Source of the DNA: Kappaphycus alvarezii
Lineage: Eukaryota > Rhodophyta > Florideophyceae > Gigartinales > Solieriaceae
Length of the DNA: 64,000 bases
Reading direction: 5' to 3'
NCBI GenBank assembly: GCA_002205965.3
Contig: NADL03000501.1
Coordinates: 1,240,001-1,304,000, forward strand
Shown here: piece by piece, positions 1-64,000 of the stretch
How positions within the stretch are numbered: position 1 is the stretch's first letter
Layout: each line of letters starts with the position of its first letter
Made by a program: the position numbers and the translations under genes
Notes under the pieces: generated by a model
What the model saw: the letters and a program-made list of their open reading frames with translations, nothing else
Database searches by the model: none
What the model was told of the DNA's origin: nothing

Positions 1-1020
1 GAATTTTATGCAGTGTACTGATAGATAAATCATTGCTTAGTAAGCTATGTGAACTACATGAGAGCTTATATCAAAGCTCAGTTCATGCTTTTTACAAAGC
101 TGTAAGAAAGGGCGCCAAATTTGCAGAGGAGAGGAGAGAGAAGCGGTAAGGTGTTTTGGTATCTGTTGGAAACGGCGCCAATATTGGAAAGACCCCGAAA
201 TGGTACCAGAAAAGTACTTGTTGAATTAATTCAAATTATTACATTAGATGTAGGACTGTTACGTTAGGACCATGCACATTCTTTTCATACTGTATCGTAG
301 CATGGTATTTCTCCTTTTCACGAAGAATGTCACAATGTAAAAAGTCTTGAGACTCTTAAGTTTTAGTTTCAGAAAATCGAATGTTAATGAAACCATCAGT
401 CTTCTCCTGTTCTCATCCCTCGAACTAGCTCCGGACGATTCTATCTAGGTCGACTATAACACTTGCACAATAGTCATATCATACCTCTAATTGCTACAGT
501 TCTTTTTATTCGAGTTCGCTTGCAGGAGTATCGCTTTCGCAACACGTCAACTGGACAAACCGTAAGCTTTCGCAAGACAGAGATATGTTACGAGGTTGCA
601 AAATAAAAGGTCAACCGATTTCTCGGTCCTCTGAACGAACATCGCCACGAGAAGGCTTGAGAGTGAAATTAATGTTACAGAGACAGGCCCAACGGCCCGC
701 GACAGGTGAAGGCACTAGCGTATATCAAAATCCACCCTCTGTGAGAAGGATGGACACCTCAAGACAACTGTTACATCTCGTGAACATATGGACTAACGAT
801 ACCTCATTTTTTAGCGTGATTTGGAATGGGACGCTAGCACCCTAACCATCTGATGTAAATCTTCTATTTCTAATGCTAACCCACCTAACCCTCTTAGCTT
901 CACCACCTCTGTAGAGGCGGCTACCAATAACGCATGCGACAAGAACGTGGGGTATGTTATACGTCATGAATTAGCTGTTTTACCTTTAATTAATCAAAAA
1001 AAATTGTTTGTGATTCTCTC
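1..1020. other. Non-coding stretch, nothing recognised
   Basis: The six frames hold only short open stretches (the longest is 86 codons), with no recognisable motif and no coding-like composition. No RNA gene or repeat was recognised. It ends where the foldback element begins. Confidence 0.5.
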
Positions 1021-1645
1021 ATGAAGTAAGCTGTAGAGAGTTTCCAGTCGAAAGGGAGTGCAATGCAGCGAAAATAGCGATGGTCCAATTTGAAGAGAAA
1101 CCAATTTCGAATATCAGGGTGTAAACGAAAGTGGTGGAAACCCCCGGCGCCTCTAAATTCCTCATCCGCGCATTATGGTTTAGGGTCTACGAAAAACCTA
1201 TCAAAACCTCCCCTTTACGCATCAAGCATCAAGTTCCAACTCCCTCCAATTATCATCGATGCCCAAGGCCAGGAATTATTCGACTCAGCAATATCAATGC
1301 ACTCCATAGTCTAAGTTACGGAGAAATTTCTGAGTCTACCGCCCTTTCTTTACACCAGGGGTTTCCCTATCTCCAACCAGTTTTTTGCAACATCAGCTGA
1401 AATGAAGCGGCTCGTGGTCAATCTTTCTCGACAGTCTACCGTTTTTCGGGGTCTTCCAATTCGCATGATAACATTAGAAGGGTTCGCTCTAGACCTCTAG
1501 GAATTCGATTATTGCCAGGGGTTACCATAACTTTCGTTTACACAACAATATTTGAAATTAGTTCCTCTTCAAAGTGGACCACTGTTATTTTCGCTGCAAT
1601 GCAATCCCTTTCGCCTAGAACCTCTCTCCGCCTTACTTCATCAGA
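1021..1645. mobile_element. Foldback / MITE-like DNA element with long terminal inverted repeats
   Basis: The left arm (about 1021-1147, starting ATGAAGTAAGC) reappears as its reverse complement in the right arm (about 1514-1645, ending GCCTTACTTCAT). The arms share long collinear blocks, for example the segments around AATGCAGCGAAAATA and TGTAAACGAAAGT, with scattered mismatches. Weaker inverted similarity continues inward for roughly 60 bp more on each side. The interior has no coding potential beyond chance frames. This is the architecture of a non-autonomous DNA transposon of about 625 bp. I could not define a clean target-site duplication, so the outer limits are good to only a few bases and the superfamily is unassigned. 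Confidence 0.7.
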
Positions 1646-1659
1646 GATGATGAAGTAAG
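1632..1659. repeat. 12-bp perfect palindrome at the right end of the foldback element
   Basis: The arms CTTACTTCATCA and TGATGAAGTAAG are separated by GAGA. The left arm is the terminus of the foldback element. The right arm and the following GCCGGAGAC look like the start of another copy of the same terminus, so two element ends may abut here. Confidence 0.6.
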
Positions 1660-3915
1660 CCGGAGACTTGGAGGCCTATTTTTAGGCTATTGTAATCTTA
1701 ATTTCCTTAGTCACTGTTTTCTTCGATTTTAATTGCCCCAGCATGCTTTAGAAATACAGATTGTGACGTAAATCTCGGTAGATCTAATGGTGCGCAATCA
1801 TTGTAAGCAGCACAGTAGTTTGCTTAGGCCTGATACTCAGTCATTTGGATTATTTCCATTACCTGCTCGTCTCGAATGTCGAATGATCTGTAAAGCTGTA
1901 CAGAACTGCGCTTGGTTGAGTGACCAGAATGAATGTTCAGATCACAAGATCCTACCCCACACATCTGTAACCTGCTTCTAAGTAGTTCAGAGAACATGTT
2001 TTTATTAAAAGGATTTTCAATTGCAATCAGATTCTTTTCATTTACGAGGAAGAATAGGCACCCCGGGCGATTTCCACGTATGTAAATTTGGGACAGAAGA
2101 GCCGCAAACGGGTCGACAAGGATATAGTTACGTAAAAAGGAATTTCCGGGCCAACTGCTAATGGTGTAATCCTTAGGTCTAGTAGAATTCTTTTCAGTCC
2201 CTGTGATTGACAGGATGATGCTGCAATTCCCTTACACGCCAGGGTGGACAGCTACGTGTCCAATATCCATTTTACGAATCTCATCAAACTGCAGACCCAA
2301 ATACAACCCAATTATCATAATTGCGTGCAGTATGACACTGTAGTCCACAGAACCCCCATTTCCAGACTAGAATCTCGCAGCATACTCTCAAACGAGTGAT
2401 ATCCGTAACGGACGGTCTCTTAATTTACTCTTATCATTTTGAGATAGGTGAACCCTATGAGCGGCCCGGAGCTTTACAATATCCTCAATCCCTTTGGGGT
2501 GATTTCCATTGGCAATACCTTTCTCCTCATCAACATGGAAGTGGTCATGGTGCACATGCTCCCCATAAACTATACGTAGCCCCTCCACTAGAGCCGCGAC
2601 TGAATTATTTGTAAGGGCGCCAGAAGTGTTCATTTTACAGTAATCGTAAATTAAATTCATCAGAAGTTTAGAGGATTCCGGGTCCGTTCTTGCAGGGTCA
2701 CTGGTTATACTTCAGGGGAACTATTCGAGTGAGTGTATTCTTTCAGTACGGCACGCGCCCTTACAGCATCCTTTCGACTACTGGTAGAGCTTGCTATGAA
2801 ACACAGAGAATGATCACTTTGCAGTTTTGTCTTTGAGACACCTGTGAATCTATTTTTGTTCAATCTTTGAGACCCTCTGGCAACTCTTTCCCCTGCTGCA
2901 GCGGAGGAGAGACGGCAAGCCTTCTGGGGGTGCAGATTGCGTTTTTCTGTAATTACTCCCCCCAGAAGAAGCGTTTCCCTCGACTTTTAGGGGCGTAGGC
3001 CACCCCTAGGGAGAGATCCCGAAACGTCCATATTCGCCGATCCTGCGAGATTGAGCAATTAGAATGCCACGAAAGCCCCGGATCCGGTATTTGGGGATCT
3101 GTAGCTTTCAAATAAGCTTAGAATCGTTCGGATCAACTAAGATCTTTTTGACCTACTTGGAAATCTAGAAAATCGTTGTTTTGGGCTGCTTTCGGGTGGT
3201 GCACAAATCGGACCCACCGCCGTTGTCACAAATCGGTCCAATTGGACACGTGGACATTTGGACACGTGTCGACACAAAAATTGCCCCTCGGTCCAACGGC
3301 CCTGCACAGCCGCCCTACACACGTAATACACGTGTGTACATCGTTCTTCTCCTCTTTTCTCTCCCGTTTCTTACTCCGTTTTCTTCTGCACTGCTGGTAG
3401 TTGTTGTGGCTTTTGTTCGCGGAGCTCCTGGATTTACCGGAGGATGGGCAGCCAGCTTGCTCCCATATTACAGATTATTTCCGCGACGGGACTCCGGATA
3501 GGAATCAGGGCGAGCCCAAACCACCAGCTTTGGACAAATGCATTCGTCTGGCCATTCGCGCCCCTGGACTGCTAGACACAAGGAGGGGTATCCTCGGACA
3601 TGGATACGCTCCAAAGTTCTCAAGCCACTCGCCGATCGCCCCCTCTACCTTCCTCACTGCTGCCCACTCGGCTGTGCATCTATTACAGCAGAGATCATCC
3701 AGGACCTTCTCTCCCATCCCAGATCCATGCACATGTCCGGGGCAACGGCTGCTTCGGCGTGCTGAAATGACTTACTTGCATGCATCCCTTGCTCACCTTG
3801 GGAACTGGTACTGTTACTCGCACAAGCGGTACTTTGGCACGTCGGTAAGCCGTAAGCTGAGATCGGGTCTGCATGCTTCAGGTACAGGCCCTGCCAGGAA
3901 CTCCTTGTTAAAACT
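1660..3915. other. Non-coding stretch, no supported gene
   Basis: There are several short overlapping open frames but no family motif. Around 3180-3900 both strands carry frames up to 182 codons in a locally GC-richer stretch. The longest + frame runs on into the LTR fragment at 3916, which argues against a host gene. The stretch beside the LTR fragment could be unrecognised retroelement sequence. Confidence 0.4.
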
Positions 3916-4222
3916 TGTTAGTGTAACTACCTTCTGTTGCCTCTGCTGACAGCTTACAGCTAGCATAGGGGCTTTCAGACACTACTGTAGTTTACTGTAC
4001 AACCTAGACATTGACCGTTACGTTTATGCACTGTACAGTGCTGTAAGCTTGAGCTGATCTTCTTTAGATCATCTCAGGCATGTTTCGGGTTAGCCTTCCA
4101 CCGTCGTCTAAATTACTTCTGGAAACTTCCTTCAATCGTCCAGAAGAACATTCAGCTCACCTCGAGGTCTATATTGACCCCAGCCTTCCTCCATGTTATG
4201 TCTGAGTAAAGCCACTCACCAC
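3916..4222 (+). mobile_element. Truncated LTR of the Copia family found at 36-42 kb
   Basis: The segment begins TGTTAGTGTAACTAC, like both LTRs of the Copia element (36179 and 42210). It stays collinear with them through the CTGACAGCTTACAGCTA block, the GAGCTGATCTTCTTTAGATC block, the CACCGTCGTCTA block and the CTCACCACC block. Similarity stops at about 4222. The last ~130 bp of the LTR, a pyrimidine-rich tail ending CTCTATCA, is missing. No internal Copia sequence adjoins it. It is therefore a solo LTR that has lost its 3' part, or a fragment left by deletion. Confidence 0.85.
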
Positions 4223-7200
4223 CTAATTGAATGGGAAAATGCAATTGTAATCTCTTATTGATTCGCTACAAGCCCGTAACAGTAGCAACTCTTATTGAAT
4301 GATAATACCAGTTTATCGGTTGTTTCTCCTAATTATGTCTACTTGATGCGAAAACCCGTGAAGTGCAAACTTTTTTCCATGCATCGAATAACGTAAGACA
4401 TGGAATATTTGGAACCACATCCGCTACGCTGCTAAGCCAGAACTCTGTAATCTCGAACCTAATACCTTCAATCCCTAATACAACATGTGGCCTCACTTCA
4501 AGAAATGACATTACAGTACTTTCCAAATAATAAATTACCCAAAATCCCCCCCCTCCTACCAGATGCCCATCCTTCATTCTAATTGAGATTTTATCGAATT
4601 CTAGTTTTCTTCTAATTTCCTTGTCCCGAATTGATCCGCAAAATGATCAGTTTTTCACTGTTTCAGGTTTCCAGTCCTCTTCACCTTCATCCATCTCTAT
4701 GGCCTCGTCCTTAAACAATCCATTCCGAGCATATTCAGTGCCCTGATCCTTGCTAAATCTTGGGATGGCATAGTTTTAGCGGCTAACAATAATTTTGGAT
4801 TGTTTATGATTTTATTTTCAGAGAAGCTCTTTCTGCAGTATCAATAAAATTCAGACCTTTGACAAATAAAAAAAATGACATCTGGTGTAACGATCTGGAT
4901 TTTCATTTCGACACCAGGAAAGAGGGTATATACTTCCATCAAGGATGCACAAGAGAAGCAGTCGATAGTCTAGCACGTAATTTTGCATATCTTGGTCACT
5001 GAAAGGGAATCTGAGATTGGCTCAAAAGTTTCAGTTGAAAAAGAGATTCTGGATTGACAATTATTTTTATCTTGAGCTACTAACGTTTGTTAGGATATGT
5101 CCTATATGTGAAAATATGATTAAACAAGACATATAGTACCACCAAACAGTAGCGATCATGCACATATCTACATTTGAAACAATTTTTGAGTGCATTATCT
5201 ATCTATGCCTTATACTTTGGTTCATCAGTATCAAGTAACAATTTGAGCCTCAATTTATTTCAAGTAATGTGCTGCGCATCGCAAGAAAAACGGGTAATTT
5301 CAAGATAATCATAATATATAATGCATATTTGGGTTTTCTAATAATTTTTCGCATGATAATTTTAACTGGGCCAAATCTACTTTTCGACGGTTTCGTCCTA
5401 AATAGGAGGTATCTTTTACTGTGCGTGCTGTAGAAACTGCCTCGGTCAATCAAGGGCCACGACTGAGCTGAATTGGCGGATGCAGTTACTTCTGCATTAA
5501 TTACCAGATGAGAGTACTATTGTAATGTGCGCGGCGTAATATGTACAGTACTGTACAATGGCTACCTTCGACATCGTGTTCTTATTTATGGCTATCCGAA
5601 CAGATTTATAAGGCAGTCCTCACTGCCCGATTGAGAAAATTTTGGAGAGAGATAATTGTCAATCGAACGAATATCTAGCTACGTTTTATCTACATTATAA
5701 GCAATTGGCTCAATAGACAAGTAAAATACGGGAATAAAAACGCACTACGAGATGATTTTGTGCCCGTTCGCTTTGCTCTGCCTCTCGCTCTCCCTTGCTG
5801 ACGCCGAGAAATAATTCATCGTCAGTGCACTTTCAGTGCACCTGACATGGTTTCTATGACCAGAAAGGCATGAGAGGTTGTCTGATATGTATTCCTGGTC
5901 CGTGCTTTCCATTTTAGAGTTAAAATTGTGACAGTGCAGTGCAATGAAAGGCATCCTACGTCTAAATTACAGTACTGTGCAGTACTTTACTGTAAAGAGA
6001 TGAACGATGCCATCGTCCAGTACGTTAGTGTAATGTTAATGATTCTGTAAACTATTCCGAACTTCGCTGAGGGTCACTATAGGAATACCTGTAACCTACT
6101 GTACCGGTTACGGATATTATTTTAAAAATTTTTCAGGCGACTGTACTGAATGTGCTTATAATGAAGTTAATTACGGACCGGATAAAGCAGTATTGGCCTG
6201 ATTAAAATGGGTCCAAGACAGGAGAAATCATAATGTGTACTCACTAGCTAGAGGCACCGAAGGCCACGGATTTAATTGATGTGCTGATAGATGTGCGTGC
6301 GAATAGTACAACGCTGTCTAAATTGTGGTATTACCTAGCAATTAGGGATAAAAGAATTATAAAAACACCTTTTGCCTTGGTTATTGCTCTGTCAGCGCAG
6401 CTTTCGTACCATTATTGAGTAAAGATGTATGTAGATAGTTAAAGGATAGAAGGATAAAAATTAATCCTAGTTTGCTGAGAGAAAAGCTTGGGGAGAATAT
6501 CTCTTCATAGCAACGATAACGAGCAAAGATGCTAAAACCCTCCGCAAAATTCTCTATCTGGTGGCAAAAGGGTATTTGAACGCCTCTAAGCTCGAAAGAT
6601 CTCGGCATAACTGAGTAGCCGCTCATTGAAGCTATTTCAATGGAAATTAAAGTAGCTTGACAACAATACCAAGTGCAATGCGAAGCCCCTTTGTGTTTTC
6701 AAAATCGATACGCGGGTACAGTTCCAAGTTGAAATATAAATCATAAATAATATCTCAACATGCACCGCGGTATTCAGTATCTGTCGGGCCAAATTGCCAA
6801 ACGACTAGAAGTAGATCAGCGAGATCCACGGTTACAATACGCCGGAAGGAAAGAAAAAATAGATAATCAATGAAGGGCAATGACAAATCAGTAGAAAAAT
6901 GGAATGTATGCCGCACAGAGGTAAGTTCGGAATGATTAGTAGCTTGAAATTGCGCTGGAAACTGTTCACTTCTAAAAAGGAGTTCGATGGGTATAGAATA
7001 TAATCATAAAACTTAACCCAGGACAGCCGAAACCAAAATTAATAGAAACCAGCGGGCTGAGGACTCACCTTCTGGGGAGCACATCTCACCTGGACAACTG
7101 ACATCTCAGATCTTACAATCATTTAAGGGGAGAAGCATGGGGAAGAAGCTGAAAAAGGAGCATAAAATATCAGCATAACGAAGTTGTTCAGATCAGGGAC

Positions 7201-7318
7201 ATAGAAGAGAACATAGATACGTAAATAAATCATGGTATCCAGCGGAATATGGAGAAAGGGCCATCTGAGGAAATACAGAAAAATGATTCGAACAAAGCTG
7301 AAGGGGATTGGTAAGTGG
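4223..7318. other. Non-coding, AT-leaning stretch without a supported gene
   Basis: Only short frames with no recognisable motif. It contains part of a ~100-bp dispersed repeat (about 4460-4560, related to 10165-10265) and a perfect 14-bp palindrome at 5543-5556. Purine-rich sequence from about 7120 leads into the decayed coding region that follows. Confidence 0.4.
5543..5556. repeat. Perfect palindrome GTACAGTACTGTAC
   Basis: A self-complementary 14-mer. The same 14-mer occurs at 15967-15980, and partial forms (ACAGTACTG, CAGTACAGTAC, TACTGTACAG) recur throughout the non-coding parts of the window. Confidence 0.75.
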
Positions 7319-8160
7319 TGTTTGAGAGGGAGCAAAGGAAATTGAAAGTTAAGAGGAAGAGGGACATTGAGATGGAATTATTTGGCAGCAATATGGATGT
7401 TCACATTGTGGAAGAGGACGGAAGCGAGGAAAAGGGGGATGGTAGCGTGGATTGAGATGAAATATAGAGTAACGAGAAAAGTGACAGTAAAGAAGTATTC
7501 ATGTTACACAATTTGCCCCGGTGATCTACTGGCTCTATTTAAGATCCAACTTATCGGTCGTGATAAACTTTCGGAACAGCGCTTGACTCTCGTAATATGT
7601 TCTTCTACGGACAACAATACTTCAGAATCTAGCGAAATCGATGTCATTTTAGCCCTTTCGCAAAAAGATTTCCTAGAAGCTGAAACACCGAGCATCTCGC
7701 GCTTCTATCAAGTCCATTAATTATTTTATATCATGCCTAAAGGACTTATGCTATGATTAAAAATCTGTGAAGGGACTTAAAGCGCTGATACGGATAGAAT
7801 TACTGAAACTGGTCAAAACAAAAAAGAAAATGGGGCATGTAGAAACAAGATACCCCTACTTTCCGCGGGAATCAGTGCAAAGAAAGCGAAAACAGAAGAA
7901 ATTCCTGTCCATCTCGTGGAGTACATGGCCGGCTTCATGGGCATCATTGATAACAGATTGCGGAAGAAGGGAAAAGTTTAATCGCAACTGATTTCGAAAA
8001 AGTGATCGGAGATACGGTGAGGAAGGAATTTGATGCGTTCAAAACTGAGATAAATCAGTCTCTCAATGATGCAAATGAAGTTATCAATGGCATGAGTTCG
8101 GTGCTGCAAAAATTAGAAGAAAAGCTCACTGAAAGTAACCCAGAAGAGAAAGGACAGTAA
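7319..8160 (+). pseudogene. Decayed coding region for a charged, coiled-coil-like protein
   Basis: I do not recognise the family. Three open stretches in different frames have a protein-like composition. The first (about 7320-7470) is basic then acidic (KRKRDIEMELFG, then HIVEEDGSEEKGDG). The second (about 7780-7980) includes EEIPVHLVEYMAGFMG. The third (about 7950-8160) is a Lys/Glu-rich heptad-like helix including FDAFKTEINQSLNDANEV and ending EEKGQ-stop. The second and third stretches overlap at a purine run near 7960-7980, where a one-base shift would join them. In-frame stops lie between the first and second. It could be a pseudogene or an unusual multi-exon gene; no transposon motif is visible. 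Confidence 0.3.
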
Positions 8161-10029
8161 TCAGCTCTTCAAGAATGGCTACGAATCTCTCCAGTTTTCC
8201 GCTAGCACGGGCTCTGTCCTTTGCCGAGAAGTCCGTGTTATTGCTCACAAGCAGTAAATAGTGGAATGTAGTCCTTGAACAGTAGTCTACTCCATCGGAA
8301 TCTGCTGAAGTGTTTTGTGGACTGCGCTAATTTGATTCCGACCCATAGTCCACGTTCGCAAGTTAAGTTAACGTATTTAAAACTGGACTATAATCTATCG
8401 CGTCTCTGTGTCTACAATCATAGGCCTACTGAAACGTTGAAAATGCCCTTCAACAGCTCTAGTCGCCAATTGAGCTCTCGGAAGTTCGCTCGGAATAATA
8501 CGCCACAAGATGGTATCGGTGGCAGACAATTGCGAAGACTACGGGATGTCACTCTCCTCGTTGGCCTTTCGCGCACCCAGAATCTTTCCATTTTTAACTG
8601 AAGAGCTGTTCAAAAAGACTAAATATACAAGAATACCCATGCCTGTCTGCTTCATTTCTTCACTGATCTTAGGCTAATCCAAAACAGAAACACCTGCAAG
8701 TTTCGTATCACGTCACTTCTAGGGAAGTTGATGGCAGCGTGTATGCATTAGCCAAAAAATTGAGAACAAACAAGTTGGAGATTTCTTATTGTTGTGTTTA
8801 TCCCCCTTAGTTCGAATTCTGAAGCACTTCAATACCAAAAAAATTGGCATGGAAATCATCTACCGTTGTTCATTGCTAAAAATCTCAAAAACAATTCATA
8901 TTTGCAACCCGTCGCAAACAAAGCAGGAAATTGTTCCTGTTCGGCAAGAACAGGACACTTAATGCTTAATTTTACTGCATTTGGGTCTATTACGAATTTC
9001 TGTAGTACAAACAATGAAAATACAACCACAAAGATAATGAAGACGGAAAAATCCGAAAAAAGAAAAAGCTGATATGTTGCGCTGCAAGTCTTAAAAAAAG
9101 TAAAAGGCCATTCCTAAGAGGTCGTTAGAGCTTTTAAAAGATTTTCTTCCTTTCCCGGTGTTTGTTACTCTGCTAGGACTGCAATGCTTACAAAAAGGAC
9201 GAGCTATGTGGAAAAAAGGAAGCAGTTGTTCGGTAAGAGTAGTTCCGGTAAAAGTTGCCGTAAGAATAAGTTCTGAGTCACTGCGGTTGAGCAGCACTCG
9301 TTGCTTTGAATTTTGATCTTTTTAGTGAACATTATGAACACATGTTTTGCTTGGATGGACTGCCAGACGTGTAGAACGATTTTGGCGTATCTGGAGCTTG
9401 AGAATGATCAAGTTTGCGCTTCAGACTGTCGAAAAGGCGCCAAGCGATACAGCAATCGCTATATTTTCCTTGTTTGTGTACATAGGTCAGATGTGATGAG
9501 GGATCTGGTCGGTTGTGTAGGTGTGGCGAGATTAAATAGTGGCTAATGACAACTAATGTTGATTAATCGTCCAGAATATTTACGATTTTATAATTTCTGG
9601 GTGGCATGGGGAGGCTTCAGAATTCTCCCGTCACTGAATAAGCGGAGAGCGATCGGAAGTATATCTAGCTTTCCCGCTTGCTGCCCTTTCTATTTTCCGG
9701 CCACCTCTCTCGTTCCAACCCCTCTCACGACTCCAATATCCTCCGTTGGTTCTGTCCCTTTGTTCCACGTCATACTTACACCCTCTACCACTTGCATAAC
9801 AGAGCCAGCTAGTACCCATCTGCTCTTCCATTTCTCCGTTTCGGCTTTCCACGTTGGGACCTGTGAGGGTGGCCCCAGACGACCGTTACCTGGACGTCAA
9901 AATACGGTCTTTTTTATTGGCTGAATTTTGGTTAGATGAGAATGAGCCTTTTCGGTCAGTCGGTGTACACTCAAGATAAGTAAAGAGTAAAGAGTCTCTT
10001 CTTTCTCTTCGGAATTTATCCATTTAAGC
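8161..10029. other. Non-coding stretch, nothing recognised
   Basis: Only short frames without family motifs. Near its right end, at about 9964-9980, lies TACACTCAAGATAAG, which also occurs at 14728-14743 just before a LINE fragment. Confidence 0.4.
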
Positions 10030-10110
10030 CGTAATGTCCAACGCAGCGTGCCTGCTGGCTGGCCTTGAGCCGGCCTTTGAGGGAAAATTAAGAGGACTTC
10101 TGATCACCCT
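10030..10110 (+). mobile_element. 3'-terminal scrap of a family-B LINE
   Basis: One frame reads SNAACLLAGL and then stops after a short divergent tail. The same ten residues close the family-B LINE protein at about 15435-15465. Only this short coding stretch is shared. The TACACTCAAGATAAG sequence just upstream also precedes the family-B fragment at 14738, which supports the assignment. Confidence 0.4.
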
Positions 10111-10555
10111 GTAGGATACTCTAGACCACAATCGATCACATCTTTCAAATATTAAATCACTCCACATTTACCGCATTGAAGCCTAATCGCTTGTGGCTCA
10201 AGTTCAGGAGCTCGCCAAGACATGACATTAGTTTCCAAGTAATAAATTACCCCAAATTTTCCTCCATGTGGCATCACTTTGCAGCTAAACTTGTGATCCA
10301 CTCTAAAGTGATTATATTAGGACTTCTATTAAATGTCACGGAAAAAGGTCAAGGCTACGAGTTTGAGATCTCAGTCCTCAATTTCCCGCGAAGATGCCGT
10401 GTGGTTTGAACATAGAGTAGAGGTATCAAATTTATTTAAATCTTTATTTATTTATATATATCATCCCCCAACTGCCGCTCTTCCCCCTTCCCTTCGCTCG
10501 CCTTCCCTTCCTCTTCCTCCAACGCTCCCGAAAAATCCTCGATCCAGCCACCAGA

Positions 10556-11793
10556 ATGGGAAGAGCCGCCAAGGCCAAGGCCAAGGCGCGCCCCCCTTCG
10601 TGGGCACAGATCGTTAAGGCCCACACGAGCCCTCGAGTTGCTACTGTCCCGTCTACCGTACGCGATTTCTGTCGACTGCAGACAGGATCGCTTAACCTGG
10701 CCACCCCACCGCAGGACGAGACTCCAACACACCGGAGTCGCGCCCCCACACCGAAAGCACCTGTCCCCCTGAATGGTATGACAGGCTTACCTCCTACATT
10801 GGCCCCGATGATGTCCACGATGGCTTTCTCCGCAGGTCCTCCAGGCAGCGGAGCCCTACCGGCCTATGAGGATGCTGGAGTACCCCTGCCCAAGCACGCA
10901 CTCCTTACATCGGGAGACTGGACAATTGTTGCGCACTACGCCGCGGACTCCCAAGATCTCCTGAAATACTCCAGGAGATCCCCAACATTAACAATGGTGC
11001 TCGCCTTTCCCCAAACTCGCTTTCTGAGCTCATCGCCGAGCTCCCCACAACCGAGTGGAAAGTTGGCACTTGCGTCGCTGCTGCGCGCGAAGTCGCAAAG
11101 CTCAAGACCGTGGCCTCCGAAATAACAATGGAAAACCGCAAAGCCCAGGCGGGAGCAATCACCCGCCTTGTCGAGGCAGCAGCAGCAACCCTCCCAAAAG
11201 GGGATGCCCTCGTAGAAAACTTCATCACGAAGTTCTACGCGGGATGCGAGAATCTCGCTCCCCCAAAGATTGACTCAGATGCTGAAGCATCCAAGGACAA
11301 CACTTCCGGACCTGAAAGTCCCACTGCGACCAAAATTGACACGGCCCCACACACCCAAATCAACCAACAAGAAAATGATGCGCCCTTAGAAGAACCCGAG
11401 GATATGCCACCCGTGACAGGCAAAACCTCCAATCCCGACAAACTGCAGACCCAACGCCGGCCAAGACAGCCACCAGGGTCGCATCACAACAGAAGGGATC
11501 CACGGCCCCACGGCCAAAGGACATCCACTCTAATCGTCCCGGGAACCCCTCTACCTCGGCGACGACGACGGAACTGCGTGCAAACCGCACCCGCGCCCCT
11601 TCCCAACGCATGCTGGACATGCAAACGAAGAAGGCAAAGCTCTCCCGTGGTTCTACTGCAGGAGACAAGGGAACTAAAGCATATCGCAACTAGTCCCTCC
11701 TCCAGCTTCGCTTTTCCCCCCTACCCCTGTACATATGCCCACCCACAACCAAGAGAGCTCCCCGTTGAATGTTCTCCTTCCGTCAGTACATGA
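10556..11793 (+). pseudogene. ORF1-like (gag-like) region of the family-A LINE
   Basis: The region starts with a Lys/Ala-rich stretch (MGRAAKAKAKARPPSWAQIV) and continues proline-rich. It shifts frame near 11110 into a stretch with an Ala-rich helix (AGAITRLVEAAAATLPKG) followed by an acidic, then Arg/Pro-rich tail. Position upstream of the RT and this composition suggest an RNA-binding ORF1. I see no CCHC knuckle or RRM, so the function is inferred from position. At least one frameshift breaks it. Confidence 0.5.
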
Positions 11794-14720
11794 TGCGCTG
11801 CACAGCCCGCTGCGGCCTTCTGACATCTTTGACCGCATCACCGGGACCTGCTTGCATAGCCTCGCGATCTTACTGATTTCACTTTTTCGCGCCGCAGCCA
11901 ATGCTCGGAATCCCAATGTCGTCCACTCTGGCTTCCTCCGGATTCACCTACTTCCCACTGCAGTCTTACGACGGTTAATGTGAGGGGAAGCCGGGTGGCA
12001 ATCCAAGACAAGACAAAGCCAAGCACTCCGCGAGCGAATACGCCGCGCTTCTGCGGGTGAATGGGCCGATTTGTGGACAGAGGCGATTCAAGCATACCGC
12101 AACAAAGAAGAACGAGTGGTCCGACCAGGTCCTCAACACAATGACGCAATGCGCGAAGCAAAACTCCGCAGGGCAGCCCATCTTGCGCGCAATATGGGCG
12201 TGCAATGCGCACCCTGCACTAGTCGCACATTGCTGACGTGCGTGACCCGCAAGTCATCGAAAGCCTGCGAAAACTGCACCCAGCACCGCAGTCTCCGGTG
12301 AGAGCCATAGAAGCGAGAGATTTGCCGCTCCCGGTGGACATTTCAGAGGAAACGGTTCTACGCGCGGTCCGACGCCTGAACCCTAACTCCGCACCTGGCC
12401 CTGACAGAATGTCACCGCGACTCCTGCACCTGCTGGCCAACACACGGGTGAGCCCTGAAGCTGGGGGTTACGGGTATCTCGGTACTAACAGCTGTTGTGT
12501 CGAGACTAGCTCATGGAGACCTCCCAAATGAGACGATCCCCCTTATTTTCCTCTGCGACACTGTTGCGGATCCAACCCCGGCCAGACAAGATCCGCCCCA
12601 TTGCAATTGGGACTGCCTTGTGGCGACTGGTGACGAAAGTGCTCTTACCCCAGGCATTGGAAGACACGAAGGAATACCTCGCTCCACTACAGGTGGCCAA
12701 CAGAGTGCACTGCGGACTGGATTCTATCGTACACGAAGCCCGAAGACTGGTCTCCACCAAAGGTGAAGATGAGGACTACGCGCTGGTTTCAGTGGATGCA
12801 CATAATGCGTTCAATCGCTTCTCGAGACAGAAAATGATCGACCTCCTGCCGACCAAAGTGCCTTCGTTACGCCGTTTTCTGAACATGGTGTATGCCCGTC
12901 AAATGCCGTCCCTAATCTTGCCTGCGGCATCGACACAAGACATCCCCAGCCAAGAAGGGATGCAACAAGGGGACCTAGCAAGTATGTTGATGTTCTCCCT
13001 TGTCATACACCCACTGGCAAGAGAAATTTCCCATCAGACCCAACTCCATTTGCACAGATGGTATGCGGATGACTGCACCCTGGTAGGCAGTCAAACTGAG
13101 CTCGACAAGGCTGTCGAGATCCTGAGGTCTAAGGGACCTGATCATGGCCTGTATCTAAACCCGGCGAAGACACGGCTATTCTGGCCGTGCCACCCTGCCA
13201 CTGAGACACCCCTACTGCACCGCTCTCCAAATGAGAGCTTCCCAAATCACGGCATTGACCTCCTCGGCGCCCCGATCGGTTCGCCTCAATTCATGTAGAA
13301 CTTTCTCAATGAAAAAATTACAGGATGCAAAAACACGCTATCGCTGATCGATGGGATTGGGGATGCTCGCATCCGGTTCCACCTCCACCGCGTTTGTGCC
13401 TCGGCATGCAAGCTACACCATGTGATGAAGCTAACACTGCCGAATGCAACAAGCGTCCTGGCAATGAGATTTGACTAAGAACAGATGGAATATTACTCGC
13501 GGTCAAACAATGTGCTGATGACCAGTGCGGTCCGTCAGCAAGTGGCTCTCCCGTTGCGCCTCGGAGGCCACGGATTCACACCCGTGGCAACGCTGAATCT
13601 AGCGTCGTATGCGGCCAGCGTCATTGACTCCGAACAAGTGACATGCCCCGATGATCCTAGCGTGGCCCACCAATGTGCACAAAGCTATGCACATGCTGAT
13701 ACCCACCTTCTCGAGTTTGTCCGACGACTCCACCCAAGCTTCTCTGACGGACATGGTGGTCTCCCAGAAACGCTGACAGCGGCCAATCTTGCAAACAAGC
13801 CCGATAATACATAGTATTTTGTATCGAGCCTGGTGGAAGTCGGCAGCAAAGGTATTCTGGAAAGAAGACGAATGGGAGAGGTTCCCAAGCACTACGCGGC
13901 ATACGGAAGCTGATATTCGGCGAAGGATCCGCCGCCAGGCATACTTAGAGACGCCTGCTGCAGCCTTTCTCACGGCACATCCGTCTGGGGTCAGCCGGAC
14001 CTATTATAAGATGTGGTCTGTGATGCTACGCCGCCACCTGAGAGTTCACGTGTTTGACGACACTGTGCCGCTGCAATGCGCGGAGTGCAACAGGCCCATG
14101 GACAACCGAGGTGACCATGCAGCGGATTTTTGCAAAAAGGCCTGGGATGGACTAACCGGCACAATGCCATAGTGAAGGTATTTGGCCGACAACTGTTCAG
14201 AGCAGCAGGAGTCGGCGTCCAATATGAGGTGAAATACTTACTTCCCGGACTGAATGCACGGCCTGCCGACATTGTAGTGTACCGGAGATCGGAAGAGATC
14301 AACACCTTGCCGCCCCTCCCGGTGGCGTACGGCATCACAGTAACATCGCCATTCCAAGAGGGGTTCATGTCCAATGGAGCGCGTGAGGCGCGCGCCGTTG
14401 CCAATGCAGCGGAAAGAGGAAAAATAGGGAGCTTGCTAGCAAAGTAGCAGCCATCCCCGGTGAAGCCCTCCCAGGACGATCAAAACTGGGATGGAAGTTT
14501 GTGCCGCTAGCCTTCGACTCACTTGGATCCCCGTCTGCGACGACGCCGAAGGTAATCGACGAATACGCGGCCGCTGTCGCAAACCGCTGCGGATGCATGA
14601 CGGGAGGAGTGAAGACTCGGCTTTATCAGCAGGTTAGTTACGCGATTTGGTCCACGTGTGCAGCGTCTGTATTATGTCGCGCCCCACAACATGCACAGTA
14701 TAGCCATCCTATTCAAACCT
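11735..14720 (+). pseudogene. ORF2 of the family-A LINE: reverse transcriptase plus restriction-like endonuclease
   Basis: The encoded protein would copy element RNA into DNA at a nicked target. Visible RT features are NSAPGPDRMSPRLL (about 12390), a fingers segment with PIAIGTALWRLV, motif A VSVDAHNAFNRFSR (about 12790), an altered motif B (QQGDLASMLMF) and motif C WYADDCTL (about 13057-13083). After the RT come FHLHRVCASACK, LPLRLGGHGF and a Cys/His cluster (CAECNR..RGDHAADFC, about 14078-14130). Then comes RPADIVV and AYGITVTSPF, where relatives have YDVT, so one acidic active-site residue appears lost. Frameshifts near 12470, stops at 13296 and 13476, and further frame changes near 13810 and 14150 inactivate it. 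I see no APE-type endonuclease upstream of the RT. Confidence 0.8.
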
Positions 14721-14737
14721 AATTGTTTACACTCAAG

Positions 14738-15481
14738 ATAAGAAACATCCGCACCCGCGCCTTCCGCGCTAGCATGTCCCTCCCCGGTGCTAAAGGCTGG
14801 GTCTACTGTGCACCTTGCCCTGGATTGAGGACGCACATCAAGAGCAAAGACTTTTCCGTGTGGTTCCAGTACTTTTGCCAAACCCCCTTATTCGCCCCAG
14901 GTACCCCTTGCCCCAAAGCAGGATGCCATGAAATGCTGGATATCTACGGGGACCACTTGCTACATTGTCGCTTTGGCTGCGAGCGGAATACTCGCCATAA
15001 CAACCAGGTGACTTTACTGGGGAACTACCTTGCAAGAGCCGCCCGACGTCCATTCATCGAACCTCGTCTACACTACCAAAACAGGACGAGGCCGGATATC
15101 AGGGCGATGGGAGCCGCCGGTGGCACGGATTACTTCGACGTAACCTTTGTCAACCCGCTCGCTCCCTCCCACGCAAGAGCCAGGGCTTTCAACCCACTCA
15201 CAAGCCTCAACGCAGCTCACGCAGACAAGCAGCGGAAATACCAAGGGTTCCTTGCTGAGCTGCCTGGGAGAAACAGGCTGGTTCCTGTTCCCATCTCAAC
15301 GCTAGGAGGTTGGCATCCGGCGGCGTTCTCCGTCGTCAAGGAACTCGCGAGAACCGTTGCCACCCGCGCAATGGAACGGTTTTCGAAGGTTAGAGCCATT
15401 CTTTTACAGCGGCACTCCGCTTTGACAGTAACCTCCAATGCCGCTTGTTTGCTGGCTGGCCTCCCTTCCACCTTCTGGTAG
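14738..15481 (+). mobile_element. 5'-truncated family-B LINE: zinc finger and endonuclease end
   Basis: One long frame encodes FRASMSLPGAKGWVYCAPCP, then a Cys/His cluster with YGDHLLHC and RNTRH (about 14945-15000). RPDIRAMG and DYFDVTFVNPLAP follow (about 15090-15165), and the frame ends LLAGLPSTFW-stop. The Asp-rich pair with a downstream Lys fits the PD-(D/E)XK restriction-like endonuclease of early-branching non-LTR elements. It closely resembles the + strand copy at 54.24-55.27 kb. No RT precedes it in its own family, so it is 5'-truncated and sits directly behind the family-A copy. Confidence 0.8.
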
Positions 15482-16357
15482 ATTGGAGTGCCATCCACAG
15501 CTTTCGACGAATCGTACGGTTTCGCAATTGGCTTGACAACGATACGATATCTACGCTGCGGTACAAATTTACTGGATACCAACCCACATATCTACCACAG
15601 CAAATTAACCCCCCATTTACAGCAGTAAAGAGATAAAGATTGTTTTAGTTTTGTTAGTGGGGTATTCAAGACTCTGCATGTTGCACCTGTATATTTCTGT
15701 GGTAAAGTAATTTCGAGCAAATTTATTTTACCAGAAAATCTGTATTTTAAAGGAAAGCTTACAGTATGAACATTTGGCAAGTCACCCAATTCCAACTTAA
15801 TTTTAAGTACTCTGCACCAGTGATAAAAGAATGTACGTATTGAATGAGTAAATAATAACATATGGCAAGCCTTTGCGCCTTTCCTCTGTTAAGACTTTTG
15901 TCCCCCAAAAACTATCAGAAATTAAACAACAAAAATCAACTGCCTCGAGAAATACGGCACGGTACAGTACAGTACTGTACAATGCAATACAATACTGTAC
16001 TTCCAAGTTCGTTTAGAACTTTATCCAGGATAGGTGAAAAAATTGGGGTGTTTTAATGATTGAAGAATAGGTTTGTCCAGACTAATTTAGTAATATTCAC
16101 CAGTCTTGCTATCCACCGCGTTGACCTCTGCGTTCCCGCCAAATCCGATCCTTCGTTAGAACAACCGAAACCCCTCTCAATATTCTCTTATCCAATGGCC
16201 TCGCCTCAACTGCCGACCACCCTGAGCGCTTCACAGCCATCTCCTCCCCGCAATTTGCTCCCCACCTCCAGTGTCTCGTCGCCATCTCCCAGCTATCTAA
16301 CTTGAAAACCCATCATTTCACTCTCTCTCCACCTCCAGTCCTTAGCGCTCCAAAAAA
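15482..16357. other. Intergenic region upstream of the ATAD5-like gene
   Basis: No gene is supported. It contains the palindrome at 15967-15980 inside a run of TACAGTAC-type motifs, followed by a CT-rich stretch leading to the start codon of the ATAD5-like gene. The promoter of that gene must lie here, but no defined TATA box was recognised. Confidence 0.5.
15967..15980. repeat. Second copy of the GTACAGTACTGTAC palindrome
   Basis: Identical to the 14-mer at 5543-5556. It lies in a longer alternation of ACAGTAC and ACTGTAC units between about 15960 and 16002, some 380 bp upstream of the ATAD5-like start codon. Confidence 0.75.
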
Positions 16358-19300
16358 ATGCCACCCCGCTCCAAACCGCCACACCCTCCCCGATTCCGCC
16401 AGTCCACAATGAACCTCTTCTTCCAATCTCGTCTTCCCCACTCCCCACCTCCTAATCCTCCGACACCCCCAAATTCTTCCCCTCCGACCTCGTTCCATCC
16501 CTCTATCAGCGAAGAACCCGATCAACCCATCATTGGCTCTCCTCCGCCCCCCTTAAACCTAACCGTTTCCTTCCTCCCCTCCCTTGACCTCCCCCCGCGC
16601 CCCATTTCTCTCAAAATCGTTTCCCCCTTTACCGGTATCGCAATACCTCCCGCTCAAGCCTCCAAGCCCGATCTCGAAAGCCCTGTCACCCCTTCCAACC
16701 CTGCCAAACCTTACCTCGCACAGCCTCCAATCCCATGTGTCGCCCTTCAGCAACCTCCGAGTCGCCTGTCCCGATCCCGTACACGTGCCCTACGTGCCGC
16801 ACAAAAATCTTCCCATCCATCCGTCTCCGAAAACCCAGGTGATGCTCGTCGAGACTCGCTTTCCGATTCTCCCAAGGATAACAACCATGACGACGCTTGC
16901 ACTCATGTGAAAGACGTGAATGATGTTCCTGCTGATTCGTTACCTGCTCCCACAAAAAAACGAGTGGGGAGACCCCGAAAGCGACCGCCCTCTCCCAATC
17001 AAGCAAATTTGATCGACTCTAATTTTGAGTTCAACAACAGTCCAAAAGATTTAGCGGGCGGAGATCGACGTAAAGGTAATAAAACGAAGGATGAGGCCTC
17101 CGTTAACAAGGAACAAGTGAAATCGACGGCCCGTCGTAAGCCGGGAAGGCCGAAGAAAAAGGAGATCACCGCTGCGGGGCATGGCGATGTCGGTCAGAAA
17201 TCGTCACTAACAGACGGGAATGGTAAGGAGGTCGTGCCTAGGGAGGATACCGTAGTACACAGAGGGCCGCCGGCGAAAGATGGAAAAAGTGATACCAAGA
17301 AAGGCATCAATCAGCGCCAAAACGAAGCGGCCGTATTGGTCACTCCGCGGATTCCTAGGCGAACGGGAAGGGCAAGGCGGAGGGGAGCTGCACTTGTCGA
17401 GGGGAAGAGAGAGATTCCACAACTTTTTTATCCTAATGCCGATGAGGCGGATTGTGATAGCATTCTGGATAGTAAGGAAGGTCGTGATGAGCATTCAAGT
17501 ACCTCTAAGTACAATGAGAAGATGGCTGGGACTACTATAGAGATGTCAGAAGATCTGGAGGAGGAAGCGGAAGAAATTGAAGATGAGGTGGAGATGCGTC
17601 GAGGAGCAAAGATGAAAGATCGAAGTCCTTCACCTAACGTTGGCGGGAAACGCCTTCACCCATTCTTTCAGGTGAACAGCAGATCGGGAGCAAAGGGTCA
17701 GAGAGGACCAGAAGGGGATGTAGATAAGTTGGAAGAGGTGGAGGATTGGAGCGAAGACAACAACTCAGAGGAGGAGGGGGAAGAGGAAATCGTGGCAATG
17801 CTGCCGCAAAAACGAAAGACAAGTGACCAAGCTGTCAAAAAGGAGCTGCATCCGTTTTTCCGAGAGACTGCCGCGGCAGTGATGAAAGAAAAGGTGCGAG
17901 TGAAAAGACATCGAGTATATAGACCACTCGTAGACGCATGGGCTTATGGTGGGGCTACCATACACGTCAATCATAATCAAGCCCTGGGAACATGGGAGGG
18001 GGCACCTCCGTTGGGAAAGGATGTCAAAATATCTGACAAGGCCTTTATCGAGCTTGGATTGAAATTGAGGCGAAACTCTTCGTCATATGACTCTGCTCAG
18101 AGGAAGGAAATTGTTACTTTTGCAGGTGTGTCTCCTGACTTGTGGGCGGAGAAATTCAAGTTGAATAAGCGGATTGACGTGATTAGCGCATCGGCTACGA
18201 CTGAGCTAGTGGATTGGTTGCGGCAATGGTACGCAGAGAATGAAGGGCTTGGAAATCCTCAGAGTCAGTCATATACTGATTCCGACTCGAGCCTCGAGGG
18301 ATTAGAAGAAATTGACAAGGAGACGCTGGCCATTATCACCGGGCCAGTAGGGTGTGGTAAGTCGACTGTAGTTGCGAATGCAGCAAGGACTCTGGGTCTG
18401 AGCGTTTTGGAGATCAACGCGTCAAGTTGTCGAACAGGGAAGAGAGTTCGCGATGTTGTGAGAGAAGCTTTGCGAACACATCGGGTTGCATCAAGGAAAC
18501 CTAATTCACACCTTGAGGGCCTGGTAGTGAAGAAAAAGAGTGGTTCGCGTTCGATTGACGGCTTTGAAACGGCCAACGCGAGAACGTTAATTCTGTTCGA
18601 GGAGGTCGATGAGTTACACGATGATGAGAAAGGGTTTTGGGGATGCATCCAGGAACTGGTAGAGTCTAGAGAATGCCGAAGGCCGATCATTTGCACTGCT
18701 AACAGGTTCAGCCATTTGATGCGTCAATGGTTTGAAGAGCGTAATGGCCCTGTTCAAGCAGATGTGAACCGACTCTTGATCAATACCAAATTGGAACAAA
18801 TTCAGACCCCTGTTGTGTACAAACATATAACTCTACCAACTAGAACAGAAAAACAGGCCCTTGCAGTTCTGAATGAAGTGGCCTCTGCAGAGGGTATTGA
18901 GGTGTCGAGAGATGCAATATCATGTCTCGCGGTGACCTCGCCAGGAGACTTACGAAGGGCAGTAAATACCCTTCATTTTTGGGGATTGCAAGGGCTTCTA
19001 AATGTTGATGTGGTTGCGAAAGATGCCGTTCAAAACTCGGTCTCTAGCTCGCATGATGATATCTGGAGTCTGCCATCTCACCCGGACGTCTCCATCTTAC
19101 GAGGTCTCACCGAAACAGACTTTCCAGAGATTGTCTTTCATATTGCAACCCGAAAAATCATTGATGGTAACTGCCTGCGTTTAGAGAGGGATGAGGCAAA
19201 CTTGGATCACAACTTCGCCAAATGGATCGCTTCTCTGGAAATACTGACCCTTTCAGACAACATATCACATGCAACGTCGACAGAAGAGCAGCAAAGGTGT

Positions 19301-19729
19301 CTGTGTCTTGCGGAGGATGGTCTCGATTTGTGCATGGACATTGATTTGCAGCATTGCCTGGAAACGGGGCGGGGACTGAGTGAAGAGGCTGTTTCATATT
19401 CCCTTTCGCACCTTGAGCATGCTGAATTTTGTTCAACCATTGAGGAGCTGGGCAGAGAGTGTATGCCAATGAAGAGCGTGTTAACGCTGCCCGACGGTTG
19501 CCCAAGACCGAGACGTCCTATAATGTCAGAATACCTCCCGGTACTAAGGACTATGGCTGTAAAACAGGGGACGTCAGTTCGGAACGATGGAGGCCCAAAG
19601 CGCTCGTTAGCAGGGCTGTCCACCAGGAGGACTCGGGCAAGCATGCGGCGCGGTGGATTTCATGCCCTCGATCTGACCCCGTCCACGGTCTCGGCATTGA
19701 ATCGGGATTATCTGATACCTGAAAAATAA
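16358..19729 (+). CDS. ATAD5: ATAD5/Elg1-like AAA+ ATPase, large subunit of the PCNA-unloading clamp loader
   Basis: The gene is a single exon of 1123 codons. Family members form an RFC-like complex with RFC2-5 and remove PCNA from chromatin after replication. The N-terminal ~520 residues are disordered. They carry a PIP-box-like QSTMNLFF (15-22), AT-hook-like VGRPRK (203-208) and PGRPKKK (262-268), acidic runs, and LHPFF twice (433-437 and 497-501), resembling a motif I recall from ATAD5/Elg1 proteins. The AAA+ core has Walker A GPVGCGKST (662-670), then INASSCRTGKRV, Walker B LILFEEVDEL (744-753) and a sensor-2-type GDLRR (863-867). The LFEEVD form of Walker B and the NASS box favour ATAD5/Elg1 over RFC1 (no BRCT domain seen) or Ctf18. 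The ATG follows a run of A. The gene converges on HIRA, with 76 bp between the stop codons. Confidence 0.85.
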   Translation: MPPRSKPPHPPRFRQSTMNLFFQSRLPHSPPPNPPTPPNSSPPTSFHPSISEEPDQPIIGSPPPPLNLTVSFLPSLDLPPRPISLKIVSPFTGIAIPPAQASKPDLESPVTPSNPAKPYLAQPPIPCVALQQPPSRLSRSRTRALRAAQKSSHPSVSENPGDARRDSLSDSPKDNNHDDACTHVKDVNDVPADSLPAPTKKRVGRPRKRPPSPNQANLIDSNFEFNNSPKDLAGGDRRKGNKTKDEASVNKEQVKSTARRKPGRPKKKEITAAGHGDVGQKSSLTDGNGKEVVPREDTVVHRGPPAKDGKSDTKKGINQRQNEAAVLVTPRIPRRTGRARRRGAALVEGKREIPQLFYPNADEADCDSILDSKEGRDEHSSTSKYNEKMAGTTIEMSEDLEEEAEEIEDEVEMRRGAKMKDRSPSPNVGGKRLHPFFQVNSRSGAKGQRGPEGDVDKLEEVEDWSEDNNSEEEGEEEIVAMLPQKRKTSDQAVKKELHPFFRETAAAVMKEKVRVKRHRVYRPLVDAWAYGGATIHVNHNQALGTWEGAPPLGKDVKISDKAFIELGLKLRRNSSSYDSAQRKEIVTFAGVSPDLWAEKFKLNKRIDVISASATTELVDWLRQWYAENEGLGNPQSQSYTDSDSSLEGLEEIDKETLAIITGPVGCGKSTVVANAARTLGLSVLEINASSCRTGKRVRDVVREALRTHRVASRKPNSHLEGLVVKKKSGSRSIDGFETANARTLILFEEVDELHDDEKGFWGCIQELVESRECRRPIICTANRFSHLMRQWFEERNGPVQADVNRLLINTKLEQIQTPVVYKHITLPTRTEKQALAVLNEVASAEGIEVSRDAISCLAVTSPGDLRRAVNTLHFWGLQGLLNVDVVAKDAVQNSVSSSHDDIWSLPSHPDVSILRGLTETDFPEIVFHIATRKIIDGNCLRLERDEANLDHNFAKWIASLEILTLSDNISHATSTEEQQRCLCLAEDGLDLCMDIDLQHCLETGRGLSEEAVSYSLSHLEHAEFCSTIEELGRECMPMKSVLTLPDGCPRPRRPIMSEYLPVLRTMAVKQGTSVRNDGGPKRSLAGLSTRRTRASMRRGGFHALDLTPSTVSALNRDYLIPEK

Positions 19730-19805
19730 ATCCTGTACAAATGAAGGGCTCTTTTTACAGTACTGGGACACTGGTTCTTCTAACCCATAGTTTGTTAGTA
19801 AATGT

Positions 19806-22800
19806 TCAAGCAGACTGTTCAGACTGCTTCGAAAGCCTCTCTATCTCCATCAGACTTTCAGTATACTCGGCCACAAACCGTTGCATTTGTCTGTTAGCAG
19901 CTGCCACCGGCAATATCGTGTCTTTCAACAGACCGCGGCAACTCATTCCCAGTACTGTCGCGTCCTTTGATGGATTATTGCTGTTCAAGAACGAATCACA
20001 TAACTCTCGTAACCTAACCACGCAATTTTCCACATCATCACTGACAGCGGCAGCAATCCGAGTTGCATAGTTTGCAAGGTAGTATCTATAGTCGACAGGT
20101 GATCCCAGAACAATTGCGGATTCCATGAGAGATTCCAAATGAGACAACGACTCTACAGCTGAACGTTGTAGGTCTGCCATCCCTGACAGTGACGGGAGGC
20201 TCTTGTGAGCCAACCTATTGCCTGGCTGGAGAGAGCGAAGGAGCCCAGCCTTCTTGGGGGACGGTAAAGTCCGCACGTAGTCAGAGTTTGGTGCGGAATC
20301 GTCAGCAACCCTCAGCCAAGAACAGAAATCCCTTGAATAAACAAATGCATGTCCATCAGAAAGGATCAAAATGGGCTCCCCTGAGTCAGTAACCTTGCAC
20401 AGGGAAATTTCTCTTGTTATCCTTGGTTTCATGGTCGGCCCCTCAACTCTTCCAGGCACTTCTGTGGGCCTCGCTAGAAGCGGAGCGGCGCTTCTGGCGC
20501 ATACAAGCTTTTTTGCCCTAACGTCAAACACTGTACAGAGAGCACTCCGTGAGACAACCACAACATACCACTTCTCTGCATCCGACATTACATCGCTGAT
20601 ATATGAGGGGTCGTCTTTTGTAACACAAAAAGCTTCGAGCATGTGCGGAGCAGAATCGATTGCAATCGGTGGAACCATTCTTCTCCCGGATGAAGCGGAA
20701 TACACGAAGAGCATACCATCCCCAGTGCCTACCACTGCGTACTTCTTCGCAATTCCCGCAAGTGATGTTATCGGGGATGACTTCGCGTGATAATCCCGCC
20801 ACTGTACCTCACCGCCACTTGAACACATCACAACATACCCACCGCCATTCCCATGTTGTTCTCGAGATTCTAAAATGACCCGAGGTGTGCCGTCACTGAT
20901 GACCCTGCATCTACCTGGACCCTCCCCACGATCCGGAAGCAGCATCATACTCAAGCCTATGACGCTTGGCGCATAAAGCTCAGCAGCATGTCGCACAGGC
21001 TGGGCACCAGTCGGAAACATGCTATTCATGCGCTGCGGGAGTACCACCGATGCACCGTTGCGTACATTATCACCGTTTGCGTTTACCGCGTTATTTCCTT
21101 TGCTTGGAATACTGTCTCGCGACAGATCCACTTCCGTTTGTGAGGGGTTTGTGCGTGGACGCTTCCATGGTGATTCCAATGTGGCCGCTACCCCGTTTGG
21201 TGCTGATTCAAAGACACCTGGCTGCGTCGCCGGTAAGTGACTGGGAAGGGGAGGGCGGGCAGCTTCTGGAGCAGATGTGACCGCCATCGGCGTAATACGA
21301 CGTTTCCCCCCCTTAACGCGCACCTCAGTCTGAGCTGCCATGATACGCGGATCCGCTGGTGGTGTGGGGCCATTCTCTCGGACAGCAGCAGCCGCTGCCG
21401 CAAGGGGCTCAGGTAGATTGTTTCTCTTATCGGATGCAGAGAGAGGGAGAGGTGCCTTCTGTGGCCCTCTGAGTGCCTCGGAATCCAACGTGTCCTCCAC
21501 AACATCAGCGCGATCAAGCTCGGGATTCACTGCAACGTCGATGGGATCCTGCCGTGATTGCTCTTTAGGTGCTTCCGGTCCGTTAGCATGCTTGGGTTGT
21601 GATTTTCCAGTTTCCGAAGGGGGTGTCCCAGGTACTTCTTGCGGAGACATCGGGGATGGCTGATGTTCTGAGTCTTCCTCTTGTTGTCGACCTAATGCAT
21701 CTTGATCTTCTTGTGGTTGCTCTTCCCGCAACTCTTCTTCTCTCTGCGCTCGATCTTCATCTTGCCTACGTTTAAGCTCCATCTGATGCCTCTTTTCTTG
21801 CTCTTCCTGGAGCTTCTCCAGGGCGACGCGTCTTTCCTCCTCCGCTGCTTCTAGATTCAGCTGGGCAGCAGACTCGACAATAGGAGCAGAACTATCGCCA
21901 TCACCTCCGAATTCCCTCCAGCGGTTGGTTAATATTGTCCTCGTCTCCTCCTTGGAGACAACAATCCCAAGTTCCTCTGCATCAAACCTTAGATACATAA
22001 CCTTCCCATCGGTTGAGCAAGAAACTAGAGTGTACCCGTCGGTGCCCCAGGACAAATCGATGACATCAGAGTCAAACATTTGAGCCATATCAAAAAATGG
22101 TCTCTGCGCAGCGGCCTTCCAAATTGTTGCTCCGCAGTCCTTACTTCCCAGGGCCATGCAGGTGTAAGTTTCGTCTCCACTTGGTAAAGTCTTCTTGACG
22201 AAATCGCCATCTCCTTCTCGTTTCTTGTTCTCCTTTTCGACCTCTTTCCTCAACTCCTCCATTTGTTTCGGATGTGGTCGATACAACCTCGGCGAAAACC
22301 TGGTGGATACAACTGGTTCTCGATGTCCGACAAACTCAATTTGATCCTCGAATGCTTTTTCTCTAGCAAACATTGGCGCATGGTGTGCGCCGGGTTTTTT
22401 GTAAGCGTTAGTTGCCAAAAGGTGACCGCCACAAGGGGACCACGAAATTCGTAAATAGAACGCCATTGAATTCTCCTTAAAGACAGCCAACTCAAAAGGC
22501 TTTGAGATAACCTTTTCGCATTTCCAATCGGATGTGCGCCAAATTCTAACAGTGCGGTCATCGGACTGACTGGCAAGGTACCTGCCGACGGGATCCCAAG
22601 CGACACCCTTGACCAATCCCGTGTGGCCTTGCAGCCTAGCAATAGCTCGCTCGGTCCTCAAACACCAGACGTAGACAATGTTATCAATTGACGCGGAAGC
22701 CAATCGTTGGCCGTCCGGACTCCAGCAAACGTCGGTAACATCGCCGGCATGTCCCCTCAACGGGCGCCTTACCCTCCAATTCTCGAGACCGCCACCACCC

Positions 22801-23153
22801 CCAAACGAGCTAGCCTCACCCGCAACTTGTTCATAGATCAAGAGAACGGCGTCATCTCCAGCGGACGCTAGCAAGGAACCTTGCGGTGCCCATCGAACGC
22901 AATTAACAGCGGAGGAGTGAGATGAAATGGTGGCGAGGAGAGCATCGGGGGGTGGTGTTTCAGAGGCTGTAGGGGGTGGGCCCGAAAGTGGGACGGCGAG
23001 TGAAGCCAGGACGGTTAGAGACCAGATCTTGACGGTGCAATCTTGGCCGGCGGAGGCGAGACGATGGCCAAAAGGTTCAACGTCGACGGAGAAGACTGAG
23101 GATTTGGCACGTTTGCGGCCGTGACGAAGCCATGGGGGGACGTAGAAGTGCAT
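19806..23153 (-). CDS. HIRA: HIRA, replication-independent H3.3 histone chaperone subunit
   Basis: The gene is a single exon. I start at 23153 (1115 aa) because MHFYVPPWLRHG matches the usual HIRA N terminus just before the first WD blade; an upstream in-frame ATG at 23195 would add 14 residues. Residues 1 to about 370 form the WD40 propeller (for example GHRLASAGQDCTVKIW and GRYLASQSDDRTVRIW). A Glu/Arg/Gln-rich coiled coil follows (about 431-490). The ASF1-binding B domain is visible as VRVKGGKRRITPMAV near residue 610. The C-terminal Hira domain follows from about 690 to the end, with a helical tail. In the cell it would act with a cabin1-like partner and ASF1 to deposit histone H3.3-H4 outside S phase. 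The long coiled coil before the B domain is unusual. Confidence 0.93.
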   Translation of the reverse strand: MHFYVPPWLRHGRKRAKSSVFSVDVEPFGHRLASAGQDCTVKIWSLTVLASLAVPLSGPPPTASETPPPDALLATISSHSSAVNCVRWAPQGSLLASAGDDAVLLIYEQVAGEASSFGGGGGLENWRVRRPLRGHAGDVTDVCWSPDGQRLASASIDNIVYVWCLRTERAIARLQGHTGLVKGVAWDPVGRYLASQSDDRTVRIWRTSDWKCEKVISKPFELAVFKENSMAFYLRISWSPCGGHLLATNAYKKPGAHHAPMFAREKAFEDQIEFVGHREPVVSTRFSPRLYRPHPKQMEELRKEVEKENKKREGDGDFVKKTLPSGDETYTCMALGSKDCGATIWKAAAQRPFFDMAQMFDSDVIDLSWGTDGYTLVSCSTDGKVMYLRFDAEELGIVVSKEETRTILTNRWREFGGDGDSSAPIVESAAQLNLEAAEEERRVALEKLQEEQEKRHQMELKRRQDEDRAQREEELREEQPQEDQDALGRQQEEDSEHQPSPMSPQEVPGTPPSETGKSQPKHANGPEAPKEQSRQDPIDVAVNPELDRADVVEDTLDSEALRGPQKAPLPLSASDKRNNLPEPLAAAAAAVRENGPTPPADPRIMAAQTEVRVKGGKRRITPMAVTSAPEAARPPLPSHLPATQPGVFESAPNGVAATLESPWKRPRTNPSQTEVDLSRDSIPSKGNNAVNANGDNVRNGASVVLPQRMNSMFPTGAQPVRHAAELYAPSVIGLSMMLLPDRGEGPGRCRVISDGTPRVILESREQHGNGGGYVVMCSSGGEVQWRDYHAKSSPITSLAGIAKKYAVVGTGDGMLFVYSASSGRRMVPPIAIDSAPHMLEAFCVTKDDPSYISDVMSDAEKWYVVVVSRSALCTVFDVRAKKLVCARSAAPLLARPTEVPGRVEGPTMKPRITREISLCKVTDSGEPILILSDGHAFVYSRDFCSWLRVADDSAPNSDYVRTLPSPKKAGLLRSLQPGNRLAHKSLPSLSGMADLQRSAVESLSHLESLMESAIVLGSPVDYRYYLANYATRIAAAVSDDVENCVVRLRELCDSFLNSNNPSKDATVLGMSCRGLLKDTILPVAAANRQMQRFVAEYTESLMEIERLSKQSEQSA

Positions 23154-25369
23154 GGCTGGATGGATGGATGGACTTTGGAATGAGGAAGGATGCAAGAAAA
23201 GAGAGGGAAGATAGTAAAGGAGTAGTAGGTTAAAGAGGTATGGGATGGGGAGGAGATAAGGGAGGCAGGCGGGATAGAGACGGTGGGCGGGTTACAGAGA
23301 ATATTAGAGGAAATTAGAAAAAAGAATTTGTTGAAGTAAAGCGAAATGGGATGACTGGGGGGTAAGGCGTTTTGGCGGGGTAAGGGGGAAATGTTAGAGA
23401 AACGAGGCAGTATAATGGAGGGAGGGGGGGAGGGAAGGAGGGAAGGAGGGAAGGAGGAAGATGGCGACAACGTGCTCGCAGCTTGAAATGGAAAATAAAA
23501 TTGCGAGAGGATGGCGGTGGGATGGTGCAGGTAAGGTAAACGGAAACACGACGTCTACGTGAAAAGCAACTGTAGAAAACAGCTACATTTTTGCTCAACG
23601 CCGGCAAGCACAGTGTACAGTAAAAACCTGGTCTAAAATAAATGTGCGAAAACAAATGCGGAACCCATCGGATGTCGTCAAGGCCAGAGGAGGGCTGTGG
23701 TAATCGCGGGAAACACAAGTGGCTTTAGCTGGAATATTCAATCAATGGATCACCACTGTGTACAGTTGGATTTGTTTTGTCGAGACAAAAGAACTAGGAA
23801 AAATCACACTGCCCTGTTCATGTGCTTTTCCAACGGCGGAAGAGACTGAGTCAAATGCTAGCACCGTCCTTAATGCCCATGTATGGACGTCCTGGATTTT
23901 TTGCAGAGTTGAATAAAAAAAAACCAAAAAGCAGACGAGCAGAATGCCTTTTTTGGTTTATTTTGCTTGGTCTTCCGAGTGACTCTCTGGAATAATGATC
24001 CAGGTGTGCTATTTCACAGCAGGCCCTTGCGAGGTTGTGCTGATATCGAGGCTTTCAGAACCAATAACGAAAACTGCGTTTGACATGTCTTTCACGGAAA
24101 ACTTTCCACTGGTTTTGCTTAATTTATAGGCAGACTCACGACATTTCATACCATGACTCAATTAAACGCAATCCTCCGGTCTGCATAGAATTTCAGATTT
24201 TTTTCCGTCGGGCCGTCCATTCGTTAAGAGGACTCAAATTTTTTTCAAAAAAGGCCATGACCTAACCCTCCCTGATCCCAATTAGCGGCAATATCAAATC
24301 CTTTGGCTATATGTACAGTATTCGACAAGCATATTGCTCTCTGTACTGTATTGAAGCTATCCCACAACTGCAAGCTTTTCAATCGAAAGTGTTCGAAAGA
24401 ATTGCGTACAGTATTTGGAACTGTGCATTAATTCTCACCTATCAGATTGCCGCGGTGGTTGTAGCCCACCTAGTCCCCCATCAGTGTGAAACTAAAATGT
24501 TCGACCCGCCAGATCTCACTGTCCGCGCGCTCCATGTAATTACATATTCCAGACTTTAGTTAGCCATTCTGCGCCTTGGTTGCATCAAGGGAACACATAT
24601 GTGGCAGGATCAAAATATACTGTCAAACAAAAGGTTTTATTACGTGAGGATTGCATCCGATCATACTTCAGTTCCTGAAACTGAAATAAAGCTACCTATC
24701 CTAGTACAGTACAGTACTTGTCCTGCCGTGGTTACCCTTGCTTACAGTACGGAATGTAATGTACAGTAACATCTTCCAGATTGTGTTTGTACGGTACACT
24801 GACTGGTACAGTACAATACTTTACATTGCAGTTACTGTACATACATAGCATTACACCAAATATGAAATACCATTACACCAGTAACTGCAATTAGATTCGC
24901 CTAATCTAATTATGAACAGGCATTTCTTACTCTATACGTGGCTATTAAATTAGGCCAACAGATTTTCGCACCTACTTTTTTGGTATTGCGCGAAAATGAA
25001 TTAGGCCAACTTAAAATTAGCTAATATGCACAAATACGTTTGAGAGAAAGAACTAATTGTAATCGCAATTCAATCGTATAGGATTCTATGCAAGTCGCTT
25101 ACAATCCTGCACCATCGGCTCTGTACTTAGTGTCCAACGGAGAAGCAAATGTACTCATATGAGTACAAATGATTGTTCGAAAACATGTAGATTTTTTAAT
25201 TAAAATTATACATTGGTTTGTTGAATGAGGAAACTTTACTTTAATACTCTTCACTGAGTATTTATCGTGTACACTGCAGGTCTGACTATACGATTAAGAA
25301 CTAGCCTATAAATCCCTGGGGGATACAGGAAACTTCGATTATCGACAAAATCTTTCCAAACATTAAAAT
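23154..25369. other. Intergenic region upstream of HIRA
   Basis: No gene is supported. It contains the HIRA 5' flank with a G-rich tract, a cluster of TACAGTA-type motifs at about 24700-24840, and a short hairpin at about 24889-24911 (AATTAGATT and AATCTAATT around a 5-nt loop). Open frames here are short and lack motifs. Confidence 0.45.
23416..23459 (+). repeat. G/A-rich simple tract, possible G-quadruplex, upstream of HIRA
   Basis: The + strand carries repeated GGGA and GGAA units with at least five runs of three or more G. It lies about 260-310 bp upstream of the HIRA start codon, so the HIRA sense strand is C-rich here. The spacing of the G runs satisfies the usual G-quadruplex pattern. 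Any effect on transcription is not shown. Confidence 0.55.
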
Positions 25370-26297
25370 TCATAGAAAACCCCATTCTCCTTTCTCAATG
25401 GAGAGCTGCACTAAGTTCAGTGCCTCAAAATAGCACTCATAGTGCAATTACAGCTTATGCTTAAATCTGGTTCGAAGAGCACTAAATTGTTTCAGTCTTT
25501 TGTTCGTTGCTTCGTGCCGAGCACAAACGACCTTGAAATCCACGGAACCGTCCGTGAATTCATCCCTAGTGCCTTTGGCGTCCGGATAGCCTTGATCTGC
25601 AATAAATTTCTCATTATGCAATAAATTCCGTTTCAACCCTAAGTGAAATATCTTCAGGTATGTATGTAACCCACAAGGAAAAGGCCGATGAGCCCATACA
25701 ATATTACCTCCACGATCACTGACGCTGACCTCCTACCGCAAACCTGGACCCCTAAACTTGTGGCTATACGACTCAGGACTAAATGAAGACGGCTCATGTA
25801 TCATAAAATCAGTCCCATCGACCGACATCTTGTACTCAGAACTCTCACGGCCATGCAAAAGTTTCCCCCAATCAACCTTACAAAACTTAGTAATCAAACT
25901 AATCTACACAAAACGACAGACATAATACAAAATCAGGGGAACTTACAATTTTGAGAGAACCAGTTCTCTTAACAACCCTCCAACCACATAGACGAAACGT
26001 TTTTTCACCAGCGCTAGCGAGGGCAGCATTGATATGCTCGTCTTTGTAATTTTTCAAAAAGGAGAGAGCCCAAAGAAGATGACGAGGCTCGGTGGATAAA
26101 TAAAGTGTGTCTTTCATTAGGTTGCAAACCTCCATTTTAACTGCGGGCCCAAAACCAAACTCGCTACGGGACCGCCGGACTTCGGTGACTGAATCACAAT
26201 TTTTACCCACTCGAAGCAGGCAAGACGTGGCAAGAAGACCAGCGCTCTCAGATAAAGATGGGGGCTGCATGTTGCAGAAGCGCTTGAAGGAGACCAA
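25370..26297 (-). pseudogene. DDE_4-type (IS4/IS5, Harbinger/ISL2EU-like) transposase with an intron and two stop codons
   Basis: The first exon (26297-25947) encodes LLWALSFLKNYKDEHINAAL and EKTFRLCGWRVVKR, typical of the N-terminal part of this family. The intron is given separately. The second exon encodes VDWGKLLHGRESSEYKMSVDGTD in two linked blocks (first Asp, about 25806-25822), then FSPESYSHKFRGPGLR, a TAG at 25733-25735 where relatives have Tyr, DRGGNIVWAHRPFPCG, and ADQGYPDAKGT (second Asp, about 25587-25602). ARHEATNKRLKQF follows (third acidic residue, about 25503-25524). A TAA at 25446-25448 interrupts the end, which continues QLSIEKGEWGF to a stop at 25370. The enzyme would cut and paste the element; two nonsense codons make it inactive. 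Terminal inverted repeats were not found. Confidence 0.85.
25904..25946 (-). other. 43-nt spliceosomal intron in the DDE_4 transposase
   Basis: On the - strand it starts GTAAGT and ends TTTTGTGTAG. Removing it joins two frames in phase 0 (..GSLKI then ISLITK..), both matching the transposase family. Without removal the first exon ends in an early stop. Confidence 0.7.
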
Positions 26298-27195
26298 CCC
26301 ATGCTAAGACAACAATCTGCACACTCTCTTGGAAATTGTACCAATTTGATTGCATCTCCAAAAAGCGAAATAACAATTAAAGAACAAAACTAGAATATTC
26401 GTCAAAATTTTGGTGAAGATTTGGCAAATGTTCGGGCGAAAATACGATTTTTGAAACGAAAACCGTCCACATTGCGGTATACAGCGGCGTGAGTACCACT
26501 TATATGGCAAATATCAAAAAATATGGGTACTATCTGTAAATGGGGATGTCATTGCTTTCTGGGAGGCCATGGTCTGGACTGGAGCCTACCTCGAAAAATC
26601 AAATATTCGTATTCTTGGGAATATTTGATTTTCTGTCTCGCCTAGTATGCTCACATCATCAACCAGTCACTTTGGTCCGTGCTAGTATTCCATGCTTTGC
26701 ATGTCATACTAGCAACTTTCGCGGAAAATTCCGATAATGGAAAGACCGCTTGCGCCCTAGGAGCTTTTGTTTGAGTTTATTATGGCTGCAAAAATCAAAC
26801 ATCGAACATTCGCCCAGCAAATATTCGATTTTTAACCTTTTTTAATTCGATATTCGCAATCTTATGATCGTCTTTTAAGAACTAAAAAGGATTATAAAGG
26901 GAGATCTGAAATTTCTAGTTTCCCAGTTTGGATAACTGGATAGGCACAAACACTCCACGCAACCTTCCGTCGTATGTCATTGTGTTAGGAGAATGGCGCC
27001 TGCATAAAAAACTCACACAAAACTGCGATGTCGTAGCACATAGGCGTAATATGTTCGAAACAAAGCAAATCACTGGATTGGAGAAACCGAAACCAGTTTT
27101 GAACATGTCGTCTTTACTTAAGGAGCACAGTCTCAGAGCATTTCGCTCTTGCTACAATTGCATGCGGGGATAATTCGCCAGCGTTCCCGGACAAG
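26298..27195. other. Non-coding AT-rich stretch between the transposase and the 193-aa ORF
   Basis: No gene is supported. Variants of AATATTCGATTTTT recur at about 26440, 26600-26630 and 26815, and a 14-bp inverted repeat is annotated separately. An 81-codon + frame at 26928-27173 could be exonic sequence upstream of the next gene but has no recognisable domain. Confidence 0.4.
26595..26632. repeat. 14-bp perfect inverted repeat
   Basis: The arms AAAATCAAATATTC (26595-26608) and GAATATTTGATTTT (26619-26632) flank a 10-nt loop. Related AATATTCGATTTTT sequences lie nearby, so it may be part of a small transposon end. Confidence 0.65.
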
Positions 27196-27244
27196 GTAAG
27201 TCGTCCTCCGCATATTTTTCTCTAATTTTGTACTTTATTTCTAG
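27196..27244 (+). other. Candidate 49-nt intron in the 5' UTR of the 193-aa gene
   Basis: The segment starts GTAAGTCGTCC, has a T-rich 3' half and ends TTTATTTCTAG. The frame downstream is closed by stops just after it, so if real it lies in the untranslated leader of the gene that starts at 27309. Confidence 0.45.
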
Positions 27245-27308
27245 CATTTATTGTTGATAAGTCGAACTGGATGATATTGCATTGGGGTCGGTGGCTCCTC
27301 GATGCAAT

Positions 27309-27890
27309 ATGGGAGATGATTCGAATTTACGAAAGCGAAAATTTGAGGAGGTACTTGGTGATGACAGTAACTCTGATTTGAGCGCTGCCTCTGTGCTCTC
27401 TGAGGAGAGCTTCGTATTACACCCTACTCATTTGCTTGCGTCCTGGGTACAGACTCACACTACCACTAAAAGGATAAGTTTGGCTGTAGTGTTGCCCTCA
27501 GGGGTGCGTTCAGGTGTGTTCAGTTACCGTGTAGAGCCCTTGCGACGAATGACTTTTGAGCTTTCTATTAACTGGTCGAAGCCTCTGCGGTGTACAAAAT
27601 TTTTACATGCCAAGTGGTTGAGTAGCAAAGGAACGGATAGAATAACTAATTATCACTCGAAAATGTTGGCGTTTGAGGCCGCCTTGAAGAAGCTGGGGCA
27701 GAAGAAGGATGATGATGTTGTATCAGTTTGGAAGATTCCGCTTCCTTTTCCAGTAGAAACGCCCGTGCATGGCAAGTACAACACGACTTTGCGAAAAGAT
27801 GAAACGAAGATTCTCTATGTGGAGCTGAAGGCCTCTGTAGACACATACGGAATTGCTCACGATAACCAGGCGTTTGAGGTAATCGGATAG
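27309..27890 (+). CDS. Unknown 193-aa protein
   Basis: I do not recognise this protein. From the ATG at 27309 it reads MGDDSNLRKRKFEEVLGDD, an acidic Ser-rich stretch to about residue 45, then a globular-looking part. That part includes SLAVVLPSGVRSGVFSYRV, MTFELSINWSKPL, FLHAKWL and FEAALKKLGQKKDDD, and it ends with beta-like segments (ILYVELKASVD). Codon use and the hydrophobic pattern look coding, and the frame is intact. It lies about 1 kb from the DDE_4 transposase on the opposite strand, so it could be a partner gene of that element or a free-standing host gene. A candidate leader intron precedes it. Confidence 0.5.
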   Translation: MGDDSNLRKRKFEEVLGDDSNSDLSAASVLSEESFVLHPTHLLASWVQTHTTTKRISLAVVLPSGVRSGVFSYRVEPLRRMTFELSINWSKPLRCTKFLHAKWLSSKGTDRITNYHSKMLAFEAALKKLGQKKDDDVVSVWKIPLPFPVETPVHGKYNTTLRKDETKILYVELKASVDTYGIAHDNQAFEVIG

Positions 27891-28477
27891 TAAATTTTTT
27901 CCAGAATATAAGTTTTCCCACATCTCCCTGAAGACTGACATCCCCTAACTATAAAAGAATTAGTTTCATCCCAATTCACAACAGCCGCTGTGGCCTAAAG
28001 GGCCTCAAGTATAGAATGGAAATTCTATTAGAAATCATGAGCCTGATTCGCTGCGCTCCACAGGAGAGCAAAAAATTCCTTCAGGAAGGTCGGCATTTCT
28101 GCGACAGCTGCTACCTCAGTTTGCTTAACGCGCCCACTTGAACATGAGGAGAGGGATTAATTCAATTATCACTCATAAAGGGTTATAACGCTATAAGATA
28201 TGTATGCTAATTCCGTAAGTCGAACAATGCGAATCAGAAATGTAGGCGGCTATAGTCAGCAACTCAATCTTTTCACTTTTGCTCAGTCAGCCTACAAAGA
28301 ATGTAAGCGTACACAAATAAGCATCACTATAAAGTAGCATGAAGCATCATCGAATTATGTCAGAAGTGGAACTCGCGTAAATGATTTTGAAAGCAGTTAT
28401 GTCCTGTCTCTGAATCACATATCGTAACCTCTTTATTCAGTTTTAGGAACCCAGAGCAGGGAAATTTGTACTTCTTT
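27891..28477. other. Non-coding stretch with a tRNA-Ser-like scrap
   Basis: No gene. At about 27984-28040 the sequence GCCGCTGTGGCC followed by a TAGAA..TTCTA stem around TGGAAA resembles the 5' half of a tRNA-Ser. The variable arm and T-arm are not convincing, so it is not called as a tRNA. Confidence 0.35.
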
Positions 28478-29574
28478 TCAGATTTTCAAATTAGCATCAG
28501 CTTTCAAACGCCGCCTTCGTTTGGGCCCCATTGGCTCCTTCGTGCCTTTTAACCGTGGACACCAACTGTATTCCATTGCCGCAGGCCAATGAGGGAACAG
28601 AATGCTATATAACTTCATTTTCAGATCTGTGGAGGCTAGTGGAATCAAATGACCTGTCAATGAGTTGCTCTTCAAGTCTTGCATAAAAATCTTTGTGAGA
28701 TATGCAATTTCTTGCACCCACCAAACTCTCGTATAGCAGCCATTAATCAACGATACAATTGCAAGTAAAGATTTATTGACCGTTAACGAGCAACTATTGA
28801 CTTCGGTTTTCTTCTCCAATCCAAGATTATCCTGTCTGCCTCTGTGATGCCTATCAATCTGGAAGCGAGTTTCATAATATTTGCTGGTAATCGCTGGGAC
28901 TGTAATTTACTTACCTGCGACCACCACTTCATTGCCAGTAGATCTCCAACGAGAACTTCTGATAGGCTCTGACGTAATTTTTGTACCTGAAGTACTGACA
29001 AAATATCTTCTGCCTCTATCCATTCACAGAACACCTATCATAGAATGAAGGCTTTCCGTCCTCGTACTTACCATATAGATATGATCTCCACGCCTGAAAA
29101 GTTCTAGCCCTGACAAAAATGACGTAGGAAACTGTCGTGTCGCACTCTTGACGACACCTGTAAAGCTCGGTACACGTTCTAAAAGTGCATTTGCTCTAGC
29201 CACAGAAGTAGGTGCAGAATCTGCACTTACAAGTCGATTTGAATGAAAGTAAAGCTCTGTAAGGCGAAGAGAAAAAGCAGTAACATGAGGGAAATTTGAC
29301 TCGCAGCGCCAATTACTGCTGTCAGATGCTGACTAAACAATCGCCAAATTCAATACAATACCACTGAAACCGCATTATGAAAACAAATATGAAATTAAGA
29401 TACAGTCTTGATTTCATATTCTTCTTCATGGTAAAAGTTCATAACTACATAGTGCGGGAGTCCTTCTGACGTTTAATTTACCCCCATTCTGTACCAGCGC
29501 GACATGTTTTCACCCATTAAAATTCTCTCCGATGGTGACATACTTGACCTCCTATGCCGTTTTATGGCCTCCAT
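28478..29574 (-). CDS. Unknown protein, four-exon model with very short introns
   Basis: I do not recognise the family. The model uses exons 29574-29482, 29254-29072, 29034-28915 and 28858-28478, totalling 258 codons. Intron 2 (29035-29071, 37 nt) and intron 3 (28859-28914, 56 nt) each start GTAAGT and end AG, and both joins are phase 0. Intron 1 (about 227 nt) is less sure: it starts GTAAAT and the acceptor could be CAG or CAGAG. The protein starts MEAIKRHRRSSMSPSERIL. It contains LSGLELFRRGDHIYM, VFCEWIEAEDILSVLQ, LVGDLLAMKWWSQ and AIVSLINGCYTRVWWVQ, and ends with a basic KRRRRLKAD tail that could be a nuclear signal. It may belong with the coding stretch at 29902-30261 as one larger gene. 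Confidence 0.45.
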
Positions 29575-29901
29575 TAATCAATTGATCAAATACCATCTAC
29601 TGTCAGTGCTTTCAGTTTCCGTGTGGCGGCTGAATGTAATACATGAGACCAGTGCTGCGAAACGGTTCCTCGAAATTATTTTTCCAAACATCGGCAATGG
29701 AATGTGTTTTGATGTAGAATGCGTACTCCAAAGTGAAATTATGCGTGTGAAATCGAATCTGCATAGCAATATGAGAATTCTAAGTAACTTTAGAATTTCA
29801 CCAGCTGTGGTATGCATGTGCCCACCATGAGCGAGTTTCCCGTTTGTAAGTTCGGTAAGTTGTGGAAAGGTGGTCAAGAGGAAACATACAGAGGAAAAAA
29901 T

Positions 29902-30261
29902 CTAGAGGTTCTTCTCATTCTCGGTATGACTTTGAATGTACGTATCCCCAACTGGGCCAATTACCTTCCATGACTGATTTGCCATTACTCCATTCAACTG
30001 TAATAATACCTGCTTATTGGTCCAAAATTTTCCGTGCACCTCTTTGCACACCCCTACTACTCCTGCCATCCTATAGGCTTCTTCTCGAGGTTCTTCTTCT
30101 AAAGGTTGACGGTTTGGTAGCTCTACCATGGTAGCAGATGTCTTTATTTCATTGTACGTAGATGGGCCACCTTCAGATGCTTCTCCTGGCTTGATGTTGA
30201 AACGTTCCAAGCTGGCACGCTTTGTCCGGTCTTGATTGGACCAGTCTGCGGTGACCGAAGT
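29902..30261 (-). CDS. Coding-like exon, unknown protein
   Basis: The open stretch reads TSVTADWSNQDRTKRASLER, then FNIKPGEASEGG, MVELPNRQPLEEEPREEAYR and GVCKEVHGKFWTNKQVLLQL to a TAG. A stop lies just upstream, preceded by a possible CAG acceptor at about 30262, so it would be an internal or 3' exon. A donor-like GTAATT follows NQSWK. It is on the same strand as, and upstream of, the four-exon model, and could be an earlier exon of the same gene or the tail of the pogo-like element. No domain was recognised. Confidence 0.3.
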   Translation of the reverse strand, partial: TSVTADWSNQDRTKRASLERFNIKPGEASEGGPSTYNEIKTSATMVELPNRQPLEEEPREEAYRMAGVVGVCKEVHGKFWTNKQVLLQLNGVMANQSWKVIGPVGDTYIQSHTENEKNL

Positions 30262-30632
30262 CTGACGACTTCAAGTAGATATTTCAATTTCGATGCTGAC
30301 CGCAGTTCCGTTAACGCGCTTTTTCAAAGAGAACCAAATAGTCGCTTACACTTAGCCGCGGATGTGAAAATGGTTGCTTGAGTGTTGACAAGGTTTCAGG
30401 GCTGTTGATGGGAGTCATTTGGATTGGTCATTTTGGATCAATTCTACTACATTGACAAACTTGTGTGATCGGTTGAACAGTTGAGATGTAAAATCCGAAG
30501 CTTTGCGCGGTTTACTACCTAAGGGTGCTACTAGATATATTAAAAAGCTTATGGTGTCATTCTGTAATTATTTACACAAAAAATTCATCGTTAGAACTAT
30601 GGACTCAAATGAGTACAATTGTCCTATGTACA

Positions 30633-32304
30633 CTAGGATTCAGGAATCATCTTGAGCACCCACAAATTTCCGGTAAAGTACTGGCGGTTCCTCGCAATGG
30701 TCCTTTGGAAATCATCACTAAGCTGCCTCTCCTCCCACTGCCCATTCATGTGAAGGGACATTCTAGTCCGAATCATTGCTTTGCGAGCGTACTAAATACC
30801 ATCTTTGTCCCTTTGATCATTCACATCACAAACTGCTTCCGCTGTTAAAAGTAAAATATGCTTCCCTGGGTCGGTAACTTCCCGCTCCGCTCTGTTCACG
30901 CCCTAGATCTAGCAGACTTATATATATTGATCCCAGCGAGCTCTCTACGCGCCTTTTATCTTCTGAATGACAACAGACTCGCAGGGTCAAACGAGGTCAG
31001 TAGCATTAGGAGGAAGCTGTTAAGTGAATTTACTTATCCGCCGTAGTAAAGAAACGGTTTCACCGTTCATAACATGCCCCAGAGCACTTTTCGACATACA
31101 GTATGCGCTGATGTTTGTCTGGCAGAGCCTTAATCACCCTAGTCTCTGATAAACAGGCTTTAAAAATAGATCCATCTATCCATCCTTTTGGTCCTGTACG
31201 ATATTACGTACCAGTAATTTTGTCTGGGAGACGCTTCATTGGATACGATCTATTCTTGTTCTTGAAAATCAACATGGGTGTCTAAATTCTAGCATTTGAG
31301 CCTACTGTTAGAGGTACTATCATCATGATTGGATCCTTACCCGACACAAAATCTTAGTACCTCATATGGTTATCGCCGCGGAACCCAGAAGTTTTTCCAT
31401 TATCCATGTTAAACACAAAATGAGTTTCGCCGGCATTTTCCATGTCTTTTTCATTGATTTACCCGCATTCAAACCCCTTTTAACACTCCCACATGAAAGG
31501 CCACAGTCTGTTCAACAAATTGAGTATTCTTTGGGAATGTCATGGGCTTTCCCGTTTGGGCACGCAGAACGATTCTGTTACAGTTCCTGAAATGTTATAA
31601 TCACCGAGTTGTTATTATTCTGGATATCGGATATCCATTGCCTTTAACAGAATAATGAAAAGGACTATCTTCAGCTGCATTCGCAATGATTGCTCTTGCG
31701 AGCAGCTGAAGCACAGGGATCGAAAACTTTATCCCCATATACCACAGCCTATCAAATTCTCTGAGAAGCTCTTCGTAGAGCGCAGCACACCATTTAATAC
31801 GTTTTCTCCCGCGACCTTCCAAACATTTGAAGTTGGCTACCTTAATGTCTGAGTAATTTCTTCCTACGAAAGCGTTTTATTTTCTAGATTACTGCTGCAG
31901 AGCCAACTTATCTTTCTCTGGTTTTCCACCAATGGCTATTTTTTTGCCAATTCGTCTCTCACAGTTCCTGGAAAGAATTGAGGGAATTGCGAGACAGTTG
32001 CGGAAATGATATATTTGTTTCCTTTGTTTTGTGTAATCTTATCCATCCATTTTGTTACGGCATATCGATTTGCAATCGTGGTCAAATGAAATTTTAGCCT
32101 CTTGGTTTGCACATTTGAATTGGTGATGCCTATGATATTTTCATCAGCTGGTTTTCTTGGGCTCGGGGATAGGGATGAGGCTTGGCTAAATTGCCTTGAT
32201 TGGTAGGCGCGTCCTTTGGCTTGTACTATGGGATCATCAGTATTAATCATTGCTGTGAGTGTGCGATTGGGTTGGCGGGAGGGTAGAGATTTCCATTGGT
32301 ACAT
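30633..32304 (-). pseudogene. Pogo-like / Tc1-mariner-class DDE transposase, heavily decayed
   Basis: The - strand carries collinear family motifs in shifting frames with many stops. They are an N-terminal region (TKWMDKITQN), a DNA-binding segment GRGRKRIKWCAALYEELL and LLREFDRLWYMGIKFSIPVL (about 31800), NAGETHFVFNMDNGKTSGFR (about 31380-31440), SYPMKRLPDKITG and YRTGPKGWIDG. After these come YVEKCSGAC, LPPNATDLV, SVVIQKIKGA, and a C-terminal YARKAMIRTRMSLHMNGQW plus LSDDFQRTIARNRQYF. The block normally reading DETHF has Gly in place of the catalytic Asp, and the second Asp (usual D-N-CSGH form) reads Glu. The copy is dead. Ends and inverted repeats were not found. Confidence 0.8.
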
Positions 32305-33889
32305 GGTTGTGGTTTAGATATGTAGATAATTCGGCTCAGTTGGTTGGCATGCGATGGTTCGATGCATCGGCCGACGCGAAGCAGCTGCTCTTTGTTTACT
32401 ATAAAGGAATTATGATAAGTTTATATTGGAAATGGCTTTTCGAGAACTAAATTGGTCTAATCTCATTCTGCACCAAACCTAATTTAGTTACCCAATCCAA
32501 TAGCAGTGATTGGTGTAGTGACATTCAAACTATAAATCGCTGAAATCCGAAACGGTGCACCGTACCACGAAACATCCATGATTGATGGTTTTGGAAAACA
32601 AAATTTTCTCATTTTTCCATAGGTTTTCGTTAAATACCGAAATCAAAAGTGGACCCAAGCGCAGTCACTGCGACAGGGTTCCAGTTGTTGCGGAACCGAA
32701 CCGGTATTTAGGGGTGGGTAGTCCCATACCGGACCGAAATTTTCGCTTTCGAGATAAAACGGTCCTAACCGGGACTAATCCATACAGATAAAGGAGAAAG
32801 AACTACATTTATCCTAGTAATGGACTGGACCAGAATGCCATCAATGACTCCGGGACCGTTCCGATTCGCTTATTATAATTTCAACTTTAAGTATGTTTGC
32901 AGTATGCAGGAGAAGAACATGAAGTACAGAAGTGCAATACGGTAAAGAGAGAAAACTTTCCGTGTTTTAATGATTAAAAAACAATTTCGTAAAGTACTAT
33001 ACAATGTGTATCGAATTTTGAATACAGCACTATAGTTGGTTTGTAATGCTAACGGTCGACCACATCGCATAGCTGGGTTGTAAGAGAAAAAGAGTGTTTT
33101 AAAAACGGTGTAAGGAAGGGGTAGCGAAAAAGGGCAAGCAAAGTGGAAGGGTATGAAGCCCCCTTGGGATGCCGTTGCAGTCCCGTATTTGAGTATTTGA
33201 ATAGGGCGAGCTGTTACAACGGTTGATTAGCACGATTCAAGAAAACCAGTCAAAAATCCCTTGTCCTCTTACCGACCCGATTGGATTGTGATAATTGCCT
33301 TATATAGACGTTCGTGTAAATATAAGACAGTAGATAGAGTACAAGATAGCCACTACATCGCCAAGCACACCATAAAATAGTATTGAAATGTTGAAATCTA
33401 ATGCACATGTCATTTCATTTGGCAATTCAGATCAGTTGTGGCTTGTGATTGGCCAAGGCGATTTTTACATTATGCACTATAAAAATTGCCCCTTAATTCG
33501 TCTAAAGCCATAAGAAACTTGATTTGGACAAATTAAACTATACCTCAATGAATTATTACAAAAAGTAAATAAATACCGCGCGTCCTGATTATCTTGAAAT
33601 TATCCGTTTCTCATTACATTAAAATTCATTAAATGGCATCAAATACGACCTAGACAGTTTCTTGGAGCAATACACCAAAAATTAGGCACAGGTGGATACT
33701 TCAATTTAAAAAAGACAGAAACGTAGATCTTTACGTGATATATACCTTGCAGTAGTATTCTCCGCGCTACCCGGAAATATTTTGGCTATATGTAGGTGCT
33801 TCATTCAACCTAAAACCTGGCTTTTCCTAATACTGAGCCCCAACATTTTTCGATTCACCTTAACCTTTCCCGCTCAAAATTTCAGGCAA
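32305..33889. other. Non-coding stretch with a possible hAT-like terminus
   Basis: No gene is supported. At about 32707-32735 TAGGGGTGGGTA followed by ACCGGACCGAAA resembles a hAT terminus, but no matching partner end was seen. The rest is AT-rich without long frames. Confidence 0.35.
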
Positions 33890-34210
33890 TATTAGAATCC
33901 CTTTCAATGACATGTGTATTCAGAATTTGCGTGCGAGTACATTTACTCCTCCTCCTTTGCCCTTCCTTGAAGAAAATGGGTATCCTCTTTCTTCGTTCCC
34001 AGATGAGAAACTAGATATCACACCAGATGCCATTTTGTCAGTGCCTCAGTGTCGAATTTGGATTGCACCGAAACCGATCGCTCAGGTGGAAGCGAAAGTG
34101 TAGATTAGCCGCAAAGATCCGCAGCAAATGACTTTGTGGGTTCTAGAGAGACATAAAAGACCCCTGGAACTGAATATCACCGTCATCGATATGGTGACGA
34201 AGAGGCGATA
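33890..34210 (+). pseudogene. Short coding-like remnant, unknown
   Basis: After a pyrimidine-rich tract and CAG, one frame reads NIRIPFNDMC, FTPPPLPFLEENGYP, ITPDAILSVPQCRIWIAPKP and a TAG. It then continues in the same frame as ISRKDPQQMTLWVLERHKRP to a further stop. The sequence looks protein-coding in composition but matches no family I know. It is either one exon of a small gene or a transposon remnant. Confidence 0.22.
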
Positions 34211-36178
34211 GAGGCAGGTGTGGATGAGGAGTGCTGTACACGTGGAATTGGGGACAATTTTTCACCTTTTGAATCCAGATGGGACAGTATTGTGAGGATT
34301 AAATTACAGTTTGATTAATTCTCAATTAAAGTAAAGGTTGGAAAATTGTCCTAAGTTTTTTTTTCATATTCCGCGTGCCATATTTTTAACAAAAAGTGGA
34401 ACGAGATACACGGGTGCAGTTTGGCAGGATTATAGTGCAGGGTACTCGAGATTGGCATCGACTTCGCCATATGGTGGCTTGTGTAGTTATCGTTACAGCA
34501 AACCAGCGAAATCTGGTAACCAAAAGCCAAGACACTGAGCTACAATGGTATCTCTGGGAATCTATAGTGACCAAACCCTGTTTTGCTAGCGATTTCTTCT
34601 TCCGTCACCCTTTCCTCCTCGATCTGATTTAACCCTCTCAGATTCATAAATTATATCCAAATCCAAGGCCTACAGAACATATATTTGATTGGTTATGCGA
34701 AATATCTTGGTCTAGGCATCAGAAATGTTGTTCGTGCCTCTACACTATTGCACAGGGTCGATTTCTCCCGTCTCAAAAAAATTCTCTCACTCATTTGACA
34801 GTTCGACGCAGCCTGTAATTGTTACCTCTGTGTAGAGTTGTGATGGTCTAGAAGAGTCTATATAAGATAAGTGCAAGAAGGGAGATGCAAGAAACTATTA
34901 GAGGCTAACGTCTTAGATAAGCAGTATGCCATGAGTTCAGCCCGATCGGCTGACTCTATCGTTGTAATTATCTCCGCATCCATGGACGAAGACGATACTT
35001 TAGCCTGCTGGGAGCTGTACTAGTCGATAGCGTGAAATATTTTAGAGTTCGGAAAGAATATTCCTGAGAAGTAACCATTTTGGGCTTAGGAAGATTTCAC
35101 TCGGCTCACGTCCGAGAATTCCAACTAATCTATTCTGTTACTGTTGAAGTTCTGAGTGGGATGTACTCTATATGTTATAATGGGATCAATTTTGCAAGTC
35201 TTGTGGAGCGCACGATTAGCTTCACTCAAGTGGTGCACTCTGAGATCAGAGTTCCATTGTTGCTAGTTGGTATATACAAATGCTGCAGGACTCGTTATAT
35301 CATGTCCGAGCTAATTGAGTTGCCCATCGAGTGCTTGGAATTGTTTCAATTCGTACAATGAGCATTTATTGTCTTGATTTTTTCTTCTATTTCGATCCAA
35401 TGGAAGTTTGGTAATGTTTTCCATTTATTCCTTCATGGAAATATTGATGTTTAATTTGCTTTCTTGAGATGTATGAAGTCTATTGAAACCCAGATTGGAC
35501 TCAGAGATGATTCTGTCAACCTTGAAAAGTATCGATAGTGCTTCATAGAAATATTAGATTATCTGTGGGGTTCTAGCAATTGAGAAATCGTCCACGACTT
35601 TTTCAACAACAAGAAGGAGATTTTCGGATGAATTTCTTTTCAAAAGTAATTAATTCATCTCAGATACGGTATTCCAGTCCATTATCGAACATCCAATATT
35701 CTATTGCGAGTTGTCAGACCCCGTGTGGTTCGACGAGGCCGTGTGCTGGGACAAGCAGCTTCAAGGTTGAGAAGCTTTTAAAAGTCCAGCCTCTCGGGAG
35801 GCAGACATACAAGCTCCGATTCAATATTACAGATTGAAGATATGCCCCAGAGATGTCTACCGTCGCTAGATAAAATTGAAGTATCGCTGCACCAGAATAA
35901 AAGATCTCTTGTAACAGTAAATTGAGCTGATATTGAGTCCTTGCGGATGAAACATTTTTCCATATCCTTATTACCGTGTGGGACCAATCTGCACTTCAAT
36001 TTCAACTTTTCGGATGCCCCATCAATTTGAATTTCAAAAGACAATGGAACGATATACGATTTGCATTTTCTGGGAGCTTCCGGAAGTCACCTTCGAGATG
36101 GTTTTTTTCCCTTTAAATTGTACTTTTTCTTCGCAATCGATTGGCTAATAAGCCACCTTCGTGCAATCGAAGCTATTA
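34211..36178. other. Non-coding stretch left of the Copia element
   Basis: Short frames only, the longest 93 codons (35080-35361, +), with no motif. Nothing else was recognised. Confidence 0.4.
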
Positions 36179-36617
36179 TGTTGGTGTAATTACTTTCTGT
36201 TTCCTCTTCTGACAGCTTACAGCTATTAAAGAGGCTTACAGACGCCTTTCACTGTACATTACTGCGCAACCTAGAGCTTGACTGTTTTGGTTTTTCATTG
36301 TACCGTGCTGTAACCTTGAGCTGATCTTCTTTAGATCATCTCAGGCAGGTTTAGGGTTAGCCTCCCACCGTCGTCTACATAGTCTCTGGAAACTTCCTTC
36401 GGTCACCCAGAAGGACCAGTTGACTCGCCTCGAGGTCTGTATAAGCCCTGGTCGCCCTCCATGTTCTGTTTGAGTAAAGTGCCTCACCACCTTCTCTCTT
36501 CTCAACGCCCTTCCATGGACCCCCACTCCTTCTTTTCCAGAACTCTCTCTCCCACTATCCTTCTCTCGATCCCTCCTTCTCTCTTTCCTTCGCTCCATCT
36601 AGTCCTTCCCTCTATCA
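36179..36617 (+). repeat. 5' LTR of the Copia element
   Basis: 439 bp, TGTTGGTGTAATTAC to CCCTCTATCA. It carries a TATA-like TGTATAAG at about 36439, just after CTCGCCTCGAGG, and a long CT-rich tail. These fit the U3 promoter and the R/U5 region. Confidence 0.9.
36437..36446 (+). promoter_or_regulatory. Candidate TATA box in the 5' LTR
   Basis: TGTATAAG lies about 180 bp before the LTR end and is positionally matched by CTACATAAAC in the 3' LTR and CTATATTG in the truncated LTR. It would set the start of the genomic RNA. Confidence 0.45.
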
Positions 36618-36633
36618 GGTTATGGACCCAGGC
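36618..36633 (+). other. Primer-binding site complementary to the initiator tRNA-Met anticodon arm
   Basis: GGTTATGGACCCAGGC begins directly after the 5' LTR. Its complement reads CTGGGTCCATAACC, the anticodon stem-loop of an initiator tRNA-Met with CAT as anticodon. Drosophila copia is known to prime from an internal position of this tRNA, not from the 3' CCA end, and this site has the same form. Confidence 0.7.
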
Positions 36634-37939
36634 CTCTAACGCTGCTCAACGACTTACGTCTTCTTCGGTACTCTACCCTACACTCCGTATATGGGAGGAA
36701 AAAAAACTCCGCGCAGGCTAAGGTGAAATAAGCTGCTTTTGGTTTGTGCTTGATCTTTTCGTCGTGTCTTCATTATCTACTCACTTCTTTCTTGTGGCCT
36801 GTCTAACGTTTTTCGTTTCTGCACTACATCCCTCGGTTTTTTTGCGGCCTGTCCTCGTCCTACATCTTTGCACCACAGAACACAGTTTATCTTGCGGCCC
36901 TACTTCTTCCCGTTGCTACCGTCTCTGTGCTATATACCTAGGATTGTTTCACGGCCCGTGGCTCGTTTCAACGGTAAGTCCAAACAATCTCGCACTCCTT
37001 CTTTCTGTATCCACCCACTCTACTGCCTTAGACCCCGCCTAACCTCGGAACTACTTTCCTCCATTGGTCATCTGTCGTTACGTCTTTCGTCGCGGCGTCG
37101 AGATCGTCTCAGACGATCCTGTCGTTCGCAAGCTCTGCTCGATTTACAAGAATACCATCGCCCCAAGTGTCGCTTCATCGAAGACTCAGCCATCGAGTCA
37201 ACGGAGAGGGTGGAGACGCCTCCGCTACCGCTACCACTCCAGACGTAGTTTTCATTCCTCCTTCTCCTCCTCCGAAGAAATATTTTCTTCTGCATATCCT
37301 TTCCCTTGCAAAGAAGAAGAATGTTACCGGAAATTCTTCGAAGAATCCCATTAAACTTCGGTCGAAGCCCATTCCTGTGTCATCTACTCGCATCAAGAAG
37401 GCCACATAAGGACGTTGGAACACCAAGCCGGATGCTTCCGTCAAAACGTTTTCTTTGATTTCTCCGTCTCCGCTTTTGCTCCTTCGACTTCAGTTCAGCC
37501 GACTACGTCTCCAGGTACTCTCTCTCAGTCCCTTATATCGCCTGCTGCTCCACCTCCTGCATATGCTCCTCCACCTGCAAGGGTTACGACTTCTGTATCC
37601 TTTGAACCTCTCTCTTTGGCTCCTCTTCCCCTCGCTCCTATTCCTCGATCTTCATTTCCTGTCCCGGCCACCAAACCGAATGATTCCTTCCTTGTTTGAG
37701 ATCTTTTCCAGCTAAAGTGTCTAGACCAAAGTAGTTCGAGCAGCACAGAGGAGGTAAGAGGTGTCGGAACCGCACCGAGAGGAGAACATCCACTTCTCCC
37801 TGTGTCTGCTGCGATCGCTAGTTCCAGAAAAGGTACGACCGCGACAAACACATCCAGCGCAGAAATAATTAGACTGCATCTGAGATCACTGTGTACCTTC
37901 TTCGCTCAATCACAGTTTCTAATCACTGTACTGCATTAA

Positions 37940-40900
37940 GTCATGCATTCCTCTGGAGTTCGTGTCGACAGTCTCGAAAAGCTCTGCGATGACAACTTAC
38001 ACATCTGGAAGTCCCAAGTGCAGCTATTACTCTAATTATAGAGGGTGACGACCACCTCATAGGAGATCTTCCAGAGGCTTCCTCAATAGTATACTCCTCA
38101 TGGAATAAAGCAGATTTTAAGGCACGCCCATTTATCGGATTGACTCTCTCTGATACAAATCTCGAGTAGGTACATCATGCCAGCACCGCCAAAGTCATGT
38201 GATCTCTCATTTACGACATCTCTGAATAATACTATTTTTAAACAATTTAGCTGCGACTCGTCGATCCTACACGGCAAAGATGAAATAAAACTATAATATA
38301 CTTCCGTTTACCTATAATTCGTCCGCTTGTAGCCACTCTGAAGGAGATGTCGGTCAAAGTAGAGGATATTGAGATGGCCACGGCCTTTATAAATGGGCGT
38401 CCGGGTCTTTTTGGCAGTCTCAGCTCAGCACTTGATGCTGCACACAATAATGACGTCAAACTTTTGTTTGAATTCTTCCAGAGTCGATGCCATCAGGAGG
38501 AACAGCATCATGCTCAACATGAACATGATGCCTTGAATTCCTCGTAATCTGCAGCACTTCTAGTAAAAGAATATTCGAAATTCAAGCGAGATCACCCTAC
38601 ACAAATTTGTATATAGTGCGGAAAACATTGCGACAGCACTCGCTGCTTTAAAAAGTACCCTCACCTCGCTTCTGTTGGCCATCCTGCTCTAAATTGTCTA
38701 CATAAGTCCCTTGTTGGCGTAAATGAACTTGTAGCCTCACAGGAACGTATCATTGAAGAAGAATGCAAGGAACTTGTATTTCTACTTAACATCTCTGAAG
38801 GTCCAAATTTGGCTCACTCAAATAATACTCTTTACGTTAAAACAGGATCTACTCTGGGTGGCAGTAGTATCGAGAGTTCCAGCTGTCTACTCATTCTCTT
38901 CGAACAGACGAATGTTGCACGACAGACAATTGGCGCAACAACCTCACTTTCAAATGGTTATGTTATTGATTCTGGATGCACTTCGTATGTGACGCATGAT
39001 CGCTAAGGTTTCACTATTTACAATACCTCTTCATTCCCTTCAGCACTGGATCTAGGAGCAGACTCCTCAGCGCTCATCGATGGATCAAGATATATAATCC
39101 TAACTCTTCAAAAAAGTGGCGCGACAGTCAAATTTATGCTGAAGAAATTTCTGCACGTTCCGAGCTTACGCTGTCAAAATTTTCAGTACATTCTATGTCA
39201 AATAGAGGGATCAGCTCTCATTTCGATCACAAGGGAGTGTCTCTCGTCAGTGGTACAAACGGCTCTACGCTTGCAACTGGAACACTTATTAATGGTTTAT
39301 ATATATTAAAAACGGCCCAGGACTCATCAACGCCTGCTTTCTCAGATGTCTCCATGCTAATTTCTCTTTCAACATGGTACGAACGACTAGCACATGTCAA
39401 CACCGGTGCCATTAAGTCAATGGTCACAAATGGGACCGTACACGGCTTTAAGCTCAAAGACTCAAACGAAAATGACTCTTGCTTTGTTTGTATCCTTGGA
39501 AAGTCGCATCGTGTCCCGATTCCTAAGACAAGGGATACTCGCTCTACAAGGCTCCTTGAGGTAGTTCACGGAGATATTTTGGGACCTGTAGAAACTCCTT
39601 CGCTTGGCGGCGCAAGGTTTGTTGTATCATTTAGTGGCGAATAATCCAAATGGACGATCGTCTACACTTTGACGCACAAGTCAGAGGTTCTGTAATCTTT
39701 CAAAAAGTACAAGGAACTCGCAGAAAAACACACTAGTCGATCTCTAATAAAACTTCACGTTCATGAATTTCATAACAATTATCCCGCTCCGGAAGAGGAC
39801 CCTCTCCTCCTCAAAGCATTACAATCTAACAATGGCTGCTATTATATCTCTTCCTTTTTCAAGTATTTCCTCTCCTTAGAAGGTATTCAACATCAGCTCA
39901 CGGTATCACACACGCCTCAGCAAAATGTTTTTGCTGAACGATTGAATAGCACACTTCTCAACTTTTTCCGCTCGGTGTTGCATAATGTGAGTCTTACCAA
40001 ACACTTCTGGGCAGAGGCTCTCTCCACCGCTGTTTATTTTATGAACGGAATAACCTCCAGCTATATACCAGACAACTCTACCCCATATTTTCATTCGAAC
40101 CGGGCAACTCTAAATATATTGCATCTGCGAGTATTCGTATCACAATGCTGATATGAAATCCCTAGAAAAGACCCTAAAAGCTGGATTCGAGGTCAAGGGA
40201 AGCCCTTATGATGGGTTAATCCTTGAAAAATAAAGGTTACAAGCTTTGGGATATCGAGGCAGAGAAACAGGTTTGTATCTCGAGACGAAATATTCATTGA
40301 GTCTTGAAATTCAGAAGTTCAATGTACTACAGAAGACCTCGAAGAGTATTCCGAACAAGACCGTTTCCCAGCTGAAGACAATTCCTCATTGGGAGAAATT
40401 TCCACACAGTCCCCTACAGCGCAAGATACTGAAGAAGTAAAAGTGTCCCCGGAAAATGACAATCATACTTCACTTCAGGATGAATCCTATCTAGTAATCC
40501 CTCGCAGCTCATCTAGAATATCTAGGAAGCCAAGTGAGTGGTGTGTTCCTAGCCTGATTTATCTCTTATTGCTGATACTGCATCGACCTCCGTCGGCATC
40601 CCTTCTTCGTACGAAGACGCTACTCCTCCCGAGAACATCGATTTCTGGATGCCTGGAATCAAGAAAGAAGAAGACTCCATTAGAGAAAATGGAACTCTCA
40701 AACTTTTCCATGGAAGCCAGCAATATACGTAATTCCTTATCGCTACCTATTCCGCTTGAAACCGTAAGTTGGCCCGAAAGTCCGCATCGTCGCCAAGAGA
40801 TTTAGGAAGGTCCCTGGATTGAAATACAACGACACGCATGCTCCTGTAGTTTCTCTGTCTGTTATCCGCATATTTCTTTGTTTGATAAATATCCCCGACC

Positions 40901-42070
40901 TCTAATGTGATCAAATGGACGTGGTGACCGCATTCCTTAACGGATGTTTGGAGGAGGAGCTATGTATATGGAATCTCTATCCGTCTTTCGTGATGCAAAC
41001 AATCCTGATCAAGTTTGAAGACTTCTAAAAGCCTTGTATGGGCTGAAGCACGCCCCACGTCAATAGTATGCCAAAATACACTATTTTCAACCTCAATTCT
41101 TCGATTCGAGAGCAACTCACATGAACCATGCCTTTATGTATCTAGGCATGGTAACTAAGTCTCAACAATCGTGCTATACGTCGATGATATTTTGACTGCT
41201 GGATCCAATAGAGCTTGATTGGAAAGATTGAAACCTGAGTTGAAGATACACTTTAAGATGGAACATTTTGGTCTTGTCAAAGAGTTTCTGGGAATCCAGG
41301 TTGTTCGTCATTGTTCAAAAAGGACTTTGCACAGTTCCCACGCTTCTTACACGGAGAAAGTACTCAAAAGTTTCAAAATGGGTGACTCAAAGCCCGTAGA
41401 AACTCCTATGGTGCTTTCAGATGGGGACAAAAGCGAGCAAAAGGACAGGTAACTTCTTTCTTCGATACCGTCTCTCTCCGCAATTGGTAGCCTCATGTAT
41501 CAAATGATATGCATTTGTCCAGACATTGGCTTTACAGTTGGAAAACTTTCGCCTCCCTGCGAAAGGCTTTAGGTGAGTTACTGGAAAGCAGTAAAGCGAG
41601 TGTATCGCTACCTCAAGGAAACCTTGAATCTTGTTATTTGTTACGGACCCTTTTCTGCCGCTACGATTATCGATTAAAGCGAATCCGATTGGGCAGGCTG
41701 TCGCTCAACTTGCAAATAAACCGAAATTTTTGTCTTCATGATGTCTGGAGGGCCTTTCTCATGGCGCTCCAAGAAGCAAGGACGTGTCTCCCTGTCTTCC
41801 TGTGGAGCAGAACATGTCTCGCTCTGCACTGATTCTAAGAAAACCATTTGGCTCTCCAATCTCCTCTCTGATGTTACGGTGGCAAAACATCCCACACCGA
41901 TTTCAATCTTCGCTGATAACTCAGGATCGATTAGTTCTGCCAAGAACCAGTCCATCGACGACCGAAATAAGCATATTGATATTTGGTACCACTTCATTCG
42001 TGAGACATTAGCCGGAAAGCAGATCCGGATATATCATTGCCGAACCGAAGATCAAGTTTCCGACATCTGA
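37940..42070 (+). pseudogene. Decayed Copia gag-pol
   Basis: In order: a Gag start with LEKLCDDNLHIWKSQVQLLL (about 37960-38030); a zinc-knuckle remnant CGKHCDSTRC (about 38616-38645); protease active site YVIDSGCTSYVTHD (about 38960-39000); pre-integrase and zinc region WYERLAHVNTGAIKSM to CFVCILGKSHR (39375-39510); and integrase core with VHGDILGPV. The block normally reading DNG reads QSNNG (about 39825), and TPQQNVFAERLN retains the Glu. Next comes RT with QMDVVTAFLNG (about 40917), YGLKHAPR and LYVDDIL (41175-41195), then RNase H with PFSWRSKKQGRVSLSS and KHIDIWYHFIRE (41738-42070). Several stops and frameshifts, plus the Asp-to-Asn change, make it non-functional. A proline-rich frame (about 37455-37700) lies before gag. 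Confidence 0.88.
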
Positions 42071-42200
42071 AAAAGCCATTGTTTCGAGTTAAGTTTCTGA
42101 AGTTTCGACGTGAGATGGGCATCGTTCTTCCTAGCTTTCCCAATTCGTTTTGTATTATTTTTTCAGGTTGATGGGGCACTATTGTGGTCAGTTATAGTTT

Positions 42201-42209
42201 GAAGGGGCG
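42201..42209 (+). other. Polypurine tract of the Copia element
   Basis: GAAGGGGCG lies immediately before the TGTTAG start of the 3' LTR, the normal position of the plus-strand primer. Confidence 0.75.
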
Positions 42210-42647
42210 TGTTAGTGTAATTACTTTCAATCGCCTTTGCTGACAGCTTACAGCTAGCAAGGAGGCTTACAGGCTTCTTTTACTGTAGTTTGCCATAAAA
42301 CCTAGGACCTGACCTTTACGCTTATGCACTGTACAGTGCTGTAAGCTTGAGCTGATCTTCATTAGATCAGCTCAAGAAGGATTAGGGTTACCCTCCCACT
42401 GTCGTCTACATGGCTTCTGGAAACTTCTTTCGATCGTCCGGAAGCACCAGTCGGCTCGCCTCGAGGACTACATAAACCCCGGTCTCCCTCCCTGTTCCGT
42501 CTGAGTAATGTCCCTCACCACATTCTCTCCTCTCAACTCTCTTTCTTTGTCCCTCAATCACTCTCTCTCACACTCTCCCTTTCACTCTACTTCTCTCGTT
42601 CCTTCCTTCTACCTCTCCCTCGCTCCGTCTCTTCCTTCCCTCTATCA
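42210..42647 (+). repeat. 3' LTR of the Copia element
   Basis: 438 bp, TGTTAGTGTAATTAC to CCCTCTATCA. It is collinear with the 5' LTR and carries many substitutions relative to it. Confidence 0.9.
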
Positions 42648-45600
42648 ATTTCTTACTTAATTTCAGGATACTAATAGTGTATTAAAATACTTCAAAATGT
42701 CTTGATATATTTTTCAAAAATAAATGAAGATTCATTTCATTATTATTAATCATCGACAATCCAAACCATTAACTCATAATATTCTCTTTACAGAAATTAT
42801 TCTGTTTTTCGCTAGATCAGGTAAAACGTATTTGTAGTAACTAGCAGCAAATAAGTCCGTCACTTAGAAATCATTATGATTTGACCTTTATCAAACTAAA
42901 GTAGCATCTCAAAGTACCTAATGTAGAGTCCAGAGACTCTAAGAGCGAGTTCAGAGACTCTAAGAACGTTTAATAATACCAAGTAAAGAGCCCTAACTCC
43001 ATTAATGCAATAATAAGGTCTGCTTTACAAAAAAACCCACCGGTTTGGCAGGTAGGAGAGCGGAAACACATATGATTTATTTCTTCAATTCAGATTTGTT
43101 ATGCTTTTAAACGCATGGATGAAACCTAAATTGAATTATTTTTGTTTAAATTTAAGAAATGTTAACTATTTACTGTCCCGTGACTTGTCTCGGGAAATTT
43201 TAGTCGACCTGCAGTTCCGTAAAAGTCAATATTGCTCCAATTATTGCCAAAGTAATTTTAATTAAATGCAGTAGAATTTATCTAAAAATTGAATAAATAT
43301 TTATACGTAAATTTTAGTTGAATTATAAACTAGAAACTGGACTAGAAATTATTATAATGCACAGTAAAGGTTTAATTTTTGAATATTCTAGTTTTGGAAA
43401 GAAAAATAAACTTGCTGATTTCGAGAAAAGATCAGGTCACAGCAGTTGCCATTGGAGAGATATTTTCATTTAAAACCACGTTTTTGAAATGAAAATACAT
43501 GTTGAAATCATTTTCAAAGACATAAATTTGAGGAATGTAAGAATTATATCTTTTATAGATTCATTCATGGCTTCACTAAATGTTATCTGTTACTCAGACA
43601 CCCTCACGTATATTTCAATTACGCTACACTTCCATTTCTTCAACGAATATACTTATTTTGAAGTAAATCATCTGTTTAGACGAAGAAAACAGTTTCCAAA
43701 ATAAATGAATTGTATGAATTCATACTTTTTTTGCAAGAACATCGTAGTTATTAGATGTATCTGATAATTTAAACTGCTAGTTTACTTCCTTTACTAAATA
43801 TGAAGAAGTCAGTAAGGCACTTTGATTAAAGCACTGTATCTTTCATTGGTAGCAATAATTTTCAGATGAATCTCGTACTGGCCCTGCAATTTTCAATTTG
43901 AGCACGCCTGAATATTAGTAGACGATAGTATTATTACTGAACATTTTCATTGAGAAAACGTCCGGTGTGTAATATATGATATAAGAAATGAATGTTAATT
44001 CCCGTCGTAATAGCCGCCTTAATGGAAATTTTATAATACATCTTTCTTAATAAACTTTCAGAGGAGTAATAGGCCTCATTAGATTTCTTCGGGTATGTTT
44101 TTATTCTTTTATTTAGATAAACCGGAAGAACCGTATTAATTTAGACATTTCAAGAATTGGCGTAGGCAAAATACCTCTGCAAAAATAAGCTCACTTTTTC
44201 TAGTTTCTTTTTCCTTTGTGAATCTTTTCTCCTATAAAAATATGATGTTCTGGTAAATTTGTAAATCATCTTCGTACAGCATCCTAATGAGACTCAAATT
44301 TCACTACATTAAATTTTATATTCCTTGTCTCAAAGTTATTCAAAAAAACCATAGTAAATATTGTGATGTAAGTTTTAATCAATACATTACATGCGTATTT
44401 CCATGCGTTCATCATTTTTCTACAAATGTAATTCATCGGGATGCAGAAAATTATGTCTGCAGTAGTCCAATTTGCCTGAACCAATTCTATATGAATGACT
44501 AAAACAAAATAAAACATTATTCCATGAGAAGTATTTCTTTCTCGATTGGATGCTTTAATTTCCCGAAAAATGATACAAATATAGCCTGAGTTGCATCCTT
44601 CTCGTGTCTTACTTTTATAAAAAAAACCGCCGCCTGGACTCTTCGAAACCAAATAGGCTTAAATTTGGTCTGATCTCCCAAAAATGCGACTTTTGTTTGG
44701 CCTCCTGGACCTGTGCCTTTTTTCTTTCCCTTTTTACATTCATCCATAATTTTAAAACTCTCGGTTAAGATGTTTAGGTGCACCCGTGTGATGTTATTTC
44801 CATTTATCTTCTCTGGTTACATTGAGTGAGTATTAATGCACTCTTTCCCCTAACTGAACGAACCTTCAACAATTTACGTAGCAATATTTTCATGTTTTCT
44901 AATTTAAAGTTCAAAAAGAGCTTTCTCAACATAATTGAGGAAATCTTTTTCACGCTGCGTTTAAAAAAGCCGCTTTCTCTGAACAACTTTATTTTGTATT
45001 TTTTTAATCGTTTCTGATTGCATTGGACAATTTCAAATTTTTATACAATACAACGATAAAATTATACAAACAATAGATCCCAGTTATTCCAAAGAAAAAT
45101 TAACGGAGGAAGCAAAAAATTGAAAAAGACACACAATAATTTCACAGACTTCGGCATTACTCACATGAATTTCTGTGTATGATTTTGTTCGCTATATGAA
45201 TACTTTCTTTTTTTCTAAATAACAATATAAGACATATTTCCGATTATATACTCGATTTGCGCTGGGAATATGTTTTGTAACAATTAGTGCGGAGACAAAA
45301 GAAGAGAAAGATGTATCTTTAATGGGACATTTTTCGTGTAAGGGAGATTTTTGGGATCTTTTGGGATCAAGTAATGGTAAAAGGGTAGAAACTATATTCT
45401 TTGTATCTGAGAAGTAAATGTGGCTCTTTTTGCTCATTATATCCCATTATATTCCATGAGAACTGTCAAAAAGGCTCCCTTTCGCGAGATTTGATGTGTT
45501 CTAAACAGAAATTTCTGACTATTCCAAGCTTTCACGCAGTAATGGCCGACTTTCAACTCTGCAAGCCTCTATTTATTGTAACAATGGTTTTGAGTGTATA

Positions 45601-48600
45601 GTAAACGACCTGCTCCGAAACTCTGCTGTAAGGAGTGATTATTCAGTTTTTTTTTCTATAAGCTGATATGGGTAACAAAATGAGCTTCCAGAATCTTTTT
45701 TACACGTTAAGAGCGATTCTCAATGAAGCCTGCAAATTAATGACAGTAAAAATGGGCAATAAAGATCCCTCTGGAGATAGCAAATGCAACGAAAGTAAAT
45801 TAAGGGAATCTACAGTCAATTTTGTTCCTCTGGACTAAACGTAGCTGACTACATTATATTGATGCGATATAACTTGCTAAAGAACGGAATGGTGATAAGT
45901 AAACTTTTTTTGTAACCACTTTGCCTTCAATAAAGATAATATATTGGCTTTCACGAAATGAAACGGTGTATTACAGAAGTAATGAAACCCCTTCCTGAAT
46001 AATGATAGGCGTTAAAGACTTATTGAAATCTTGCGGGTCTCTTAGAAGCCGTTAAAAACCACTGTATGTTTAAACCACATTTAGAAATAAAAGATAGTTA
46101 ATTATTAAAGGAAAAATTCTAACGTGGTCAGATACACTACATAAAAGTTATGCCAAATTTTATCGAATATTTGTACGATTGAATAATAGATTGGTTTCTC
46201 TTCTAGAACTATTTTGTCCATAATAGAGTGATGACCTGACCATAGAATCAAAACGATTCGATTTTATATCCAAAAGGAGCGCAAAACAGAACTTTTTTTG
46301 GGAATCTTCCTCCTACCACAGTGACATAAGAACAATGGCACAATTTTAATGCGTCCTCAGTTTTTTAATAACTGGGTTACTGATGAAAAGAAATAATGAA
46401 CTTTTAAAATGCTTCCTCTTGGAATTTGACAACTAAAATGTATAACAGAGCAATTGAAAAATGTCTTTACTATGTTCAATGGCAACCAATGCATATATAT
46501 TTCCTTATAACGTAAATATAGGGAATTTTATTGTTCAATGCCGCTAATATTGTAAAAGGTACACAAAATAGCTAATTGACGTTAAAGGAGCAAGTTGATA
46601 TAGAATTGGCATAAACATATTGTTTTGCCTTATTAGAGGAACTAAAGCGCCCACAAAAAATACATACTTATAATTTAATCGATTTAGTATGAAACATAGA
46701 TTTATTTCAGTAGATAATAATTTCGTTGTCATTTTTTATTGGAATTGATGACTAAAGACCTTCCTCAGCTTCCGAAGAGTTAGTGGCAGGAATAATGTAG
46801 ATAAATTTTTTTCATTTTAATGGCTGAGGGCAGTATTATCTGGATATTGCCAGCCATTTTTGGCTAGCAGGCTTGATCGCCTTGTAAGTGATCCAAAAAT
46901 TAAAAAAAGAAATACTTTCTAGAAAGTTAGTCTACAAAAAAATAACTATGTATATACCATCCAGAGTCTCCTCAGCTTTTTTATATTCGCTTAAGAGCTT
47001 AAGAAAAGGGCTGCTTTCAGAAAAATCTTCAACTTCATGTCAAAAAGTAATAATCTCATTTCTAATTGTAAACAGATTTATAATATTCAGGAATATTGTA
47101 CGAAAAGAATATCCTTAAACTGGAAACCTTTTTTGGTAAGATTTATTCTTGAAACCTAACAAAAAAGACCAACAATACTTTAATCTGATTTGTGATACCA
47201 ACAACAGATCTATAGGATCTCGATAGGTCATTCGTAGCACAAGAGACCAATGACTTCCTAAAATTGACAAGTATCGTCAGAAAATAAGAGCAGATCTATT
47301 TTATAAATATCAATCGAAGTATATATGCTTAGATTGTATACGTCGTGATAAAAGACCAGAAAATCATTGGGAATATTGGAGAGGAATATAGATGACTCAA
47401 TTTTTCGCAAAAATTTTTGATCTTTTTTAAATTACCAGCTATGTAAGGACTGCTTTCGGAAAATAATCTCAAACGGAGAATTTAAAGTTTCGGCGTATTC
47501 CATGTAACTTTATATGAAATTTGCGCAGGACGAAATTGTCGAAATCTATGAACCAAAATGTTTGCTTATGTTCCGTAAGATATTAACGTTCATATAATCT
47601 GCAATGAAGAGGAAAATATTCCGGGTTGCATCCATTATAGATGATACATCTTATTATAGGTGTTTAACGAAGCCTTTCATCTTAATCTGAGTTTTTAGAA
47701 GCATTCTCCTCTCTTTCATTCAATTCAGCTACACAAATAGTCGAGAGCAATGATTTTAAGCTACTTTATATCCTTAACCTAATTAACTTTCTACGCATTT
47801 ACTCGAGTAAATGAACTTATTCCTTGGAAGAAATAGGAATCTTAGAACAAAACTCAGTTAAATCTTCCTTTTTTATGTTAAAATGAAAACAGATAACATG
47901 ACCCGTACTGCTAGAGACAGAATTCGAACATTTCTTTATTATCAATTAGGGAAAAGAATGTAAGGAGTTTACAGAGGGACTTTATTTCGCTTTAGTGTCC
48001 AGAAACCCTTGAATTAATATCCACAAGGCTTATAAAGAACTTTTTTAGGGATTCAAACTATTTCTTCGATATTATCGTGAAGTTAAATACAAGTACAGAG
48101 CGTAAATTGAGAAGTTATTTTGATACCGTCAGATTAGCTTTCATTAATTGGGATATCTCTAAATTCGAACCTATTTAAAGGAGATTCAACAGAGGAGGCG
48201 TACTTGCCGAAGGCCTGATATTTTTGCAAATGTGGTCGATGCACGCTTCTCTCGCAATGTTTCTGCTTCCTTTCATTACAATATTTATCATTTGTCGAAT
48301 GCCCGAGATATAGCAACCTATGATTACCTTTTAGGATACTGAAGATTTTCAAAGATTCTGTATGGTTTATTCCCTTTCCCCTCTGCAGGAGGTGAAAATA
48401 ATAAAATTCTGGTTTGGGGTTCTCAATGATATGTGACGATACTCATTTCAGGGTTCTGAAGACGTTTGTTCCAACATTTTAGGTATTTCTAGATCCTAAT
48501 ATTGGCTTTTTCAAGATGAGCAATGACCTGTTCGGGACCTCAGCGAGTTACAACCAACTGAAATCGCTTAGAACTATGAAGGCTGATAAAGAATGTAACA

Positions 48601-49527
48601 CAGCAGATGTGTGCGGGGACATGATTTTTTATGGAGTCTGAGCTACGTCTCGTAGATTTGATGTAAAACTTGAAGAGTAGATAGAGAGAGCCGGCCAAAA
48701 AGTAGAGACTGGGAATAAGGAAAGCGACTTTTCGTGATTTTTATCAACATAAAACAGGATACACAAGGGTAATGGTCATTGCAAAATGAAGTAGCCTAAG
48801 TATAGGTATTCTGGGGGTTGCTACAATGAAGAGTAATGTTGGCAAAGTCTCATGACGAGTTCGACGAATCGAGTCCTTTTTTGTTGTCGACTCAAATTTT
48901 TCTTCTCTTGATCTTTAATCTATCAAAATCTGCCTAAACCCAGCTTACAAATTCTATTGAAAAACAATAAAATGGTAGGAGATTGTCGACGACAACAAAA
49001 ACATATAATAAACTGCCTGTATAGAACGATGAAATGCATGATAACAACTTATCCAACTATCAGTCGACTAGAGCCACGGAGAGACCAAATCTTGGCAGCA
49101 TACGACAACTTCGCCTTAAAGGTTTGTCAACGTAACCCACAAGTTGTTGGAGTACATTTATCAGCCATTTCAACAACTGATGTACATATTTAGCTCATAT
49201 CCCGGTATGATATAAATTGATACAGCCAGCTTGCAGCCGATTTATCTTCGTGCAATACATCTCCGAATGATGTACTCACATCTTGTCACAGTCAACGGGC
49301 TGGGGATAGCTACTATATTTTGCACATATTCGTGTCTTTTGTGTAATTCCAACCTTGGAACGTCAGATTGAGCCCAGAAAGTAAGAAAATCTCAATAAGA
49401 GTAGGGGAGTATCGAAAATTATGAGAAAGGTAAACTCTCTGTATTTATAATTCATAGTCATCATCACCTCAGGCAGCAGGATTTTTACCGAAAAAGTGAG
49501 TAATATTGTGGAGTCTGGTATAAAATT
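42648..49527. other. AT-rich block of about 6.9 kb without a recognisable gene
   Basis: The composition is markedly more AT-rich than the flanking elements. No frame exceeds about 122 codons and none carries a family motif I can defend. Around 48130-48350 on the - strand, overlapping frames read ACIDHICKNIRPSASTPP, faintly like a Gypsy integrase zinc region, but no catalytic block accompanies it. No tRNA, rRNA or organelle gene was recognised. Confidence 0.5.
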
Positions 49528-49576
49528 GAACCCTTCCGGGTCTATCGAACCCTTCCGGGTCTATCGACCCGGAAGG
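49528..49576. repeat. Tandem 19-mer plus inverted arm, strong hairpin before a T-run
   Basis: GAACCCTTCCGGGTCTATC occurs twice in direct succession (49528-49546 and 49547-49565). GACCCGGAAGG (49566-49576) follows and pairs with CCTTCCGGGTC of either copy. ACTCAATTTTTTTG comes next. The GC-rich hairpin lies at the right edge of the AT-rich block, so it could be a transposon terminus, a structured RNA end or a boundary element. Confidence 0.7.
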
Positions 49577-49881
49577 ACTCAATTTTTTTGTTAAACTTTG
49601 ATACTTTTATTGCAACGACTTTTATTGATAAATAAAAAGTTTATCACAGGGAAAAATTAGGCGCGCTGTTGGTATGACTCAGGTAATTGTGAGCAGACGC
49701 AGCCACTCGATTCCAATCCTCTTTGTCTTTCCTCTGTCTCTAAAATTCACTTTTTTGCCTTCCCCCCGATCGGCCAAGTAGGCTTCGGCTTCGAAGGTTA
49801 CGGTGGGAGTATTCGCGACGAAACTTCTCCAGTTACGAGCCTTCAATCTGACGGCTCTATGGCACTGCTACTTTTATGGTC

Positions 49882-50207
49882 CTATCCTGCGGCTAAGATC
49901 CTCTCGTAGAGCCTTGATTCTCGAGCCGAAGCACTTGCAGATACGACCTTTTGGGGATACGGCACTCCTGTTCCTGTAGATGCCGGATAAACCTTGGCCA
50001 CCAGTTTTTTCCCGGAAGATGACGTCACTGACTGGAGTTGATACACAAAGGCTGGTCCCTGGAAGTCTTGATTTTTCGGCACTGGGCGTTATCCCGAAAG
50101 ACCAGGGTAAAACAAAATGTCACCCCCTGCTTGTAATCGGACAGAAAAGATAATATCATTGAGATTTTGACCTTCTGTCGGATTGGAAGAACTCGCAGTA
50201 CAGACAA
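49882..50207 (-). pseudogene. Coding-like remnant, unknown
   Basis: Two overlapping - strand frames look protein-like. One reads ISMILSFLSDYKQGVTFCF. The other reads FQGPAFVYQLQSVTSSSG, KLVAKVYPASTGTGVP and SARESRLYERILAAG. The KLVAKVY segment recalls the beta-3 strand of protein-kinase-like folds, but no glycine loop, HRD or DFG block was found. It is not assigned. Confidence 0.2.
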
Positions 50208-51673
50208 ACTTTTGTCAATATACTAGATGTGGGGGTTTAGGCGTACACCAGGTAATCGCTGGTTGAACTCGTTGTTTTCGTCCCCCGATTAGCAGGAAGG
50301 AGCCTCAGGCCGGGGTTTATATAGACAGTCCAAAGTTTCCAAAACCTCACTAAACAGAAGAAAAAGAATGACGCTTTATTGTTTGTAGACAAGTCCGCAC
50401 AAAAATAGTACTACAATAAATTATTTTCATTAAAAAGTTTCGACTAGAGTACCGAGATCGCAGAGTTCTAACTGTGCCATCGTCATTACTGTAGCAAAAC
50501 AGAACTTTTGTGGCCCAAATTTAGACCCACAGCGCATTGCAATGCTGTCCGTTAATTTCTCCGCAACAAATAGGCAGAGATGGGAAGCATTCATTACTGT
50601 ATAGAGTCGCGGTGCAGGGGGTAAATTAACAAATATCAGCACAGGGGTTCGCAATCATTTGCAGACTATATACAGTAACACCTATCGAGCAGTTTGTGGG
50701 ACAGCCCATTTTCAGCGTGCAATCAAGGATTTTCGAAATGGCTCGCGAATCTGTAAAAATTTAAATATTTACAAAAAGTAGTACTGTAGTTTGCGAGGTA
50801 AGCCTACGTCCTTGTCCTAATAAATTTACGCAGATATAGAGGTGTACATCTACGAGTAAACTTTACTTTATTGAGTATCTATCGTTATCAGTATAAAAAA
50901 ATACCAACTTAAACCTACTTTAAATTGTATGATGTTCTCCCTCGTCACTCGACAAGGAACAACCTCCGTTGAGTAACCATGTGGTCGGGCAGGGAAAGGA
51001 GGCAGGAGCAGGGCGGCCGCGCCTGCCCCTTTCTGAGTTCGAAACCCGGTTTTCTTCCGGCCAACTCTTTCTTTTGGCGCGTAACAGCACATGCTATACG
51101 GACAATATAAAAGATGTAGAGAAGTAGTAAGACGAATGATGTGAAGTAGTAGTACGAATAGATAATATGCGATACTACTGACATCGCTACTGATTTGAAT
51201 CACTACATATAGTATGTCCCTGTAAATGAAGGTACTGGCTTTTCATTTACTTATGTCACTTCATAAAAAATAGGACGCACTTCTTCTCTCCATTGCCCTT
51301 TGTTGCAGACTTCTTGTGTGAAGGGCTGTGTACTGTTGTGATTTGGCCCATAAGGGGCAAGACAGGTCCGGCTGAAAGGACCATCAAATAGAGTGACTAC
51401 AGTACAGTTGTAGTTTACTGTAATGTAGTGTGACCGCCGCTGTGTTACTGTACGTGCACTGGACGGGCGAATTTGAGACCGCTGAGAGTCAATAAAAGGA
51501 AGGCTGCCGAGGGTCTACGGGGCGAGTGCGCGAAGGCACGAAAGAGACAAGAAACCATATTCGCACACCCTTTTCTGCTCTAGAACATTTCTGATTGCGA
51601 AGCTTCATTCCTTCAATGTTATTGGAATTTTGAAATCAATTAAGTATCTAGCAACCAGGTCTAATGATTTAGA
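50208..51673. other. Mostly non-coding stretch
   Basis: A 74-codon - strand frame (50430-50654) has protein-like composition (LYTVMNASHLCLFVAEKL, FCFATVMTMAQLELCDL) but no known motif. A B-box-like GAGTTCGAAACCC occurs at about 51034 without a convincing A box. TACAGTA-type motifs recur at about 51400-51425. Confidence 0.35.
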
Positions 51674-52574
51674 TCAAGCAATAGCATTCATACGTGTCCT
51701 CCTACGGGCTTGCGCTGCTTCCTCCCTTGCACTTCTCAGATCCGCTTTTATCTCTTTTTCAATTCTTTCTTGATGCCTCCTCTCCTCCAACGTTGCGAGA
51801 AACTCGATTAAATCGCCACGGCCTACCTCTATTCCAATCCTTGTGTCGACGAATCCTGCTCGAACGCGAGGAACTGGCATTAGGTTACGCTTCACTTGAA
51901 GCATGCACGCTCTGCTATCCCTGACGACTGCTTCCAATGGTAGTAAGTCTGCACTCTCGTACGATTCTCTAATTCGGCAACCAACTGCAATGGAAACGTC
52001 AAGGGGCCAAATACCTGCTCTTCTGAAACCATCCGTAATGTTCTTGACAGTGAAAGCCTTTCCATAGGACTCTTCTGTATAATCCCAGACATGGCGGCCG
52101 TGTAGCTTACGCGAGCCAGAAGATAGCTAACATCCATACGCCAACGACATGCGCATTACTGACTCATTGGTATAATTCTTTAGAGGACCAAAAACAGATA
52201 ACTCAAGCAGTGGCAGACGATCACTTGTGTGAGACGGTAGAGCTACAGCGGCAATCCGAGTATTTTTCATTTGGGTAATTGCACTTGAATGTAAATGGGA
52301 GCGACAGGCATCAAAGAAAACAACAATCCATTCTTCGACAGGATGTTTAGCGCGGACGACTGTGATGAAGATAGATACCTATCTTCTGGAAACAGTTCCA
52401 TCGACGCTGTCAACATCGCGTCGCCAAAACGGAAACCAGCCTTCGGGCATCACATTAGATACTTTCTCCGAGCAAACACCATTGTGTAGTCTTGGCTCAC
52501 TGCAACCCTTGAAAACCGCTGAAGGGGCAACAGTTTCTCCGCTTGCGCTTGACACAGACCAAAAGGGAAATACT

Positions 52575-52654
52575 TGTTGATATATATATGTTGTGGTCCG
52601 CTCAGTGCCACAAGAGAGCCAGCGCATGTGGCTCAGTGGTTAACTTTTTCAACA
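52575..52654 (+). repeat. Left 80-bp LTR of the miniature element
   Basis: Starts TGTTGATATATATATG and ends TTTTTCAACA. It contains the A-box-like GTGGCTCAGTGGTTA at about 52628-52642. Confidence 0.8.
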
Positions 52655-52704
52655 GGTTATGGGCCCAGTTGACGTTGCCGCTGTGGTCGAGGCTTCGAAC
52701 CCCT
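52629..52704 (+). promoter_or_regulatory. tRNA-like A box and B box inside the miniature element
   Basis: TGGCTCAGTGGTTA (from 52629) fits the tRNA A-box and D-arm consensus. GGCTTCGAACCCC (52691-52703) fits the B-box and T-loop consensus with two changes. Their spacing of about 50 nt is that of real tRNA genes. The A box lies in the LTR and the B box in the interior. This could be an internal RNA polymerase III promoter; a chance match remains possible. Confidence 0.4.
52655..52668 (+). other. Primer-binding site of the miniature element
   Basis: GGTTATGGGCCCAG is the exact complement of CTGGGCCCATAACC, the anticodon arm of eukaryotic initiator tRNA-Met. It is one base different from the first 14 bases of the Copia primer site at 36618. 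Confidence 0.75.
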
Positions 52705-52799
52705 CTGGGTGCACTGAGTTGGATATTTGTCATGAGCTTTACTACAATGCTCTGTGTAAGCCCTGAACCCCTCGACAAGCATCTTGTGGTAGTGCCTCT

Positions 52800-52811
52800 G
52801 AGCGAGGGGGG
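52800..52811 (+). other. Polypurine tract of the miniature element
   Basis: GAGCGAGGGGGG ends directly at the TGTTG start of the right LTR, as expected for plus-strand priming. Confidence 0.7.
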
Positions 52812-52891
52812 TGTTGATATATATATGTTGTGGTCCGCTCAGTGGCACAAGAGAGCCAGCGCATGTGGCTCAGTAGTTAACGTTTTAAACA
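52812..52891 (+). repeat. Right 80-bp LTR of the miniature element
   Basis: Starts TGTTGATATATATATG and ends GTTTTAAACA. It is near-identical to the left LTR. Confidence 0.8.
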
Positions 52892-53603
52892 ACACTTTTT
52901 ACATACTGAAAATTGACCTTCTGCCAGGTCCCGCTTACACCGGCAGACTTAACAACTCGTCTCTCCTTCTTTCCGACTAGATCTCTCCCCGGAGAAAATC
53001 CTGTTTCATCCAGATTGTAAACTTGGCGAGCAAACTTAGTATTGTAGTGTCCGTACAGCAGCTCCACCTGGGCGAAGAACTGGGCCACAGTGTCAGCATT
53101 AAAACATCGAACACGAAGCTAGTCGACAGGGCGGTCCATAATGAAACTTAATTTGTCTGTATGGCTAGCCAGAAACCTTCGAAACCAGAATCAGAAAACT
53201 TGGTTTGAAGAAGTCGTTTAGATGCCGCGCCGGCTGTGTTCATGTCATCGTGGTATGTACGGGCAATGTCGCATATTTCTCCGGAGTACAGATACACCTG
53301 CTTCTTGAGACTTTCAATCGCTCGTCGTACTACCTCTTCTTTCTGTTCCTCTGTCAGTACCTTTGCAACATTTCTTCTCCTCGAGGTGATAAAAAAGCGA
53401 ACCATTCCTGTTTTTTGCACTTCTAGCGGATAAAGGTACTTCCAACGCTGCAGAGTTGACTTCGACAACTTGAACTGAGTACCAAAGTTCTCTTCCGATA
53501 CCTTGCGGCATGATTCACCCTTGTGAATCTTCTCCAGCGCAATTATAAACGCATTGCATGCCTTTGCTGCCATTGCCTTTGTAGCGAATAGAGTGTGAGT
53601 CAT

Positions 53604-54243
53604 GGCTTACATGGATGTCTGTAGAGTGCGTGTAGATTTTGCAGTGGTGGAGAGATAAAAAGGGAGAAAGGGAGCAATGATGGAGGACCAATGTCGAGGT
53701 AGGATCAATGATGAAAGGGGATCAATGATTATGGCTAATGCTTATGATATTCATTTATTGCAACCTTTTTTGAAGGGCTTATTTGAATTAATCGTTTCCC
53801 GCGAACTTGGTCAGACTTTTAAAAAGGGCCGTTTCTGGTGTACTTCTTCGATTTTGAAACTGTTTTGCCCCGGCATCCTATTGACAACTCCATGGAGAGG
53901 CATTCTGCGAAGTTTCACTTGGAGAACTTGGTGCTGTGCCGAGAAATAGGATTCTGTAGTGCGGTGACTCGGTAAGTGAAGAGTACTTTTTGTGTGATTT
54001 CTTGCAATTTTCATACACTTTTTAGGTTTTGTTACCGCGAAGGATTTTTTGGTGTCCCACAGACTGATCGTGCACTGTTACTAGATGTGGCTGCGGGATC
54101 GCTGAATATAAACGGCTTAGAAGTTAAGACGACCCTCAACTCACGTACATCGAAACCCTCCAACCATTCCTGGATTCAATAACAGACTTGGAAGAAAAAC
54201 ATTAGCGTTCCAACTACTGCGATCATACTTTGGGGTATACAAA
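53604..54243. other. Spacer with one intron-like segment
   Basis: No gene is supported. On the + strand a GTAAGT at about 53973 and a T-rich CACTTTTTAG at about 54017-54026 could bound a ~55-nt intron. The flanking frames (one 90-codon frame from 53677) show no known domain. Confidence 0.3.
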
Positions 54244-55275
54244 ATGGGCAACCTCCTGCGAGTCCTGCCCCCGTCCTGCACCACCGAAGGCGCAACAGAG
54301 TTTGATCGCAGAGTGGAGCGCTGTCTACGGTCCATCGCAGGGAGTGTTCTTAACTCCGAAGTCTTCCGAAAGCTCCAGTTGCCGGTCAAGCCCACGGACC
54401 CCAGAAAGCCCTCCTTGGGAATAGGGCTCACCTCCGCGAAAACTATCTTCCCCGCAGCCTTCCTCGCGTCAAGCTCGGCAACGGACAAGCTGGCCAGATA
54501 CTTCCTGTCACCGCCAATCAAGTTTCCGGAAACATACGCCGCCGCTGTGGACGCTCATCGGAAGTGGCCCCTGTCTTGCCTTCCGTCCATGATCATTCCG
54601 TTCAAAGTGTTCTGCCCTCAAAAAACATCATCGCAGAAGACACTGACGGATGCTTCTCATGAGGCAGTGCAGCAGGTAGTTTCCACTGGAGAATGTAGGA
54701 GGGAAGCGTTCCGCGCATCCATGGCGCTTCCGGGCTCCAAACAGTGGGTGTACTGTGCGCCATGTCCCGGACTACAAACGCACATCGAGGCCCGGCAATG
54801 TTCCCAGTGGCTCCGATATCACTGCCAGGTCCCGCTGTTTGCTCCTGGCACACCATGCCCAAGACTAAATTGCCCTCACACGTTGTTTACGACTATGGTG
54901 ACCACCTCCTCCACTGCCTGCACGGCCCCCATAGGAACATTCGCCACGACCGGCAAGTGAATCTTTTGGCTAGGGATCTGGCCAAAGCCGCCCGTCAACC
55001 CGTCGTAGAGCCACAGGAGGGCCTCCACCGCACGAGACCGGATATCCGAGCAATGGGAAGCCACGGAGGGACTGACTTCTTTGACATCACCTTTGTCAAT
55101 CCTCTTGCGCCATCGATCAGGAGAGTCAACACGTTCAACCCGTTGACCTCCCTTAACGCAGCCCGAGCGGCGAAGCACAGAAAGTATCAACCCTTCATTG
55201 CTACTTCCTCTCGAGACAGACTCGTCCCCGTGCCCGTATCCACTCTCGTCGGTTGGCATCCTGACGCAAGTTCTC
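54244..55275 (+). mobile_element. 5'-truncated family-B LINE copy
   Basis: One frame starts just after the RT region of a LINE (IGLTSAKTIFPAAFLASSSA corresponds to the post-RT LGG block). It continues FRASMALPGSKQWVYCAPCP, matching the copy at 14.74 kb. Near 54890 the frame shifts. The Cys/His cluster YGDHLLHC..NIRHDRQ follows, then RPDIRAMGSHGGTDFFDITF and ARAAKHRKYQ. Similarity to family B stops at about 55275, in the sequence encoding GWHPDASS, exactly where the inverted family-A copy starts. The endonuclease signature is preserved but the copy lacks an RT and carries a frameshift. Confidence 0.82.
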
Positions 55276-57045
55276 CATGAATTGAGGCGAACCGATCGGG
55301 GCACCGAGGAGGTCAATGCCGTGATTTGGGAAGTTCCCATTTGGGAAGCGGTGCAGTAGGGGTGTCACAGTAGCAGGTTGGCGCGGCCAGAATAGGCGTG
55401 TCTTCGCCAGGTTTAAATACAGGCAATGATCAGGTCCCTTAGACCTAAGGATATTGACGGCCTTGTCGAGCTCAGTGTGACTGCCTATAAGGGTGCAGTC
55501 ATACGCATACCGTCTGTGTAGATGGAGTTGGGTCTGATCAGAATTTTCTCTTGCCAGGGGTGTATGACAAGAGAGAAATCAACATGCTTGCTGGGTCCCC
55601 TTGTTGCATCCCTTCTTGGCTGTGGATGTCTTGTGTGGGTGACGCAGGCAAGATAGGCAACAGCATTTGACGAGCATACACCATGTTCAGAAAGCAGCAT
55701 AACCACGGCACTTTGGTTGGCAGGAGGTGATCACTTTCTGTCTCGAGAAGCGGTTGAACGCATTATTCGCATCCACTGAAACGAGTGCGTAGTCCTCCTC
55801 TTCACCTTTTCTGACAACCAGTCTCCGGGCTTCGTGTACGATAGAATCCAGTCCGCAGTGCACTCCGTTGGCCATCTGCAGTGGAGCGAGGTATTCCTTC
55901 GTGCCTTCGAATGCCTGGGTTAGGAGCACTCTTGTCACCAGTCGCCCCAAGGCCGTCCCAACTGCAATTGGGCTGATCTTGTCTGGCCGGGGTCGAATAG
56001 GCAACAGCGTCGCAGAGGAGATAAGGGGGATTGTCTCATTTGGGAGGTCTCCGTGAGCTAGTCTCGTCACAACAGCTGTTAGTACCGAGATACCCGTCAC
56101 CCCAGCTTCAGGGCTCACCCGTGTGTTTGCCAGCAGCTGCAGGAGTCGCGGTGACATTCTGTCAGGGCCAGGTGCGGAGTTAGGGTTCAGGCGTTGGACC
56201 GCGCGTGGAACCGTTTCCTCCGAAATGTCCACCGGGAGCGGCAAGTCTCTCGCTTCTATAGCTCTCACTGGAGACTGCGTTGCTGGGTGCAGTTTTCGCA
56301 GGCTTTCGATAACTTGCAGGTCGCGCACATCAGCAATGTATGACTAGAGCAGGGTGCGCGTGGCTCGCCCATATTGCGCATCTGCAGCAAGATGGGCTGC
56401 CCTGCGGAATTTCGCGTTGCGCATTGCGTCGTTCTGTAGAGGACGTGGTCGGACCACTCGTTCTTCTTTTTTGTGGTGTGCTTGAATCGCCTCAGTCCAT
56501 AAATCGGCCTATTCACCAGCAGAAGCGCGTCGTATTCGCTCGCAGAGTGCCTTGCTTTTTCTTGTCTTGGACTGCCACCCGGCTTCCCTCCACATTAACC
56601 GTCGTAAGACTGCAGTGGGAAATAGGTGCATCCAGAGGAAGGCAAAGTGGACAACATCAGGATTCCATGCATTGGCCGCGGCGCGAAAAAGTGAGAGGAA
56701 TAAGATGGCGAGGCTATGCAAGCATGTCCCGGGGATGCGGTCAAAGATGTCGGAAGGCCGCAGCGGGGTGTGCAGCGCATCATGTAGTGACGGAAGGAGA
56801 ACATTCAACGGGGGGCGCTCTTGGTTGTGGGTGGTATATTTGAACGGGTGTAGGGGAAAAGCGGAGCTGGAAGAAGGACTGGTTGCGAGATGCCTTAGTT
56901 CCCTTGTCTCCCGCAGTAGGACCACGGGAGAGCTTTGCCTACTTCGTTTGCATGTCCAGCATGCGTTGGGAAGGGGCGCGGGTGCGGTTTGTACGCTGTT
57001 CCGTCGTCGTCGCCGTGGGAGGGGGGTTCTCGGGACGATTAGATT
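55276..57045 (-). mobile_element. Inverted family-A LINE segment with reverse transcriptase
   Basis: The reverse complement matches 11530-13300 closely over its whole length, including long stretches with few differences. The RT part (56328-55687) has an intact frame across the region shifted in the other copy: NSAPGPDRMSPRLL, AVVTRLAHGDLPNETIPLIS and VSVDANNAFNRFSRQ. Further down the frame breaks before the YADD block. The upstream part (57045-56330) corresponds to the ORF1/ORF2 junction. It ends at 55276 inside a 7-bp sequence, GTTCTCC, shared with the adjoining family-B copy. Confidence 0.88.
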
Positions 57046-57083
57046 GCAATGCAGTTATTGTTTGCATGTCATGGAAGTGAATA

Positions 57084-57225
57084 CCACTGTCACTCGACAC
57101 CTGGTGCTATCCGCCGCCGTATCTACCAGCGACTGAGTTGCACCCTCTGGTCATCCATTGCTCAAGCTATCCTGTCCCGAGCCCCGATGCGCATGGACGA
57201 CGAGGTACATCCGGTTAGATCTTAA
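57084..57225 (+). mobile_element. 3'-terminal fragment of a LINE ORF2
   Basis: One frame reads IRRRIYQRLSCTLWSSIAQA and ILSRAPMRMDDEVHP to a stop. It aligns with the closing residues of the family-A ORF2 (RLYQQVSYAIWSTCAASVLC) and of the copy ending at 62946 (QLRERISSTIWSTFATSILA). It is directly to the right of the inverted segment and in opposite orientation. Confidence 0.6.
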
Positions 57226-57547
57226 CCGTATAGTTAGGACGTGCGCAGTCCCCAGTAGATACTGAATGCATTGAAATTCTTTCTGCTTCAGATCTCTGGA
57301 ATGAGTAAAAAGTTATAACTCTGTCGCCTACTGTTGTTTGGTGTAAATGAGTTTCCTTTTTTTTGTACTTTGTTGAGGGGCAGCATTAGTTTGGTTATAT
57401 GGATCTCTCCAGAGTGGCATGAAAGATATCTATCGCTGGTATTCATTTATCGAGAGGTGGTCTACTGTATTAATGCAGTAAAGGTTTCTTTAACTGCACA
57501 GTACAGTACTCTATAGTGGGGGATCAGTCAAGAGCCCCGTCTGGACG
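57226..57547. other. Spacer between LINE copies
   Basis: No gene. A CAGTACAGTAC motif occurs at about 57500. It may contain the 3' UTRs of the flanking LINE copies. Confidence 0.4.
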
Positions 57548-60391
57548 TCAGGTGGTGGGGTATGTTCTCTGCTTTCGGTGATAAATCATTACTGCGGTGT
57601 ACTGTATAACAAATGCCGAGACACGTGTCTTAAGCTTCCGGAATTCAGACATAGGATGCTTCCTTCGGCGGTCAGCAGTAAAGCTGCTCATGTCATGGAA
57701 CGCCTGGAGTCCGGTTGCCCCAGGTTGTCCGTAGATGTCGATGGACATAGGTAGAAGCTCCATACCCTCGGAACGACAGGGTAGCGCATAGTGTTCCCTT
57801 TTGCGCTTTTCGGCTCGTGTCAGTGCTGAGAGACCTCCGTCTGCCTGGTTGCGATATAGCGCGGAGTGAGGACTGACAATGGTGACGTCAATACCCTGTA
57901 GTGTAGGCGCGAATAAGGGGTCGTCGATGACGAGGTCCAGTGCGCGTTGCTCGGCTGGGCTCTTGTGAAGGTCTGCGGCAAAGACTCGCTCCCGAGTTAC
58001 GGTGAGGGAGATGGCCGGGCTAGTAAGTTCCCGGTATAGAATATCCCGAAGACGGTTGTGACGGCGCACCGCACCGACACCTTCTTTGCAAGTTGATGCG
58101 TGGTGGCCCACAGTATCCAGGAGCGGGGGAACAGTGTAGTTACCTTCCAGGCATGTAGGGTAGCGCTGGAGGCCACAGAATATTGGGTTACCTAAGCGAA
58201 GGTCGATCATCGTGCGCCATATCTCCCCTGCGGTGTACAGGTCAGTGGACGGCAGCGGAAGTGATGAGAAAGGAGCGGAAGCCGTTGAGGAGGCTGTCTA
58301 GGCAAGCCGCGTAAGAAAGTGCGATGAGGAGGCGGAAGGGGTCGAAGCGCGTAGAAGGGAGAAGCGTGAGCGGTGGAAGTGACTGGTGATTTCTTCCTCG
58401 AGGGAGTGAGCAAAGTTGTCGTCGATGTGGTTCGATCGTGACAAGAGTGCCTCTAGTCGTAGTTATGCAGGGAGGTCCAGACTTGTGGCCAGGGTGTCGT
58501 AAGATGGGGCCAAGAGCCTGGCAACATGCGTGGAGTTCGTGTGCAGTGATCGCCGAATGAGTGGCATGTTCGTCACATTGGAGACCATGTAAGCGATGAC
58601 GTTGACGGAAGTGCATGGGGTGAGCCCGAGGCCGCCATGGCGGAATGGTAGCGTGGCTTGTAGCAACGCGATGTCCGACATCTTCAGGTGAACTTGCTCG
58701 AAAACCCTTCGCAACCCCTTGTCAAAAGCTTTGGCAAGTGGTAAGGTAATGTGCGGTGGGGTTGAGCGGAACAAGTACATAACCAGACATGAGGAGGCAC
58801 AGAATCGGAGAATATGGAATGAGATCTGAGGCTCGTTCATGGCTGTGAGGGATGTCCAGAGTGACTCGGCCTTCTGCAGTGCTTTGATGGCCAGGGAGGT
58901 GCATGCATCCGGGGTGCCAATCGGGCTACCAAGAACCGTGATAGCTTCAGAGGCGAGAACTTCGCATGGCAGGTGATGTAGGAGAGAGTGTGGTGAGGGA
59001 GAGGGCCACCAGGCCGACGTTTTGTTGAGGTTAACATGGAAGCCGAAGTTCGGGCCGTTCAGGCGCAGGTAGTGGAGAACGGCGTGGGCTTGTGAAATGG
59101 GAACAATCAGTGTTCCATCGTCAGCGTACCATGTGTGAAGCGGGAGGGCAGGGAAATTGGATGCTAGTCCTTGTGCAAGGGGGTAGAGGGCAATAGCGAA
59201 GAGTAACATGCCGAGGGGGTCTCCCTGTTGGGTGCCAGTTCGACTCCATATGAGGTGACGTCCGAAGAAGAGGCGGGAAGGAGCCCCGTAGAGGAAGTGG
59301 ACCCATCGTGCGGCCGCCGGGATGCGGCGGATTGCCTGAGAGAGAATTTTGGAACGCTCAATTGAGTTGAAGGCGTTTCGGGCATCAACTTGAATGAGCA
59401 CGTGGGCGGTGTCATTATTCTGCAGTTCGTGTGTGCGTGCCCGAGTGGGATGGACGATGGCTTCTGTAGCACACGGGCACCTACACAGAGTTGATGGGGC
59501 TGCAGGTAGTTGGCCAACTCTTGATCACCTCGAATTCGTTTCATTACCAGGCGCCCTACCAGTCGACGGATGGCAAGGCCAATCGCTATGGGGCGGAGGG
59601 TGCGACATGCTTCATCTTTCGGGAGGCCCAATAGGGTAGCGCTTGCGACATATTCACTAGTCGCAGTGGGGCAATTCCCGTCGACCAGACTGTTGATGAA
59701 GGAAGTGAGCCACTTGAGGGCCGAGTTCGAGGGCTCGGCCCCGCCAGGGGCGTGTGCAAGAGCCTTGAGTATGGAGGGGCGAAGTCCATCCGGGCCAGGA
59801 CTGCTGGGGGTACGGGAGTCGTCGCAGCTGGCGGCGGACTTCGGCTTCGGTGAACTTGTACGGTGGGGCAGGGTACCTCTGTCGGATCGGTTTGCGGGAT
59901 TGGAAAGAGCGGGATGGAGGGGACCGGAGCTTGTCGGCATTTGCCAAGGTGGGCGGGACTGGTGGGGGTGCAGCAGTGAGGGCTTGGGCGGCTTTGTGTG
60001 GAGAACCGTTGAGCAATGCCCGCTTGCAGCGGTCTTGTTGGGATCGGATGGGAATTGCTTTTCGGTGGAGGACTGCGCCAAAGGCGTCAGCGGCTTCGTC
60101 AAGGAGGCGGGACCACTGCCCCTCTTGTGCTAGTCTGATCCTTCGCTTGAGGGAGGCGACCAGGCTCGGGCGATGCCGGTTTCGTAGTTCACCTCGGCCG
60201 TTCTTGCGTAGAACCAGTTTCGCAAGGGCCATGATTTTGTAGAGGTTGTCAGTGCGTGCCTGTGCATTGCGGGCCTCAACGAATCGCCTGCAAAGACTTG
60301 CCACCAGGGAGTGAAAAGGAAGGCGAAGGGAATTTGGAAGATAGGGCAGGGTAGGGACAGGGAGTGAAAGACAATCGAGGGAGGCGGACAT
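57548..60391 (-). pseudogene. ORF2 of the family-C LINE: RT and restriction-like endonuclease
   Basis: ORF2 starts MSASLDCLSLPVPTLPYL at 60391. Helical N-terminal blocks (MALAKLVLRKNGRGELRNRH, RIRLAQEGQWSRLLDEAADA) lead to FTEAEVRRQLRRLP. After a frameshift near 59850 come SSPGPDGLRPSILKAL and LRPIAIGLAIRRLVGRLV. After another near 59400 come motif A IQVDARNAFNSIERSK, motif B GTQQGDPLGMLLFAIALYP and motif C WYADDGTL (about 59109-59132), then LPFRHGGLGLTP. Further frame changes precede the C terminus with HHASTC..RRHN, LDLVIDDP and GIDVTIVSP (about 57871-57895) and KRKREHYAL. The RT core motifs are intact but the frame is broken at least three times. No APE domain is seen. Confidence 0.85.
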
Positions 60392-60422
60392 CTATGGGTA
60401 AGTCCAGAGGTTGGGGCAGCCA

Positions 60423-61475
60423 TTACTCCGAGGAAGAGGGCGCGAGTGGTGAGGCTTCCACCATGTTAGAGTCTGGTTCAGGTCCAGATGAGCTTAGACG
60501 TCTGGCAGGACCAGGATTTTGAGGAGGGGATGGAGGAGACGGGTTGGGCGGCGGGAGGTTGGCGGGATTGGCGGGTGGGGCGAGCTCAGGGTAGCGGGCC
60601 GTTATGTCCGTGATGGAGGAGTGCAGCACTTCTATGAAGTATTGCTTGGGTCTCCAGGCGCAGGCGGGGTTGGAGAGGCACGCGACCTTGGCTTGGAGGA
60701 TGGGTAGGAGGGATTGGGCCGCTGCAATGGAACGGCAATGAGAAATGATAGGGGAGGGGGGAGAAACGGTGATGGGGGGAAGAGAGGATTCCGAGTGGCC
60801 ACGGAAAGCGTCGTAGGCGGATTGCGTATGTTGGAGGGAGTCGGCGGCGGTGCAGGCGAAAGTTGCGCGTGGATCGGCGGTGGGGACGACGGTGATGGAG
60901 CCGAGGAACCTCCCAGCGGTTAGGGCCTCACGGAGGGACAGGGCGTTGCGGAGTGGGCGCTGGTCGCGTGGTGTGGAGACCAGGGCAAACTCCTTTGGCC
61001 CGTTCTTGACGAGCCGGGCAGAGATGCGGTTTATGTTCCTCTGCAGCGTCGGGTGGATCGGCGTAGCAACATTGGGGGCGGCGGGTGTGTTGCGACCTAG
61101 CAACGGAAGACGGGTGGGCGGGGATTTCGGCGCTGGCTGGCGGAGAGCAGCGGCGAGATAGGGCGAGGGAGCGTGATCCGGTGCGGCAGGCGGCATGGGG
61201 GGGTTTGGAGAGTCGTCGGCGATTTGGGCCAGGAACTTGGCGACGTTGGCGGCCTCGGCGGTACCTCGGAGGAAGCCAAAGGCCATGGATAGCGCTGGGT
61301 CAGAGCGCTGCAATTCGAAGAGCTTGGAAGGAGCGTTGCGGGCCGCGAGATCGGTAACTGCCGAAAGACGTTGGACGAGGTCCATGAACAAATCGAAGGA
61401 GGCGTGTGCTGCTTGGCGCATCACATCCCGCGACGGTGGCGCAGGCCCCCCCGCGGCGGGTTCGGGGGCACACAT
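60423..61475 (-). CDS. ORF1 protein of the family-C LINE
   Basis: The frame is intact from the ATG at 61475 (MCAPEPAAGGPAPPSRDV), 350 aa; the frame remains open ~100 nt further upstream without an ATG. The N-terminal ~90 residues look helical (FDLFMDLVQRLSAVTDLA, LSMAFGFLRGTAEAANVAKF). A proline-rich linker follows, then a more globular part (NRISARLVKNGPKEFALVST, AAQSLLPILQAKVACLSNPA), and a proline/serine-rich C terminus. No zinc knuckle or RRM is visible. By position it would bind element RNA. It is the only undamaged open frame among the LINE copies here. Confidence 0.6.
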   Translation of the reverse strand: MCAPEPAAGGPAPPSRDVMRQAAHASFDLFMDLVQRLSAVTDLAARNAPSKLFELQRSDPALSMAFGFLRGTAEAANVAKFLAQIADDSPNPPMPPAAPDHAPSPYLAAALRQPAPKSPPTRLPLLGRNTPAAPNVATPIHPTLQRNINRISARLVKNGPKEFALVSTPRDQRPLRNALSLREALTAGRFLGSITVVPTADPRATFACTAADSLQHTQSAYDAFRGHSESSLPPITVSPPSPIISHCRSIAAAQSLLPILQAKVACLSNPACAWRPKQYFIEVLHSSITDITARYPELAPPANPANLPPPNPSPPSPPQNPGPARRLSSSGPEPDSNMVEASPLAPSSSE

Positions 61476-61582
61476 AGGAGGAGGAGCGAAACGAAGATGG
61501 CCTTTTGTATTTCCGTGGAGAGTTTGGGTGAAGAGTTTGGGTGAAGATCGATGGATGAGTACCGAATGCGTAATCAAAACAA

Positions 61583-62946
61583 CTATCTTAGGCGGCCTTT
61601 CATTTCACCTCCAGACTCTGCGCATCGGCTTGCAAAGCGCAACACGCCTTCCGGCTCACCCCCCCGCCAATTCCATACCCGCTCGCCAAGGAGTTTGACA
61701 GGTCCCAAATGGTAGCCTATTCGAGGCTCAATTCCGTGCCCCTTACCACTCAGGGCATCCGCCAAGTTCGCCTCCCCTTTCGCCTTGGCGGGTATGGCTT
61801 TACGTCCCTAGCCCTCACCCTGCATGCCTCATATGCGGCCAGCCTCATCGAGTCCGCACCCCTGCGACACCCCGAACGCCCTGCCGACTTCTATATGCGA
61901 TGCGCACGACCTGCAATGCGCTTCGTGGCCACCGCGCTTGAATCCCTCTTTCAGCCCCTACGTCTACAAGAAGAAATTCGAAACCCCCAGTCCTACTCTC
62001 TCGGACACTTGGAGCCCGAAGCCCTAGCAATTGCGACCTGAAAGACCACACCATTCACAATTCGGCAGCTTCCAAGCTATGGGAAGAGGACATATGGACA
62101 GCTCAACCACGACCTGCCCGACACACTCAGGTTTCTATACGCCTTCGGGCGAGACGTAATTCCTTGCTTAATCCATGCGCCTACGCGTGGCTCATTGCGC
62201 ATCCCTCCAAGGCTACTCATGTTTCCCCCGAGGTCTGGTCTATCATGCTTCGCCGGCACCTCGACCTCCCTGTTTTCCACTCGTCAATACCCCTTGTTTG
62301 CTCCCACTGTCTCGCTTACATGGACGCCCAAGGCGACCATGCTTCTAGTTGCACCTCAGGATACAACGCCGCTACCCGACACAACTTCCTCCGGAACCTC
62401 CTTACGACCGACATGTTCCGACCTGCCGGTCTTGCTCACAGACAAGAAGTTCCCAACCTTGTGCCGGGTACAGACCTCCGGCCAGCCGACATCCTCGTCC
62501 AATGTGGTCCGGAACCTACTGACACGCTCGATGCGCCGACGCAAATCGCATATGATGTCACCATTCGCAATCCCATGGCCCGATCTTACCTCAAACAAGC
62601 TGCATTGACACCTTGCGGGACAGCCGAATCGGCCTACGTTGACAAGGTGAAGACCTTCGACCGCTCAGTGAGAGCTGCGTTTAACCTGACCACGGACTCT
62701 ACTTTTCCAAAGCTCGGTTTTCACTTTGTTCCGCTTGCTTTCGACTCTTTCGCCGCGCCCTGTAAGTCAACCTCTGGGGTGATTGAGACCCATGCGAAAT
62801 TGATATCGCGACGACTGTTCTGCACACCAGCGGCGGCCCTTGACCAGTTGCGGGAACGAATCTCGTCGACCATATGGTCTACTTTTGCAACATCGATTCT
62901 AGCGCGTACTCGCAAGCTGGGCAGCGACGAACTTCAACTATCTTAA
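61583..62946 (+). mobile_element. 5'-truncated LINE copy related to family A
   Basis: It begins within the post-RT region (FHFTSRLCASACKAQHAF aligns with FHLHRVCASACK of family A). It continues VRLPFRLGGYGFTSLALTLH and TALESLFQPL to a stop at 62041. In another frame (62164-62946) come AHPSKATHVSPEVWSIMLRR, a Cys/His cluster CSHCLAYMDAQGDHASSC with ATRHN, RPADILV and YDVTIRNPM with a downstream Lys, and a C terminus ending DELQLS-stop. The endonuclease residues are present. The region 62041-62164 has stops, so the copy is dead. It abuts the 5' end of the family-C element in opposite orientation. Confidence 0.83.
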
Positions 62947-63644
62947 CTTACACTGTCAGCTAGGCTTATACGCCTTTTATAATACATCAAGTTCAGATGA
63001 TTATACAGTACATCTTAGGCGGTTCGCGTAATTCGATGGACGGTACTCACTGTACTTTCAACAAGTGTGCTCCTTTCACTGCAATCCACAACTGTAATGA
63101 ACAAGCCGCTAAATTCGATATTGGAGACTCCAATTTTGAGTACTGTACGTAATGAATCCTCCGTTTGCATTGCTGTCTACACATTTCAATAAGGAATCAT
63201 TTCTGAACTAATAAACCTTACAGTTTACCCTGACCATAAACTGCAATAATTGTAACACGGATAGCTATATTGGATAACGCATTTCAAAGGCCTGAAACAT
63301 GCTCTGGTCGAGTGTCAGCATTCCCGACCGCCTCCGCCGTCAACCCTACGTCAAATTCCCAACTCAAGCAATACAAATTCACTTTTTTTTTTGGCAGTAC
63401 TAGCCAATACTTTGCTACACGGTACTGTACAGTAAGGTACAGCCATGTACTATTCTTGTCCTATAAGACCCTCTTAAATGCTCATCATTATCATGACATC
63501 CTGCTGGTGGCGGTCATAGCGCTAGCATCTGACACAACCTTCCTTAACTCATATCAACCTCTCCTTCATATCCTCTTCGTTTCCGCGACTAATCCGCTAC
63601 AAGCCATCAATCGGAAGGTCTTCGCATTCGATTAACAGTTCAAC
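62947..63644. other. Upstream region of the secreted-protein gene
   Basis: A 121-codon + frame (63270-63635) has no recognisable domain and stops 9 bp before the next ATG; I treat it as non-coding. GGTACTGTACAGTAAGGTAC-type motifs lie at about 63420-63440. The promoter of the following gene should lie here. Confidence 0.4.
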
Positions 63645-64000
63645 ATGTTGCGCTTTATTTCGGGCCTCTCCATCTCACTCCTGCTGCTTTTCATCCTTCC
63701 CACTTCCACTTCCGCCGTCCCCAGACCTCATTCTAGTTCCCTCCACGGCTACCCCTCATCAGCCGTAACTCATCCAAGGAATGTAGCCATTCTCACTCGC
63801 CAATCTGACGAAACCGCTAAGGAAGCCACGTCTGAGAAAACCGGTGATGACGACTTAACCGGAGACGATGGCGATACATCTGACGATGATGGTATCACGG
63901 ATGAGGATAATGATGAAGATGATCAAGGCGGAGTTGTTGGTGACGGGCTGGATGATGATGAAGATGGTGCAGACGGTGATGGTCTGGGCAATGAAGATGG
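63645..64000 (+). CDS. Secreted, highly acidic protein (3' end beyond the window)
   Basis: The ATG at 63645 opens a frame that stays open to the edge (118 codons seen). The first 24 residues form a clear signal peptide: MLRFISGLS, a Leu/Ile-rich core, then PTSTSA with a likely cleavage before VP. After a short Ser/His/Pro segment comes a run dominated by Asp, Glu and Gly (TGDDDLTGDDGDTSDDDG and similar), with few hydrophobic residues. It would be exported to the cell wall or extracellular matrix; binding of calcium or other cations is a plausible role inferred from charge only. The repeats do not match the EF-hand pattern in the part visible. No family was recognised. Confidence 0.65.
   Translation, partial: MLRFISGLSISLLLLFILPTSTSAVPRPHSSSLHGYPSSAVTHPRNVAILTRQSDETAKEATSEKTGDDDLTGDDGDTSDDDGITDEDNDEDDQGGVVGDGLDDDEDGADGDGLGNED

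Follow-up and report, generated by a model that had tools for sequence, protein, structure and literature searches.

What is the 317-bp insertion at 52575–52891 of the window, the 64,000-nucleotide stretch of DNA analyzed here, and how could a sequence without coding capacity have been mobilized? The earlier note had read it as an LTR retrotransposon in miniature, inserted in a dead transposase. On the forward strand, two direct repeats of 80 bp each (52575–52654 and 52812–52891; 95% identity, start-to-start distance of 237 bases) enclose an internal region of 157 bp. The left LTR has the ends TGTTG..CAACA, which are identical in other copies, while the right LTR terminates in AAACA. The primer binding site GGTTATGGGCCCAG lies at 52655–52668, immediately 3′ of the left LTR, and the purine tract GAGCGAGGGGGG lies at 52800–52811, immediately 5′ of the right LTR. 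The flanking pentamers ATACT (52570–52574) and ACACT (52892–52896) differ at one base. The terminal repeats, the 14-nt primer site, the purine tract and the imperfect 5-bp flanks had all been described from the letters, and we read each of them in the same way. Thus, 52575–52891 is a non-autonomous, non-coding miniature LTR retrotransposon (TRIM): it is shorter than 1000 bp, has two LTRs, encodes nothing, carries a primer site and a purine tract at its internal ends, and is associated with target duplications of fixed length.

The insertion lies within a broken transposase of DDE_1 type on the reverse strand (51677–53606, an extent taken from open pieces). In a profile scan of window pieces, the Pfam DDE_1 match has an E-value of 1.1e-5 and covers 52130–52378 only; four other window pieces scanned against Pfam contain no transposase match. 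The reading frames of the transposase are interrupted. When the host genome was searched with the surrounding stretch, nine other loci were found in which the left and right flanks are only 2 to 9 bases apart. Two of these nine, C709 and C809, were compared with the joined flanks and align without a gap at the junction, so that the element and one of the two 5-bp target copies are what is missing from them. These uninterrupted relatives identify ATACT and ACACT as the left and right copies of the target duplication. Collectively, the DDE_1 match, the interrupted frames and the insert-free relatives bear out an insertion in a dead transposase.

Copies were searched for in the host genome assembly (G000; 336 Mb, 884 contigs). 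A similarity search gave 72 matching rows from the 40 scored of 373 candidates, with ends as in the window copy. The LTR/primer-site junction has 145 matches at no more than two mismatches and the LTR core has 359, while the reversed control of each has none. From 119 loci, which are a non-random sample because they were picked by similarity or junction pattern, we resolved 129 chains of LTR and internal matches. These comprise 60 chains of the form LTR-internal-LTR, 30 internal-LTR, 20 single LTRs, 8 with three LTRs, 5 LTR-internal, 4 with the internal region only, one array of 28 LTRs and one irregular chain.

Target duplications were counted in chains with an LTR at both ends, minus those sharing a flank with an earlier chain, which leaves 57 distinct chains. 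Exact 5-bp duplications flank 17 of the 57, against 0.31 expected from shuffled right flanks, and four of five bases match in 8 others (1.49 expected). In the remaining 32, part of which lie inside composites, the flanks agree at three bases or fewer. The 40 chains without an exact duplication thus include some inside composites, together with one group whose ends are mis-trimmed (L015 and three others sharing its flanks); the figure of 17 is unadjusted for this group, in which the duplication CACGG is exact. Solo LTRs with exact duplications are also present (L065 and L075). The many genome-wide copies with coinciding ends, the target duplications and the solo LTRs, which the earlier note had named as checks, support its reading as a miniature LTR element.

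The primer site is the exact reverse complement, over 14 of 14 bases, of the anticodon stem-loop of initiator tRNA-Met. A 17-base word containing that complement occurs at eight loci of the assembly (reversed control, 0), and ARAGORN identifies all eight as tRNA-Met with the anticodon cat. The tRNA survey is limited to these loci, and since they were selected with that very word, their agreement does not test the match independently. By its complementarity, the primer site is predicted to pair with the anticodon region, not with the 3′ end of the tRNA, as in copia-type priming. Drosophila copia primes with initiator tRNA-Met. Priming at the anticodon region of a tRNA, which has been described for copia and Ty5 (PMC10886601, in the part available), is the likeness between the window element and copia or other half-tRNA-primed Copia elements; in contrast to these autonomous elements, the window element encodes nothing.

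Copia-type reverse transcriptase is abundant in the assembly, with 8199 candidates, of which 150 were scored and five loci were taken from these 150. All five sampled Copia loci contain the exact 14-mer primer site. In L142, it directly follows the LTR, and in L144 it begins one base past the aligned LTR end. The LTR pairs of these two loci are 100% and 99.7% identical, respectively, and their duplications are CTGCG and AGAAA in a by-eye reading with the boundary shifted by one base. The junction of purine tract and LTR, GAGGGGGG/TGTTG, is common to the TRIM, L142, L144 and L145, and L143 has it with one more G; it was not found within the stretch of L146 examined. The window itself contains an old Copia-like element on the forward strand (36179–42647), assigned to Copia by eye from translated pieces. 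Its LTRs (36179–36617 and 42210–42647) are 78% identical, and its primer site (36618–36631) matches at 13 of 14 bases. A separate stretch at 3916–4149 resembles these LTRs at 83–85% and is perhaps a solo or partial LTR.

Junctions between the two kinds of element were observed from both sides. Internal sequence opens 32 chains at the primer site, and in 8 of these it is preceded by a sampled Copia LTR whose end lies at the TRIM primer-site junction or no more than 6 bases from it; the LTR is of the L142 type in five (L070, L073, L077, L128 and L137) and of the L143/L146 type in three (L111, L114 and L135). L070 and L077, which lie on two contigs, have identical flanks, and a common left flank is seen at C471 and C882. 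These shared flanks reduce the number of independent events to at most four for the L142 type and at most two for the L143/L146 type. The other left ends form small recurring clusters that match none of the sampled types, and a few are decayed TRIM LTRs. Left ends unlike TRIM or sampled Copia LTRs precede the TRIM internal region in L092, L093, L104, L132, L113, L123, L124 and others. At the opposite junction, a second primer site follows a TRIM LTR in 16 chains, and Copia internal sequence comes next in 10 of them; the Copia sequence of L041 sets in some 670 bases past the start of the internal region, and that of L067 matches over 36 bases.

Three composites are surrounded by matching 5-bp flanks, namely, C765 (CCCTC), C175 (ATACG) and C739 (CATAG). 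C765 is a Copia internal region flanked at both ends by TRIM LTRs, and C224, which has the same flanks, was counted with it as one insertion. In C739, the TRIM unit sits between the Copia 5′ LTR and the Copia primer site, and the right LTR end is slightly unlike that of L142. From the ends, from reverse transcriptase matches between them in C765 and C739, and from one internal piece in C175, we infer that each of the three is one continuous element. Three further candidates were rejected as duplication-flanked composites: the flanks of C161 mismatch, and the right flanks of C471 and C882 differ from their common left flank. The left end of the C20 composite was not found, and this composite was excluded from the duplication count. 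The chimeras joined at the primer site point to co-replication of TRIM and Copia, and these chimeras, with the primer site and junctions shared with Copia, point to Copia as the probable mobilizing partner. For tobacco, evidence has been published that a mini-element and endogenous Tnt1 elements switch templates with each other (PMC2923131, in the part available); such a route to chimeras therefore has a precedent, and here we infer it from the junctions. The partner of a TRIM and the formation of its arrays are usually inferred from shared motifs, and junction chimeras within matching target duplications tie this TRIM to particular Copia types in one genome.

TRIM units are also arranged in tandem. 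The largest array (L028, contig C23) consists of 27 units of 230–238 bp with 28 LTRs inside one exact outer duplication, GTCGG, and a two-unit array (L012) has the outer duplication TTCGG. The units of L028 have a mean identity of 96.9%, with no trend by distance over lags 1–13. Rather than during reverse transcription, arrays and composites might have formed later, by unequal crossing-over among the LTRs of inserted elements, and we give this explanation a substantial chance, somewhat short of even. Unequal exchange would also keep a single outer duplication, and the test of a common origin does not reject a single clade for the 27 array units (p-AU 0.144). The tree of 125 internal regions, however, places some array units among dispersed copies, and for two of these units the branch is starred. 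Moreover, crossing-over alone does not place a Copia LTR or internal region beside the TRIM primer site within one duplication. Two observations on the arrays stand apart from this question. The two-unit array on contig C20 shares a neighboring flank sequence, GGAGTTCGG, with the Copia-type composites of C471 and C882 (L012, L156 and L158). In addition, two units of L028 (L028:5853-5945 and 6087-6177) yield ARAGORN calls, one of tRNA-Thr and one of tRNA-His, and such calls are a possible origin of false tRNA genes in annotation.

To consider how the element might be transcribed, we compared it with the tRNA model of Rfam, which matches 52622–52713, across the boundary of the left LTR and the internal region, at 16.3 bits. 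The best of the other copies reaches 24.2 bits, still short of the gathering score (29). The E-value of the tRNA match is 0.25 over 4227 families, or by arithmetic about 6e-5 for the tRNA model alone. Box A (TGGCTCAGTGG, a pattern match at 52629–52639) is inside the left LTR, whereas the box B position (52692–52702, within the tRNA-like T-arm at 52689–52705) begins 38 bases beyond the LTR end; the primer site lies between the two. The window copy deviates from the box B pattern. In an alignment of 40 copies, 30 read TGGCTCAGTGGTT over the 13 bases of the box A stretch, and 23 read GGTTCGAACCC at box B. The right LTR has the box A position (52866–52876) with no box B after it, and the right LTR and any solo LTR thus hold the box A part only. 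ARAGORN reports a tRNA in one of 15 loci scanned (the two units of L028), and none within the window or in the other 14 loci. The box A and box B signature suggests that Pol III might transcribe the element.

If the element were instead a canonical TRIM with a Pol II promoter in its LTR, and the tRNA-like boxes an ancestral SINE relic or chance without a role, several of these observations would be accounted for. The tRNA score is under the curated cut-off, and the same Rfam search gives other weak matches on the copies, all of them sub-cut-off; they include one of up to 23.5 bits to Plastid-ycf2, on the opposite strand, and one of up to 17.1 bits (E 0.0014) to tmRNA. In 34 of 40 left LTRs, a T run of at least four bases separates the two boxes (52645–52649 near the left LTR end of the window copy), column conservation in box B is no better than in the whole element (0.938 vs 0.931), and some copies have an unrelated left end in which box A is not clear. 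Nevertheless, the strict pattern, box A and box B at a spacing of 25–110 bases, is present in 28 of the 40 copies and fails in 12. It never occurs in the controls, which were 2000 shuffled versions of one copy, 1800 shuffled versions made from six copies, and 398 stretches of equal length taken from both strands of the rest of the window. In its commonest form (17 of 40 copies), the T-arm has a perfect 5-bp stem and a 7-base loop. An 80-bp LTR would also leave scant room for a Pol II promoter. We regard transcription by Pol II with idle boxes as unlikely. On the element strand of the five sampled Copia loci, the narrow box A/box B pattern has no match.

As a whole, these observations are best explained by a miniature element that has a split Pol III promoter and is replicated by Copia machinery, an explanation we consider likely. 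Pol III would start near 52622 in the left LTR, directed by a box A that the LTR contains and a box B a short way into the internal region. Such a transcript would require the polymerase to pass the T run that separates the two boxes, yet stop at its twin in the right LTR (52883–52886), which is the proposed terminator. The resulting RNA would have short terminal repeats, with a predicted LTR division into U3, R and U5 of about 47, 28 and 5 bases, respectively. This RNA would be packaged by Copia proteins, its first strand would be primed by the 5′ half of tRNA-Met and its second strand by the purine tract, and the product would be inserted by Copia integrase. Transfer of the second strand at the primer site to another molecule might chain LTR-internal units together, and such chaining would yield the Copia chimeras and perhaps the tandem arrays.

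Within the explanation by a split Pol III promoter and Copia machinery, a more specific version is put forward tentatively, as possible but not probable: the LTR end and the primer site are lodged between the two boxes, 3′ and solo LTRs are silent, and both the arrays and the Copia composites arise from reverse transcription. If so, only a whole left LTR plus internal region would constitute the promoter, and each unit added to an array would bring a complete one. The split promoter predicts that RNA starts at 5′ LTRs only.

Two readings of the family as something other than an LTR element mobilized in this manner have far less to recommend them. A tRNA-derived SINE or a satellite, with tandem copies that merely resemble LTR elements, would fit the tRNA-like region and the arrays of 230–238 bp units, yet it leaves aside the TG..CA ends, the primer site, the purine tract, the Copia joins at the primer site, and the 5-bp duplications that flank solo LTRs and entire arrays as well as single copies, and we find it highly improbable. 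A SINE as such is rejected, since SINEs have no LTRs and are LINE-mobilized, whereas this element has LTRs and 5-bp duplications. Small LTR elements in arrays are like retrozymes, but the least probable reading of all, a retrozyme-like element replicating via self-cleaving circular RNA, is rejected because no ribozyme family in Rfam, including the hammerhead expected in the LTR, matches the window copy or 11 further loci at up to E 10.

Among known systems, the window element resembles Helenus (TRIMp3; Kojima 2024, PMC10886601), a group of miniature LTR elements that bear a tRNA-like signature of a Pol III promoter, and it probably works like them. According to the available part of that paper, fungal Helenus elements have mostly anticodon-loop primer sites, including those for tRNA-iMet, 5-bp duplications and a presumed dependence on Copia, and Helenus sizes of 311–1263 bp are comparable to the 317 bp here. 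Both the 5-bp duplications and an anticodon-loop primer site are present in the family of the window element. In contrast, Helenus is defined by tRNA-like sequence in the LTRs, and the window element lacks this defining feature because its tRNA-like sequence extends beyond the LTR, with box A in the LTR and box B internal. The hosts in Table 1 of that paper are fungi, animals and Selaginella, with no alga. A promoter split across the LTR edge was not found in the available part of the Helenus paper or in the literature searched; if true, the split signature would place a tRNA-type TRIM in red algae.

The small size, two LTRs and short internal region are shared with the TRIM/SMART elements surveyed by Gao et al. 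2016 (PMC4717578), which, in the part of that paper available, show 5-bp duplications in maize examples and tandem arrays with a single outer duplication, known from plants. Unlike those, the window element has a partner supported by junction chimeras. TRIMs had already been reported there in Chlamydomonas, Volvox and the red alga Chondrus, and the earlier suggestion that an algal-type host would extend the range of TRIMs consequently falls. In the main text of that source as available, the term "polymerase III" is absent and 5S sequence is mentioned for Cassandra only. Cassandra, the 5S rRNA TRIM, has a small-RNA-gene promoter, to which the putative promoter here would correspond, and likewise forms tandem arrays (PMC10886601 and PMC4717578, available parts). 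Its promoter is of 5S type and lies within the LTR, whereas the signature here is of tRNA type and split; a Cassandra-type element is rejected, as the window copy and 11 further loci have no 5S match in Rfam to E 10. The Pol III signature, the anticodon-loop primer site and the Copia chimeras, the last of which are invisible in the window, go beyond the earlier reading.

The host itself is probably a red alga, as judged from phycobilisome linkers (17 matches in the assembly) and from a light-harvesting protein that has 7y5e, presumably a Porphyridium structure, among its best matches in the PDB. No rbcL was found in the host assembly, and thus the plastid lies outside it or the gene was missed. 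Elsewhere in the window, 11526–13303 and 55268–57046 form an inverted repeat of about 1.8 kb, 88–95% complementary by piece, with arms about 42 kb apart, and an RVT_1 match (58463–59401) lies near the second arm. Additionally, the window contains two long, uninterrupted convergent frames, an AAA/RFC1-like frame at 16358–19729 (1123 aa) and a HIRA-like frame at 19806–23195 (1129 aa).
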